Shown here: positions 1 through 64,000 of the stretch, in pieces
Layout: every line of letters begins with the position of its first letter
Position numbering within the stretch: position 1 is the first letter of the stretch
Origin: Hysterangium stoloniferum
Taxonomy: Eukaryota; Basidiomycota; Agaricomycetes; Hysterangiales; Hysterangiaceae
Assembly: GCA_015178975.1 (NCBI GenBank)
Contig: WHVD01000010.1
Coordinates: 1-64,000 of the forward strand
Direction: 5' to 3'
DNA length: 64,000 bases
The notes under the pieces: generated by a model
What the model saw: the letters and a program-made list of their open reading frames with translations, nothing else
Told to the model about the DNA's origin: nothing
Database searches by the model: none
Translations under genes and position numbers: made by a program

Positions 1-1310
1 GGCCAGGTTACCGACCCTCCTGTGAGAACAAATGTGTATCTTGTAGTTGATCGACAACTGTCTGTATCTCCTGCCCAGTCAGAGTCACTGTACCCGACCA
101 GTTCTATAGAGTCATTTTTTCCATATGTAAGTTTGCGATGTCATGTCGTGATGAGGTATCGTAGGGTGTGCTGAGCAGTGGCTAGGTGAGCAGATGTGGG
201 GTTCGATCCATATTGTGATAGCTTGTTCACAGCATAGCATATATCTAGTTAGTGTCCCTAGCATGGCATACATGAGGGACCCGACAAGTTGTTTGGTAAT
301 GTGACCTAGTCGTAAGATCGAATCCTGTCTCTGTATTGGATACAAGATTGGTTCCTGCAGGAAAGGGGGTGTATGCCAGCCGGCAGTTCTGCATATTGAA
401 GCGATCAGCGATACATTGTATGTAGTAGGTATGGTCTATCGTGATAGTCCTTTTCGAACGGTTGCGGGTAATGTGAAGCCCCAGGAATTGTTCGATTTCC
501 CCTAGATCAGTATATTTATACTTGGAACCAATGAAAGCTTTCACATCTTGAATGTTTTTTGAGTTGCCAAAAATCGCCATGTCATCAACATATACTAGGA
601 TAATCGTAAACTCTCCCCCTTCATTGTGACTCTTGAAAAAGAGGGAGACATCCCCTGAAAGTAGCTTACTGTATCCGAAGCTTTCTAAAGTCCCTTGCAG
701 GTCCTCAATGCCATTGGCGCCCTGCTTGCCTCAAGCCATAGATCGCTTTCAGGAGACGACACACGAGTGTTTCCTTCCCAGGTACTGTGAAGCCTTGTGG
801 TTGATCCATGTATATTTCTTCATTGAGATTCCCATTTAGATAGGCTGACTTGATGTCAATTTGGTGGATATCCCAGTCATAGACAGCTGCCAATGATAAT
901 AAAAGTCGTAATGAGTCCAGATGAGCAGCTGGAGCAAACGTTTCCTCATAGTTAATTCCTTCAGTTTGTGTGAACCCTTTCGCATCAAGCCGGGCCTTAT
1001 ATCTTGTGACTTCTCCCTGTGTATTTCATTTCATCACATACACCCATTTGTTCTTAATGGTGGTCTGGCCTTCTGGTAGACTGACCAGCTCCCAAGTCTT
1101 ATTATCTGCTAGTGATGTAATTTCTTCATTCATAGCTTGCTGCCAAAGGTATGCTTCGGGTGTCTTCATGGCATAAGTGTAGGTGCTAGGATCTCCAGTT
1201 GGTGTAATACTCGCAGCAGCTCTGAAGGCCTCTGAAGAATCATCCCAGGCATTGGCAACCCAGGGGCGTAACCCTTGTTGTATGTGTTCCTGATCAGGGT
1301 GTGCATTCAT
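1..1310 (-). pseudogene. Copia pol fragment: reverse transcriptase and start of RNase H
   Basis: Continuing downstream of the integrase, minus-strand reading gives the copia RT landmarks: WQQAMNEEITSLADNKTWEL (about 1165-1105), the palm segment DIHQIDIKSAYLNGNLNEEI (about 870-810), GLRQAGRQWH ending in a stop near 705, and the catalytic motif ILVYVDDMAIFG (about 600-565). DLGEIEQFLGLHI follows at about 520-475. After a frame break near 250, a block resembling LMYAMLGTRPDICYA and then SDSDWAGD of RNase H continue to base 1. Frames change at about 1030, 705 and 250. The product would be the polymerase that copies the element RNA. The catalytic YVDD is present, but the reading frame is broken at least three times. 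Confidence 0.9.
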
Positions 1311-1319
1311 TTGATCGTT

Positions 1320-2820
1320 TCACTGTATGCCCCAGTTCAGTCTGGTGGACCTACGAAGTGGTGGAGGTGGCTCTTCAGGCAGAGGTGTTGGAGGGGGTGC
1401 ATTTGAGCGTGGCGATGTAGGTGTATGCACACTTGTATGTGGTGGTATGTGATCTTCATCGTCACTCTCAGGTAATAAGAGGTCAAGTAGTTCAGTGTTG
1501 CTGTGTGGGGTCACAGATGATGGTTGGGTTTGGACAGGATTGATTGTGTGAGGGCAAAAAGGGAAGATACTTTCTTCAAAGGTAACATCAGTTGAAGCTA
1601 TGAATCTTCGTGCCATGGGGTTCCATAGTTGATATCCTTTTTTAGTTGGTTCATAGCCTGTGAATATAAGTTTTTCTGATGTAGCAGCAAGTTTGGTTCT
1701 TGCTGTTGTAATGTGCCTATATGCGAGGCAACCAAAGACACGGAGGTAAGATAGGTCAGGCAGATGGTTAAAGAGCCGTTCATATGGGGGAATATACTCA
1801 TTGACTCGTGAGGGTGCACAATTTCTTACATGGGTGGCCGTGGATACAGCACTCTCCCAAAAAGTGTTTGGCAACCTGGCAGATTGTAACATGGCCCAGG
1901 CAGCTTCCCCTATTGTCCTATTTGCTCTCTCAGCTATGCCATTTTGCTGTGGTGTGTGGGGTGTGGTTGAGTTCATGTTTTATTCCTTTTTCTTCCAAGA
2001 ATTTGATGAAGTCTTTCAATAAAAACTCCCCCCCTTTATCAGAACGTACGGTCTGTATGTCTGTTTGAAAGTGGGTCAATACATATATATGCAGCAAAAG
2101 ACTTAAATGTGTTAAAGGCTTGATCTTTGGTGGGCAGGAAAAATGTCCATTTAAAGCATGTGTAATCATCGACAAGCATGTAGTGATAAGAATTCCCATG
2201 TATAGATCCTGTGTTCATTGGTCCTGAAGGGTCCATGTAGACTAGTTCAAAGGGGTTTGTTCTCCTTGTATGCCTAGTTTTAAAGGTCTTTCTCGTGGAT
2301 TTTCCAAGTAAACAGCCTTCACATGTAGAGAGCCTGTGCACAGAAGTGGAATCTATGTGATCGCTGAGCTTCTGAAGAGTTGTCCAGGAGAGGTGTCCCA
2401 ACTGGGCGTGGAGAGTCTCAATTGGGATTTTCTTCTGGATCGAGTGAACTGTAGGCTGTGAGGAATAAAGTGTGATCCAGTATTGTTGTCCAATTAAAAT
2501 CCCTTTTGTGCATGGAGCAGAATTCTTGCTGAGAGTAACAGTGTTTGTGAAAAAGGTAGTAGAGATGCCTTTTTCTCCTAGTTTCCATATTGAAATGAAC
2601 CTCCCATTAATGTTGGGCAAGTGTAGGACATTTGTTAATGTAATTTGTTTTTTAATCCCTTCGATTTGTGTGGTGGCTGCAACTGTGCCAATTCCAATGT
2701 AGGAGATTCATGTGGTCCCATCTGCCAGGCGAATGTTTTCTGGTCTTGGCAGAGCTCGGTATTCTGAGAAGTCCGAGATTTCGTGAGTGATGTGATCTGA
2801 GCATCCTGAATCTAACATCT
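1320..2820 (-). pseudogene. Copia pol fragment: protease, GAG-pre-integrase, integrase
   Basis: The segment opens with the retropepsin motif MLDSGCSDHIT (about 2820-2785, catalytic D-S-G). A TGA stop near 2710 follows LADGTT. Next come the GAG-pre-integrase block with HAQLGHLS and a CEGCLLGK cluster (about 2440-2300), and the integrase core with VYMDPSGPM and MLVDDYTCF (first Asp region, 2250-2170), SDKGGEF (second Asp, about 2045-2020) and the Glu-bearing block TPHTPQQNGIAERANRTIGE (about 1970-1910). The frame changes near 2085 and again near 1975, so the integrase is split over three frames. The C-terminal part contains the usual YLRVFGCLAY sequence, followed by a proline-rich linker. A TAG immediately upstream of MLDSG also separates it from the preceding open stretch (2819-3049), in which I recognise no gag domain. 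Confidence 0.9.
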
Positions 2821-3954
2821 ATTTGGTTTCACATACCCAGGTGGTAGGGCATGGTAGACAGGTCAGACTGCAAGAGAGAGATAAAGAGATATGTATAGAG
2901 TTGGACCCAGGATCCAGCAGGTTTTCCAGGCTTAACAAAGAATTGGAATACCAATAAAAGTCCCAGTGGTCATTCAACTTTGCATCGTGTAGGATGTAAT
3001 ATGAAGAATTGTTTCCCATGATTTTTTTCACAATATGAAAGTCTGACACAGATCAAATGTTCTCAACAAATATCAAAGGAGTAATTGAATGTCTTCAACT
3101 CTGTTGAATATGAAATTGCCTCTTTTAATGAAGTATTAATTCGCCCATAGATGAATTATGAGGCTAGTTAGGACACAAGAGTCTCATGATCACTGAGGCT
3201 GCAGCCTTCCGACCACTGTCATACAGAGGGAGGGTGTACAGCCACAGTTGTTACTCTCAATAATATTTATTCAAGTATGTCATATTTTAGTATTTAACTG
3301 CCTAGTGTTTTTTGTAGTATACCTCATCTGTATTTGGGTTCGAAATGGTAAACGTAAGAAATTGAGGGGGTGGGAGTCAGATAGATAGCTGCTAGTACTC
3401 AATGAGCATGTTCGGTGATTGTCTCAACGTCCAAATCCTAAGTGACTAAGCCTCTTGAATAATTTCGTAATAATGTAGGATTCAGCCTGCCCTGGGTCGG
3501 GGCTATCAGCTAGTCCGACATGACCACCGAGATCCGTGCCCACTGCGCTTCCCCTAGATGTCAAGAATCAAACTGAGTATTTACTACTTTGCTTTGTATT
3601 CAAGTATTATAGTTGACGCCACAACGTGGCATGATTCTGACATGGTTCCGCTGATCCGGTACGTCTCCGAAATATCGGAATTTATAATAGGGTTTGAATC
3701 CCCATTGGGAAATGGAGACAAGAAAATTGACGCTATGGTCAATCGTTTCCGTCGATCATGGATATGTAATGAAATGTATTTTCAGTCAGCAGGATGTCGA
3801 TGTTGACAGTCGGCACGGCCCCCCTGTCGCACAAAGGAAGAGCCGAGTCTCGCTCAACTTCCGCAACACTCAAGGCTATGCTTAAATAGGGAATGCAATC
3901 GCCTCAACATACTCCCAGCAGAGGACTTCACCCATTCTTCGTCTCTCACATACA
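2821..3954. other. Intergenic stretch without a supported gene
   Basis: Open frames here (2819-3049 minus, 3558-3806 plus, 3694-3885 plus) are short, show no recognisable domain and overlap in conflicting frames. The left 250 bases may be the decayed 5' part of the copia element. The right part is the upstream region of the HD-domain gene. Confidence 0.5.
3881..3890 (+). promoter_or_regulatory. Possible TATA-like element of the HD-domain gene
   Basis: An AT-rich CTTAAATAGG lies about 70 bases upstream of the proposed start codon at 3955, followed by a C/T-rich stretch (3905-3950) of the sort often seen around fungal transcription starts. The assignment rests on position and composition only. 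Confidence 0.3.
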
Positions 3955-4760
3955 ATGACTCTCCCCATAGCAATCATTGCAGGGATTCCAACTCCAGACA
4001 CGCCGCTCGTTAAAGCAGCCCTTGCGCATGCTCAAGCAGAATCTCCTCCGTGGCTCTTTAACCATGTTGTTCGATCTTGGCTTTTTGCCTTGAAGCTCGT
4101 TCAAGCAGAAAATGCACTTATTGACGAGGAGACCCTGTCTGTAGCAGCATTGCTACATGTACGTCAAGTTCACATAATGATCATGCGTTATCATTAAAGG
4201 CCGATAATTTTCACATGCATTAGGATTTAGGACTCGCCGATAAATACATGACGCCTGATCGTCGATTTGAAGTTGACGGTGCAGCAGCCGCAGTTTCTTT
4301 CTTAAAAAAATATCATCAGGAAGTAGAGGGTACCCCATCGACTGATTCTTGTCAGCACAGGCTGAGAGAACTGATCGTGTGGGATTCGATCGCTTTACAT
4401 GCAACACCTAGCCTCGCATCACACTCAATACCCGAGGTCGTTTATTGTTTTAGAGGAGTCGCAGTTGATGTCTTGCGCCAAGGTCTAGAGCATGTTCCCG
4501 ACGCCTCTGCTGTAATGCAGGCTGTCACGGAAGCCTTCCACGACTTGTCTATCCGGGATAAAATTAGGGAATGCTTTTGTTCCATCGTGAGACACAAGCC
4601 AGAGACCACATATGATAACATTTTAGGTTTTGTCGGGGAAGAGTTTGTGGAGGGATACAAACGCACGGAGACTGTTGAAATTGCTGGCTTCATAAATGCA
4701 TTGCGTCCCCGTGATTCAACCGCATTCGCTCCACGAAAATCGGGTGATTCAACTAGATGA
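3955..4760 (+). CDS. HD-domain protein, cyanamide hydratase family-like
   Basis: Two exons, 3955-4158 and 4224-4760, encode 246 residues, close to fungal cyanamide hydratase (about 244). The 65-bp intron (4159-4223, GTACGT..TTAG, phase 0) splits the hallmark His-Asp pair: CAT ends exon 1 and GAT opens exon 2, restoring ALLHDLGLADKY. Other motifs are LFNHVVRSW (His37), DRRFEVDGAAAA (80-91) and WDSIALHATPSLA (121-133), the metal-site pattern of this HD subfamily. Known members hydrate cyanamide to urea, or act on related small nitriles/isonitriles. Exact substrate here is inferred, not shown. There is no signal peptide or membrane segment, so a cytosolic enzyme is likely. The start at 3955 was chosen because it gives the family length. 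This is the only gene in the window with an unbroken frame and no sign of repetition. Confidence 0.88.
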
Positions 4761-6330
4761 AATATTTATATTATGATAAAAATGGTTTACTATTTAGCTC
4801 ATTATGGCCATGGATGTTACTTTGTTAATTATACTCAAAATGTATTCCGTATTTGGGAAAACGAGTAGTTTCGCGTGTTGATTCCTCAGAGTTTATTAGT
4901 TCATTGCTCAGATAAATTTGTTTCTGATGAATACTTTCAATTTTCGGAATGAAGGTGAGGCGAGGGGAAAGGAAGAATGTGAAGAATGTTGATAATATCA
5001 ACGTGAAAACCGCTAGCATGATCCGATGGGCATAATTACAAAGATATCCAAATTTGAACTACGAAGTAGTAGGCATGTCCACCAGGCTGATGGCCTCGAG
5101 AATTTCGGACCTATCGATGGACACGACAAATATTGATTATATTTTATGTCATAGACAGTATGATAAGTCAAAGCTGAAACTTAGTCGCATAGAAACTAGA
5201 ACGTCATAGTTAGCTACATTAGGTTCGTCAACCCTGACACTCCGGTAGACAGCTGCACGGATTCAACTGGCGTGGATCATTGGGACAGTAGGGCAACCCT
5301 AGGGTAGAGTCGTCTAGACAGTATGTTGTTGAAGCCCCTAGAGTGTCTCCCCAGATTTTCTACCTGACCTACCTCATGGTTTTTTTTTTTATTCAACCGG
5401 TCAATGAACACGCCTGGCTTGGTAAATGAATCCGGCTGCCGGCTATATCAAGTTTCTATAAAATGTGAGTAATACAAGTCTTCGCATAAACCTAAGCCGA
5501 GTTTGGACCCGCAATGACGAGTGTATGCACATATACTATGGTGCCGTAAGGGGGGAACTAACTCCTTTGATTATACATCTCTCCTTTAATGATGCGATTA
5601 GCCAGAAACTTCGAGTATCTAAATTTCTCCTTTTTACTCTCCTAAAAACTCCCCTAAATAATCATAGAGTAAATAGAAAGGACACAATATTCACCACATA
5701 CCTCAGTGAAAGTTATTCACTCACTGAGGTATGTGTGCAATCACCTACTCTTATTCTATTACTTGTGAACATCTTGTAGCCGCATATATAGGTACTTAAA
5801 TATATAGTAAAAGTTATTCACTCACTGAGCCGCATATATAGACTCAATCCTTTCGTGTCCTTGTCTTCAACTTAGGGTTGCTGGTACTCGAGTACAGTTG
5901 TTCCAACAATCATTGGCATCGACAGCTGGTCCAGTCCTAATACCAAAGGGATCTATGTGAATACTCAACATGTTACATTACATCCAGATAGTTGCAACGT
6001 GCAGCACTTGGCCGACAACTAACTTCTGGGAAACATGATCAGGGACCAGAACTAAACCAGTAGTTTTTGCATCGCGCAACCTGACTTGACAAATGTCTAT
6101 AGTTTGATAGTTTGAACGCTGTGTCGATCACAATCCAAATTGTGAACTGAGGTGTAACTTTGATCGTGATTGAGCCCGACTCGTGACAAATTAAGAGTGG
6201 GGCTATGGTGAGGACCGATGAGACTACCCTTGGTATCGAAGACAGGAATGCGGAGCGAATCACTGTACAATGTTAAATATAAGTTGATACAACAGAAGAT
6301 TCAAAGCACGTACCCATTTTGAGAACTCTG
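4761..6330. other. Intergenic region with hairpins, no supported gene
   Basis: AT-rich DNA downstream of the HD-domain gene. A T-run lies near 5381-5390, and a repeated CGCATATATA segment occurs near 5782 and 5831. A perfect hairpin is listed separately. The open frame 5465-5779 runs straight through that hairpin and has no domain, so I do not call it a gene. Confidence 0.5.
5695..5735. repeat. Perfect hairpin with 15-bp stem
   Basis: CACATACCTCAGTGA (5695-5709) is the exact reverse complement of 5721-5735, with an 11-base loop. The inner part, GTTATTCACTCACTGAG, reappears as half a hairpin near 5813-5829. The CTCAG..CTGAG core resembles hairpins in the copia LTRs at 32.4 and 35.4 kb. Confidence 0.9.
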
Positions 6331-6372
6331 TATTAGGATAAACTGCAAGCCGGGGAATCACAGTTTGAGACT

Positions 6373-6468
6373 CTCTATCTAGGTACTAAGTAACTTAGAT
6401 AGAGCAGTGTAGAATATAAACCGGTGATATAGCTGGGCTTCCAGTTGAGGTTTCTACCCCTCAACTGG
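6373..6468. repeat. Two adjacent hairpins
   Basis: A 9-bp stem pairs 6373-6381 with 6396-6404 (CTCTATCTA). A perfect 10-bp stem pairs CCAGTTGAGG (6441-6450) with 6459-6468. They sit within or beside the element copy at 6393-6540. Confidence 0.85.
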
Positions 6469-6540
6469 ACTAACTATATACTGTACTAGATGGTCTGTGC
6501 ACTGATCTGTAAGACTATCTGCTCAGGAACTATCTAATAA
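6393..6540 (-). repeat. Partial copy of the short element also found at 49356-49665
   Basis: Read on the minus strand it starts TATTAGATAG and shares with 49356-49665 the blocks CCAGTGCACAGAC-like, TATATAGTTA and ATATCACCGGTTTATA in the same order. It interrupts the relict of the Cys/His-rich gene between its first exon (6619-6867) and a conserved splice-donor region near 6310-6330. Confidence 0.6.
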
Positions 6541-6618
6541 TAACTATCACATGATGTTAACCAGTTGAATATATACAGTTGCAACACGAGATATGAGGTC
6601 ATAGCTAATTGTATATAC

Positions 6619-6867
6619 TCATATTCGAACACTCTGATGATAACCAATGGGGCCAGGACGATCTAAACCAGCTAAAGGAGGATTATGAAAATCCACAAGC
6701 GGATCACTGCCGGAGGGAAGCGGCCTAGTATACGTAGGAATAGCAGCCGGAGCTAAGAGGTGATCCCCGACTGATTCGCGCGCCAGCTCACTGTCGAAGC
6801 CCACTAGATTGTTCCCGTCAGCTGGTGTGTGCAAGACGTGACTATACGACGATCGATGAGATGACAT
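6619..6867 (-). pseudogene. Diverged relict of the repeated Cys/His-rich gene, first exon
   Basis: The ATG at 6867 (minus) opens MSSHRSSYSHVLHTPADG, which aligns with MSSHPWSYYCRHSQADEG at the start of the gene copy at 41144. The tail DPLVDFHNPPLAGLDRPGPI aligns with NPLAGYHNVPFADLCSPERI of that copy. The usual splice donor lies further left, near 6310-6320 (minus-strand GGTACGTGC), but an inserted element (6393-6540) and a stop at 6619 intervene, and no later exons follow. Non-coding upstream DNA (6868-7100) also matches 41145-41400, so this is an old duplicate and not a chance ORF. It is clearly more diverged than the other copies. Confidence 0.65.
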
Positions 6868-7560
6868 TGCAGACGATGTCAACAGCATAATACGGACCCA
6901 AAATGACCACCATGGTTTCCGTCTGCGGAGGAACGCCCGAGCATGAGTAACATGCCATCCGCCATGGCAGTCCTATTAGTAGACAAATATATTAGACTAA
7001 GCTTAACTATAGCCATAAATGAGACTCATGTGTAGTTGGGATTGACAACATCCGTGTGTGGATTATCATTCCAACTTGCTTCACTACAATAAAGGAGCGT
7101 TGACAACCTTGCAAAACCCGTAGGGCAACGACTCACGACAAGTTCTTGTTGAGTAGGGTGTGCATTTTTAAAATGATGAGGAGTATCACAAATTTTCAAA
7201 TTTGTGCGGTGGGTGGTGGCAAGTAGATTACGAAGATGCGAGAGGAAATCTCTGGACAGTGGACGCAGTGAGAGTTAGAGGGGAGTTAGGGCAAATTTAA
7301 AATATTGTCGTCGATTGATATCAGCAAACCCAAGTAACAGAATCAAGATTACATTCATTTGTTGCTATTGGTGGGAATGTAAACTTATATCACATCACAA
7401 CCGTTGTATTGATTCCATCATGAAACCTCCCATAAGGGAGACAGAGAGAGGGGGGAGACAGAGACAGAATTATATAGGTATGTATGACAGTGATCACAGA
7501 GGATGTACCATCTTGCCATGGTAAGGTACTCTGTCTTAGCAGCATTTACAGTATATCCGT
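6868..7560 (-). repeat. Upstream flank of the diverged Cys/His-gene relict
   Basis: Segments at 6940-7100 (GCCATCCGCCATGGCAGTCC region) and 7360-7440 match the 41210-41400 and 41655-41740 flank of the copy at 38.8-41.1 kb, with many substitutions. No gene is seen in it. Confidence 0.6.
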
Positions 7561-8663
7561 TCTCGACACTGCGTACATGGGATGAAGATGTCCCAGGTGG
7601 TTGTGGCTGGGCTTGAACCATTATGTAAGCAATGGTTGTGACCTTGACCGCTGACTGAGGGAGGGCGGGCAATGATGAAACTTGTACTAGATTAATTGGT
7701 TCTTAGTATAGAATAGAATTTATTTTTCTGTTATAATTATAAATTTTTTGAAGCCTCCAATTTATTGAAAAACCATTTGGAAGTGTGCCACCCAGATGTG
7801 TAAATCTAGGTAAATCCACTGTAAATCCACCATAAATCCACCTGTAAATCTTGCTAAGCACTCACTTACCTCCTATCTTACCTGTTCCTACCACCATAAA
7901 TCAAGCCAAAATGAAAACATATAGCTATATAAAAAATTGAGGAACATGCCATGGTCTCCCCAGAAATGACTTGTGTAATTTATATTGGTAATTTTGAGTG
8001 TGGGCAGTCTATATGTCTCATACATGCTATAACAAAACTCATTGCCCCCTGGTTTATAAGCCTAAAAAATGGCAGCAGATATCCCCTCGTAACTCATAAA
8101 TGGTCTGCAGTAAAATAATGGAATTAATAAATCTATGGAAGAGGAGGGGGGGAGGACAAATAATCACAAGAGTCTTCCTACAACCAAGTTACAAAGTACC
8201 GTACCTCACTTGAAAAAGAAAAAATCATTTTCTTGGTGGTGCGAATCGAATAATAATAATTACATATATATATATATAAATTCCACTGTGACTTTCTTTG
8301 TTGGTGGTGCTATCTACTACAACAAGCCAAAAGTGTGTGTGTGTGCAAGTGTAGAACCTGCATGAGCGGCAGTGTAGAAGTGATGTGATGCACATGCACA
8401 CATGCATAGCATGGCACCACTGTGACAGGATCTCTGAGCTGAGTCCCCAGATGTCACTGCCATGTGATGTGGCATGGCTGTCATGCTGGCACAATGCTGC
8501 AATTTACACAGGTCAGTGGGATTTATGCCACCAAATGCATACAAAATCTTGGCAAATATAGTGACTTACTCATTGTCCTTTTGTTCCACTCCTTGTGTTC
8601 TACCCTGTGATCACAGCATATAAAGCCTAGGTGGCTTTCCTTCTCTTTCCTTACTATATGCTG
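7561..8663. other. Intergenic, with an (AT)n microsatellite at about 8264-8278
   Basis: AT-rich DNA with an (AT)n run near 8264-8278 and a (GT)n run near 8333-8345. No reading frame with a recognisable domain was found. Confidence 0.5.
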
Positions 8664-9514
8664 TGTTACAACCAGAAAACCCGCTGGACTCCAGGTGCTA
8701 ACCTATATGCACCTGCACCCTACATGCACCAGTTATTGGTTTACTGGAATACCCACGACTCCAGACATCAGACCTGTCCATGCCCGACGTTCATCACTTA
8801 ATGTATCAGTCACCAGAATACCCACCAGAACCCGCACCTGTCTATCTCCAACCCTGTCCCACATTACCAGTCACCGGACCCCACTTGGAAAACCTGACAG
8901 CTCTCTAACTGAGTCCCATTCCCATTATGGTCAAATGACCTCTCACCTTTTGGACTCCACTCCTGCCCCATTCCCATTATGGTCTAACAACCTGCCACAA
9001 TTTGGACTCCACTCCACTCCATTCTGTTCCTAACACCAAACTTGGTGTTTACTTATCTCATTTCATGATTACTAGTTTGGATTTCATTATTACTAGATTT
9101 GGTATGTTATACATTCCACAGTCTATATAGTCTGGCAAATGTTGTACATACAATCCAGTCAGAAAATCAGCTTAGATTCTCCCCAGTAATCTCAGTACAT
9201 TTTCCACTCTAATCTCCTCTTTGAAACACACTGCTATTTACCTCATTGGGGCCCACAGGCTCCGACCTATCTATCACATGACCTCTAACTCATCTCCGCC
9301 TGACCCCTCGACTTCCACAGGATTCCCACAGTCAACCCTCCAACCTCACAACCACCAACTACCCCCAGACTCCCCGGGATTCCCGTCCACACATCTGAAA
9401 TTGGACAACATGATCTCACGAAGGCACAGCCTATAAGCTGAAGCCAAGTCCTACCAACTTTCCCACAGGTTTCTCCAGAAACCCTCTGATAAACTTCATG
9501 CATGACTCATAACA
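8664..9514 (-). mobile_element. Solo LTR (851 bp) with TGCTG target duplication
   Basis: On the minus strand it begins TGTTATGAGTC and ends GGTTGTAACA, so it has the 5'-TG..CA-3' ends of an LTR with the extended inverted ends TGTTA/TAACA. The five bases on either side (8659-8663 and 9515-9519) are both TGCTG. There is no internal retrotransposon region, so it is a solo LTR left by recombination. It shares most of its length with the nested LTR at 44881-47540. Confidence 0.92.
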
Positions 9515-10001
9515 TGCTGCACTTGCCTGTATCCTGTTCTGTTCTGGACAATACACTGTGGTCCTGTTAACTTGTGTGACCACCAGTGATCTCAATTGAC
9601 AATGGGATTACACTCTGGTTAATGTGCCACCTGATATACTTCAGAATGTGGTCTTCCAGAACATCACTTGCAGAGAATAGGAAGGTGTATCTGGAATGCT
9701 CATTATTAATAAGGGCTTCCTGAACTTACACTGGGGGAACAATCCATATGGCCATGGGTATTGAGTATTGCACTTGGGAATAAAAAATAAACAGAAATCA
9801 GCCAGCTGTGGGGGTTCACATTCCATACAGAAAGTATTTTGAGGTGTCCCATAACCTTATCAGTACTTCCATCGCATGGCTAAGACTATCACATCATTGG
9901 ATATACCTAGTCATACAATGGAGTTGATGGACTGTATCACAGTTAAGAAGTCCCTTCTCGATAGAAAAACAATGCAGTTAGATTTCTGGAGGGAACACCA
10001 T
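9515..10001. other. Spacer between two solo LTRs
   Basis: The stretch has no coding or repeat feature that I can support. Confidence 0.5.
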
Positions 10002-10750
10002 TGTTAAGAACTGAAAACTGACTAATGTCGGTAGGCCAATGGGGACCGATTGGAAGGACTTGGCTTCAGCTTGTATGCTGCACCCTCACAAATAACTGTC
10101 AGGTGTCCTTCAATTTCAGACAGGCAAAGACTAGTCCTAACGAGAACCTCTCACCGAGTTACCGATCAGGACTGAAGGATAAGTCGAGTGTCGGGCCAAG
10201 GGGTTGAGGACTGAGAGTGGGCGAGCACACGCGAGGGTGGATAGTGGGATACTTAGTATAGATAGGACTTCTAGAGAAGTATGAGGGTGTTCTGAGTCAA
10301 TCTTCTGATTGCCTAGTAACTACAACTACAGCAGCTTCCTATACAAGTATTTGGCGTCTAGAAAATAGTAACTAAGGGAAGAGCGGAAAACATTATTGAC
10401 AAATAAACTTGACTAGGAACGGGAAGGTTACGATTAGTTTGGAGGCTGTGAAATAACCGAGAGTGGGATTACAAGAAAAGGAAATAGTCTGAGGGTTACA
10501 GGTATATATAGGCATATGTGAAACATAGAGTAGAACAGATCATCATAATAAAAAAGGGGACATATCAGAGTATAACCAGATAGTACGAGTATATCTTGAT
10601 GGGGGCGTAAATGGAGTTTGATTGCCATGAAAGCATACATCAGCATTGGGAGACCGACAGTTTCCAATGCAATGATGTAAGCGATGATCTTGAAACATCG
10701 ATAGGTGGCGATATCCTCAGGGACCATCGGGTTGCAACACAGTTGCAACA
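10002..10750 (+). mobile_element. Solo LTR (749 bp) with ACCAT target duplication
   Basis: It starts TGTTAAGAAC and ends AGTTGCAACA, flanked by ACCAT at 9997-10001 and 10751-10755. It is the same family as the solo LTRs at 24390 and 43351. It contains the motif GGACTTGGCTTCAGCTT found in nearly all LTRs of this window. The minus-strand ORF 10434-10889 crosses its right boundary and is not a gene. Confidence 0.93.
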
Positions 10751-10755
10751 ACCAT

Positions 10756-11398
10756 GAAGGAAAATTGTAGCCATCAGTGTTAACATCCACATTGCTGCCA
10801 AGGGTCACTTGTACACCATATGCAAGGTCAATCTGGTGCATGAGGCATCTTTGAGTGGACCCTATTTGAGATGAGGGATGCAGAACCAATCGGGATGGAA
10901 GGACTAAACAACATCAGGGATATGGGAATTTCTACACCTATTATGTAGACTCCCTAGATGCATAGTAAGCTTTTATACTGACTAGTAAATAGGGATCTCG
11001 CAAAGGTAGTGTGTCTAGCCGAGCTAGCTGGCTCTCCTAGATGGCTCTAGACAATATAGATGGCATACTTACTGATCTTCCCACTTTCCTGATGAAGGGA
11101 GGACAAGTGCAAATGCCCAGCAGCACACCACAGTTTCACGACTTGGGTTCGAACTTGGGTTTGACTTTGAGTTTGTCCCCCTCAATAGCAACAAAGTGAT
11201 ATAATTTATGGGATGAAAAGACAATATTACATGTCTGAGCAACAGTGAGCATTTACATGCCATAGACTCCTTCCACCACCTAGATTGACAAACCTTGTTG
11301 GTGATTAATTGATTCCAGTTCTTTGGTACATGATGAGGATATGGACTGTTTATGAATGGACATAGGTGGTTTCCGAGTCTTGTTAAAGTATTGACTTC
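10756..11398. other. Intergenic region without a supported gene
   Basis: The long minus-strand frame 11069-11650 crosses the palindromic element and owes part of its length to it. I see no domain in it. Confidence 0.5.
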
Positions 11399-11522
11399 GT
11401 TTCTAACTACGTCAAGAACGCATCTCCAAGTAGAATGAATACAGCAATTTGTTACATGCAAACAGGAAAATATGGATCCTATCATTTTATTCATATTCCC
11501 CTGGATCTTGACATGAACCGTC
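11399..11522. repeat. Duplicated segment, copy 1 (paralogue at 15538-15667)
   Basis: This segment and 15538-15667 align over about 125 bases at high identity, for example GGAAAATATGGATCCTAT and CCCCTGGATCTTGACATGAA in both. The minus strand of both reads TVHVKIQGNMNKMIGSIFS or a near-identical peptide, which may be a relic of a coding exon. This copy ends at the insertion point of the palindromic element. Confidence 0.85.
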
Positions 11523-11834
11523 TGTTGGAAACCACTAAGCCAACGTTGGCTTAGTGGTTTCCAACATAAAGTAAACTCCGACCCGAAGGTCAGTAGTAAC
11601 TCCCCTATGACTTGTTTAAGGCCGGTAGCCAACATTGTGTGGGCCAACATATATATTAAGTAATTTTTATCCCTCTTAATGCCACTTATAAGTTATTTTT
11701 GCCACTTATTTTTGGGCTTGAAACTATTGGTATGGGCGGGGATTGAACTCACGACCTTGTGGGGTCTTCGGAGTATCGGAGTTTACTTTATGTTGGAAAC
11801 CACTAAGCCAACGTTGGCTTAGTGGTTTCCAACA
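11523..11834. mobile_element. 312-bp element with 59-bp inverted ends, each holding a 44-bp perfect palindrome
   Basis: Bases 11523-11581 and 11776-11834 are exact inverted repeats. Within each end, 11523-11566 and 11791-11834 are themselves perfect palindromes, identical to each other, starting TGTTGGAAACC and ending GGTTTCCAACA. The flanks carry CCGTC on both sides (11518-11522 and 11835-11839). The paralogous unfilled site near 15662-15668 (AACCGTCTGCGTG) supports insertion. The 5-bp duplication and TG..CA ends are LTR-like, whereas the long inverted ends are foldback/MITE-like. Between the ends lies GATTGAACTCACGACCTT (11746-11763), which resembles a tRNA T-arm read on the minus strand. 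Confidence 0.88.
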
Positions 11835-11839
11835 CCGTC

Positions 11840-12435
11840 TCCCGTGTTGCATGAAAGGGCTGGGCTTAAACCAGCATAATTATTTAAAGAAGAAATTGGG
11901 ATTTTATTAATAATGGGGATATCTCATTGAGGGGGAGTATTGGTAATAAAATATAATATTAGTAAATGTTCCTGATGACTCCATCACATTCCATTGTAAC
12001 GAGTCAGCGGCTCACTAATGCTATGTTGTGGGGTTGGCAACTCAATATCCCATATCCGGAAATATTAGTAATTAGCTAGTATTTATTTAGTATAAAAGAC
12101 TCGATAACATCTCAAATATAATAATATTATCATCCTTTGACTACAGGATCAGGGCTGGGAAATTGTGGATACCATTGGTGACGTATGTCACGTCATCAAA
12201 CACATTTTATGAAAGCGCTGTAATTTGTCGATCGTTTACGTAATATTGACCATATGCCATCAAATAAGGTTTCGAATATTCAAACCACACCGTCCGATCG
12301 GCGCTTTTGTAGCGTTAGCTATAGTTTGTCTGTTTCTCAAAGCGCCCGATCCTTGTGAGTCAAATTGTTGAAACGAATATTATAAAAATTTCCAGCGCCA
12401 CCTGAATTTTGATAGAGAATAATGGACTATAAGCA
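11840..12435. other. Intergenic; possible decayed copia LTR around 11925-12130
   Basis: TTGAGGGGGAGTATTGG at about 11926-11942 looks like a polypurine tract running into an LTR start. GTATAAAAGAC near 12101 is a TATA-like signal, and GGATCAGGGCTGGG near 12149 resembles a primer-binding site. No target duplication was found, so this is tentative. The rest is the upstream region of the GH89 pseudogene. Confidence 0.3.
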
Positions 12436-14967
12436 ATGGCAAGCCACGTGCATCTTTATATGGCTACGCGTTCTAGCGCATTTTCGAAGCGTTCGACGTT
12501 CATCAGCTGTCCCCACCAATATCACTCTGTCATGCTTATAAGCTACTCTCTTGGTTTGCTTTGGGCTTCGTCTAGTGGCTTTCACCACGAGAGTCTCTAT
12601 CTTTTGTTGCTCGGTGTAACCACCGCGACGTTGTCGAGTGCGGTCGATATCACTGGTAGCCTGGATGGCATTCATGCGCTCGTCAAACGGCGCATACCTT
12701 CTCACGCGAATTCTTTCAAATCCGAACTGGTTGACGGTGATAATGACTCGTTTATTTTGGCAGACTCCAAGTCAAACGCGCACCAGCCAACCTCAACCAT
12801 TGACATAAAATGTATATCAGTCAGTGCATGTGCCCGTGGCTTATATGTAAGTAAGCCATTTGAGGACCGTTGTGCAAACATTGACGACATATCCCAAGGT
12901 ATCTAACGGAGTTCGGGAATGTCGACATACATTGGACAGGTTCACACCTTGATCAATTGGCGAAACATCTCCCCCGCATAGGAAAACCCATAAAAGCCAG
13001 CTCCATTGTACCTTACAAGTATTATTTTAATACTGTCACTTTCAGTTATACGACAGCATTTTACGACTTTGATCAATGGTCGCTTTTGCTCGATTGGATG
13101 GTACTACCTGGCATTAATTTGCCTTTGTCATGGGTCGGATACGAATTCATTCTCGTTGATGTTTTTCAAGAGATTGGTCTTAGCGAGGCGGATATCTCAA
13201 GCTTCCTCTCCAGTCCCGCATTTTTAGCCTGGAATCACTTCGGGAATATCCATGGACGTTGGGGCGGGAACTGGACATTGCCTCAACAATGGGGTCAATG
13301 ATCAGTTCACTCTCCAAAAACAGCTTGTTAAACGTATGGTCGAGCTGGATATGACTCCCGTGTTGCCTGCATTCACAGGATTTGTTCCTTGCGGGATAAC
13401 GAACTTGTACCCCAATTTGAAAGTCGTTAACGGCAGCGCCTGGAGTGGTTTCCCGAGTAATTTAACTAATGATCGCTTTATGGACCCCTTCGAAGATATC
13501 TTTGAACAGATCCAGAAATCATTCATCACAAAGCAGATTGCCGCCTACGGCAATTTCTCCCACATCTATACCCTCGATTATTTGCGGAATGTCTCCTCCA
13601 ATACGTTCAATAGTCTCCTTGCCGCCGATCCTCAGGCCACAATGATGATTCAAGTCTGGCCTTTTTCAGCGATTCCGCTTTCTGGAACCTTGATCGCATT
13701 TCTGCGTATCTAGGGGGGGCGCCCACGGGTCTACTCATTTTGGATCTTTATACTGAAGCCCAACCACAATGGTGACTTGCTCCCTCATATTTCTATTTTC
13801 TTTACGTTCACATTTTATTACAGGCAGCGCACATCGTCGTACTTTGGAAGACCTTGGGTTTGGTGTGCCTTGCATGACTACGGAGGAAACAAAGGATTTG
13901 AAGGTTACTTGAAGAATGTGACGGTAGCGCCGATAGAGGCCCTCAACTCTCCGAATAGTTCGATGAGAGGCTTTGGTCTTACCATGGAGGGGCAGGAAGG
14001 AATTGAAATGATCTACGACATCTTTCTCGACCAAGCTTGGTCTTCTTCACCACTTAACATCTCCAGATATGTATCGTCTTGGGTAGGCCGCCGTTATCGT
14101 ATTCCAAAACTACCAGTCACCGTTCAACGAGCCTGGTCCATCTTATCTAATACGGTGTACAATAACACAGACCCTAATACCTAGGCGACTGTTAAGAGTA
14201 TTTTGGAGCTTGCTCCGGCTTTGACTGGACTTACCAACTGTACTGGCCATCATCCCACAACGATATTCTACGATACCAATAGCAGTATTGTTGTTCCCTT
14301 GAAACTTATGGTCGAAGCGAGCAAAGAACACCCCGCGTTGAAAAGGATTCCGGAGTTCTCATATGACGTCGTTGATCTCGGGCGGCAATTGTTGGCCAAT
14401 CGTTTTCTCGAGGCATATCAACACCTTGTTGCTGTTTATCAAGCGAATGGCTCCACCCCCGATGCAGTCTCGGCAGCTAGCCAACCTCTCCTCACCATTC
14501 TTTGCGATCTCGACACCCTTCTTTGGATGAATGTTAATTTCCTCCTAAGCAACTGGATCAAAGCCGCACATGGCTGGGGCGCAAGCAGCAATGACTCCCA
14601 GTATGCCGACTACTTAGAATACAACGCTCGTAATCAAATCACACTTTGGGGACCTGACAGGGAGTTCAACGATTATGCATCGAAGCAATGGGCTGGTATT
14701 GTGGGACCGTACTACTTCCCAAGGTGGACAATGTTTACAACATATTTGAAGAATACGACGCAGACAGTACAACCATTCGACTCGCAAGTGATCAACGCGC
14801 AGTTGCTGGTATTTCGAAAACAGTGGGATAGTCAAATATGGGGGCAACGCAATGGTGAGACTTGGGTGGCGCGGGGAGATACTTGGAAGACAGTTGGGTA
14901 TTGGCGGATTATGCATAAATTAAATTACCGAAAGAGTACACTATTCAATATTTTATCGTTGATATAG
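12436..14967 (+). pseudogene. GH89 alpha-N-acetylglucosaminidase (NAGLU-like) pseudogene
   Basis: Intact relatives remove terminal N-acetylglucosamine from glycans and are secreted or lysosomal. Exons: 12436-12846, 12912-13771, 13824-14967, with introns of 65 bp (GTAAGT..GGAG) and 52 bp (GTGACT..ACAG). Landmarks in order: a hydrophobic N-terminal segment LYLLLLGVTTATLS, VKRRIPSHANSF, SACARGLY, FNTVTFSYTTAFYDFDQW, GINLPLSWVGYE, FLAWNHFGNIHG, MTPVLPAFTGFVP, VWCALHDYGGN, GLTMEGQEGIEM and YLEYNARNQITLWGP. Lesions: an extra G near 13290 shifts the frame after LPQQW, a lost base near 13668 shifts it after MIQVW, and TAG at 14182-14184 stops it before ATVKSILELAPA. A fourth defect is a deletion of about ten codons after HIYTLD (about 13574) that removes the YNEN-type segment carrying one of the two catalytic glutamates. 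The other Glu block (TMEGQEG) remains. Family identity is certain; start and last exon end are less so. Confidence 0.93.
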
Positions 14968-15537
14968 CTTAATGGGGAAATAATACGTCAAACGGAATCC
15001 TACGCATACAAATCTTCACGGTCTAGAGCTCCTGGAATAATTTCTTTTGGTCACTTACTCCTGCATAAATAATCTATGTACGATCGACCAAGTATCGCAG
15101 TAGCTCGTTGACAGATATATGTCTCGGTGTGCTGGAGTTTGAGTTGATGTGGCGTTGGGGGGGTGGGGGTGGAGAGAGTGGTCGAACAAGGCAGGGCTTT
15201 ATACATAGGAGGTTGAGTTGTCGCACTGCTCCAACCGAATACAGGCGTGTGCCCTCAGTCTCACTTCATTCCCAGACTATATTCATTAGATGGATTTAAT
15301 TATAGTGATTAGCCCCTCCATCGATCCATGCCCGCGGATTTTGCGTACTATTGTTATTGGAGGTAAAAAATAGTATATATTGAGCAGGTACCACTGCGAG
15401 AATCCTGAATTTCACCTACATATAAAATAAATACCAGCATTTAAATATTCAGACTATATACATAGTTAATATCCTATATTTCCGATAGATATAAACCAGC
15501 AGAAAACGTCTTGTGCGTGGTCTATGATTTATTCCAA
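14968..15537. other. Intergenic, no supported gene
   Basis: The stretch contains a G-rich run at about 15147-15172 and AT-rich DNA. No domain is seen in any frame. Confidence 0.5.
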
Positions 15538-15667
15538 TCGTTTCCAACTACGTCAAGAGCACATCTCCAAGTACATATAATGAATAGAGCGATTTGTTAT
15601 ATGCAAAGAGGAAAATATGGATCCTATTATTTTATTCATATTCCCCTGGATCTTGACATGAACCGTC
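15538..15667. repeat. Duplicated segment, copy 2, with empty insertion site
   Basis: This is the paralogue of 11399-11522. The homology runs on through ACCGTCTGCGTGTCGAGATG, which matches the right flank of the palindromic element (ACCGTCTCCCGTGTTGCATG) without the 312-bp insert. Minus-strand ORF 15553-15750 shares TVHVKIQGNMNK with copy 1. Confidence 0.8.
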
Positions 15668-16271
15668 TGCGTGTCGAGATGGCCAAGTTGACCTTTTGAA
15701 ACCATAGCGTACATAAACACCACACTGATACCATCACCCTGAAAAATCAAACGTATCTTAGAGCCAAAGTCATTACCAACTCTCGTTCCATCTCTGTAGA
15801 GTAAGATTGTAAAATAAAATTTACGAATGGGGGATAATCAAGAAGATTCCCTATTTATTCGAGGAGGGGTTGAACTGTGGTTTCCATATAATCATCTTAC
15901 TAACCGGTCAATTACGCCCCCAAATGGGCCAAAATTTATTAAATTATATGCTAAATTGAGATGACGTGGTTTTTAATGCGTGATTATAATATATAAGAGG
16001 TGTAGTGTCAGTAAGCATTAAATTGTAAAATTTGAGATTAGAGGACAAAGCAGTATTCACCGTCATGTATTTCAAAGTAAAATGGTTGGTTACAATATAA
16101 ATCATTCAGGTAGTTTTTTTTTAAACAGCATACATCACGGTGTTGCTTGGGAAATATTCATATTAATAATAATAATAAACTTGACATAACTGGTCAAATG
16201 AATTTGAATTTATTTTGGGGGTTGCATTTTTCCTTCTCGACTATGGCATTTATAAGTATGCAGTTATGTAG
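15668..16271. other. AT-rich intergenic stretch
   Basis: Nothing beyond short AT-rich frames is visible here. Confidence 0.5.
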
Positions 16272-16318
16272 AAGATACCTCAGTCAATTCCACTATGTCG
16301 TGACGACTGAGTTATCTT
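16272..16318. repeat. Hairpin with 14-bp stem (one mismatch)
   Basis: AAGATACCTCAGTC (16272-16285) pairs with GACTGAGTTATCTT (16305-16318) with one mismatch and a 19-base loop. The ATACCTCAGT arm is shared with the hairpins at 5695 and 39446. Confidence 0.85.
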
Positions 16319-16454
16319 TTGTTATAGTTGCAACAGGCTGGCAACCAGTCAGAACACCAAGTGCGTCAGAGTTTGCAAGTGTACCCCAGACTGCACTTTG
16401 GAGTCCAAATTAATGTCCCTACCAAAAGCCAGAACCCCCGTCACATGCCACGGT

Positions 16455-16641
16455 TTAGTTAGAAGTTGTTGCGCAGGTAAATGAATCTTCCTGCAAAAAT
16501 GTTTTTGAGCAACAATAAAAGACCTGGGTTTCATCTGCAATTGATTTTGGGTCATGAGTGTGCAGCCACGCAAGATGTTGCTTGGTTTCGGTGTTATGCC
16601 GTTTGAGATCGTGTTTTCGGGTGAATGTGATATTGCAATGC
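16455..16641 (-). pseudogene. Zinc-finger fragment, left arm of an inverted duplication
   Basis: Read leftward from the palindrome centre at 16642, this arm encodes CNITFTRKHDLKRHNTETKQ, then CCSKTFLQEDSFT, the pattern of a fungal C2H2 finger region (C..F..KHDLKRH). It is a mirror copy of the right arm at 16643-16823. The first finger lacks a full pair of cysteines in the visible frame. It is a pseudogene fragment, not a full transcription factor. Confidence 0.7.
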
Positions 16642-16642
16642 A

Positions 16643-16823
16643 CAATTGCAATATCACATTCACGGGCAAACACGATCTTAGACGGCATAACACCCAAACC
16701 AAGCAATATTTTGCATCGCTGCATGCTCACGACTCAAATTCGACTGAGGTTAAAACCAAGGGCTGGTGTTGTTGCTCTTGGACGTTCTTGCGAGAAGATT
16801 CCTTTAGGAGACATGTGTTGTGA
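16643..16823 (+). pseudogene. Zinc-finger fragment, right arm of an inverted duplication
   Basis: Read rightward from the centre it encodes CNITFTGKHDLRRHNTQTKQ, then WCCCSWTFLREDSFRRHV, matching the left arm peptide by peptide. The two arms meet in a perfect 19-bp stem (16621-16639 with 16645-16663) and a 5-base loop. Relatives of this sequence would be DNA-binding C2H2 regulators. Only a fragment is present. Confidence 0.7.
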
Positions 16824-16830
16824 TGCGTTC

Positions 16831-17718
16831 CCTTCTTGTTCATCCGCCTCCAATCCCATGAGCATCTTAAAGGGAATTAGGGTGACACACCCACTGTGCT
16901 CTTTGATGACTCTGAACGACTACTCTGTGTGCTTGCTCTAAGAGAGTGTTTAGGGAAAAAATAAATGAAGAGTAGTCAATTGTAACTCATTGCCAATTGC
17001 CCTTGTAAAGTTGACACCGCCGACCCACATCAAGGCTGGTTTGCTAGCTTTGCAGCAATGGCGCACATCTCCAGGTGAAGGCCAAAAAAAACTCATATTC
17101 TCTTGAGTTTCACATCGTTCTTGGAAACGTAGCACCTGCCAGAACCCGTACATACTTCAGAGGCACTTCACGACTCAGCTGAATCATCGTGGCTTGAAGA
17201 AAACTTGCCTATCGTTTGAAGAAGAGTTTAAGTGAGGAGAAGGAGATTCCACATGGATGAAAAGATATGACCGCGTGCGGTGTCTATGACAGAATGTCTT
17301 ATAATAAGATATCGAGGATCGCGATGCATTTGGGAACTGGTATAATAGTAGAGGAGGAAATCACAGAGGCTTGTGGCCGCGCCAAATAGGGTGGCGGTAT
17401 ATTGCTAGTCCACTGAAATGCAAATATGTACTAAAGATGGAGTACGACTGAACTTGTTAGACAGGCACTGGCATAGAAAAGGTATAATGGGGGCATGATT
17501 CACAGCGATGCTAGCGAAGCAGAACAACAAGGGGCATCCTGTTGCTCTTCCCAGCGAGAATCAGAGTCTCTGTATAGCTGTGCTAGCCCTGTGGCCGTCT
17601 GACAAGTCCAGTAGTACTCACTTTCTATCAGGTATTTTCCTTTTGGTCAGTCAGCACGAAGTGGAAATCGAATTGGGTACCTTGGATCATACGGTGGGTT
17701 ATAAGGGAAACCGACAAC
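16831..17718. other. Intergenic, no supported gene
   Basis: Short frames without domains. Confidence 0.5.
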
Positions 17719-17825
17719 ATATGAATGAGACATTGATAATAAAGTCAGTCAAATATTCTGAATAAACTTGTGCAATATATGAATGAGACATTGATAATAA
17801 GGCTAGTCAAAAAAATAAACTTGTG
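17719..17825. repeat. Two-copy tandem repeat, unit about 56 bp
   Basis: The unit ATATGAATGAGACATTGATA.. ending in AATAAACTTGTG occurs at about 17719-17773 and again at 17778-17825, with the second copy slightly shortened. Confidence 0.8.
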
Positions 17826-19385
17826 AATCCACAATCACATGGTAGGTCGATTTAATTTCCTCGAAAGAGTGTTGAGACATAGAAAAAGGCAGAAGAAAAG
17901 TGTGTTGGCCTCATCAGAAGGAATGCACGTCTGTTCGCCTTGAAATAAGCGTCAACGCGACCTCCATGAGACAATAAGTGCAACACACCATGCATGGTTG
18001 CGTGAGAATAACCCAGCCTCACATTCGGCTCGAATTTCGCATTTTAATTGATTCAAGGTGAAACGGAAATAATACAACCGATCATTCTACAACTACAATT
18101 GGGATGGGACGACATTGTCTCATCATATTAATTCCATTGTTCTTGGCCCAACCTTTTTCGTATTATAACGATACATAACTATTGTTTGTGGAAGTTGTAG
18201 TGATATCAATGCCACCCGCATACACCTAATGCGGACTTATTTATGTGCTGTGACCTTCCGTGTTGGGATTTATTGGATTCAGACCACGGGTCATCGAGCC
18301 GCATTGTTCATAGTTTCACGTTATTCCTTGATAACCTCTTTTTTAAAGTCTGTGTATGGAACAAATTGAATATTTAAACACCAATACAGATCGCAAGCTC
18401 AACATCTCACAGCCAATCAGTAAAGAATTGACTAATGGCGCCTCTGTCCCCCCCTTTTCCCCCTTGGACATAGATCTCTGAACCCGGATACAGTATCTAC
18501 CCTCTTTCCATCGATCCAGTATGGGGTATCGACAACCAATAATGTTGAATATTTTGCGGCAATTTACATTCATGATGCTGCTCGTGGGGACATTTCCTTC
18601 TTAGGCACTTCGTAGAATGAGATATTAGTATTGGAACAGTCACTTTCTTTCAAGGCTGTAAATTAGAAACCTTTCTGAACAAATTGAATATACTTGAGAA
18701 GTAACCTATATTGACTGCTAACCCTTGAAAAAGGGCAGATTGTATGCTATTGGCTTCTTTGTTTATCTCCATTAAGATCCGACCCATGCAGAGTTTAATT
18801 TATGTCATATGCATAAAATGATGAAAGTTGGAATTTGTAGTAGATTATGGTGTTAAACAAGCTTCAACATGAAAGGTGTCTATGAGACTGTCATGTCTCC
18901 ATGTTGAGGAACAAAGACACCACATGCATCAGCATTGACTTTTTCGGAACTAGGCAAACAACAGTGGCACAAGCACAAAATAGGGCAATCAGTGATTATG
19001 TATATTTATCTTTGATCCTATGTTTCACCCTTGTGACACTCACACCTCCATTGTTTGCATCACATGTGTAAACCACACACCCCTTGTTGCTTCACCTCAG
19101 TCCATTTGCCTATTTCCTTTATTCATGTCTCCTAGATATTATATGCTAGGTATATGATATTAGTCCATTGTACTGCTGTCACATGAGACTGACATCCATG
19201 AGAAAAAACTGTTACATCTAGTGTACAGTTTCCTGGTGAAAAATACCTTGTGCACCACTTTAATTGCCTTAGTTTTAGTCCTTCCTTGAGTAATATTAAT
19301 GCTCAAATAAACTTACTAAAGTCTAAAATAACAGAATGTAACTCGTAAATGACATGGGTTCTAGGTTTACACCAAAACTTTGTAT
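17826..19385. other. Intergenic, no supported gene
   Basis: About 1.5 kb without a frame longer than 76 codons and without recognisable repeats. Confidence 0.5.
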
Positions 19386-19429
19386 GTCGCACCAGTCACC
19401 TTCCTAAATAGGAAGGTGACTGCTGCGAC
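19386..19429. repeat. Hairpin with 21-bp arms
   Basis: GTCGCACCAGTCACCTTCC.. (19386-19406) pairs with 19409-19429 with one mismatch and a two-base loop. It could be a minimal foldback element or a transcription-blocking structure. There is no gene nearby whose terminator it would be. Confidence 0.9.
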
Positions 19430-19510
19430 AATGAAAAAACTTTACCTGTGGATGACAGGGCTCAAAAAAATGTAAAAAATTATGTCTTAGAAGTTCTATA
19501 CTGTGTTATA

Positions 19511-19590
19511 TACTCTTAAAAATGATTATATACAGAAAACACATTAGGGTTAGGGTTAGGGTTAGGGTTTAGGGTTTCATTTTAAGAGTA
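19511..19590. repeat. Interstitial telomeric repeat within an inverted repeat
   Basis: Four perfect TTAGGG units (19544-19567) are followed by a degenerate TTTAGGG (19568-19574). The tract lies between TACTCTTAAAAATGA (19511-19525) and an imperfect inverted copy, TCATTTTAAGAGTA (19577-19590). TTAGGG is the usual telomere repeat of filamentous fungi. Confidence 0.93.
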
Positions 19591-19604
19591 GGGAACAAAA
19601 AAAT

Positions 19605-19874
19605 ATGGACTCTATTTCTTCTGATGATTACCTGCATCCAAACCCCATTGTTGAAAGCTGGCAGGCCCTGCTGCTTTTTGAAGTCTCAAACAGTTCATGT
19701 TCAAGTAATCCAATGGCTTCTTTGTCAACATCTATGGCAGGGAATGGTGGTACCTGCTATAATGTATATGCTATGAGTGCTTCAATAGGTCTTGAAATAG
19801 TTGTGTATGTTTGGGAAAATCCTCAAAAGGTGGGCCATCAGGGGATAATTGGGTGTAGGACTGTTTCAAGATAA
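19605..19874 (+). CDS. Unrecognised short open frame
   Basis: An 89-codon frame with Ser-rich and hydrophobic parts (SSNPMASLSTSMAGNGGTCY). No domain is recognised and no second copy lies in the window. It starts 30 bases after the telomeric tract. It may be part of a decayed element together with the minus-strand frame at 19916-20272. Confidence 0.2.
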   Translation: MDSISSDDYLHPNPIVESWQALLLFEVSNSSCSSNPMASLSTSMAGNGGTCYNVYAMSASIGLEIVVYVWENPQKVGHQGIIGCRTVSR

Positions 19875-19915
19875 GAATAGTCATCACATAGGCTGCAGGT
19901 ACTCATTGGATCCAT

Positions 19916-20272
19916 TTATCCTTGTTCCTTGCACCAGAGTCTAGGTTCATATGCACCCAATAATGTATCATGGCAATTTGTATTGAAGAGAGAAAACAAT
20001 ATGACATGGTTTTTAAGATAGGTGGATTCAGCCTTCAACTCAGACATAGTCTTCCCAGTGTACAGGTAATCCAAAGCAGCTCTTCTAACTTGTTTTGGTA
20101 TCTTCATCAGCTTGTTAAGGAATGGAAGGTGAGGTTTCAGAAGAGTATCAAACATTGGAAATGATGGATAATGAAAGTAATCCAAGATCTTGTCAGCTTC
20201 ATGTGGTAATGTTTCACCAGGAAACTGTACACTAGATGTAACAGTTCTCATGTTTTGATAATATAATGTCAA
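19916..20272 (-). CDS. Unrecognised protein fragment (118 codons)
   Basis: The frame reads like real protein: KILDYFHYPSFPMFDTLLKP, then MKIPKQVRRAALDYLYTGK and YEPRLWCKEQG, with balanced composition. I do not recognise the family. It may be a fragment of a larger gene or of a transposable-element ORF. No splice sites were placed. It lies just left of the repeat copy that begins near 20405. Confidence 0.35.
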   Translation of the reverse strand: MTLYYQNMRTVTSSVQFPGETLPHEADKILDYFHYPSFPMFDTLLKPHLPFLNKLMKIPKQVRRAALDYLYTGKTMSELKAESTYLKNHVILFSLFNTNCHDTLLGAYEPRLWCKEQG

Positions 20273-20404
20273 GTATAATTTTATTTTGATAATTTACAAT
20301 ATAAAATTCATAAAGCATCTGCTTAATTTGCAAAAAGAAACATGTCACGGCACTTGTGTGGCAGCACAACACCCTGCACAGCATTTTCCTATAGCCCAGC
20401 TGTA

Positions 20405-21155
20405 AGTCATAAAACTTTTTCACATGTCATAGATTATCTGTGCCTCCAAACAAGTTGCCTACAGGTCAACTTATGTACTGAGCTCTGAGTGCCGCAAATT
20501 TCTCCATTGGGCATACCGACAAGAACTACATATATATGTGAAGGTTGTTGGGATTTCTTGATATTTGTGTCAGAAGCCCATTGACGGTGCTTGGAATTTG
20601 CTGTGTTTTCTTTGTTGTTATAATATATTAGTAGGTTGTATATTCAATGCAGTCGATGGACTCTTCACTACAGGACTGTACAGTAGCTCACTGATCAGTT
20701 GTGATCTACAAGGCTTTTGTCACACCCTTCACCCACACAAAAATTTGATGTATATTATTTCTGAGAGAAAGGCTACCGATGAAAAGACGAGTTCACCGCC
20801 CCGCCGACTCCTGGTCTATGTTGTGCCAACAATTCACATGTAATGGAGGGGAGCTACACCACAGCCCACAACCATCAGCAAACAATATCTGATGTTATTA
20901 GAATGTTATCGAGCTCTCTTGTTCTATATCTTACATGTAAATGATTCAAATAACTCCGATCCAAAGCATACAAAAATACGTTGACACGTAATAAACCTTC
21001 CGTTCCTGACACCTGCGAAGGTCAATGTTACCCCAGTTGTGACCAAGCCCTTCATCGATCATGACGACGAGACCAATGATGGGTTGAGTTTGATATGGTA
21101 TAATTAATATAAAATATGAGATGACTAGGTGCGCTGGTTGTCTTCATCACCATGC
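20405..21155. repeat. Downstream flank of Cys/His-gene repeat, copy at 21 kb
   Basis: From about 20405 the sequence matches 30350-31091, 37440-38176, 48470-49183 and 49785-50414. Shared blocks include GATAGATTATCTGTGCCTCC, CGATGGACTC, CCGACTCCTG and GACACGTAATAAAC. The plus-strand frame 20565-20843 recurs in other copies, but with shifted ends, so I do not call it a gene. Confidence 0.85.
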
Positions 21156-21493
21156 TCAATCATACTCTCGTTTTTTGAGATCTTGCTCCACTGCCCCTTC
21201 CACCACCTCCCTGTCAGCGATGTTTTGGAGATCTGGATCTCCCAGGTGACTATATCCAATTTCCTTAGCTATTTGGACATAGCTGCGAATTATAAGTGTT
21301 CGCAGGAGGTCTGAACACTCTATGCACCCCTTCTGATGCCCTGCTCCTGGGGCGCAATATTTGCAGAGGATGAGTTTTGAACACTCAGGACTGGGCATCA
21401 TGTGATTCTGCACCTCCCTTGGTCCGGGGAAAGTTTTGTGACAACTGGGCAGAAGTCACTGATGTGTTTCTTTCCCTTTTCCCACTTTTCGCT
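21156..21493 (-). pseudogene. Cys/His-rich repeated gene, 3' fragment of last exon
   Basis: Reading leftward from 21493, this is the end of the last exon of the repeated gene: CPSC-type region (diverged), PECSKLILCKYCAPGAGHQK, GCIECSDLLRTLIIRSYVQI, IGYSHLGDPDLQNIADREVV, ending EKREYD or similar and a stop at 21156. The frame at CSKLILCKYC is intact here, unlike the 31- and 50-kb copies that share a one-base deletion at that point. The exon is cut at about 21494, where a Tc1 transposase fragment joins directly. Confidence 0.8.
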
Positions 21494-22097
21494 GGAAGGG
21501 AGAGGGTTTGGTTTAGAGAGAGGTACAGGGAACAGTCAAATTTGGTGGAGGAAACATCATAGTATGGGGATGTATGGGGTGGAATGGAGTAGGGCATCTT
21601 GCAGAGGTTGAGGGGAATATGAATGCTGACCGGTATGTGTCTATTTTGGAGGACCACATGCTGCCTAGCTTGGAGGAGAGTAGAATTTCTGGAGAGGAGG
21701 TGATTTTTCAACAGGATAATGATCCCAAACATACCTCAAAAAAGGCCACGAAGTGGATGGAGGACAACAATATCACTCTCCTAGACTGGCCTTCACAATC
21801 TCCAGGCATTAGCCTATTTAACATCAATGGGTTCACCTCAAGAGAGAGCTATCCAAATATCCAACAGTCCCCAAGGGAGTTTGGGGGATATAGGAGAGAA
21901 TGGTGGAAGTGTGGACTAATATTCTACCAGAGGTGTGTAAGAATTTAATTGAAAGTATGCCTAGAAGACTAGAAGCAGTTATTAAGGCCAAGGGAGCTCA
22001 TACTAAGTACTATATAATTACAATTACTATATTTTTATTATACACTCACAAAATTGTCCCAATGAGTTATTATATTAAATTGCATATATCTCAATGA
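21494..22097 (+). pseudogene. Tc1/mariner-type transposase, C-terminal half
   Basis: The fragment starts inside the catalytic domain. The frame encodes TVKFGGGNIIVWGCMGWNGV (about 21530-21590), the second Asp motif VIFQQDNDPKHTSKKATKWM (about 21700-21760) and LDWPSQSP. A frameshift follows near the position of the third acidic residue. The end is WTNILPEVCKNLIESMPRRL with AVIKAKGAHTKY at 21985-22010. The N-terminal helix-turn-helix and first Asp are missing. Its relative at 45344-46917 shows the full element. The left boundary falls inside the last exon of a Cys/His-gene copy with no terminal repeat, so it is a rearrangement junction and not an insertion end. Confidence 0.88.
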
Positions 22098-22878
22098 ATA
22101 TTGGAGGATATCTGAAAACTATTAAGTAGACCAAATTCTAATACACTATAAAGGTCATTTAAACATCTGGGATGTGATTCAAACATAATTTGGTTTTTAA
22201 AACTTTTTGAAAGTTTTAAACTCTCTCATATATTACAAACTAAAGAATATTTCCAGACATGAGTAGACAATAAAAAAGATTAGTAGTTTGAAACACTAAT
22301 AATTTTAAAAAATAGATACTTTTAGATAGTCCATTCCATGCATGTATATCATTGGCACCTCTAAATACATATGTATTACTTCGGAATGGATCTGTCAATC
22401 TGAACAGATTTCTACTTGATTCAACATACCCAGAATATATAGGTGATTTCACCCAACTAAGAAAGCCACAGGACAAAGAATTTCCAATTATATATCACAT
22501 ATTTTACTAGGAAATAACTACAGTTTAGCTTTTAAAAAACAAATTAACAACAAAAGTATTAGCAAGTATTTACATAACTTGGCAAACCATATACAATAGG
22601 TTCTATTAATTGACCCAGAATTGTTTAGGATGTAATATGGAGAATTGTAGAAATATAAATTTTACCAGTAAACATCTGATATTATAATGATTATGGACAA
22701 CCTCCATTGATGGGAATTACATAATTCTTTTTTTGTGGTATAACCATGATCAAACACTATGTTTGATACACCAACACTTTGTTTATATCTGTTGATGCTC
22801 TCAATTTATTCATCAAACACTCAAAAAGTGTAAAACATTGGGACAATTTTGGGAGTCACTGTATGGCGGTTAGCAAAT
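22098..22878. other. AT-rich stretch ending in a Tc1-type terminal repeat
   Basis: Most of this is AT-rich and empty. At 22834-22861 the sequence ATTGGGACAATTTTGGGAGT then CACTG, followed by TA, matches the right terminal repeat of the Tc1 element at 45344-46917. It may be the right end of the fragment at 21494, but the 760-bp gap is longer than in the complete element. Confidence 0.55.
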
Positions 22879-22937
22879 GGGCCCTCTTCAGCAGTGACTG
22901 GGCCATTTTGCAAGTGGTGAGTACCACTATAATCATG

Positions 22938-24260
22938 GAGGGAGGAATGGAGCAGGAAGAGTCTCTTGTGGATGATGATCCACCAAGTTCAGAGGAGCAG
23001 ACATTGGGACAACAGCTTCTCGGAGCATTGAAGGATTACTTCCTCCCAGAAGAAGAATTGCAGGAAGGCATTACACCTGATATGCACTTTAGGGTATACA
23101 CAGAAGAGGCTGGACTCTATGGGATGAAGCGAATACTGATCTCCCACTGTTTATGCCTTGGTCTGTCATCAGGCTTAATGAGGACTTCAAAGATAAAATA
23201 CAGGCTGTATACAAGGAGCACATACCTGGGTTCTCCCATGATATGCCTGCCTTTAGAAGATACTGTTGAGATGCTATGTGCCAGCTGTTGGAGCTTCACT
23301 TTCACATATATTATACGATGAGTATCTGTTGAGATATCTACAGTGTGGAAAGACAGTGATTCCAAGTCCATTGTACTACTGGATTATATGACATTCACAA
23401 CTGGGAGTTGGCTGTTAGGTACATGGTGACTCCAGATCATCTACAACATGATGAGTGGAGTGTTCCCCAGATACTAGCTCAGCAAGCAACCAGGGAGGAT
23501 TCACCTGAGGCTGTCATTTCTGTAAATGCTGCTCATATACCTAAGGGGAAGATTGCTGAAAAAAAAAGGGATCAAGTGAACAAGGGAGGGGTCAAAACAG
23601 TTGAGTGTACCTCAATGCAGCCCAAGGACTCTACTCACTGGTTGCCAAAACTAGTTGTTATTGAGGCTTTCATCAATGGATGACCAGTGAAAGAAGGTCA
23701 CTCACAGATTTATGTCAACAACCTTGGTTGATCAGCTGCAGGTAGCTAAAGACCCACTTGTCAAACCATTGACCCTTCGTTGGCTGTTCATGGATCACAG
23801 TCCAAGATTAATTATTCTGTGACTGCTCAGTTTACATATCAGAGCATAAGTTGTTCATGCCATTTTGATGTGGCTAACCTTTATTCCTCTGACCTGATAT
23901 TAGGGATGCCATTTATTTTTCAACACCAAGTTATGCTTGGGTTGTACCCTACATGAGTTAATATCAGGTCAAAACTACCACTCCCACTCGATAGGGATAC
24001 TGTAGATATGCTATGATCTGTGGTGGCAGAATTTTTCGATGATGAGTTGGAGAGGTTGAGGGCAGACTTGCATGCTGAAGCAGCTGACCTTGATCCTGAT
24101 ACAGCATCCACAAGACTACCCCATTGCAGGCAGTCAATCATACTATTCTGCTAATAGATGAGGGGAAGGTATACTCTTGGAGACCCTCCAAATGTCCAGA
24201 AGCTATGTGTCAGCTGTGGCAGGATAAAAAGAATGCCTACTTAGGAGGATGGTCACACTT
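22938..24260 (+). pseudogene. Gypsy gag/protease region
   Basis: Acidic open stretches (22938-23321) precede an IHNWELAVRYMVTPDHLQHD segment. Then comes the pre-protease block VNKGGVKTVECTSMQPKDST and the protease domain itself: LPKLVVIEAFING at about 23645-23683, a stop in place of the next residue, then FDVANLYSSDLILGMPFIFQ (about 23860-23920). The active-site D-S/T-G region around 23700 is disrupted by frame changes. PPLQAVNHTILLIDEG and YSWRPSKCPEAMCQLW (about 24120-24220) are the linker before reverse transcriptase. The sequence ends at about 24260 in unrelated AT-rich DNA. Several stops are present. The gag assignment of the first part is an inference from position. Confidence 0.72.
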
Positions 24261-24389
24261 TATTAAATATACAAAATTTTTCTGAATAATCCTCATATTT
24301 TTTAAGTAAGACTATTCCTTCTGGCCATGACAACTTATTCTATAAGTTTATATTTAATTACCTGAAATTTCATCTTTAAAATATGCATG

Positions 24390-25298
24390 TGTTAAGAGCA
24401 GAAACTGACGGATGTCGGCTGGCCGACAGGGACTGAACGGAAGGACTTGGCTTCAGCTTATGTGCTGTGCCCTCGCAAGTTACCATTGGGTGTCCTTAAA
24501 TTTCGGGCGGGCAAAAACTAGTCCTGTTAAGTAAACCTCTCGGTAAACTACCGATCGGAAACCGAAGGATAAGTCGAGGGTTGGGCTGAGGGGTCGGAGA
24601 CCAAGAGTCAGAGACTGAGAGAGTCGGAGACTGAGACAGTCGGAGACTGAGACAGTTGGAGGCTGAGACAGTCAGAGACTGAGACAGTTGGAGACTAAGA
24701 GAGTCGGAGATTAGAGGTTGTGGTCATAAATGTAGGTTGAATCATAAATTGGAGGGAGTCGGAATGTGGTGGTTGTGAATAGATAATGGAGTCGGAAATT
24801 AGAGGGTATCTAAGTCAATCTCAGTCGATATTCTAAGTCAATATTCTGATTGTGTAATAACTACATTTACAGTGGGTTTATATATGAGTTATCGGCGTCT
24901 AGAAACTACTAACTAAGGGAAGAGCGGAAACACTATTTGACGAATAGACTTGACTAGAAACCGGAAAGTTACAATAAGATCGGAAGCCGAGATTTAGCTG
25001 AGAGCGGGATTACGAGAAAAGGGAATAGTCCACAGGCTACAGGTATATATGGGCATATGTGAAACATAGAGTAAAACAGATCATCATAATGAAAGGGGAC
25101 GTATCAAAGCATAACCAGATGGTAGAGTATATTTTGACAGGGGCGTAAACGAGGTTTGATCGCCGTGAAGGTATACATCAGTGTCAGTGTTCCGAAGGTT
25201 GCCGAAATAATGACTTGATCAATAACTTGGAACATCGATAGACGATAGTATTCTCAGGGACCGTCAGATTGTGACATGGTTACGACACGGTCATAACA
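24390..25298 (+). mobile_element. Solo LTR (909 bp) with GCATG target duplication
   Basis: It starts TGTTAAGAGC and ends CGGTCATAACA, with GCATG at 24385-24389 and 25299-25303. It is the same family as the LTRs at 10002 and 43351 but longer, because a minisatellite (24600-24720) has expanded inside it. Confidence 0.94.
24600..24720 (+). repeat. Minisatellite, about 15-16 bp unit (GAGACTGAGACAGTYG)
   Basis: About seven imperfect copies lie inside the solo LTR. The other LTRs of this family have only one or two units at this point, so the array arose in this copy. Confidence 0.88.
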
Positions 25299-25303
25299 GC
25301 ATG

Positions 25304-25786
25304 CGCTTTTAAAATACACACAAATGACATAGTTACACAAAATTATTTGGGTTATGACTTAATCTTTGGGTTAAACAAGATTATTTGGGTTAACCTAGAT
25401 TATTTGGGTTATGACTTAATCTTTGGGTTATGATGTATTCTCTTGTATACAAGCAAACTTTCAAATATATTTCATATAATTTAAATTTAGTTGGTTTAGA
25501 GAGTTAACCAGAACTATCTGGGGTACCAATCCCCATTGTGCAATTGATTCCAAAAGAATAATCTACAGATGATTGTTTGACTAAATTTTGTCACATATAG
25601 GATAAATATTAATATTTTTGCATTCTTCAGAGTGATACCTAATCAACTGAATTTGACTAAATATTAATTCTACAGCAAACAATATGAATGTATATACTTT
25701 ATTGAATAAATCATTTTAAAGGTTTTGGGTTATCCTCCTTACAAAATGGTCAGTGAAGGGTGGCAACAGGTACAAATGCATGACCC
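25304..25786. other. AT-rich spacer with short direct repeats
   Basis: Repeats of TTATTTGGGTTA and CTTAATCTTTGGGTTA alternate at about 25345-25435. No gene is seen. It separates the two parts of the gypsy element. Confidence 0.6.
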
Positions 25787-26878
25787 ATGCTTATTATTCC
25801 TAAAGCACCAAACACTGATGAAGCTTTACAAATATGCATGGTAGTCAACAAATGTGAGCAGAATACTAATACATATAAACTAGCCACACCTTTGCCAGAT
25901 ATTGAGGCCATCCTGCAGAACATTTTACATCATAAATACCATAGCCTTATTGATGGCAAAGATGCCTATGAGCAAATCCGAGTGGTACCTGAGCATGTTC
26001 ACAGGACATTGTTCACTTCTCCCGATGGTACTATGGAAAGCTTGACATTACAAATTGGTGACTGCAATGGACCATCCACCTACCAGACTCTCATGAATCA
26101 TCTTTTCACCTTACATTGGAATGTTTATGGATGTATATTTGGATGACATTGTGGTGTATTCAGACTCCAAAGGTGATCATGTAAAGCACCTCTGCACAGT
26201 CTTCAAGATGCTTCGTTGGGAGAAATTATACCTCACAGTGGATAAGATGCACTTGTTTGCCTCAGAACTGAAAATACTGGACATGTTATCAACAACAAAG
26301 GGATAAAGATGGACCCACATAAGGTTGACACAGTAGCCAACTGGAAGGTGCCAACGAATAAGACACTTTTGGCGGGTTTTCTAGGGGTGGTGGGATATCT
26401 TGCTAATAACTGTGAAGGAGTTCAAATTCCTATGGCCAAACTGGCAGGGCTTACCAGTGTCAACAAGACATGGCAATGGGGAGAAACTGAACAATGTGCC
26501 TTTGAAGATGTGAAGTGTATTGTTCAGGCTCATCAAGACCATTATTGAATTGCTTTGGACTACTCACCAGGTCACCCAACCATCAACTTGGTTACAGATG
26601 CATGTTTGATGGGTCCCAGTGGTATCCTTAGTCAAGGTGAAGATGTAAAAACAATGGCAGTGGTGTCTTTCTGGTCTGGGAAGTTCAATTCAGCTCAACA
26701 GAACTATCCTGTGCATGAGCAGGAGTTGTTGGCAATTGTCGAATCCTTGAAATGGTTTCATCCTCAGTTACTTGGCATAAAGTTTTGAGTGTGCACTAAC
26801 CATTAAAGGTATGGAGTATATTCTTACCCAGAAGAACTTATCTCCAAGGCAGACACATTGGCTGGACCTGTTGAACAA
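25787..26878 (+). pseudogene. Gypsy reverse transcriptase and RNase H
   Basis: RT motifs in order: LIIPKAPNTDEALQICMVVN, TPLPDIEAILQNILHHKYHS, LIDGKDAYEQIRVVPEHV (first catalytic Asp region), IGDCNGPSTYQTLMNHLF, and VYLDDIVVYSDS (about 26128-26165), the YLDD catalytic box. The frame shifts between CIFG and MFMDVYLDD near 26125 and again near 26306. The thumb and connection give MDPHKVDTVANWKVPTNKTL. RNase H follows with NLVTDACLMGPSGILSQGED (catalytic Asp) and FNSAQQNYPVHEQELLAIVE (catalytic Glu). It is cut at about 26878 after WLDLLNKL, just before the EFDFEIHFITGE segment still present in the second copy at 59319. Confidence 0.9.
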
Positions 26879-28078
26879 ATTAATCTGATATGCAGAGATC
26901 ACAGGGACAACTGTGCACACTGGAAGTACCTTTGCATCCATGGGAGGCCATTGGCATTGACTTTGTTGGTCCACTGCCAGTGTCAAAGAATTGCCTGGGG
27001 AGTTTGACAGTATCTGCATGATAATTGACCATTTAACCTGCATGGTCCATTTAGTCCCAGCACATACCAATTATATGGCCATTCACATGGCCAAGGTGAT
27101 ATTCGAACAGGTTTATAAGTTGCATGGGTTACTGGTGAGGATTATTAGTGACAGAGACTCACTGTTCACTAGTATCTTTTGGAGAGAGCTTCACCAGCTG
27201 ATAGGAGTCGAATTATGAATGTCATCAGCTTACCACCCACAGACAGATGGAGCCACGGAAAGGGCCAATCGGACTATGATGCAGATGCTGCAGCAATGTG
27301 TTGCACCAAATCAGAGAGACTGGGTCTTGAAATTGCCGACTATTGAGTTCACAATGAATAACACTACATCCGAAACTACTGGGTTTTCTCCATTTTTCCT
27401 GAACTATGGTGGGATGCCTCATCCAATGATCTGAGAGAAGAACACAGTGTACCCTGGTGTCCAGGAGTTTTCAGAGTGAATGAAATTGGCAATTATAACT
27501 GCCCACAATGAAATCCTTGTGGCTAGGGTGAAGCAAACAAGGCAGGCCAATTGTCACTGGCAGGCTGTTGATTTCAGGGTCAATGATCATGTATATTTAT
27601 CTACAAAGAATATATGGTTGCTGAAGCATTGCACATGAAAGTTAATGCCTAAGTACTGTATATTGGACCATTCAGGATCATTCGTGAACTCAAGCCAGGG
27701 GCCACTTACAAACTGGAACTGTCCCCAGAGTTAAAGAAACAAGAGATTAACCCTTCATTTCATGCATCCTTGTTGCATATCCACATCCCAAATGACAATC
27801 ATCTATTTCCCGGCAGGCAGCTGAAACAGATTCCAGGGTTTGGTCAATCATCCAGGGAGTGGGTCATGGATAAGATTGTGGCTCACACTGGGAAAGGCAC
27901 CAATGCCTTGTTTGAGGTCATGTGGAATACTGGGCACAATACTTGGCTTCCATATAGAGAGGTGCAGCACTTGCTGCCATTGCAGGCATACCTGGAGGCT
28001 GTTGGTGTTGAAAATGTACAATCATTGAAAAAGGGGTCCAGGCAATCCATCGATTCCACACAGCTGGGTCAGTGAGCT
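26879..28078 (+). pseudogene. Gypsy integrase and C-terminal region
   Basis: It begins abruptly with MQRSQGQLCTLEVPLHPWEA, the same junction as in the copy at 60669, so the zinc-binding HHCC part was already lost before duplication. The core shows IGIDFVGPLPVSKN (first Asp), RIISDRDSLFTSIFWRELHQ (second Asp), a TGA stop after GVEL (27216-27218), then SSAYHPQTDGATERANRTMM (Glu). Another stop precedes EKNTVYPGV near 27431, and further frame breaks occur near 27480-27640. The C-terminal GPFRIIREL, NPSFHASLLHIHIPND and KGTNALFEVMWNTGHNTWLP segments form the chromo-like tail, ending at 28073-28075. Confidence 0.9.
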
Positions 28079-30119
28079 GAAGAGAACAATTGGTTTTCAG
28101 TGTCTCACCTGTCAAGCACACAGTGTTTACCATGTATGGATGTTGGATCAGCTGCACCTCTCATTCATCTTCCTCCTTTGGCTGTCCCACCATGTCTACC
28201 AAGGATAGCCAGACACAGATTGCTTAAGAGTTCTTCACTGTGACTTTAAATGCCATACATGATAGCGCTCTGAAAGGGGTGCAGATCGTGTGGGCATTAC
28301 AGAGGGAAGAGGTGGGGGGGGGGGCTCACCAATGCATTATTGAGATGCAGGAGCAACAGAGGTGTATGATGACCAATGTTGTGACTACACCTCAGTAGGG
28401 ACTGCACTTGGGTGTGGAGGGAGCAGAACCAGTCTGTTGCATTGGCAGAGAGATTAGAGCCACATGGGATGGCACCAAGGCAGCATGATAGGGAACAGGA
28501 TGGTAGTAGTCATAGCTGCCAGGGCAAGTGAAAGAAGCAGAGGGTTGTTTCTTCTACCATGGGGTCATGATGACCTCTGAGGTGTTAGGCTTTCTGGCAG
28601 TTCTGACATGAATCAGATTTTACTCAATAAAGTTGAATAATGATTGAAGAATATTCAACAATATTGAGTACAGATGCCTCATTTGACAAAGTATTGAATT
28701 TGTCCTGTTGATAAAGTGTGAGGCAAATATAGAACACAGAAGCACATGAATAATTAAGTTGAATAAATCTCAGATAGAAGTCAAATTAGCAATGCAATAT
28801 TAATGATACAGATTATAATCCAGGTTTTCTGACTGACTTTCCTTGCTCCTATTGTAGCCCTTTTATGCCTTTCTTCATTTAATTATGATTAAACTATGAT
28901 CTAAGAATGAAATCATATATAATGTCAAAATGAGACAAGTCAAAGGAAAGTCAAAGGAATATCAAATTCAATATCATTGGAATTTGAGCTTGTAGGTTTG
29001 TGACAAGTTCCCAGAACATAGGCAATGAGGCCAGTAATAGTAAGGTGATGTGTAGCATAACAATACCATCCTTTGTAATTCCCTAGGATCTTGTCTAGCT
29101 TGGCCTTGGTATATGTCAACAACCTCTGAAGAAGTGGGACAGATGGTATGGATATCATGAAGTTCCTGCCTTCTGATGCTTTGTCTGTGAGAGTAGTAGC
29201 CATGGATCAAAAGGAAAAAAAATGTGGTTGAGATAGAGATGTCAAAATAGGCCCATAACATGTGGAATAAGAAATATAATAACATTGAGACTGTCTCATA
29301 TATGGGATAATGGACTGAGGTTTCTATGTCATTATAGTCTTCTTTTTATACATTTTCACAATTACTTAAGTGCTGGGGGTGTTGGGGGTCTATACCCGAG
29401 GCCATAGGTGGTGGAGTCTTTATGTCTCAGGTCGGATCACCCCTGATCAGGCAAAGCAGCAGCAGTGATTTCCTTCCTTTCCAACAGAGTCCAAATATGG
29501 AGGACCAGGTCACAAAGATGCAGCCTTTAAAAGCCATCCTCAGTTGACACTGTGATTCTCAGGCCCTAAGGAAATCACAGGAGCTTCAACCAGTGCAATA
29601 TTGCTCTGAAATTTACCGGAAATATCAGGCTTCATAGATCTTCTTCAAGTGGTTTCCACAAGCAAGAGCTTCCAATGAGTATTGGGTGCTGAATTGATTA
29701 GTGGCATTTCCTTCTGCCACCCCATGCAGTGGTGAGTTGGGATTTGACAAGTCATGGCACTGACATTTCAGCTACTGTAAAGTACTACCTTGCCAAGTGT
29801 CCCTCAAATAAATGGAATATCCACCTGATACTATAGTGTGACCCCCACAAATAGCACAGCAAGACCATGAACTTCCTCATGGGTTCCCAACAGACACCAA
29901 TAAATCCTGACAAATGTAAACTCTTATATTAAATACACATTGCGGTTAAATGCATGTCTTTGCCTGACATTGGACTGCTGTGGGTCTAACCGATTGTAAT
30001 GACATATAACTGAGTTAAGACCCTGGGGGGACCAGTCATTTTGGAACAAATGAGCCTGGGAGCACTTCAAGACTTTCATATGAATCAAGCAACGGCGACA
30101 TGTGCTACATTCTGTGTTG
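28079..30119. repeat. Post-gypsy block, copy 1 of 3
   Basis: This non-coding-looking block is repeated almost base for base at 61862-63945 and, rearranged, at 42759-48240. It holds a decayed plus-strand frame starting MSTKDSQTQIA (28192; stop soon after in this copy, open to 62181 in copy 2), a run of ten G at 28314-28323, and the minus-strand frame 28940-29203 listed separately. Because the block follows gypsy pol in two copies and always leads into the Cys/His-gene repeat, it marks a segmental duplication of several kilobases. Confidence 0.88.
28940..29203 (-). pseudogene. Short gag-like frame, conserved in three block copies
   Basis: The 87-codon frame begins MATTLTDKASEGRNFMISIP and continues LLTYTKAKLDKILGNYKGWY and GLIAYVLGTCHKPTSSNSND. 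It resembles the N-terminus of copia-type gag proteins (the NYxxW and GLxxYVxG features), but this is weak. Copies at 62723-62986 (almost identical, full length) and 44111-44311 (shortened) exist. It may be a truncated gag of an unidentified element. Confidence 0.4.
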
Positions 30120-31091
30120 ATAATCTTTTAATTTAGGATACTTCATGAGCAATACTTGCCTTATTAGTGAGGTTGTGTTTTCTCCCCCCAATCAAGCTGA
30201 CATATGCATATGTTCGGTCATGTAACTTTATACTGCATTGCCACATTTGCGGAAATATCCAAATCCTCTCTCTTGTCCTATATGTTGAAATGCAACTTTT
30301 GATCCGGCAAAACTGCGTGTTAGGTAGTCATGGAGAAAGGTAAAACCTTTTCACACGTGATAGATTATCTGTGCCTCCAAACAAGTTGTTTGGAGGCAGT
30401 TGCCTACGGGTCAACTTATGTACTGACTTCGAGTGCGGCAAATTTCTCCATTGGTCATAGCGACAAGAACTATATATGTGAAGGTTGCTGGGATATCTTG
30501 ATATTTGTGTTGGAAGCCCATTGGGGACGCCTCCAATTTGCTGTGTATTCTTTGTGGTTATAATATATTAGCAGGTGGTATATTCAATGTAGTTAATGGA
30601 CTCTCGTCTATGGAACTTTACAGTAGCCCACTGATCAGTTATGATCTACAAGTCTTTTGTCGCACCCTTCACCCACACAAAAATCTGATGTATATTTCCG
30701 AGAAAGGCTACCACGAAAAGACGAGTTTGCCGCCCCGCCGACTCCTGATCGATGTCGTGTCAACAATTCCCATGTATTGGAGGGAAGCTACACCACACCC
30801 CACAACCATCAGCAAGCAATATCTGATGTTATACTGCTTAGAATGTTATCGGCCTCTTGTTCTATATCTTGCATGTAAATGATTTAAATAACTCCGATCC
30901 TAAGCTTACAGAAATACGTTGACACGTAATAAACCTTCCGTTCCTGACGCCTGCGAAGGTCAATGTTACCCCGGTTGTGACCAAGCCCTTCATCGATCAT
31001 GACGACGGACCAATGATAAGTTTAATATGGTAAAATTAATATAAAATATAAGATGACTAGGTGCGCTGGTTATCTTCATCACCATCCTCCA
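30120..31091. repeat. Downstream flank of Cys/His-gene repeat, copy at 31 kb
   Basis: It begins with CTTCATGAGCAATACTTGCC, the same start that reappears at about 63957 at the right window edge and, altered, at 48255. It matches the flanks listed at 20405, 37211, 48241 and 49785. No protein-coding gene is supported in it. Confidence 0.85.
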
Positions 31092-32232
31092 TCAATCGTA
31101 CTCTCGTTTTTCGAGATCTTGCTCCACCGCCCCTTCCACCACCTTCCTGTCAGCAATGTTTTGGAGATCTGGATCTCCCGGGTGACTATATCCAATTTCC
31201 TTAGATATTTGGACATAGCTGCGAATTATGAGTGTTCGCAGGAGGTCTGAACACTCTGCGCACCCCTTCCGATGCCCCGCTCCTGCGGCGCAATATTTGC
31301 AGAGGACGATTTTGAACACTCGGGAGTGGACATCACGTGATTCCGCACCTCCCTTGGTCCGGGGAAAGTTTTGTGACAACTGGGGCAGAAGTCACTGATG
31401 TATTTCTTTCTCTTTTCCCACTTTTCGCTGGTGTTAATGATCCACCCATCCTGAAGTTTCAGGCGATGGGTGCGAATGGCGGCCAACTGATCCCGCACGT
31501 GCACCACCCAGTGTTTAAATGGATGGCGCAAATACGTTGAAAAGTCACACGGCATCTTGGGGCCGTATTTAGGCCCATATGGGCAAGGCTTTTCCCACGG
31601 TGGTGGAGATATGCGGCCAAGGGTGGGTAAGGTTTGGAGGGATGAGGAAAATGTTGGTATTGGACCATGGGGAGATATGAAAGCAGCCTCAACGGGTGAA
31701 TTCCCGCCGATCCGCCGATTGCCGGGGCTCCTGTGTCCGGGGACAGGAAGGCCATCGCCTCCTGCCGACGGTTCAGGACTTGTCTTTAAAATTTGTGGGT
31801 TGGCGGAGGAGCTCCTGGTGATATATTGAATTAGTAGTTTCATTTAGGTGTAATGAAATAATGTCTACCTATGCGCCCCGTCAACCCAAGGAAAGGCCAC
31901 TGGCCAGTGTGGCGTCCGTTGCATTGGAAAGCCGTGCAGATAAGCCGGATTGGCCGCCAAGCTACACCCCACACCAGTGATCAGCAGATTTATCGTGAAC
32001 TTCAAGTAACAACAGTAATACCTGAGAGAGAGACCTGGAGTTGTAAACGCGGCTGCAGGGACAGTGCCACCCGGATTTGGGAGAGATGCCAGGTTAGTAG
32101 ATATTGAAGCACTCGTGGCAACTGTGGAATTAGAATCCCTGAGTTTACATTGCAATTGAATTAAAATTAATGACACGTCTGGACTAAGCTTATATTTTGC
32201 ATACCCATTCCATCCAGCAAGTGACGAATACG
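31092..32232 (-). pseudogene. Cys/His-rich repeated gene, 3' part (end of exon 4 to exon 7)
   Basis: Exons by comparison with the 41-kb copy: end of exon 4 (about 32232-32205), exon 5 (32138-32022, 117 nt), exon 6 (31961-31869, 93 nt), exon 7 (31814-31092). Exons 5 and 6 are exactly as long as in the 41-kb copy and keep GT..AG introns. Exon 7 encodes RSSSANPQI, TLPTLGRISPPPWEKPCPYG, HPFKHWVVHVRDQLAAIRTH, FCPSCHKTFPGPREVRNHV, then after a one-base deletion within TGTTCAAAATCG (about 31311-31318) LCKYCAAGAGHRKGCAEC. The same deletion is present in the 50-kb copy. The 5' part of the gene is missing; the sequence changes at 32232, 75 bases before a copia element. Confidence 0.82.
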
Positions 32233-32307
32233 TGTCTCATTGGCATCTTGGTGTGGTATAGTAGATTCAAATTGAAGATGAATTTGGGGTGGTGTTGGAT
32301 CTGGATT

Positions 32308-32586
32308 TATTAGGTATAACGAGTATTGCAGAAGTAAACGCGCATATGAAAAAGGTGAGACAAAATGTCTCGAAAAGACGCAATGCATCATATGTTCAAT
32401 CTCCTCTCTTATATACGTGTAGTATAGCTAGGGAATCTCTCAGCGAACGTTTATTCACTGAGAGTAAGTGATATGTTTATTGCCTCATCACAAAACAAAA
32501 CATATCTATGTATATAGTACTTAAACATCTTTAGGTATTGTATAATATAGCGAACGTTTATTCGCTGAGATACTTAAACGTCTTTA
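32308..32586 (+). repeat. 5' LTR of the copia element
   Basis: It holds two CAGCGAA..TTCGCTG-type hairpins (32437-32464 with one mismatch, and 32549-32566) and TATA-like stretches. It differs from the 3' LTR by a few substitutions and an 8-bp length difference, so the insertion is not very recent. Confidence 0.93.
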
Positions 32587-32653
32587 GGTTATGGGCCCCG
32601 GCTCTTTATATTGAAAGCAAACAATTAACAAGCCATTCTAATTAATCGCTGAA

Positions 32654-33367
32654 ATGATTACCCTGGACAAAATTAAGAATTATGAAATAAGCACTGGGAG
32701 TGCTTACCAAGTTTTTCCGAAGTTACGCAAAGACAATTATTTTACTTGGAGCGCGAGTATGAAAACCCTGCTGGAGTCTTTGAATCAATGGAAAGTCGTA
32801 ACTGGAGAACTGGTGGATCCTATACACGTAGATGCGAAGGTTCCAACGATGGAGGAACTTGAGATCAAAGAGGCCTGGGAACTTCGAAAGAAGAGGGCCT
32901 ACAGCGAGATAATGCTCTGCGTTGAAGACGAGCCCAGGGTGGCTATAATGGTGGATAGTAATCCGGTCAATGCGTGGGAAACTTTGAAGACGACTTACAG
33001 AACGCGATTGGCCACTAGTCGTGCGACGCTACTTTCCGAACTCGTTCGTATGTGTTACAATGGTACAGGAATTATCAAATATAAATCCCAAATGGACTCC
33101 ACCAGACTTAAATTGTTGGAGGCTGGTCATGCCATCACGAATGCTGACTACCTCAGCCTATTCATGAGTACGCTACCCGAGGATTTCGATATAATGTCAA
33201 CGACAATCGATTATGACATGGATACTGTTGAAGAAGTAGTCAATAAACTGCGTCAAGTTGAGATTCGAAAAGAAATATGTCCAGGCTATGGCGAAGGTTC
33301 TGCATTTCATGCCCAGAGGGGCGAAGGTTCCACGTTTCGCCCCCAGAGGGGAATCAGTATGCAGTGA
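32654..33367 (+). CDS. Copia gag polyprotein, N-terminal part
   Basis: The 237-codon frame starts 67 bases after the 5' LTR and carries the copia gag (UBN2-type) fold signature: NYFTWSASMKTLLESLNQWK near residues 28-48, AWELRKKRAYSEIMLCVEDE, NAWETLKTTYRTRLATSRAT and MSTLPEDFDIMSTTIDYDM. It ends in a short repeat of GEGSxFxxQRG and a TGA at 33365-33367. The nucleocapsid zinc knuckle, CFECGDLSHWASDCPKRKQR, follows in another frame (about 33448-33510), so a frameshift separates the two. Confidence 0.88.
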   Translation: MITLDKIKNYEISTGSAYQVFPKLRKDNYFTWSASMKTLLESLNQWKVVTGELVDPIHVDAKVPTMEELEIKEAWELRKKRAYSEIMLCVEDEPRVAIMVDSNPVNAWETLKTTYRTRLATSRATLLSELVRMCYNGTGIIKYKSQMDSTRLKLLEAGHAITNADYLSLFMSTLPEDFDIMSTTIDYDMDTVEEVVNKLRQVEIRKEICPGYGEGSAFHAQRGEGSTFRPQRGISMQ

Positions 33368-34860
33368 GGAGCGTTTCGTAATAGGGGTCGTGGTCGTGCC
33401 GCCATTCTGCGAGGAACTCAGATCAGGAGGAGTACTCCACAATCTGGTTGTTTTGAATGCGGGGATTTGTCGCATTGGGCAAGCGATTGTCCTAAAAGAA
33501 AGCAGAGATATGCTCAGCGATCTGAAAATTGGAAGAACCAAAATAGAAGTAACGACTCATCTGGAAATACACCATCTCCCTCAGTCGCAAGTAGGGGAAT
33601 GTTTACCACCATCGAATCCACATTTTTTCTTGAGCAAGGAGAGTGTGCCACATAAATATTTCCTGGATTCCGCAGCATCAGGACATTATGTGCCGAGTAT
33701 GTATGACTTACATGATTTTATGGCATACAGAAATCTGAAGAAAATTCAAACGGCAAATGGCACTTATATTTATGCCAGAGGTATTGGAACACTACGTTTC
33801 AAGGTTATGGAACATGGTCTGTAGTTTATAGGAAAAATTCCCAATGTCAAATGGACTCCCGAAGTTAAAGTGCGACTACTTAATCCTGCACAGTTTTTTA
33901 ATGATGGATATCGCGTTATGTTGAGCAAAACTGGTTCTACAATTGTCGATTTGTCAGGCTGTACACTGATTGAGGCGAATGAGAGGGGTAATGTATACCC
34001 TTTCCAGCTGGATACGATCTCCGTGTCACTGCCAGTATGCGAATATACAAATCTATCAGACGATGAATTACAAAATAGGTTGGAAGACGTACCTATGATG
34101 TTTTCCGCAAATTTGACATGCAATATTATGAAATGGCATCAGCGTTTGGGGCATTTTGAGCACGAACGCTATTAGGAATCTTGTGCGACATTTTGCGACC
34201 GGAATGGAGATCGAAGAAATGAAAGGTTTCGAAGCTGACTGCATTGCATGTATTGAAGGTAAACAGTGCAGAAACCCATTCAAAACTGGACGTACCAGAG
34301 CAACAAAATTGGGAGAATTACTCCATATGGATCTTGCCGGACCTATGGAAATGATAAGTTTCGACAAAAAGTGTTATTTCATTATTGTTGTTGACAACTT
34401 CTCCCGTGCTGTATGGGTTGAAACATTAGCAAGCAAGCTGGAAGCAGTGCGCAAAATAAAGGAATATATAACTCAACTGGAGATGTTATTCAATACGAGG
34501 GTCCAAGGAGTTATGATGGATAATGGAACTGAGCTTATAAATTTGGAATTTAGAAGCTATCTGTTATCGAAAGGTATAGCTTTATTTACCTCGGTGCCAT
34601 ATACGCCGCAGCAAAATGGTGTTGCAGAAAGAGGTATACGCACCATTACTGAAGGGGCAAGAACAATGTTATATGCGATGAAAATAGCAGAAGGTGCACG
34701 AAACTTACTATATGCATCAAAACTCCCCAAATTCTTGTGGTCTATCGCAGTCAAAACGATGGCATATTTGAGGAATTGTAGTCCATTGCGTGCAAACAAT
34801 GGACATACACCTATTGAAAGGATAAAGGAACGGTATCTTGGTCTTCGAGGAAGCAGCCAA
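33368..34860 (+). pseudogene. Copia zinc knuckle, protease, GAG-pre-integrase and integrase
   Basis: Order: CCHC knuckle (about 33448-33510), protease KYFLDSAASGHYV (about 33655-33690, D-S-A in place of D-S/T-G), MKWHQRLGHFEHE of GAG-pre-integrase (about 34130-34170) with a frame break, CIACIEGKQC, then integrase: LLHMDLAGPMEM (first Asp), FIIVVDNFSRAVWVE, VMMDNGTELINLEFRSYLLS (second Asp), VPYTPQQNGVAERGIRTITE (Glu). A small internal duplication is visible (ARTMLYAMKIAEGARNLLYA). The domain then stops at GHTPIERI, and the next codons are already RNase H in a different frame. Confidence 0.88.
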
Positions 34861-35228
34861 CAGTCGCCCTTTCATCCACAGAAGCGGAGTATATTGCGCT
34901 TTCAGAAGTGGCTCACGAAATTATGTGGATGTGTCATTTCCTCGAAGAACTTAATATAATATATGAAGAACCGACGGCAATTTTTGAAGATAATCAAGGT
35001 ACTATTGCATTCACACAAAACCAACGCGCTTTGAGAAGGATGAAACACATTGAAGTGAAATACCACTTCATTCGTCATTTGATTGAAAATGACACTATCC
35101 AACTTATCTATCGATTGACTAAACAAATGACTGCAGATATATTGATGAAACCACTCTCCTCACCCATTCACTACCATCACACAGAACGTTTAGCACTTAC
35201 TTCTTCAAAACTCGAGGAGGAGTATTAG
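34855..35228 (+). pseudogene. Copia RNase H, C-terminal part
   Basis: The frame gives TVALSSTEAEYIALSEVAHE (catalytic Glu), FEDNQGTIAFTQNQRALRRM (catalytic Asp), KHIEVKYHFIRHLIEN and TADILMKPL, ending KLEEEY and a stop at the start of the 3' LTR. The entire reverse transcriptase is absent between this and the integrase. Confidence 0.92.
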
Positions 35229-35509
35229 GTATAACGAGTATTGCAGAAGTAAACGCGCATATGAAAAAGGTGAGACAAAATGTCTCGAAAAGACGCAATG
35301 CGTCATATGTTCAATCTCCTCTCGAATGTACTCTTATATACATGTAGTATAGCTAGGGAATCTCAGCGAACGTTTATTCGCTGAGAGTAAGTGATATGTT
35401 TATTGCCTCATCACAAAACAAAACTTATCTATGTATATAGTACTTAAACGTCTTTAGGTATTGTATAATATAGTGAACATTTATTCGCTGAGATACTTAA
35501 ACGTCTTTA
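35223..35509 (+). repeat. 3' LTR of the copia element
   Basis: It is preceded by the purine tract GAGGAGGAG. It contains a perfect 10-bp hairpin TCTCAGCGAA/TTCGCTGAGA (35361-35386, six-base loop) and a second, imperfect one near 35472-35492. Confidence 0.93.
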
Positions 35510-35514
35510 GGATT

Positions 35515-36830
35515 CTCCTTGCCATGTAACCAAATATTATTACTGATGGCACAATCAGAATTGTGGCTTGGCATTTGGAGGTCTTGGTATAAATGCTGAC
35601 AGAACTCATCAAGGCAAGCCTTGATGATTTGGGTCCAACCCATGAGAGTTGGCACTTGCACACTGCTATATTCATTGAGAAAGGATGCATCCTTGTCCAC
35701 TTTTGTAGGATGCAATGCATCACCACAACCTTCCTCATTATGATAAAGCTCATCCAGCAAAGAGTGAATTAGTGTATCTCATTTGAAATATAAATGTATT
35801 AGCATCTCAAATTGAAAGTAAAATCAAATCAAGTAATCACATGTTCACCTTGAGCCCAGCCACCCCACCAGCAAATTGTTGCAAGACTCCAATGCTTTCC
35901 CACAGGTGCATACATGAACCTATACTATGCACCACCCAAACAAAAGCAGTGTGTCATTAATTTTGTAATACCAAGCTCAATATTAGCACCTTCCACAAAC
36001 TCATCAAGCCACTTTTGGATTGTGTCATGAGAGATAGGTGTCCCAGGCTGTACAGTTTCTGTTGAAGTTACACTTGGAAATATACAATCATTTGGCTCCA
36101 ATCAATGGCTATAAACAAAGGTCTCCAAAAATATAGTCCAAGAGTTCATGTGAAAATACATGTCTACTGATGGCATGTCTGGGTGTGGATGAATTTTATA
36201 TCTGTCACTTAGAATGAAGATGCATTAATCTGGTTACATTAAGTGAGGCTTTTGAGTAGTAGTACTTTCAAGGTCACCCTCTTTACTAATGTGATGTTGC
36301 CAGCCCTTCCACTGCTCAAGATGACATTCATCATACATATTTCCATTGATACTCATCCCAAGTTCACAAGTTCTGCCTATAGTGCTTAGCCTGCAGTTTT
36401 GCAAGATCAAAATTCCTAAAAGTCAATCAATCACATGTGCACATAGGATTCATTTAGTGCCTGCCTTGTCCAGAGGGTTCAACCACTTGAAGAAAAGGCT
36501 CACATGAATAAATGTTTAGTTACTTCAAGCCATACTTTCACAAAGTCACTTAGGCATGGTGTGAGTGAAGCCAACATTTCTTTTGGACACTCCTCATTAG
36601 ACCAAGGCATTACAGTATACAATCCATAAATTCTTTGGAGCTGTTGAATGCTGCTGTTCACCTAAAGCTGCATCTCTTGCAATTACCGCCTTGACAATTT
36701 CTTTGACTTCTGGGGCAGATGCCGGATTTCACCTAGCAATCTTCTTTTCTCGATCCCAGTGCCATACCCCATGATATAATCCATTTGGGTCAGGAATTGC
36801 CAAAGTTAACTGTTAAGGCTTGAAAATATT
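35515..36830 (-). pseudogene. Tyrosine recombinase (DNA breaking-rejoining enzyme type) relict
   Basis: Read leftward from 36830: PDPNGLYHGVWHWDREKKIA, NPASAPEVKEIVKAVIARDA, YGLYTVMPWSNEECPKEMLA, a WTLWTR-like segment, HPHPDMPSVDMYFHMNSWTI, PNDCIFPSV, TPISHDTIQKWLDEFVEGAN, THCFCLGGA, YRFMYAPVGKHWSLA, WWGGWAQGE, then LLDELYHNEEGCGDALHP near 35760-35705. This order matches a large fungal recombinase family related to phage integrases and Cryptons. The box normally reading HCFRRGG is HCFCLGG here, so a catalytic Arg is lost. The coding region is broken by many stops and frameshifts. The family match is from memory of its conserved blocks. Confidence 0.75.
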
Positions 36831-37210
36831 TTAAACCCGGACATTGAATCTCACTGTGTGGGTGCCACACACTACTGTGAGGGGTGTCAGGAAAAAGGGA
36901 CAATTGCCATGAATATACATGTTGGCTTCAAACTAAAATATAGTTATATTTTGGTAATACTCAAAATACAATGTTACATGATATATGCTCTTAGAAAAGG
37001 GTCTAAGTCAAAAGTTTACAAGTTTAAACCCGGTCTTAATGTAAATTAACAGGGCCCCAGTACACAGATTGATATATTATGAAGAAAATATACAAAACAA
37101 TATCAACTTTATGCTAGTTAAATATGTCTTTGAGGGCACTTTAAGGTATTCACAGCGGTCACAGCAGTCGCGACACCCTTTGCGGGACTTTCCCCATGGC
37201 CCCACAACAT
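36831..37210. other. Spacer without a supported gene
   Basis: The stretch is AT-rich, and the small frame 36858-37049 has no domain. Confidence 0.5.
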
Positions 37211-38176
37211 GTAGCTAATGCACCCAGTTACTAAAGCTAACGAAATGGCCTTATTGGTGAGGTTGACTTTCGGTGTGTTTTCTCCCCTCAATCAAGCTGA
37301 CATGTGTTCCATTATATAATGCATGCTGTATTGTCACATTGCCAGATAACATCCAAATCATCCAATGGGGAAATATCGATATATTGAAATTCAACCTTCG
37401 ATCCGGCAAAATTGCGTGTGTTAAGTCATGGAGAATGGTGAAACTTTTTCACACGTGATAGATTATCTGTGCCTCCAAACAAGTTGCCTACGGGTCAATT
37501 TATGCACTCCGAGTGCGGCAAATTTCTCCATTGGTCATACCGACAAGAATTATATATGTGAAGGTTGTTGGATTTCTTGATATTTGTGTTGGAAGCCGAT
37601 ACGCTTGGAATTTGCTGTGTTTTCTTTATGGATATACATAATGTATTAGCAGGTGGTATATTCAATGTAGTCGATGGACTCTCGACTACGGAAATTTACA
37701 GTAGCTCACTTATGAGTTGTGATCTACAGACTTTTGTCCCACCTTTCATCCATACAAAAATTTGATCTATATTTCTGAGAAAGGCTACCCTCGAAAAGAC
37801 GAATTTGCCGCCCCGCCGACTCCTGATCTATGTTGTGTTCACAATTCCATGTATTAGAGGGAAGCTACACCACAGCCCACAACCATCAGCAAGCAATATC
37901 TGATGTTATCCTGTTTGGAATGTTATCGGCCTCTCTTGTTCTATATTTTACATGTAAATGATTCAAATAACTCCGATCCAAAGCTTACAGAAATACGTTG
38001 ACACGTAATAAACCTTCCGTTCCTGACGCCTGCGAAGGGCAATGTTACCCCGGTTGTGGCCAAGCCCTTCATCGATCGTGACGACGAGAGCGATGATGGG
38101 TTGAGTTTAATATGGTATAATTAATATAAAATATGAGATGACTAGGTGCGCTGGTTATCTTCATCACCATCCTCCA
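37211..38176. repeat. Downstream flank of Cys/His-gene repeat, copy at 38-41 kb
   Basis: It is homologous to 30120-31091 and the other flanks, starting near GGCCTTATTGGTGAGGTTGA. It runs without a break into the 3' end of a partial gene copy. Confidence 0.82.
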
Positions 38177-38777
38177 TCAATCGTACTCTCGTTTTCGAGA
38201 TCTTGCTTCACCGCCCATTCCACTTGTTAGCGATGTTTTGAAGATCTGGATCTCCCGGGTGACGATATACAATTTCCTTAACTACTTGGACATAGCTGCG
38301 AATTATGAGTGTTCGCAGGAAGTCTGAACACTCTGCACACCCCTTCCGATGCCCCGCTCCTGGGGCGCAATATTTGCAGAAGACGAGTTTTGAACACTCA
38401 GGACTAGATAACACGTGATTCCGCACCTCCCTTGGTCGGGGAAAGTTTGGTGACAACTGGGGCAGAAGTCACTGATGTATTTCATTGCCTTTACCCACTT
38501 TTCGCTTGTGTCAATGATCGACCCATCCTGAAGTTTCAGGCAATGGGCGCGAATGGCTTCCAACTGATCCCGCACGTGCACCAACCAGTGTTTAAATGGA
38601 TGGCGTGAATAGGTTAATTGGTTACATGGCAACTTGGGGCCGTATTTAGGCCCATATGGGCAAGGTTGTTTCCACGGAGGTGGGGATATGCGGCCAAGGG
38701 TGGGTAAGGTTTGGAGGGACGAGGATGATGTTGGTGGTGGACCATGGGGAGACACAAAGGCAACCCTCCATTCTCCA
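38177..38777 (-). pseudogene. Tandem partial duplicate of the last exon of the Cys/His-rich gene
   Basis: 38177-38777 repeats 38778-39327 plus part of 39675-39730: the same HPFKHWLVHVRDQLEAIR, FCPSCHQTF, ANIAPQERGIGRG in a shifted frame, and SDFLRTLIIRSYVQVVKEI. A one-base deletion in the PGPREV region and a 14-bp loss near its 3' end break it. The duplication unit is about 600 bp, and the junction with the full copy lies at about 38770. Confidence 0.85.
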
Positions 38778-41144
38778 TCAATCATACTCTCGTTTTTCGA
38801 GATCTTGCTCCATCGCCCATTCCACCACCTGCCTGTTAGCGATGTTTTGAAGATCTGGATCGCCCGGGTGACGATATCTAATTTCCTTAACTACTTGGAC
38901 ATAGCTGCGAATTATGAGTGTTCGCAGGAGGTCTGAACACTCTGCACACCCCTTCCGATGCCCCGCTCCTGGGGCGCAATATTTGCAGAGGACGAGTTTT
39001 GAACACTCAGGACTAGATAACACGTGATTCCGCACCTCCCTTGGTCCGGGGAAAGTTTTGTGACAACTGGGGCAGAAGTCACTGATGTATTTCATTGCCT
39101 TTACCCACTTTTCGCTGGTGTCAATGATCGACCCATCCTGAAGTTTCAGGCAATGGGTGCGAATGGCTTCCAACTGATCCCGCACGTGCACCAACCAGTG
39201 TTTAAATGGATGGCGTGAATAGGTTAATTGGTTACATGGCAACTTGGGGCCGTATTTAGGCCCATATGGGCAAGGTTGTTTCCACGGAGGTGGGGATATG
39301 CGGCCAAGGGTGGGCAAGGTTTGGAGGTATAACAAATATACTCAGTCGACACGTAAGGGTGATTCGACTATATTTGTTACCTATAACAAATATACTATGA
39401 CATGTACTTGTTAAGCTATTGTAACTATAATCAAGAAGATAATAACATACCTCAGTCGACACGTAAGGGTGATTCGACTGAGGTATGGGTGTGTAACTGT
39501 CGTAGTTAAATACTCTTCGGTTAACGTGCGGCTGAGATGGTAATACGTGTGTTCTAAGGTACGGTATGGCTGGGTACTGTCATATAAGCTTGATACCAGA
39601 TGGGACGGTGTTGTTTAGTGTCGTTGTGTAAGTTTAACTTAAGCTTGGGCGCACGAGTCTATTTCAACAGGAGGGACGAGGATGATGTTGGTGGTGGACC
39701 ATGGGGAGACACAAAGGCAACCTCAGTGGGTGAATTCCCGCCAATCCGCTGATTGCCGGGGCTCTTGTGTCCGCGGACAGGAAGGCCATCGCCTCCTGCC
39801 GACGGTTCAGGACAATTTGGGTAAATTTGTGGGTTGGCGGGGGAGCTCCTGTTGATATATTTAATTAGTACTGCTTCATTTAGGTGTGAGAAAATAATGT
39901 CTACCTTTGCTCCCCGTCAACCCAAGGGAAGGCCACTGGCGAGTGTGGCGTCCGTTGTATTGGAAACTCGTGCACATAAGCCGGATTGGACGTCAAGCTA
40001 CACCACAGAGCACATTCATCAGTAGATGTATCATGAATCTCAATTGACAACAGTAAATACCTGAGAGTGTGACCTGGAGTTAAAAACGCGGGAGCAGGGA
40101 CAGTGCCACCCGGATTTGAGAGAGATGCCAGGTTAATAGATATTGAACCACTGTTGGCAACTGTGGAACTAGAAACCCTGAGTTTTCAGCGCAATTTAAT
40201 TCCAATTAATAAAACGTCTGGACAAAGCTTATATTTTACATACCCATTCCATCCAGCGAGTGACGAATATGAAGAGATGTAGGTATCCTGTATCCCCGTC
40301 AGATGAGCTGTCCTGTAAGGATATTGCATCCTATTTGGAAGCGCCGGTAGATACTGGGGTTGATTCAGAGATGAAAATCGGGGATAACAGTGATTTTCAT
40401 GGGTATGCGCTTGCAAGACATCTACCTCTCCGAGTGGATCTTGGTGTGGGATGATATCGCTGCATCAAATGATTTGTACAAGGATCATAAGTATTTAATC
40501 GCAATAAACTCACTCATACTCATGGCCATGTGTCGAAGAATAACTGGGTAATGTAAGTGGGACAATGCCGAATCGCCCACCGTAATCCTCAATAGTCCCT
40601 TGCGAAGAAGACATTTCTCTAGCATAGGGAATGGGCCTGGAACGTGAAATTATCAAACTTTAAAAAAAGCAATCAGTAGGTCTGGACTCACGATCCATAA
40701 TCAAACACCTGGTTGCCGTCGCGACTGGAGGACGAACTGGAGATAGGAGGTGACGGTATGCTTCCCAAGTTGAAGCTCGTATTTCCAATGCCGACACTGA
40801 GTGAGCTGGCATCAATGACGTGATTCCGGAGCGGATGCCTATACGACATTTGAAAGTCCGGAAAGGAAAATAACGATTGTCAAAAGTACGTACCCATCAT
40901 GAGAACCGTGATGATGATAAATGCGTTCCGGGGAACACAAATCGGCAAACGGAACGTTATGGTAACCCGCCAATGGGTTCTTGTTAGTTGGTCTATCCAC
41001 GAGCCCATCATGAGTATATTCTTGAGAAGGAACCGACTCGAAGACATGGTGTTGAGCGTGGACTGGCACACCACTCAAGTCCATAGGGTGACCTTCATCT
41101 GCTTGGCTGTGCCGACAATAATATGACCATGGGTGAGATGACAT
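38778..41144 (-). pseudogene. Cys/His-rich repeated gene, best copy (7 exons, one 342-bp insertion)
   Basis: Minus-strand exons: 41144-40894, 40838-40692, 40636-40514, 40459-40244, 40177-40061, 39997-39905 and 39848-38778. The six introns (55, 55, 54, 66, 63 and 56 bp) all have GT..AG ends. With the 342-bp insert (39328-39669) and one 5-bp duplication left out, the exons total 1,671 nt: 556 codons plus TGA, with no internal stop. N-terminal parts are rich in Ser, Pro, His (MSSHPWSYYCRHSQADEG at 1-18; SIPSPPISSSSSRDG later). Residues about 459-482 hold CPSCx12HxxxxxxC and 488-504 hold CKYCx5HxxxGCAEC, perhaps two zinc sites. I recognise no named family; a DNA-binding or other regulator is a guess. 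There is no signal peptide. The insertion breaks exon 7, so this copy is probably inactive. Confidence 0.8.
39328..39669. mobile_element. 342-bp insertion with GGAGG target duplication and two hairpins
   Basis: Compared with the uninterrupted sequence at 38711-38730, the last exon is split here, with GGAGG at 39323-39327 and 39670-39674. The insert starts TATAACAAATATA and ends TTTCAACA. It holds two hairpins (39330-39379 and 39446-39487) with an identical 28-base core (39341-39368 and 39451-39478) inside different stems. The 5-bp duplication suggests an LTR-type integration. Confidence 0.85.
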
Positions 41145-42210
41145 TGTAATAGACGATGATAGCGTAATGCTCACTCATAATGACCCCCCTGTTCCCGCTC
41201 TATCAAGGAAGGTTCTGTCATAAGTGGAATGCCATCCGACAGGGCAGTCCTACAGCAGAATAATAGATAAACGTAGACTTAGAGTCGTGTTAAACGCAAC
41301 TTACGTATGGTTGAAGTCGATAGCACCCGTGGGTGGATTCTCACTGGAACCCGCTTCACTATATGGCATTAATGAGGACAACTGTTGACAGAGAAATCAC
41401 GGACACGATCGAGTGAACTCACAGATGGGGCAAAGATGAAGGAGAGTGTGCGACGAGTGAACGCAATGTCACTGTTAAATGCAATAGACATTCTTTTGAT
41501 AATAGGAGATAACTGTGCAGTAAGTGGGACGTGGATTGCGAAAAGCTTTGGTGGAAAGCTAGTGGACGGAGTAAGAGTTAAGCAAGGTTATAGTATTCGA
41601 CTCTATCAGCAAACTTAAATATCAAATATCAAAGATGACATTGATTTGTTGTTACTTGTGGGTTTGGAAACCGACATCGCGTCGCAACCGCTGTGTTGTA
41701 TCGGTTCCATCACGAAAGCTTGCCTAAAGGTGAATGAATCGGTGCGGGTGGTATTTGACAGTCTGCCCTTAACCTGATCTAAGAAGAGGAACCGCACAGT
41801 CGCCGCACGTCAGCCACGGATCAGAAAATTCGACGATTCCAAGTTGAGCTGAAAATAGCTGATTACAGAATTTGTCGCGTAACTAGACAGGAATTAAGGA
41901 AGGAAACAGATCGTATTAGAATACCTGGCACTTATCGCATAGCAGGTTGATAAATTAATAGACCTCCCTGTCGCCTTAAACTTCTTTACTGAACAGGCGA
42001 AAGGAGTGCTCTATATTTGGTGTTAAATCCAAGTCATCGGGTTCTACGCCAGACACACGACACTCCTGCCTTCATTTGTGAATTTAAAGTGGTCTACACA
42101 GTGCTATCAGAATCTCTAGTCAGAGTCAGACTTTGTAGTTTTCAAGCATCTTTACTTGTCTGGAGCGCTAGGACTCAAGAAAATATATGGGCCCCGGATA
42201 AGTCTTAACT
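41145..42210 (-). repeat. Upstream flank of the Cys/His-rich gene copy at 41 kb
   Basis: Conserved with 52418-52881 plus 54039-54330, and weakly with 6868-7560. It may contain promoter and untranslated leader, since conservation extends to the most diverged copy. Short minus-strand frames (41615-41797) are not long enough to call an upstream exon. Confidence 0.65.
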
Positions 42211-42758
42211 AAATATGGTATAATCGGGGAATTGATATAGTCGATTCTAAGCACAATTGAGTTCTCCTTCAACTCAAATTCGCTGTCCACTCGTGGATCG
42301 ACCTCAGATCTTCATTCCTCGGGCTTCAGAATCCTTTAAAAGGTCTGTTTGTGGGTTACCCTTTGAGAAGGAGTGGCTTGGTGAAGCCCGATCGACAATC
42401 TACATCAGGACAATCGCTAATTAATTCGGCGTGTGCTTGTCACTTCCAACACTCAACTTCCTGCTCTTCTAGAAGGGAAAGAAAACCACCACAAGGGGGG
42501 GAGGAGTGTGAGTGACCGTGTATCCGCTTAAGGACTCCTCGTTTAAATGTACGACTTCATTGCGACTTCATTGCATTGACGTGATTTATGGGAGTGCTGA
42601 ATCGCACCCAATACAGATGAGATGCATTGAGTAACCGAGTTAGGCAAAACAATTCCTTGTACCTACGTATTTGATTAAGAACGTCTTAAAACTTCTTAAA
42701 TCAAACTGGGAACCTTCGCCAGAATGATGATATGTGGGAGTGTTGAACGGCATCGATA
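42211..42758. other. Unique spacer without a supported gene
   Basis: No repeats or domains were found. It ends abruptly at about 42759 in the post-gypsy block. Confidence 0.5.
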
Positions 42759-43350
42759 GGGGGGCTCACCAATGCATTATTGAGATGCAGGAGCAACAGA
42801 GGTGTATGATGACCAATGTTGTGACTACACCTCAGTAGGGACTGCACTTGGGTGTGGAGGGAGCAGAACCAGTCTGTTGCATTGGCAGAGAGATTAGAGC
42901 CACATGGGATGGCACCAAGGCAGCATGATAGGGAACAGGATAGTAGTAGTCATAGCTGCCAGGGCAAGTGAAAGAAGCAGAGGGTTGTTTCTTCTACCAT
43001 GGGGTCATGATGACCTCTGAGGGGTTAGGTTTTCTGGCAGTTCTGACATGAATCAGATTTTACTCAATAAAGTTGAATAATGATTGAAGAATATTCAATA
43101 ATATCAAGTACAGATGCCTCATTTGATGAAGTATTGTCCTGTTGATAGCATGAGGCAAAGATAGAACACAGAAGGACATGAATAATTAAGTTGAATAAAT
43201 CTCAGGTATAGAAGTCAAATTAGCAACACAATATTTATGATACAGATTATAATACAGGTTTTCTGAGTGACTTTCCTTGCTCCTATTGTAGCCATTTTAT
43301 GCCTTTCTTCATTTAACTATGATTAAATTATGACCTAAGAATGAGATCAT

Positions 43351-44071
43351 TGTTAAGAACTAAAAACTGACGATTGTCGGTGGCTGACGGGGACCGATCG
43401 GAAGGACTTGGCTTCAGCTTATGTGCTGCGCCCTCGCAAATATCCGTAGGTTGTCCTTAGATTTCAGACGGGCGAAGACTAATCCTAAGAAGAACCTTTT
43501 GGCGAGATACCGATCGGAACCGAAGGACAAGTCAAGTGTCGGGCCAAGGGGTCAGGGCCGAGAGTGGGCAAGCGCACGTGAAGGCGGATAGGGGAATTCT
43601 TAGTATGAGACTGTTGCAGACGTATGAGGGTATTCTGAGTTGATATTCTGATTGCCTGGTAACTACAACTACAGCAGGTTCATATACAAGTAACAGGCAT
43701 CTAGAAAATACTAATGGGGAGAAGGGCGGAAAACGGTATTAGCATTAAGCTTGACTAGGAACGGGAAGTTTATGATTAGTTCGGAGGCCGATGATAACCG
43801 AGAATGGAAATTACGATAAAAGGAAATAATTCGAGGACTACAAATATAGATAGACATGTGTGAAACATAGGATGGGATGGATCAACATAATGAAAGGGAC
43901 GTATCAAAGCATAACCAGACAGAAAGGCGTAGTCGGGTTTGATTGACCGGAAGGCATACGTCAGCGTTAGGGGTCCGACGGCTTCCGAGATCTCATCTTG
44001 TTGAAGACGTATAACTACGATATACCATCAGGGACCGTTGGCGTGTGAAGGGTTGCGACACAGTCATAACA
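43351..44071 (+). mobile_element. Solo LTR (721 bp) with ATCAT target duplication
   Basis: It starts TGTTAAGAAC and ends CAGTCATAACA, with ATCAT at 43346-43350 and 44072-44076. The unfilled sites at about 28913-28917 and 62696-62700 show a single ATCAT. It is the same family as 10002 and 24390. Confidence 0.96.
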
Positions 44072-44110
44072 ATCATATATAATGTCAAAATGAGACAAGT
44101 CAAAGGAAAG

Positions 44111-44311
44111 TCAAAGGAATATTGAATTGAATATCATTGGAATTTGAGCTTGTAGGTTTGTGACAAGTTCCCAGAGCATGAGGCCAGTAATAGTAAGGTG
44201 ATGTTTAGCATGACAATACCATTCTTTGTAATTACCTAGGATCTTAGCTTGGCCTTGGTATATGTATGTCCACAACATCTGAAGAAGTGGGACAGATGGT
44301 GTGGATGTCAT
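44111..44311 (-). pseudogene. Shortened copy of the gag-like frame
   Basis: It matches the frame at 28940-29203 but lacks a few codons and its original start (MTSTPSVPLLQMLWTYIYQG). Confidence 0.4.
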
Positions 44312-44587
44312 GAAGAGGCAATTCTGCCCTCTGATGCTTGGTCTGTGAGAGTAGTAGCCATGGATAAAAAGGAAAAAAAATGTGGTTGAGATAGAGATTT
44401 CCTACAAGAAATTGTCATCTGGGAGATAGAGATGTCAAAATAGGCCCATAACCTGTGGAATAAGAAATATAATAACATTGAGACTGTCTAGTATGTATAT
44501 GGGATAATAGACTGAAGTTTCTATATCATGGTAGTCTCCTTTTTATACATTATCACAATTACATGTACTTAGCTGCTGGGAGTGTTG

Positions 44588-44880
44588 CCCCAATACTCAT
44601 TGGCAGCTCTTGCTTGTGGAAACCACTTCAAGAATATCCATGAAGCCTGATATTTCCAGTAAATTTTCAGGGTAATATTGCACTACTTGAAGCTTCTACA
44701 ATTTCTGTAGGGCCTGAGAATCACAGTGTCAGTTGGGGACAGCTGTTAAAGGCTGCATCTTTGTGACCTGGTCCTCCATACTTGGACTCTGTTGGAAAGG
44801 AAGGAAAAAACCGCTGCTGCTTTGCCTGATCAGGGGTGATGTGACCTGAGACATAAAGACTCCAGCCTATGTTCAGGTAT
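44588..44880. repeat. Inverted segment of the post-gypsy block
   Basis: The sequence from CCCCAATACTCATTGG to AGACTCCAGCCTATG is the reverse complement of about 29386-29690 in copy 1, while the flanking block sequence keeps the same orientation. The inversion ends at about 47551, beyond the inserted LTR. Confidence 0.85.
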
Positions 44881-44978
44881 TGTTAGGGTACGTACACGGC
44901 GGGTTTCTGGAGAAACCCGCAGGATATCTGGTAGGACTTGGCTTCAGCTTATAGGCTGCACCCTCGTGAGATCGTGTT

Positions 44979-45225
44979 AGAAATGGAAAAATACAATATC
45001 TATATGTGACAGACTGTTATAAGACCCAGGTTTGCCATCAGTTATATAAAACTGTTATAAGAGCACAAGTTGGCATCATAAGTCCTTATATATATGTATA
45101 TATAATCCATCATATAATACTAGACTATAGGTCCAGTAGCTCAGTGGTTAAGAGCACCTGCATATAAAGCCAGGAGGTCCTTGGTTCAATCCCAGGCTGG
45201 GTCAATTCTTTTCTATGCCTTTAAC
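44979..45225 (+). mobile_element. SINE-like element with tRNA-related part and 10-bp target duplication
   Basis: AGATCGTGTT occurs at 44969-44978 and 45226-45235. The insert has an AT-rich first part, a tRNA-like block at 45129-45203 and a tail TTCTATGCCTTTAAC. A similar tail (TCTACACTTTTAACA) follows the tRNA-like units of the insert at 58155-58562 when that is read on the minus strand. Confidence 0.75.
45129..45203 (+). tRNA. tRNA-like sequence (pseudo-tRNA of the SINE)
   Basis: GGTCCAG and CTGGGTC can form the acceptor stem, GCTC..GAGC the D stem, and CTTGG TTCAATC CCAGG a perfect T arm. A-box TAGCTCAGTGG and B-box GGTTCAATCCC are good matches. The anticodon arm (CCTGC ATATAAA GCCAGG) needs a bulge, so a working tRNA is unlikely. 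Confidence 0.55.
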
Positions 45226-45343
45226 AGATCGTGTTGTCCAATTTCAGACAGGTGGACAGGAATCCCAGGGAGTCCGGGCAGGGTTCGTGGATCAAGGGGT
45301 CGTAGGTTGGAGGTCATGGGTTGAGAGGTTGGGAGTCGAGATA

Positions 45344-46917
45344 CAGTGGCTTCCAAAACTGTCCCAATATTTTGGTAATTCTCAATAAATGCTTTATAAC
45401 CCACCAAGTAAAGTTTCTGAAATAGTGAAATTATTCTCACATATACCTTAGCATACTAGCTTTGATATACCAAAATATTACACAATATAGATGGATATTG
45501 GTGTCACAGTGAATATTTAAAAATGACCAATCATTGGGACAGTTTTGCAGCCACCCTTTTTGAATCAGATATCTTGTTATTCTAGTACTTTGTATGGCCT
45601 CCCTTAGGCTTTATTACAGCATCAAGTCTTCTGGGCATATTTTCAATCAGTTTCTGACACTTCTGAGGCTCAATCTTTGCCCATTCCACTTCCACCCTCT
45701 CCTATAACCCCTAAACTCCCTTTAATGGTGAAGGATATTTCTGGAGCTGTTTCTTCAGGGGGAATCAAAGATGTTCTATGGTATTCAGGTCAGGAGACTG
45801 TGCTGTCCAGTCTAATACCTGAATATGATTTTCAAAAAACCATTTTTGTGCCATCTTGGATATGTGTTTAGGTTATTATCCTGCTGGAAAATGGCCTCAT
45901 CTGCTGGAATATCCAAATCTTCAATGCTCTGGGACAAATGCTGAGCCAGTATCTCCACATATTGTGCAGAATCCTTCCTTCCTTCAATCTCTGCAAGCAT
46001 TCCCACTCCATTCCAACCCATACAGCCCTACACCATGATATCTCCACCTCCATACTTGACTGTAAGCTGGGTTGTCCTATCAGAAAGTGGTTCTCCAGCT
46101 TTCTTCAACACATATTGATGTCCATATGACCCAATATTATTGATATTGGTCTCATCAGACCACAAGACCCTTTTCTGATCATCCACAGTCCAGTTTTGGT
46201 ACTTGAGGGCAAAGCTTAACCTGGCCTTTCTATGTTGAGCCTTGAGCAAAGGTATTTTTGCATTGACTACAGCTTTGAAACCATGCTGTTTCAAGGTCCT
46301 TCTGACTATTTTGGGTGAGACATGATATTTATTGATGGAATTAATGTAGTGTGTGGCCTGGATAGCATTATCTAGTTTGCCAGAGGTGATTTGATATATG
46401 ATCCTCCTTTGGTCAGTAGGAGAAAGCTTGGATGGACATCCTCCTTTCAGGTTTTCTTTGTCTATCTCTATCTCCTGAGCAATTCTACTGATAGTAGATT
46501 TGCTAAGACCTGTTGTAGAGGCTACATTCCTATTGGAGAGTCCATTTTGTAGGAGGGAGATGGCTTGTTCTCTTTTGAGAGGGGAAATAGCTTTCATGAT
46601 AAGAATGATAGTTAAAATGTGATGTTTCATGTCACATATTAATTAGAACATCAAATAGATGTCACATGAAGTTTCTTGTAATTTTCCTGGCCCTCTAGAA
46701 TATAATATGATATGATGAAATGTGTGAAAAGAGAGGGTTGCAAAACTGTCCCAATGATTGGGCATTTTTAAATATTCACTGTGACACCAATATCCATATA
46801 TATTATGTAATATTTGGGTATATCAAAGCTAGTATGCTAAGGTATATGTGAGAATAATTTCACTATTTTAAAAAATCTAGAATTACCAAAACATTGGGAC
46901 AGTTTTGGAAGCCACTG
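45344..46917 (-). mobile_element. Complete-ended Tc1/mariner element (1,574 bp)
   Basis: Terminal inverted repeats start CAGTGGCTTCCAAAACTGTC on both ends and match for about 40 bases with one difference. The element is flanked by TA (45342-45343, 46918-46919), the Tc1/mariner target. It encodes one transposase on the minus strand, broken as described for 45577-46630. The nearly identical ends suggest a fairly recent insertion. Confidence 0.96.
45577..46630 (-). pseudogene. Tc1/mariner transposase with one stop and one frameshift
   Basis: The N-terminus carries a helix-turn-helix: REQAISLLQNGLSNRNVAST then TGLSKSTISRIAQEI, a second helix region (SPTDQRRIIYQIT..NAIQATHYIN), and the catalytic domain with WTVDDQKRVLWSDETNI (first Asp region). 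After GGGDIMV the Trp codon of VWG has become TAG (46028-46030). In the same frame GCMGWNGVGMLAEIEG and EAIFQQDNNL (second Asp) follow. A one-base deletion near 45872 then shifts the frame, after which MAQKWFF, IQVLDWTAQSPDLNTIEHL (third acidic residue) and LIENMPRRLDAVI complete the protein. Full length would be about 340 residues, normal for the family. It is close to intact but cannot make full-length enzyme. Confidence 0.93.
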
Positions 46918-47551
46918 TAAATAAGAGAGATAGATGTGCTGGAGCCTGTGGGCTCTGACTAGCATGAGTGGTGTAATTCAAGTAGGAGTTTAGAGCGGAA
47001 AATGTATTAGATTACTGGGGGGAATCTAAGCCGATTTTCTGACTGGATTGTATGTACAACATCTGCCAGACTGTATAGACCATGGAATGAATGACATACC
47101 AAATCCAGTAATGATGAAACAAAACTAGCAAAACATGAAATGAGAATAGTAAACACCAAATTTGGTGTTAGGAATGGGATGGAATGGAGTGGTGGAGTCC
47201 GAATCGTGACAAATCATAAACCATAATGGGAAATGGAGCAGGAGCAGAGTCTGAATCGTGACAGGTCATTTGACTAAAATGGGAATGGGGCTCTGTTAGA
47301 GGGATGATGGGTTTTCCAAGTGGGGTCTGGTGACTGACGAGTGGGACGAGGTCAGACATGGACAGTGATGGAGTCTGGTGGGTATTCCAGTGACTGATAC
47401 ACAACATAATGAAGTTGAACGTAGACAAGTCTGATGTATGGAGTCCAGCGGGAATTCTGGTAAACTGACAATTGGTGCATATAGGGCGTGGGTGCGTATA
47501 AGTTAGTGCCTGGAGTCCGGTGGGAATTCCGGTCGTAACAGGTATAGACCC

Positions 47552-48240
47552 TGCTGAATTGATTAGTGGCATTTCCTTCTGCCACCCCATGCAGTGGTGA
47601 GTTGGGATTTAACAGGCACTGATATTTCAGTGACTGTAAAGTACTACCTTTCTGAGTGTCCCTCAAATAAATGGAATATCTGCCTGATGCTATAGTGTGA
47701 CCCCCACAAATAGCACAGCAATCCCATGAACTTCCTCATGGGTTCCCAACAGATACCAATAAATCCTGACAAATGTCAACTCTTATATTAAATACACATT
47801 GTGGTGAAATACATATATGTCTTTGACTGAAATTGGACTGCTGTGGGTCTAACCCATTGTAATGTCATATACCTGAGTTAAGACCCTGGGAGGACCAGTC
47901 ATTTTGGACCAAATGAGCCTGGGAGCACCATTCAAGACTTTCATATGAATCAAGCAGTAGTGACATTTGCTACATTCTGTGTTGATAATCTATTAATTTG
48001 TTAGAATATAGGGCTGTGCGAGCATGCATAAGGTGCCACACTGGCAATTTGCCACCCTATTGTTCTTTTGAGTTTGGCTTAACCCATTATTGCCATATGT
48101 CTATCATTCTCAAGGTGTATATAACTAGTATAGATTTCTTGTACTTACACTATCTGTTTACCTCCTACGAGACACAGAGGGTCAAATGGAAATCACATTC
48201 ATCTTTGCTTCTGATTATTTGAGCTTCCAGATTTTATTCC
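47552..48240. repeat. Post-gypsy block, copy 3, right part
   Basis: It matches 29690-30119 (TGAATTGATTAGTGGCATTT onward) in direct orientation, plus an extra segment at about 47999-48240 not present in copy 1. Confidence 0.82.
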
Positions 48241-49183
48241 AACATAATTTAGGATACATTATGAGCAAAAGTTGTGAGGTTGTGTTTTCTCCCCCCAATC
48301 AAGCTGACATATGTTCGGTCATGTAACTTTATACTGTATTGCCACATTTCCAGATAATATCCAAATCATCCCATGGGGAAATATTGATGTATTGAAATCT
48401 CTCTCTTGTCCTATATGTTGAAATGCAACCTTCGATCCGGCAAAATTGCGTGTGAAGTCATAAACTTTTTCACATGTGATAGATTATCTATGCCTCCAAA
48501 CGAGTTACCTACGGGTCAACTTATGTACTGAGCTCCAAGTGCGGTAAATTTCTCCATTTGGTCATAGCGACAAGAACTATATATGTGAAGGTTGTTGAGA
48601 TTTCTTGATATTTGTGGAAGCCCATTGAGGACGCTTGGAATTTGCTGCGTTTTCTTTGTCGTTATAATATATTAGCTGGTATATTCAATGCAGTCGATGG
48701 ACTCCTCACTACGGGACTTTACAGTTGCTCACTGATCAGTTGTGACCTACAAGTCTTTTGTCGCACCCTTCACCTAAACAAAAATTTGATGTATATTTCC
48801 GAGAAAGGCTAGCCACGAAAAGACGAGTTTGCCGCCCCGTCGACTCCTGGTCTATGATGTGTGAACAATTCCGATGTATTGGAGGGAAGCTACACCACAG
48901 CCCACAACCATCAGCAAGCAATATCTGATGTTATACTTCTTAGAATCTCATCGGCCTCACTTGTTCTATATCTTACATGTAAATGATTCAAATAACTCCG
49001 ATCCAAGGCTTACAGAAATACGTTGACACATAATAAACATTCCGTTCCTGACGCCTGCGAAGGTGACCAAGCCCTTCATTGATCATGACGACGACACCAA
49101 TGATGGGTTGAGTTTAATATGGTATAATTAATATAAAATATAAGATGACTAGGTGCGCTGGTAATCTTCATCACCATCCTCCA
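48241..49183. repeat. Downstream flank of Cys/His-gene repeat, copy at 49 kb
   Basis: It is homologous to 30130-31091, with small deletions. Confidence 0.82.
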
Positions 49184-49784
49184 TCAATCGTACTCTCGTT
49201 TTTCGAGATCCTGCTTCACCGCCCATTCCACCACCTCCCTGTCAGCGATGTTTTGGAGACCTGGATCTCCCGGGTGACTATATCCAATTTCCTTAGCTAT
49301 TTGAACATAGCTGCAAATTATGAGTGTTTGCAGGAGGTCTGAACACTCTGCGCACTATTAGAGTATGGTGACGTAGGAGTAATATGACATCATACCTTGT
49401 CTTGTGATTGTATGTTTTCCAGACCGGTTCACACATGTGATTAGTATATTTAGTTTAGTGTTCACTTAGTTCTGTGTTGTGCACACATGTTCACTGCACA
49501 GACCAGTGCACAGACTATGTATCTTAGTATATAGTTACATCCAGATGAGAGTAGTTATATCACCGGTTTATACCTTTCTACCCACTCCTCTCTTAGTGGC
49601 TATGCTCCAAGTGATGAGAGTCCTCATACTGTGATAACCAGGCTTGCTTATTCCAACACACACCCCCTTCTGATGCCCTGCTCCTGGAGCGCAATATTTG
49701 CAGGGGACAGACGAGTTTTGAACACTCAGGACTGGATATCACGTGATTCCGCATCTCTTGGTCCGGGGAAAGTTTTGTGGCAAG
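49184..49784 (-). pseudogene. Cys/His-rich repeated gene, last-exon fragment with insertion
   Basis: 49184-49355 and 49666-49784 together encode the last part of exon 7 (PGPREMRNHV-like to EKREYD), split by the element at 49356-49665. At 49785 the sequence jumps back to a point matching 37545, so this copy is truncated by a junction with the next repeat copy. Confidence 0.75.
49356..49665. mobile_element. About 310-bp insertion, relative of 6393-6540
   Basis: It starts TATTAGAGTATGG and ends near TTCCAACA, inserted within GCGCACCCCTTC of the exon. The flanks GCGCAC and ACACAC give only an approximate target duplication. The internal ATATCACCGGTTTATACC is shared with 6393-6540 on the opposite strand. 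Confidence 0.7.
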
Positions 49785-50414
49785 AATTACATGTGAAGGT
49801 TGTTGGGATTTCTTGATATTTGTGTTGGAAGCCCATTGAGGACGCTTGGACTTTGCTGTGTTTTCTTAGTGGATATACATAATGTATTAGCAGGTGGTAT
49901 ATTCAATGTAGTCGATGGACTCTCGACTACGGAAATTTACAGTAGCTCACTGATGAGTTGTGATCTACAGACTTTTGTCCCACCTTTCATCCATACAAAA
50001 ATTTGATCTATATTTCTGGGAAAGGCTACCCACGAAAAGACGAGTTTGCCGCCCCGCCGACTCCTGATCTATGTTGTGTTCACAATTCCATATTGGAGGG
50101 AAGCCACACCACAGCCCACAACCATCAGCAAGCAATATCTGATGTTATCCTGCTTAGAATGTTATCGGCCTCTCTTGTTCTATATTTTACATGTAAATGA
50201 TTTAAATAACTCCGATCCAAGGCTTACAGAAATACGTTGACACGTAATAAACTTCCGTTCCTGACGCCTGCGAAGGTCGACGTTACCCTGGTTGTAACCA
50301 AGCCCTTCATCGATCATGACGACGAGACCAATGATGGGTTGAGTTTAATATGGTATAATTAATATAAAATATAAGATGACTAGGTGCGCTGGTTATCTTC
50401 ATCACCATCCTACA
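49785..50414. repeat. Downstream flank of Cys/His-gene repeat, copy at 50-52 kb
   Basis: It starts within the flank (AGAATTACATGTGAAGGTTG) and is closest to 37545-38176. Confidence 0.82.
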
Positions 50415-52417
50415 TCAATTATACTCTCGTTTTTCGAGATCTTGCTCCACCGCCCCTTCCACCACCTCTCTGGCAGCGATGTTTTGGAGATCTGGATCTC
50501 CCGGGTGACTATATCCAATTTCCTTAGCTATTTGGACATAGCTGCGAATTATGAGTGTTCGCAGGAGGTCTGAACACTCTGCGCACCCCTTCCAATGCCC
50601 CGCTCCTGGGGCGCAATATTTGCAGAGGACGATTTTGAACACTCGGGAGTGGACATCACGTGATTCCGCACCTCCCTTGGTCCGGGGAAAGTTTTGTGAC
50701 AACTGGGGCAGAAGTCACTGATGTATTTCTTTCTCTTTTCCCACTTTTCGCTGGTGTTAATGATCCACCCATCCTGAAGTTTCAGGCGATGGGTGCGAAT
50801 GGCGGCCAACTGATCCCGCACGTGCACCACCCAGTGTTTAAATGGATGGCGCAAATACGTTGAAAAGTTACATGGCATCTTGGGGACGTATTTAGGCCCA
50901 TATGGGCAAGGCTTTTCCCACGGAGGTGGAGATATGCGGCCAAGGGTGGGTAAGGTTTGGAAGGACGAGGAAAATGTTGGTGTTGGACCATGGGAAGATA
51001 TGAAAGCAGCCTCAACGGGTGAATTCCCGCCGATCCGCCGATTTCCGGGGCTCCTGTGTCCTGGGAAGGAAGGCCATCGCCTCCTGCCGACGGTTCAGGA
51101 CTTGTGTTTAAAATTTGTGGGTTGGCGGAGGAGCTCCTGGTGATATATTGAATTAGTAATTGAATTTAGGTGTAATGAAATAATGTCTATGCGCCCCGTC
51201 AACCCAAGGAAAGGCCATTGGCCAGTGTGGCGTCCGTTGTAGTGGAAACCCGTGCACATAAGCCGGATTGGACGCCAAGCTACACCCCACACCACAGTGA
51301 TCAGCAGATTTATCGTGAACTTCAAATAACAGCAGTAATACCTGAGAGAGCGACCTGGAGTTGTAAACGCGGCTGCAGGGACAGTGCCACCCGGATTTGG
51401 GAGAGATGCCAGGTTAGTAGATATTGAAGCACTTGTGGCAACTGTGGAATTAGAATCCCTGAGTTTTCATTGCAATTGAATTCAAATTAATGACACGTCT
51501 GGACTAAGCTTATATTTTGCATACCCATTCCATCCAGCGAGTGACGAATACGACGAAATGTAAGTATCCTGTATCCCCGTCAGTCGAGCTGTCCTGTAAG
51601 GAGATTGTCTCCTATTTGGAAGCGCCGATAGACACTGGGGTTGATTAAGAGGGGAGAATCCAGGATAACAGTAATTTTCTTGGGTATGTGCCTGCAAGGC
51701 ATATACCTCTCCGAGTGGATCTGGGTGTGGGGTGATATAGCTGGATCGAACAATTTGTGAAAGGGTCATAAGTATTTCATTGCAATAAACTCACTCATAC
51801 TCATGGCCATGTGTGAAAGAATGACTGGGTAATGCAGGTAGGACAATGCCGAACCGCTCACTGTAATCCTCAATGGTCACTTGGGAAGAAGCCATTTCTC
51901 TAGGTGGGGGATGGGTTTAGAACGTGAAATTATCAAAAGTGAAAAGTAATCGGTAGGTCTGGACTCACGATGTATAAACAAACACCTGGTTGCGGTCGCG
52001 ACTGGAGGATGAACTGGAGATAGGAGGTGACGGGATCCTTCTCATATTGCAACTCGTATTTCCAGTGCCGACACTGAACGAGTTGGCATCAAAGACAGGA
52101 TTCCGGAGAGGATGCCTATACAACGTTTCAAAATACGGAAGGGAAAATAACGATTGTCAAAGCACATACCCATCATGAGAACCGTGGTGATGATAAATGG
52201 GTTCCGGGGGACCCAGATCAGCAAACGGAACGTTATGGTAACCCGCAATTGATTCTCGTGAGTCGGTCTATCCACGAGCCCACCCTGAGTATATCCTTGA
52301 GGAGGAACCGACTGGAACACATGGTTGAGTGTGCACCGGCACACCACTGAAGCCCATAGGGTAACCTTCATTTGCTTGGCTGTGCCGACAATAATATGAC
52401 CACGGATGAGATGACAT
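50415..52417 (-). pseudogene. Cys/His-rich repeated gene, seven-exon copy with frameshifts
   Basis: The ATG at 52417 opens MSSHPWSYYCRHSQANEGYP. A 2-base loss (CAACCATGTG against CAACACCATGTC in the 41-kb copy) shifts exon 1. Splice sites match those of the 41-kb copy (donor GGTATGTGC near 52168; exon 4 DTYISSYSSLAGWNG near 51540). Exon 7 encodes HPFKHWVVHVRDQLAAIRTH and FCPSCHKTFPGPREVRNHVM. It then has the same one-base deletion as the 31-kb copy before LCKYCAPGAGHWKGCAEC, and ends at 50415. A 4-base deletion in exon 6 (ATGTCTATGCG against ATGTCTACCTATGCG on the plus strand) may affect a splice donor. Exon 4 also has substitutions introducing a stop. Confidence 0.8.
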
Positions 52418-52881
52418 TGTAGGAAACGTTGATGGTATAATTCTCACTCATATTGACCACACTGTTCCTGCTCTTTAAAGACAGACTCTGTAAGGAGTGG
52501 AACGCCATCCGTCCTACACAGCAGAATAATAGATAAATGTAGACTTAAAGTCGTCTTAAACGCAACTCACGTATGGTTGAGGTCGATAGCACCCGTGGGT
52601 GGATTCTCACTGGACCCGCCTCACTATATTGCATTAATGAGCACAACTGTTGACAAACAAATCACGGACCATGACGGAGTGAACTCACAGATGGGGCAAA
52701 GATGATGAAGAATAGAAGGCGTGTGCGGGGTGAGTGGACTCAATGTCACTGTTAAATCCAATATCCATTCTTTTGATAATAGGAGATAACTGTACAGTAA
52801 GTGGGGCGTGGATTGTGAAAAGCTTCGGTGGAAAGCTAGTGGACGGAGTAAGAGTTTAATCAAGGTTCTAGTATCGTCGTT
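52418..52881 (-). repeat. Upstream flank of the Cys/His-rich gene copy at 52 kb, continuing at 54039-54330
   Basis: It matches 41145-41620. The match resumes at 54025-54330 after a LINE insertion. Confidence 0.8.
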
Positions 52882-52895
52882 GATTCTATCAGCAA

Positions 52896-53692
52896 GGGGC
52901 CTTGGCCGCAGAGCCAGTGTCTTCGATGCTGAGATGCTTGCTCTTGCGGGTGCTGCTGCCCGCCTCACCAACATCCTTGACCACCTCCCTACTGTTACGC
53001 ACATCTCATTTATGGTTGACAATCAGGCTGCTATATCATCAATATTTGATGTGTCCCCACATCCAGCCCAGCTCTGCTCCGCGCTTTTTCGCAAGCATGT
53101 TGATTCGCTGCTGTCCTCCCGCCATTACATCAATGTTGAAGTTTCCTGGGTCCCAGGACATACGGGCATACAGGGAAATCAACGCGCTGACGCACTAGCT
53201 AAACAGGCCACAACAGCCAGGGCAGTACTGCACTCAACCATAACCTGGGCCTGGGAAAGGGCCAAAGTCCGCGCAGTCAAAGAATGGGGCAAAGAGTGGG
53301 CGGCCAAGCCACACACTAATGCTTCCGCTCTCGTCCTCACCAAACCACTCTCGCTCAAACTCGCTGCCATCCACAAAGGTTTCACTGGTTCCCGTGCACA
53401 GCACACTCGCCTCATCCAAGCAATCTTTGGGCACGGCTTCTTCGGGGAATACTACAACCGCTTCCTCCCCAATCTGCCCACTGCATGCCCCTGTGGGTAT
53501 GCACCCCTCCAAACGCGCGACCACATCTTAACGAGTTGCCCCCTTTACGAAGACTGGCGTGGGCCCCTACGAAAGGTCTCACACGGTCTTGACCTGGCCT
53601 TTCTGCTGGGTACAAAGTCTGGGCTCAGAGCAGTTGCAAAATTTATCTGCCAAACCTCTGCCTTTGCACCACGCCCTTACGAACCTCCTTAG
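52896..53692 (+). pseudogene. LINE ORF2 C-terminus: RNase H and zinc knuckle
   Basis: Reading in the frame that ends at 53692: SVFDAEMLALAGAAARLTNI (catalytic Glu), ISFMVDNQAAISSIFD (catalytic Asp), VEVSWVPGHTGIQGNQRADA (Asp), LAKQATTARAV, then a terminal cysteine cluster CPCGYAPLQTRDHILTSCPL typical of Tad1-like LINEs. Endonuclease and reverse transcriptase are missing because of 5' truncation. The frame is open without stops; upstream codons (52808-52895) belong to host repeat DNA and are not part of it. Confidence 0.93.
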
Positions 53693-54024
53693 AGCCACCT
53701 GGCTCCGTCGCGACGCCGACTCCCCCGCTCGCCCCACACCTCTCCCACAATCCCTCCACAACAGATCGTCCCTGAACGTCATGGCCGATGTACATATCCC
53801 TTTCTTGGTCTTCTTTTTCTTTTTCTCCTTCTAGCTACATCTGACTCCGTACGCCGACTTTCACCGTCCCCACCCTGACTCGAGCCCTCTAAAATCCATC
53901 GTAGCCACGAAGCTCACTCGGAACTTCTTACCACCGTAGCATAGTTTCTCTGGGGGCCTTTCCACCCCCTAGCCGCATTGTTGCTTGAAGCGGGATACAA
54001 ATATAACAAAAAAAAAAAAAAAAA
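52896..54024 (+). mobile_element. 5'-truncated LINE with poly-A tail and 14-bp target duplication
   Basis: GATTCTATCAGCAA occurs at 52882-52895 and 54025-54038. The insert ends in a run of 17 A (54008-54024). The unfilled site at 41602-41615 (GACTCTATCAGCAA) confirms the insertion. The GC content is clearly higher than in the surrounding DNA. It carries only the 3' end of a non-LTR retrotransposon. Confidence 0.96.
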
Positions 54025-54330
54025 GATTCTATCAGCAAACTTAAATAACATATAACAAAGATGACATCGATTGTTGTTACTTGTGGGTTTGTAAACGGAC
54101 ATCGCGTCGCAACCATTATGTTATATTGGTTCTATCACGAAAGCTCGCTTAACGGTGAATGAATCGGTGGGCGGTATTTGACAGGCTGCCCTTAACCTGA
54201 TCCAAGAAGAGGAACGGCACAGCCGCGGAACAGGAAATTCGACGATTCCAAGTTTAGTTGAAAATAGCCGATTACAGAATCTGTCAACTAAGGTACACGT
54301 CATCAGGAACCAGCACCCTTATGTAATCCA

Positions 54331-55077
54331 TTATAATGCCGAGAGCGGCAAGATGTTCAGTTTGAAATCTTGAAAAATTTAAATCGCAGGAAAAGGTAGG
54401 AGAGTGTATAAAAGTATTTAGTCATTCCCGTACTTTTTATGAAACTCTTTCTTGAGTTCGCTGAGGATTTCAGGGGAAGTGTGCGGTGCCATGGTGCTTT
54501 GGACAGTAAACCCGGACAATGACAAGGCTCTCTTGTTCGGTGACCATCAGGTGACCTGCCTCTGGGGTTGGGTCCCCCATGCTCGTGGTAAAAGGACAAA
54601 GAGGCGGATGACAGTGAACAGGTTTGGGGATCCTCTGAATTCACTGCTCTGTCAAAGTCGGCAGCCCTCAACCGCACACCGGTGTCGCCTGCGGACCGTC
54701 ACTGGCACCTCCTAAACCATGACCGCAGCCTGGCAGCGGTCTTTTCTTCCTACCCACCCTCGAATCCAGCATTCACTTATGCACTAGCAATGCAAGACTT
54801 CGGTGTGCCTGCAGCCGTCGTCGACGCCTGTTAGCAGGATCTCGGGTTCTTCCTGGGGCTTCGGCCCAAATGGTATGGTGCTGTTTACTGGGCAAGTTCA
54901 GCGCAATCACCTCTCTTTATTCGACCATCCTGCCAACCACCACTTGCTCCGACGCATCCGGCCTGCTTCCTCTGCATTCTTTCGTAGATACTATAGTAGC
55001 TATGCTCTATACGATGCTACGGAACCGCTATGTATCTTAGTTATGCGACGTGGTATATAAATGTATTAAAAAAAAAA
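54331..55077 (+). other. Unrecognised coding-like remnant ending in a poly-A tract
   Basis: Plus-strand peptides KALLFGDHQVTCLWGWVPHA (about 54523-54580) and, after a frame change near 54615, QVWGSSEFTALSKSAALNRT, SNPAFTYALAMQDFGVPAAV and LGFFLGLRPKWYGAVYWASS look like one protein interrupted by a frameshift and a stop (54832). A run of ten A occurs at 55067-55076 after GTATATAAATGTATT. It could be the 3' end of a LINE or a retrocopy; I do not recognise the family, and no target duplication was found. Confidence 0.45.
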
Positions 55078-55306
55078 GATAAACCTGGAAAACGAACTTC
55101 CTTTTTAGTCCAGCATCGGAAATTAAGTCGGCAGCAATGATGGACTTTGGATTCACATAATACCAAATTTAGTATGATGCACTGCACCTCAACACCTATG
55201 TCGTCGAACTCCAAGCAAACAACTCACCTCCAAAAAATATCTTTCACAATGTAACTAGTGCTCGGCAAGTGGTCAACAGAATACAACATTGCAATGTAAA
55301 TGCTAA

Positions 55307-55675
55307 TTAATGATACATGAGATTTATGTCTCTTCGTGCTGCCCTTCTCTGGTGATGGTCCCATGATCTGTCTATGTGCTCATTTGTTACCATGGGGAGG
55401 AGTGTGGGCTGGGGGAGGTGGGCACTAGGTATGGTGTGAGACTCGGCTTTTCGGGGATCTATTGATGATGTGACATCCTCAACATCATTCATCATCCTTT
55501 TGAGCTCAGTCATGAGTGTCCCAAGATGTTTGACAAATCCAGCTGCACAAGGCAAGTCCAATTTGGTCATGTGAGCATGCTTGAGATACTCAGCCAGCTC
55601 TCCAAGTTTTGGTGCCACCTGATCAAGCTCGAAAAAGACCTGTGCAGTTTTCTGGGCATTTAAAGCATCCTTCAT
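55307..55675 (-). CDS. Unrecognised 122-codon frame
   Basis: MKDALNAQKTAQVFFELDQV, KLGELAEYLKHAHMTKLDLP and VKHLGTLMTELKRMMNDVED suggest a helical protein, perhaps a coiled coil. It lies downstream of, and on the same strand as, the transposase relict at 55950-56710, so it could be an accessory ORF or the end of that element. No domain is recognised. Confidence 0.35.
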   Translation of the reverse strand: MKDALNAQKTAQVFFELDQVAPKLGELAEYLKHAHMTKLDLPCAAGFVKHLGTLMTELKRMMNDVEDVTSSIDPRKAESHTIPSAHLPQPTLLPMVTNEHIDRSWDHHQRRAARRDINLMYH

Positions 55676-55949
55676 GGTTGAACTACCTCAAATGGTAGAA
55701 AATTTAAATTCATCACTGTCATTGGTGAGGTACAGTGCATCATACTGTATTTGGTATTATGTAAATTCAAAGTCCATCATTGCTGCCAACTTAATTTCCA
55801 ATGCTAGACTAAAAAGGAAATTGATTGTCTGGGCTTAGTGTCCTGGGACTTTCAGTTTGCCCAAACAGTAATTGGTCCATTCACGCCCTGTGTACAGGCA
55901 TTGATAAAGTGAGCGATCTATTTGCATATCTTGAGATAAAATAAAAATT

Positions 55950-56710
55950 AGTGAAGTTAAAATGAAAAGACAATATAACACACCTTTGAATCTGAACTAG
56001 TGGAACATCATCAAGACAGGCCTTTATATTGGTCTCCATCTCGTTGATATTTGTGGTTTTGGGAGTGCTCTGATAGCAAGCTTTGCAGCCCCCTAGTCCT
56101 GTTCAATGAAATTGAGCTTGCAATGGTACTTCAGGTAGAATTGTGGATGTGACTGTGTGAGGTGATTAACTCCTCTACATGGGATTTCTGAGCCACAAAA
56201 TCAGGCTGTGTGAATAGAAGTCAATGGCAACAACAGTCTGTTTTCCCAGCAATACATTTGAACCTGTCCCATTGGGTGTGGATTCTTTGGCATTTTTTGA
56301 GCAGACAAAGCATCTGAAGCATGTTTCCAGTGACTTGGGTGCATTTTTCAAACAGAAATAATGCAGTTGCATACCCATTGGTCTTCTCTTCAAAGATGTC
56401 TATCACCATGTTGACTTGTTGTAAGAGATCCTCTCCAGAGAACCACCCATCCTGATTCTTTCCTGCCTTAAATATCACCCAAGCCTCTCTAATGATGAAA
56501 TTAAAACCTCTTTGACAGAATATTCTCACTGCAAATACTTGTCACTATCTGTCAGCCACCCCAATTCAACTGTTAAAAACTCAGATATCATGATGGACTG
56601 CCCCTCTCCCTTTTTCTGTCACTGCCTTTTCTTTCTTATGCACTCATTTTGTTTTCCTGTGGTCATTCTTGTAGAATGTTGACTCATCACATGTGACAAC
56701 CTGCACTCTA
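55950..56710 (-). pseudogene. DDE-type transposase relict (basidiomycete family)
   Basis: Read leftward: VTCDESTFYKNDHRKTK (first Asp, about 56695-56645), HKKEKAVTEKGRG, MISEFLTVELGWLTD, an AWVIFKAGKNQDGWFSGEDL segment, QVNMVIDIFEEKTNGYATAL, then over two frames APSHWKHASDALSAQKMPKN, and near 56115-56060 HCKLNFIEQDWGAAKLA with the final Glu. This set of blocks belongs to a DDE superfamily transposase common in Agaricomycetes. Stops and frame changes run through it, and the region between SAQKMPKN and HCKLNFIEQ is shortened. Confidence 0.82.
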
Positions 56711-57235
56711 CAGAGCTGCCGATGATATGGCCAGGTACCATGACCAATCTAGAAGAGAGGCAGAAACTTACAGGGTAGGAGACAAAGTATGGCCAGAAGG
56801 CAGGGAGATTCAAACAGATAGGCCATCCAGAAAGTTGGAGGACAAAGATATGGACCCTTTGAAATCACTAAGGTTGTTGGTCCTAATGCTTATAAATTGA
56901 CATTACCTCTATGAAAGTCCACCCAGTCTTCAATGTAGCCAAACTTAGACCCTTCCTTGAAAATACCATTGAGGGGAGACAGGCACCAGTTAGGCCCCCT
57001 CCAGCCATTAAAGGAGAAAACCGTGAATGGAAGGCTGAATATCTTCCAGCCAGGAGGTTGATAAGGGCAAAACTACATTACTTGGTGAAATGGAAGGGAT
57101 ATCCTCAAGAAGAAAGTACATAGGAACCCACTGATAATCTCAAAGTTTCTAAGAAATTAGTGGATAACTTCCATAACCAATATCCCTTTTCATCCAGAAA
57201 CATTTCACCAGGCTTCCCTTTGGACCCTATATTGT
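56711..57235 (+). pseudogene. Gypsy pol C-terminus (integrase end and chromo-like domain), second family
   Basis: The plus strand encodes ADDMARYHDQSRREAETYRV, GDKVWPEGREIQTDRPSRKL, RYGPFEITKVVGPNAYKLTL, a stop in place of one residue, KVHPVFNVAKLRPFLENTIE and LHYLVKWKGYPQEEST (chromo-like motif), a stop at 57121-57123, then NLKVSKKLVDNFHNQYP. It differs from the gypsy family at 22.9-28 and 59-62 kb. It joins the transposase relict at about 56710 without visible ends. Confidence 0.88.
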
Positions 57236-57874
57236 AATGGTAGTGAACTTGGGTTTGGGTGGACTTGGTATCGGGGCCGCCAGGCCTGCCTGACCATTGG
57301 TGTCTTAGACTACTAGAATTTTCCGATTAGTTTGTTTCATGGGTTTTTTACTTGTTGCAAGGGGCTCTACTGCTATTATCATAAATAGGTAGATCTCTTT
57401 TATGGCTATGATAGTCTCTTTTGAATAGGAACCTAGTCCTACTCATTACATCCCCTTTTGCAAGAGCTCTCTGAGGGATTACACTACTTTTTCATAGTGG
57501 AACCCTTACACTTTTTGAGTATTTTGTTTCCTATTTAACATTCTTTATTATCACTACTAGTGAACTGATCACCCACTAGATTCTTTTACTACACATGCAC
57601 CTGTAATTCAATATAAATACTTTTGTCAAGATGTCCGAAATCAATCAACCAATCACTCAATGAGGCACAGTCCAAAGTGTGATCCCCATTTGGAGCAAAA
57701 GAGTTGTTTGACAATGGGTGGCTGTTGATAATGTTGATAATACGGCTCTTGATTCTGTAAGTCATACTTCTTCACCTTTGCATGCCATGGGCCCTGAACC
57801 TCTTAGCTCTGCACTAGCAGGGAAGGGGGGGAGGATGGACTATGGTGCCGAGATGGAAGGGGTATCACAATCTA
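57236..57874 (+). other. Possible gypsy LTR and start of a gag frame
   Basis: TGTAATGGTAGTG near 57233 could begin an LTR after pol. An ATG at 57631 (MSEINQPITQ then a stop) and a further open stretch to 57874 could be a gag N-terminus. The ends were not resolved. Confidence 0.3.
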
Positions 57875-58177
57875 CAGTGGCTCAAAAAACTGTCCCAATG
57901 TTTTCTCATTCTTGAAAGGTTAGGTTGGTATGGACCACTGACATAAGCAGAAAATCTAAGTAAATTATCAAAGGTACTATAGGATCATGGCTTGAAGGTA
58001 AGCCTTGGTTCATGTGATTTGAATCAAAACCCATTGAATAATAAATACAACAAAACAGCTGCTCATTGGGACAGTTTTTTTACCCTTTATTTTTTGACCT
58101 GTGTTCCTACTGTTATGCACCAGTACAAGGCCATGGGAACAATAAAACATGTCATGTTAAAAGTGTAGATAATGAAT

Positions 58178-58248
58178 GGCCAGACTGGGGATTGAACCCA
58201 GGGCTTCTGCATATATAGCAGGGGTGTTAACCATTACACCACCTGACC
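58178..58248 (-). tRNA. tRNA-like unit 1
   Basis: The minus strand reads GGTCAGGTGGTGTAATGG.. to ..CAGTCTGGCC. The acceptor pairs GGTCAG/CTGGCC, the D stem GGTGT/ACACC, and the T arm CTGGG TTCAATC CCCAG. The anticodon stem CTGC/GCAG encloses TATATAT, which lacks the usual U33. It is probably a pseudo-tRNA used as a SINE promoter. Confidence 0.5.
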
Positions 58249-58461
58249 CTGGGAAGCACTGCTAGCATTACTCAAACTAACACACTCCCTTAATGCTAGC
58301 ACTCAACTATACTATAAGCAGATATAGGTCCTCTCTGGCTCTTTTGTCCAGACTTGTCCACTATACCACACACAAATATAGCTGTTCACTCTACACACAG
58401 GAACCATGCCCTATAGCACACAGCGGGGCCCATAACCTGTTAAAAGTGTAGATAATAAATG

Positions 58462-58531
58462 GCCAGACTGGGGATTGAACCCAGGGCTTCTGCATATATA
58501 GCAGGGGTGTTAACCATTACACCACCTGACC
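58462..58531 (-). tRNA. tRNA-like unit 2
   Basis: A near-identical second copy of the unit at 58178-58248, with the same arms and the same odd anticodon loop. Confidence 0.5.
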
Positions 58532-58839
58532 CTGGGAAGCACTGCTAGCATTACTCAAACTAACATGTCACATGACTTTATTTGTATTTGTTTGACAGGT
58601 TTAAAGTGGTTCAACTACATCCTGACTTCTTACCACCATCATGAGATCTATTTCTGCTGCTCAATGCTCTTCTATTGTCTCTCTTGTTAGATTTTCAGGT
58701 AAAGCAAGCAGTCGGAGTCGTATAGTGACTGGGGGAACTAATTCTCACCTTAATTAGTGCTCTTTTTATTAGTATATAATCCCCATAGTTACACATGTGA
58801 CCCCCCATGTGTTTATAACCAACAATATCACTCAGACAG

Positions 58840-59318
58840 TATTGCACTCGTCCTCTATAGGTCTGGTCATATTTTTGCTGAAAAGTTAACATCTCTCCTC
58901 AATGAAGGCTATTCCTATTGCCAACTCCAGGAAAGAACTTGTCTAGACAAGAGTACTGTGAATAGAATTAGTAGGGAAGTGGATGGGAACAAGGAAAACA
59001 ATCCTGGGGGCCCTCCTTCCAAGCTTTCTGGTCATGACAGACAATCAATATTCCATCAAATCAGCTCTGGACAGCTTGATAATACAGTTCAGGCTACCCA
59101 ATTCATTAATTCTATCATCTCCAACCCTGTCACTCCCCAAACAGTCAGAAATATGTATACTGAGGGAGAATGGTTTTTACTCTGCAACAAAGCAAAAGTG
59201 ACCATTGCTGAAATCCATTCATCATCAGAAGTGGCTCAAATTTGCCCAATATCATGAAAATTGGACTGTGGAGGACTGGAAGAGGGTGTTATGGTCAGAT
59301 GAGACCAAGATTAACAGG
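58840..59318 (+). pseudogene. Tc1/mariner transposase, N-terminal half
   Basis: Helix-turn-helix part: LTSLLNEGYSYCQLQERTCL with DKSTVNRISREVDGNKENNP, then GHDRQSIFHQISSGQLDNTV and QATQFINSIISNPVTPQTVR. Frame changes near 59150 and 59205 follow. NGFYSATKQK and LLKSIHHQKWLKFAQYHENW lead to VEDWKRVLWSDETKINRI with the first catalytic Asp region. The rest of the catalytic domain is missing. Confidence 0.88.
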
Positions 59319-60668
59319 ATTGAGTTTGACTTCGAGATTCACTTTATCACTGGGGAGTTGTTAAGTGCCATGTCAGGAACTTATTCCGGAACTATCGGAA
59401 AGTCACCGGGAAGTCGGAAACTCGTGGATAGGGTCAGGACGTCAGCTTCAGCTTATGTGCTGTGCCTCTACGCAAATGCTCAATGTCCTTAATTTCGGAA
59501 GTAAAACTTACAACGGAAGATATGGATATTCAGAGTTCTGAAGAGTTCCGAATATCGAGCATACAGAAAGACGGGAGGAGGAATAAGAAACTAAGTCAAT
59601 ATCAGATCTAAGGTAAAGTACAAATTCGCGGAAACTAATATAAGTCTACTCGTTATTGTACTACAAACTAAGACCATAATAAGACGGAAACGGAAGTGTT
59701 CTTTAAAACAGAAATACAATAAGACATATTAGGGAGACAATATTCCGAAATGGGAATACAACAAACAAACGAGTGAATACTTGTCAACGGACGAATTACC
59801 AAATGCAGAACAAGGGAAGAATGCGGATGATATGGTAACTGTGATGTTCCGTAGTTGGGGATCGGAAGTCGGAAGTCGGAGATCGGAAGTCGGATATTGA
59901 AACATCCGGGAACGGGTCGTAACAGGAGTCAAATACATTTGCCGATGCACTGTCATGGATATACAGTAATGAGCCTTTGGGGGCGGAATCCAAGTATGTA
60001 ACTGATGCCCCATTCCTGGATGATGAAGAGAAGGGAGCAAAGCAGGTTCCAAGGGTATGGGGGATAGGTGTGTCAACACCCTTGTACATGGGGTCTACTG
60101 TACTGGTCACCAATGAACCTTCAAGGAGGACGAGTAGGTTGGCCACTCATCCATGTCCATTGTATGCAACCTTAGCTGGAATAGTATCATGGGGACAATG
60201 TGGCAGGAAGCCAGAAGAACATACTGTGGATCAGACTGGGGAAGGTTCCCCTGGTCATCCCACAGAGGACCCACCACAGCAGATGAGGGCAGGTACACCT
60301 AGTGATGCCCCAGGACCCAGCCCTTCTGCAGAGATTGACCCACCATCAACAATGGAGGGTGGGAGGCACCAGTCACAAGGGGGATCATTCTCCAATTTTT
60401 CTCTAGTGGAGGTTTTTGTCAGAGTCTAATCCAGGGTTGGACATTCCTGAGGTATTTTGGGGAAGGTACGGTACTGATCATTTCTTTTCAAAAGTACTGG
60501 CAGCACTGCAGGAGTATAAAGGTTTCAAGTCACAGCACAGCCTTTTGTTTTTCAATATGGCAGGGAGCAAACTCCTTTGTATCCCTGATATTGCTGTGGG
60601 CAACTGACAGGTGAGAGAAATGTTGATTTTGCATGCTCATTCCATTTTGGCCCATCTAGGAGCATGGA
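59319..60668 (+). pseudogene. Gypsy RNase H end and pre-integrase region
   Basis: EFDFEIHFITGE ends at the LTR insertion. After the LTR, SNTFADALSWIYSNEPLGAE continues in phase once one GGAGT is removed. A long linker rich in Pro and Glu follows (60170-60420), then VFWGRYGTDHFFSKVLAALQ, LLFFNMAGSKLLCIPDIAVG and, after a stop, LILHAHSILAHLGAWKTTRY (His residues of the zinc-binding domain). The Cys part of the HHCC domain is deleted at about 60668, the same junction as in the first gypsy copy. Confidence 0.88.
59359..59924 (+). mobile_element. Solo LTR (566 bp) with GGAGT target duplication
   Basis: It starts TGTTAAGTGCC and ends ACGGGTCGTAACA, with GGAGT at 59354-59358 and 59925-59929. It is diverged from the other LTRs but keeps CAGCTTCAGCTTATGTGCTG. 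A short GATCGGAAGTCGGA direct repeat lies at about 59860-59895. Confidence 0.94.
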
Positions 60669-61860
60669 AAACCACCAGATATGCAGCGATCACAGGGACA
60701 ACTCCGCACACTGGAAGTACCTTTGCATCCATAGGAGGCCATTGGCATTGACTTCATTGGACTGCTGCCAGTGTCAAAGAATTGCCTTGGGGAGTTTGAC
60801 AGTATCTGTGTGATAATTGACCATTTAACCTGCATGGTCCATTTAGTCCTGGCACATACCAACTATACCACTATTCACATGGCAGAGGTGATATTCGAAC
60901 ATGTTTATGAGTTGCATGGATTACCAGTGAGGATTGTTAGTGACAGAGACTCACTGTTCACGAGCATATTCTGGAGAGAGCTTCATTGGCTGATTGGAGT
61001 AGAGTTGTGGATGTCATCAGCATACCACCCTCAGACAAATGGAGCCACCAAACGAGTGAATCGGACTATGATGCAGATGTTGGGGCAGTGTGTGGCACCA
61101 AATCAGAGGGATTGGGTCTCGAAGTTGCCAGCAATTGAGTTTGCCATGAATAATGTGATCTCAGAAACTACTGGTTTTTCACCATTTTTCCTGAATTATG
61201 GGCAGTTGCCTCAGCCACTGATTTGGGATAATAATACAACATACCATGGTGTTCATGAGTTTGCAGCATGCATGAAGTTGGCGATTATGACTGCCCATGA
61301 CACAATTCTTGCCACTAGGGTCAAGAAAATGAGGCAGGCTAATCATCACTGGCAAGCTGTTCCATTTGGGATTGACAATCTTGTACATTTATCAACAAAG
61401 AACTTACAGTTGCCGAAGCATTGCACATGAAAGGTAATGCCTAAGTATATTGGACCATTCAGGATCATTCGTGAACTCATGCAACGGGCCACTTACAAAC
61501 TGGAACTGTCCCCAGAGTTAAAGAAACAAGGGATTAACCCTTCATTTCATGCATCCTGGTTGCATATACACATCCCAAATGATGATCATCTATTTCCTGG
61601 CAGGCAGCTGAAACAGATTCCAGGGTTTGGTCAATCATCCAGGGAGCGGGTCATGGATAAGATTGGGCTCACACTGGGAAAGGCACCAATGCCTTGTTTG
61701 AGGTCATGTGGAATACTGGGCACAATACTTGGCTTCCATGTAGAGAGGTGCAGCACTTGCTGCCATTGCAGGCATACCTGGAGGCTGTTGGTGTTGAAAA
61801 TGTACAATCATTGAAAAAGGGGTCCAGGCAATCCATCGATTCCACACAGCTGGGTCAGTG
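60669..61860 (+). pseudogene. Gypsy integrase and C-terminal region, second copy
   Basis: After the shared junction (MQRSQGQLRTLEVPLHPWEA in one frame), a frame change near 60770 leads to LGEFDSICVIIDHLTCMVHL, GLPVRIVSDRDSLFTSIFWR (second Asp) and VELWMSSAYHPQTNGATKRV (here open, where copy 1 has a stop), then LPAIEFAMNNVISETTGFSP and FFLNYGQLPQPLIWDNNTTY. A stop at 61428-61430 (AKHCT then TGA) and a later frame change separate the tail PKYIGPFRIIRELMQRATYK, INPSFHASWLHIHIPNDDHL and a final deletion near 61663 relative to copy 1. Integrase core is better preserved than in copy 1. Confidence 0.9.
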
Positions 61861-63945
61861 AGCTGAAGAGAACAATTGGTTTTCAGTGTCTCACCTGTCA
61901 AGCACACAGTGTTTGCCATGTATTTATGTTGGATTAGCTGCACCTCTCATTCATCTTCCTCCTTTGGCTGTCCCACCATGTCTACCAAGGATAGCCAGAC
62001 ACAAATTGCTTCAGAGTTCTTCACTGTGACTTTAAATGCCATACATGATAGCGCTCTGAAAGGGGTACAGATCGTGTGGGCAATACAGAGGGAAGAGGTG
62101 GGGAGGGCTCACCAATGCATTATTGAGATGCAGGAGCAACAGAGGTGTATGATGACTGATGTTGTGACTACACCTCAGTAGGGACCGCACTTGGGTGTGG
62201 AGGGAGCAGACCCAGTCTGTTACATTGGCAGAGAGATTAGAGCCATGTGGGATGACACCAAGGCAGCATGATAGGGAACGGGATGGTAGTAGTCATAGCT
62301 GCCAGGGCAAGTGAAAGAAGCAGAGGGTTGTTTCTTCTACCATGGGGTCATGGTGACCTCTGAGGTGTTAGGCTTTCTGGCAGTTCTGACATGAATTAGA
62401 TTTTACTCAATAAAGTTGAATAATGATTGAAGAATATTCAACAATATTGAGTACAGATGCCTCATTTGACAAAGTATTGAATTTGTCCTGTTGATAAAGT
62501 GTGAGGCAAATATAGAACACAGAAGCACGTGAATAATTAAGTTGAATAAATCTCAGATAGAAGTCAAATTAGCAATGCAATATTAATGATACAGATTATA
62601 ATACAGGTTTTCTGACTGACTTTCCTTGCTCCTATTGTAGCCCTTTTATGCCTTTTTTCATTTAACTATGATTAAACTATGATCTAAGAATGAAATCATA
62701 TATAATGTCAAAATGAGACAAGTCAAAGGAAAGTCAAAGGAATATCAAATTCAATATCATTGGAATTTGAGCTTGTAGGTTTGTGACAAGTTCCCAGAGC
62801 ATAGGCAATGAGGCCAGTAATAGTAAGGTGATGTGTAGCATAACAATACCATCCTTTGTAATTCTCTAGGATCTTGTCTAGCTTGGCCTTGGTATGTGTC
62901 AACAACATCTGAAGAAGTGGGACAGATGGTATGGATATCATGAAGTTCCTGCCTTCTGATGCTTTGTCTGTGAGAGTAGTAGCCATGGATCAAAAGGGAA
63001 AGAAATGTGGTTGAGATAGAGATTTCCCACAAGAAATTGGCATCTGAGAGATAGAGATGTCAAAATAGGCCCATAACATGTGGAATAAGAAATATAATAA
63101 CATTGAGACTGTCTCGTATATGGGATAATGGACTGAGGTTTCTATGTCATGATAGTCTTCTTTTTATACATTCTCACAATTACTTAAGTGCTGGGGGTGT
63201 TGGGGATCTATACCTGAGGGCCATAGGTTGGTGGAGTCTTTATGTCTCAGGTCGGATCACCCCTGATCAGGCAAAGCAGCAGTTTTTTCCTTCCTTTCCA
63301 ACAGAGTCCAAATATGGAGGACCAGGTCACAAAGATGCAGCCTTTAAAAGCCATCCTCAGCTGACACTGTGATTCTCAGGCCCTAAGGAAATCACAGGAG
63401 CTTCAACCAGTGCAATATTGCTCTGAAATTTACCGGAAATATCAGGCTTCATAGATCTTCTTGAAGTGGTTTCCACAAGCAAGAGCTTCCAATGAGTATT
63501 GGGGGCTGAATTGATTAGTGGCATTTCCTTCTGCCACCCATGCAGTGGTGAGTTGTGATTTGACAAGTCATGGCACTGACATTTCAGCTACTGTAAAGTA
63601 CTACCTTGCCAAGTGTCTCAAATAAATGGAATATCCACCTGATACTATAGTGTGACCCCCACAAATAGCACAGCAAGACCATGAACTTCCTCATGGGTTC
63701 CCAACAGACACCAATAAATCCTGACAAATGTAAACTCTTATATTAAATACACATTGCGGTGAAATGCATGTCTTTGCCTGACATTGGACTGCTGTGGGTC
63801 TAACAGCTTGTAATGACATATAACTGAGTTAAGACCCTGGGGGGACCAGTCATTTTGGAACAAATGAGCCTGGGAGTACCATTCAAGACTTTCATATGAA
63901 TCAAGCAACGGCGACATTTGCTATATTCTGTGTTGATAATCTATC
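61861..63945. repeat. Post-gypsy block, copy 2
   Basis: Almost identical to 28079-30119. Here the plus-strand frame MSTKDSQTQIASEFFTVTLN stays open from 61978 to 62181, while copy 1 has a stop at its tenth codon. Confidence 0.9.
62723..62986 (-). pseudogene. Short gag-like frame, second full-length copy
   Basis: It differs from 28940-29203 by a few substitutions (for example LLTHTKAKLDKILENYKGWY) and keeps the same start, length and stop. Confidence 0.4.
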
Positions 63946-64000
63946 AATTTAGGATACTTCATGAGCAATAGTTGCCTTATTAGGGAGGTTGTGTTTTCTC
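63946..64000. repeat. Start of another Cys/His-gene repeat flank at the right edge
   Basis: AGGATACTTCATGAGCAATA and GAGGTTGTGTTTTCTC match 30135-30184, so another repeat copy probably continues beyond the window. Confidence 0.75.

What the first reader, a model, noticed from the sequence alone, without database searches (positions are those of the whole stretch)
38778..41144. Repeated intron-bearing gene with paired Cys/His clusters, family not recognised
Comparing copies gives one consistent seven-exon model. All six introns are 54-66 bp with GT..AG ends, exons 5 and 6 have identical lengths in two copies, and the summed exons (minus one insertion) equal 1,671 nt with no stop. Fragments or copies lie near 6.7, 21.3, 31.5, 38.4, 39-41, 49.5 and 50.4-52.4 kb, and another flank begins at 63.9 kb. 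Intron retention means spread as DNA, with long conserved flanks. Either this is an expanding host gene cluster or the cargo of an undescribed large mobile unit. The C-terminal CPSC..H..C / CKYC..H..GCAEC pattern could be a new zinc-binding module.
Basis: partly seen in the sequence, partly recalled or inferred. Interest (0 to 1): 0.82.

Follow-up and report, generated by a model that had tools for sequence, protein, structure and literature searches.

The report
Expanded zinc-finger-like family in truffle-like fungus
A truffle-like forest fungus carries well over a hundred scattered genes and gene scraps of a zinc-finger-like protein family that our searches found in no other organism, apparently spread by copying of chromosome segments; the copy flagged here is itself a broken one.

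Summary
The repeat is real. The genome is Hysterangium stoloniferum; its copies in NCBI are named hypothetical proteins. The flagged copy is damaged: an 8-base deletion in exon 1, a 342-bp LTR-like insert in exon 10, and a tandem partial 3' duplicate. Nine copies on C2, C46 and C203 have an uninterrupted last exon. Five genome searches merge to about 166 match loci on 57 contigs, fragments included. Three protein searches found relatives in this species only; no Pfam model reaches its cutoff. Twelve divergent members keep two Cys/His clusters; a middling-confidence model shows two strand-strand-helix modules, a weak profile match points to C2H2 fingers, and one subfamily keeps canonical C2H2 spacing. 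I read it as a lineage-restricted family of degenerate tandem C2H2-type fingers behind a low-complexity tail, multiplied by segmental duplication. The copy edges compared show no common terminus, so a mobile-unit cargo is not supported. Introns diverge as fast as exons and dN/dS is mostly 0.57-0.76, so constraint is weak. Zinc binding and function are inferred, not shown.

The parts
38778..41491 (-). Family gene copy, ten exons (41491-41423, 41358-41305, 41249-41175, 41106-40894, 40838-40692, 40636-40514, 40459-40244, 40177-40061, 39997-39905, 39848-38778); damaged copy
   Evidence: Seven-copy alignment and splice check; NCBI proteins P0001-P0005
41423..41491 (-). Exon 1, 8 bases shorter than in the C46:1030k copy, so out of frame with exon 2
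38778..39848 (-). Exon 10, interrupted by the LTR-like insert; encodes the Cys/His modules
39328..39669 (.). 342-bp LTR-like insert with GGAGG on both sides; 20 rows at 90-98% identity on 17 contigs (a capped list)
   Evidence: (rows matching query 551-892)
38177..38765 (-). Tandem partial duplicate of the gene's 3' end (96% identical over its main part)
38781..39323 (-). 181-residue stretch used for the structure models; finger 1 C18, C30, H42, H46; finger 2 C84, C87, H100, C107; third cluster C113, C116, C126, C129
30158..32232 (-). Truncated paralogous copy with 3' flank; last exon falls into two frames
20404..21495 (-). Fragment: 3' flank and end of the last exon
48245..49355 (-). Fragment: 3' flank and end of the last exon
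49788..52895 (-). Near-complete paralogous copy with several gaps in the exons that are not multiples of three
6844..7086 (-). Distant fragment similar to exons 2-3 and the introns beside them
   Evidence: 68% over 247 columns against 41121-41361
63950..64000 (-). 3' flank of the next copy, which continues beyond the window to C2:66920

Best explanation
The repeated gene is a fungal (host) gene family found so far only in Hysterangium stoloniferum. Annotated proteins of the window type and the C367 type have about 510-610 residues, those of a related CPWG type about 300-340. Each has a low-complexity Ser/Pro-rich part followed by two degenerate C2H2-type (strand-strand-helix) zinc-finger modules about 37 residues apart; the window type adds a third CxxC..CxxC cluster. 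Shown: exon structure, intron-bearing copies, family size, conserved Cys/His columns, no recognised homologue. Inferred: it binds zinc and nucleic acid and acts as a transcription-regulator-like nuclear protein. Copies arise by segmental and tandem duplication of several kilobases next to transposable elements; many decay by insertion, frameshift and truncation (the window copy is one of these), and a minority keep an open frame.
For: The seven aligned copies keep all nine intron positions, with introns about as alike as exons (C2_65 versus C46_1030: 87.0% and 87.0%), which means DNA-level duplication. Shared blocks of about 3-8 kb include flanking TE sequence and have differing edges. Nine copies keep an open last exon across dS up to 0.40; dN/dS is 0.57-0.76 in 28 of 29 comparisons between subfamilies, the other being 0.84. 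The nine invariant columns in 12 divergent members are P, C, H, W, H, C, P, C, H; columns whose top residue is Cys average 0.97 against 0.50 for all columns in A3, and 0.83 against 0.51 in A4. The second AlphaFold2 model (pLDDT 68.4) puts the Cys before, and H42/H46 and H100 inside, helices 39-55 and 94-103, in strand-strand-helix order. Profile A3 against PDB sequences lists Zif268/EGR1 or YY1 fingers in 10 of 12 rows, E 0.03 to 2.8. The C12 subfamily has C-x2-C-x12-H-x4-H spacing.
Against: No Pfam zinc-finger model reaches its cutoff (zf-C2H2_4 at E 0.08-0.8), and some unrelated Pfam models score as well or better below their cutoffs (for example Phage_zn_bind_3 0.066, DUF7930 0.018, Glucosamine_iso 0.017). 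The PDB profile E-values are weak. His columns as a class are conserved less (0.64 in A3, 0.61 in A4). The model is of middling confidence and the first one was poor. Exons diverge as fast as introns, so constraint is weak, and by my reading the last exon is interrupted or partial in 15 of 24 copies and fragments on C2, C46, C203, C533, C457 and C470. No expression, localisation or binding data were seen.
Confidence: 0.6

Rival explanations
1. The gene is cargo or an own gene of an undescribed large mobile element that carries it around the genome.
For: About 166 merged match loci on 57 contigs. One subfamily is dispersed at 661k, 933k, 1056k and 1184k of contig C2 and 786k of C544 with 90-97% identity over more than 2 kb. 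Some edges recur (C46:978678, window 42758 and 52895).
Against: Each recurring edge is passed by other pairs (for example C46:977020-983426 with 1034002-1027622, and C2:61889-68223 with 82021-75640), so it belongs to one copy or group. The recurring left edge of the dispersed subfamily (query 125) is passed by sequence shared among three copies; the two others differ there. No transposase domain above cutoff was found in 21 family queries; the nearest is a sub-threshold RAG1 importin-binding match in P0022, E 0.056. Right-hand edges of the dispersed subfamily and target duplications were not examined.
Confidence: 0.13
2. The family is a decaying or neutral by-product: genes copied passively by segmental duplication next to transposable elements, with no present function.
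For: Intron and exon identities are equal, dN/dS is mostly 0.57-0.76 with linkers at 0.75-1.03 in four of five pairs, and many copies are broken.
Against: dN/dS is below 1 in 34 of 36 comparisons (the others, 1.21 and 2.19, are between close copies with few changes); Cys columns are kept in distant subfamilies.
Confidence: 0.2
3. The open frame is an antisense artefact of another gene.
For: None found.
Against: Divergent subfamilies keep the frame, and NCBI lists the same proteins.
Confidence: 0.02

Closest known systems
C2H2 zinc-finger proteins (Pfam zf-C2H2, Zif268/EGR1, YY1)
   Same: Cys pair before and His within the following helix, in two modules; canonical spacing in the C12 subfamily; weak profile similarity.
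   Different: In the window copy finger 1 has 11 residues between its Cys, finger 2 ends in Cys instead of His, the fingers are about 37 residues apart, a CxxC..CxxC cluster follows, and no Pfam cutoff is met.
Hypothetical proteins BU17DRAFT_84512, 84517, 62176, 63051, 72189 and others of H. stoloniferum
   Same: These are members of the family.
   Different: Named one by one as hypothetical proteins; P0006 and P0008 look like fusions of two neighbouring family genes.
KRAB zinc-finger gene clusters of vertebrates (recalled)
   Same: Large young zinc-finger families in repeat-rich clusters.
   Different: Two modules rather than long arrays, no effector domain recognised, and the finger-2 helix (..VRNH..) looks conserved rather than diversified, by eye.

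Membership tests
Classical C2H2 zinc finger | C-x2-4-C-x12-H-x3-5-H spacing | tested here: inconclusive
   Finger 1 of the C12 subfamily fits (C-x2-C-x12-H-x4-H); in the window copy finger 2 is C-x2-C-x12-H-x6-C and finger 1 is C-x11-C-x11-H-x3-H.
Classical C2H2 zinc finger | Score above the curated Pfam cutoff | tested here: not met
   zf-C2H2_4 at 13.8 bits against a cutoff of 27; no family above cutoff in the 10 and 10 queries.
Classical C2H2 zinc finger | Strand-strand-helix fold | tested here: inconclusive
   The order of elements fits in a model of pLDDT 68.4.
Classical C2H2 zinc finger | Zinc and DNA or RNA binding | not testable with these tools
   No biochemical data.
Transposable element or element cargo | Common termini across copies | tested here: not met
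   In the window and 16 loci compared, edges differ between pairs or are passed by other pairs; a recurring left edge in another subfamily is not an end. Other copies and right-hand edges of that subfamily were not compared.
Transposable element or element cargo | Target-site duplications around the unit | not tested
   Only the LTR-like insert inside exon 10 was checked (GGAGG on both sides).
Transposable element or element cargo | Encoded transposase, recombinase or reverse transcriptase in the protein | tested here: not met
   None above cutoff in 21 family queries; one sub-threshold RAG1 importin-binding match, E 0.056.
KRAB-type TE-silencing zinc fingers | Long finger arrays and a silencing effector domain | tested here: not met
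   Two modules and no recognised effector domain.

The most novel reading that the evidence does not exclude
A lineage-restricted zinc-finger family has expanded to over a hundred loci beside transposable elements because it takes part in genome conflict, for example recognising and silencing those elements, giving a fungal counterpart of vertebrate zinc-finger clusters with an unusual split finger pair.
Probability: 0.08. Interest if true: 0.8.

Novelty: new variant of a known kind. Interest (0 to 1): 0.45.

Why it matters
It gathers a string of 'hypothetical proteins' into one large family with a testable biochemical activity. For scale, a census of 30 Basidiomycota found 1032 classical C2H2 genes (abstract of PMC12295980), about 34 per species; this one genome has about 166 match loci of the new family, fragments included, and none of the members scanned reaches a Pfam cutoff, so such a census would miss it. 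If the fingers work, an ectomycorrhizal fungus has evolved a private regulator family. It also offers a well-marked case of how segmental duplication next to transposable elements makes and breaks new genes.

Tried and rejected

Papers: seven full-text searches listed no title or abstract opening that describes this family; 'BU17DRAFT' is in 0 papers of the held library. Of PMC7550596 I saw the listing and found passages, of PMC12295980 the listing and passages; the others only as search listings.

Count of loci: I copied rows by hand (rows with E up to about 0.001; from the last three calls mainly places not already listed) and merged starts within 1.2 kb. The 166 loci include fragments, near-identical small contigs (C457, C470) and possible haplotype copies, neighbouring copies within 1.2 kb count once, and the weakest rows may be chance.

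Full report
What was checked. The window is the first 64 kb of contig C2 in a 111.1-Mb, 554-contig genome. Protein hits on contigs of the same lengths name it as Hysterangium stoloniferum, a basidiomycete of the Phallomycetidae, described as ectomycorrhizal in PMC7550596 (passage). Several transposable-element fragments lie in the window: of ten frames scanned, four match integrase (one of two above cutoff), retroviral SH3, Tc3-type transposase or RNase H models in addition to two NAGLU frames (integrase at 34132 and, below cutoff, 60735; SH3 at 1323; transposase at 46031; RNase H at 52790). The TE share of the window was not measured.

The gene. It is on the minus strand. Aligning the window copy with C46:980k, 1030k and 1059k (96.7-98.3% over the exons against C46:1030k) and C2:50k, 65k and 77k (87.0-87.7%) gives ten exons and nine introns. 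NCBI proteins P0001-P0005 share the N-terminus, so the frame is not likely to be an antisense artefact.

State of the flagged copy. Exon 1 lacks 8 bases relative to C46:1030k. Exon 10 holds a 342-bp insert at 39328-39669 with GGAGG on both sides and 20 rows of relatives at 90-98% on 17 contigs; its repeat character and 5-bp flanks are LTR-like, but no full element was sought. The 3' end is duplicated in tandem at 38177-38765. It is therefore probably a pseudogene. Open last exons (234-240 residues of the 240-residue query, no stop) are found at C46:702k, 848k, 980k, 1030k and 1059k, at C2:65k, 78k and 103k, and on C203: nine of the 24 copies and fragments that I count on those contigs plus C533, C457 and C470.

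Family size. Searches of the own genome with five family members gave 102, 85, 77, 67 and 71 rows (the first two at E up to 10, the rest up to 0.001). Rows up to about E 0.001 merge to about 166 loci on 57 contigs, fragments included. The subfamilies are linked stepwise: the window type to C246, C113 and C367 (38-43% identity), to the C128/C279 type (best E 4e-8), and that type to C12 (best E 7e-7). P0001 and P0016 align over 353 columns, including the part before the Cys/His module, E 6e-41.

Taxonomic range. Three searches of 5.8 billion proteins returned 9 of 9, 6 of 6 and 11 of 11 hits from this one species. The method needs shared words, so this is restriction at that sensitivity, not proof of absence.

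The Cys/His module. In 12 divergent members the invariant columns are P, C, H, W, H, C, P, C, H. In the model, E17, C18, C30, E31, then helix 39-55 with H42 and H46; and E82-83, C84, C87, E90-91, then helix 94-103 with H100, and C107 after it, follow the C2H2 order. The C12 subfamily keeps CKLC-x12-H-x4-H. A profile search of PDB sequences lists Zif268/EGR1 or YY1 in 10 of 12 rows, though at E 0.03-2.8; the top row 2dlk is named only 'novel protein' and 6raw is unrelated. Pfam finds only sub-threshold zf-C2H2 models, beside equally weak unrelated ones. I therefore call the module a degenerate tandem C2H2 type; zinc and nucleic-acid binding are inferred.

Selection. dN/dS of the last exon is 0.57-0.76 in 28 of 29 comparisons between subfamilies (the other 0.84) and scatters from 0.34 to 2.19 in seven comparisons of close copies. 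For the Cys/His part it is 0.48-0.78, and for the linker 0.75-1.03, in four of five pairs tested; the fifth pair (linker 7.99, module 1.05) differs too little to read. Introns and exons have equal identity. Constraint is present but weak.

Mode of spread. Introns and flanks travel with the gene, so copying is at the DNA level. Blocks of about 3-8 kb are shared, and in the window and 16 loci compared the edges differ from pair to pair or are passed by other pairs; blocks run into TE sequence, for example 26887-32232 with 60678-66089. In the dispersed C2:661k subfamily a left edge recurs at one position, but three copies share sequence beyond it, so it is an insertion or rearrangement in the other two. 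This fits segmental duplication better than transposition of a unit; not all copies were compared and target duplications of the unit were not sought.

Known or not. The proteins are in public databases as hypothetical proteins; seven literature searches listed no description of the family. Lineage-specific expansions of classical C2H2 genes in basidiomycetes are known (PMC12295980; listing and passages seen); that study selected genes with PF00096, so it would probably miss this family, and its text does not name Hysterangium.

Noticed in passing
C46:869299-871781, 836462-838542; C533:1234247-1236174: A second family type (CPWG..) sits just upstream of the window-type gene in the same orientation in several loci; NCBI models P0006 and P0008 look like fusions of the two.
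   Followed up: partly
C2:661k, 739k, 781k, 833k, 933k, 1058k, 1185k; C544:788k; C550:85k: A third subfamily is dispersed about every 40-130 kb along C2, with proteins 87-98% identical to the 661k one.
   Followed up: partly
C128 and C279: Eight merged loci each, with closely matching members; possibly the two haplotypes of one cluster.
   Followed up: no
C457 and C470 versus C46:835196-842999: Small contigs 99.3-99.8% identical to each other and to a C46 segment, possibly assembly duplicates.
   Followed up: no
12885-14967: An apparent alpha-N-acetylglucosaminidase (NAGLU) gene.
   Followed up: no
19544-19576: Interstitial TTAGGG stretch, 5.3 copies.
   Followed up: no
58155-58565: Two tRNA-Ile (TAT) genes in 128-bp direct repeats 99% identical; a tRNA called Tyr with anticodon ATA lies at 45130-45204.
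   Followed up: no
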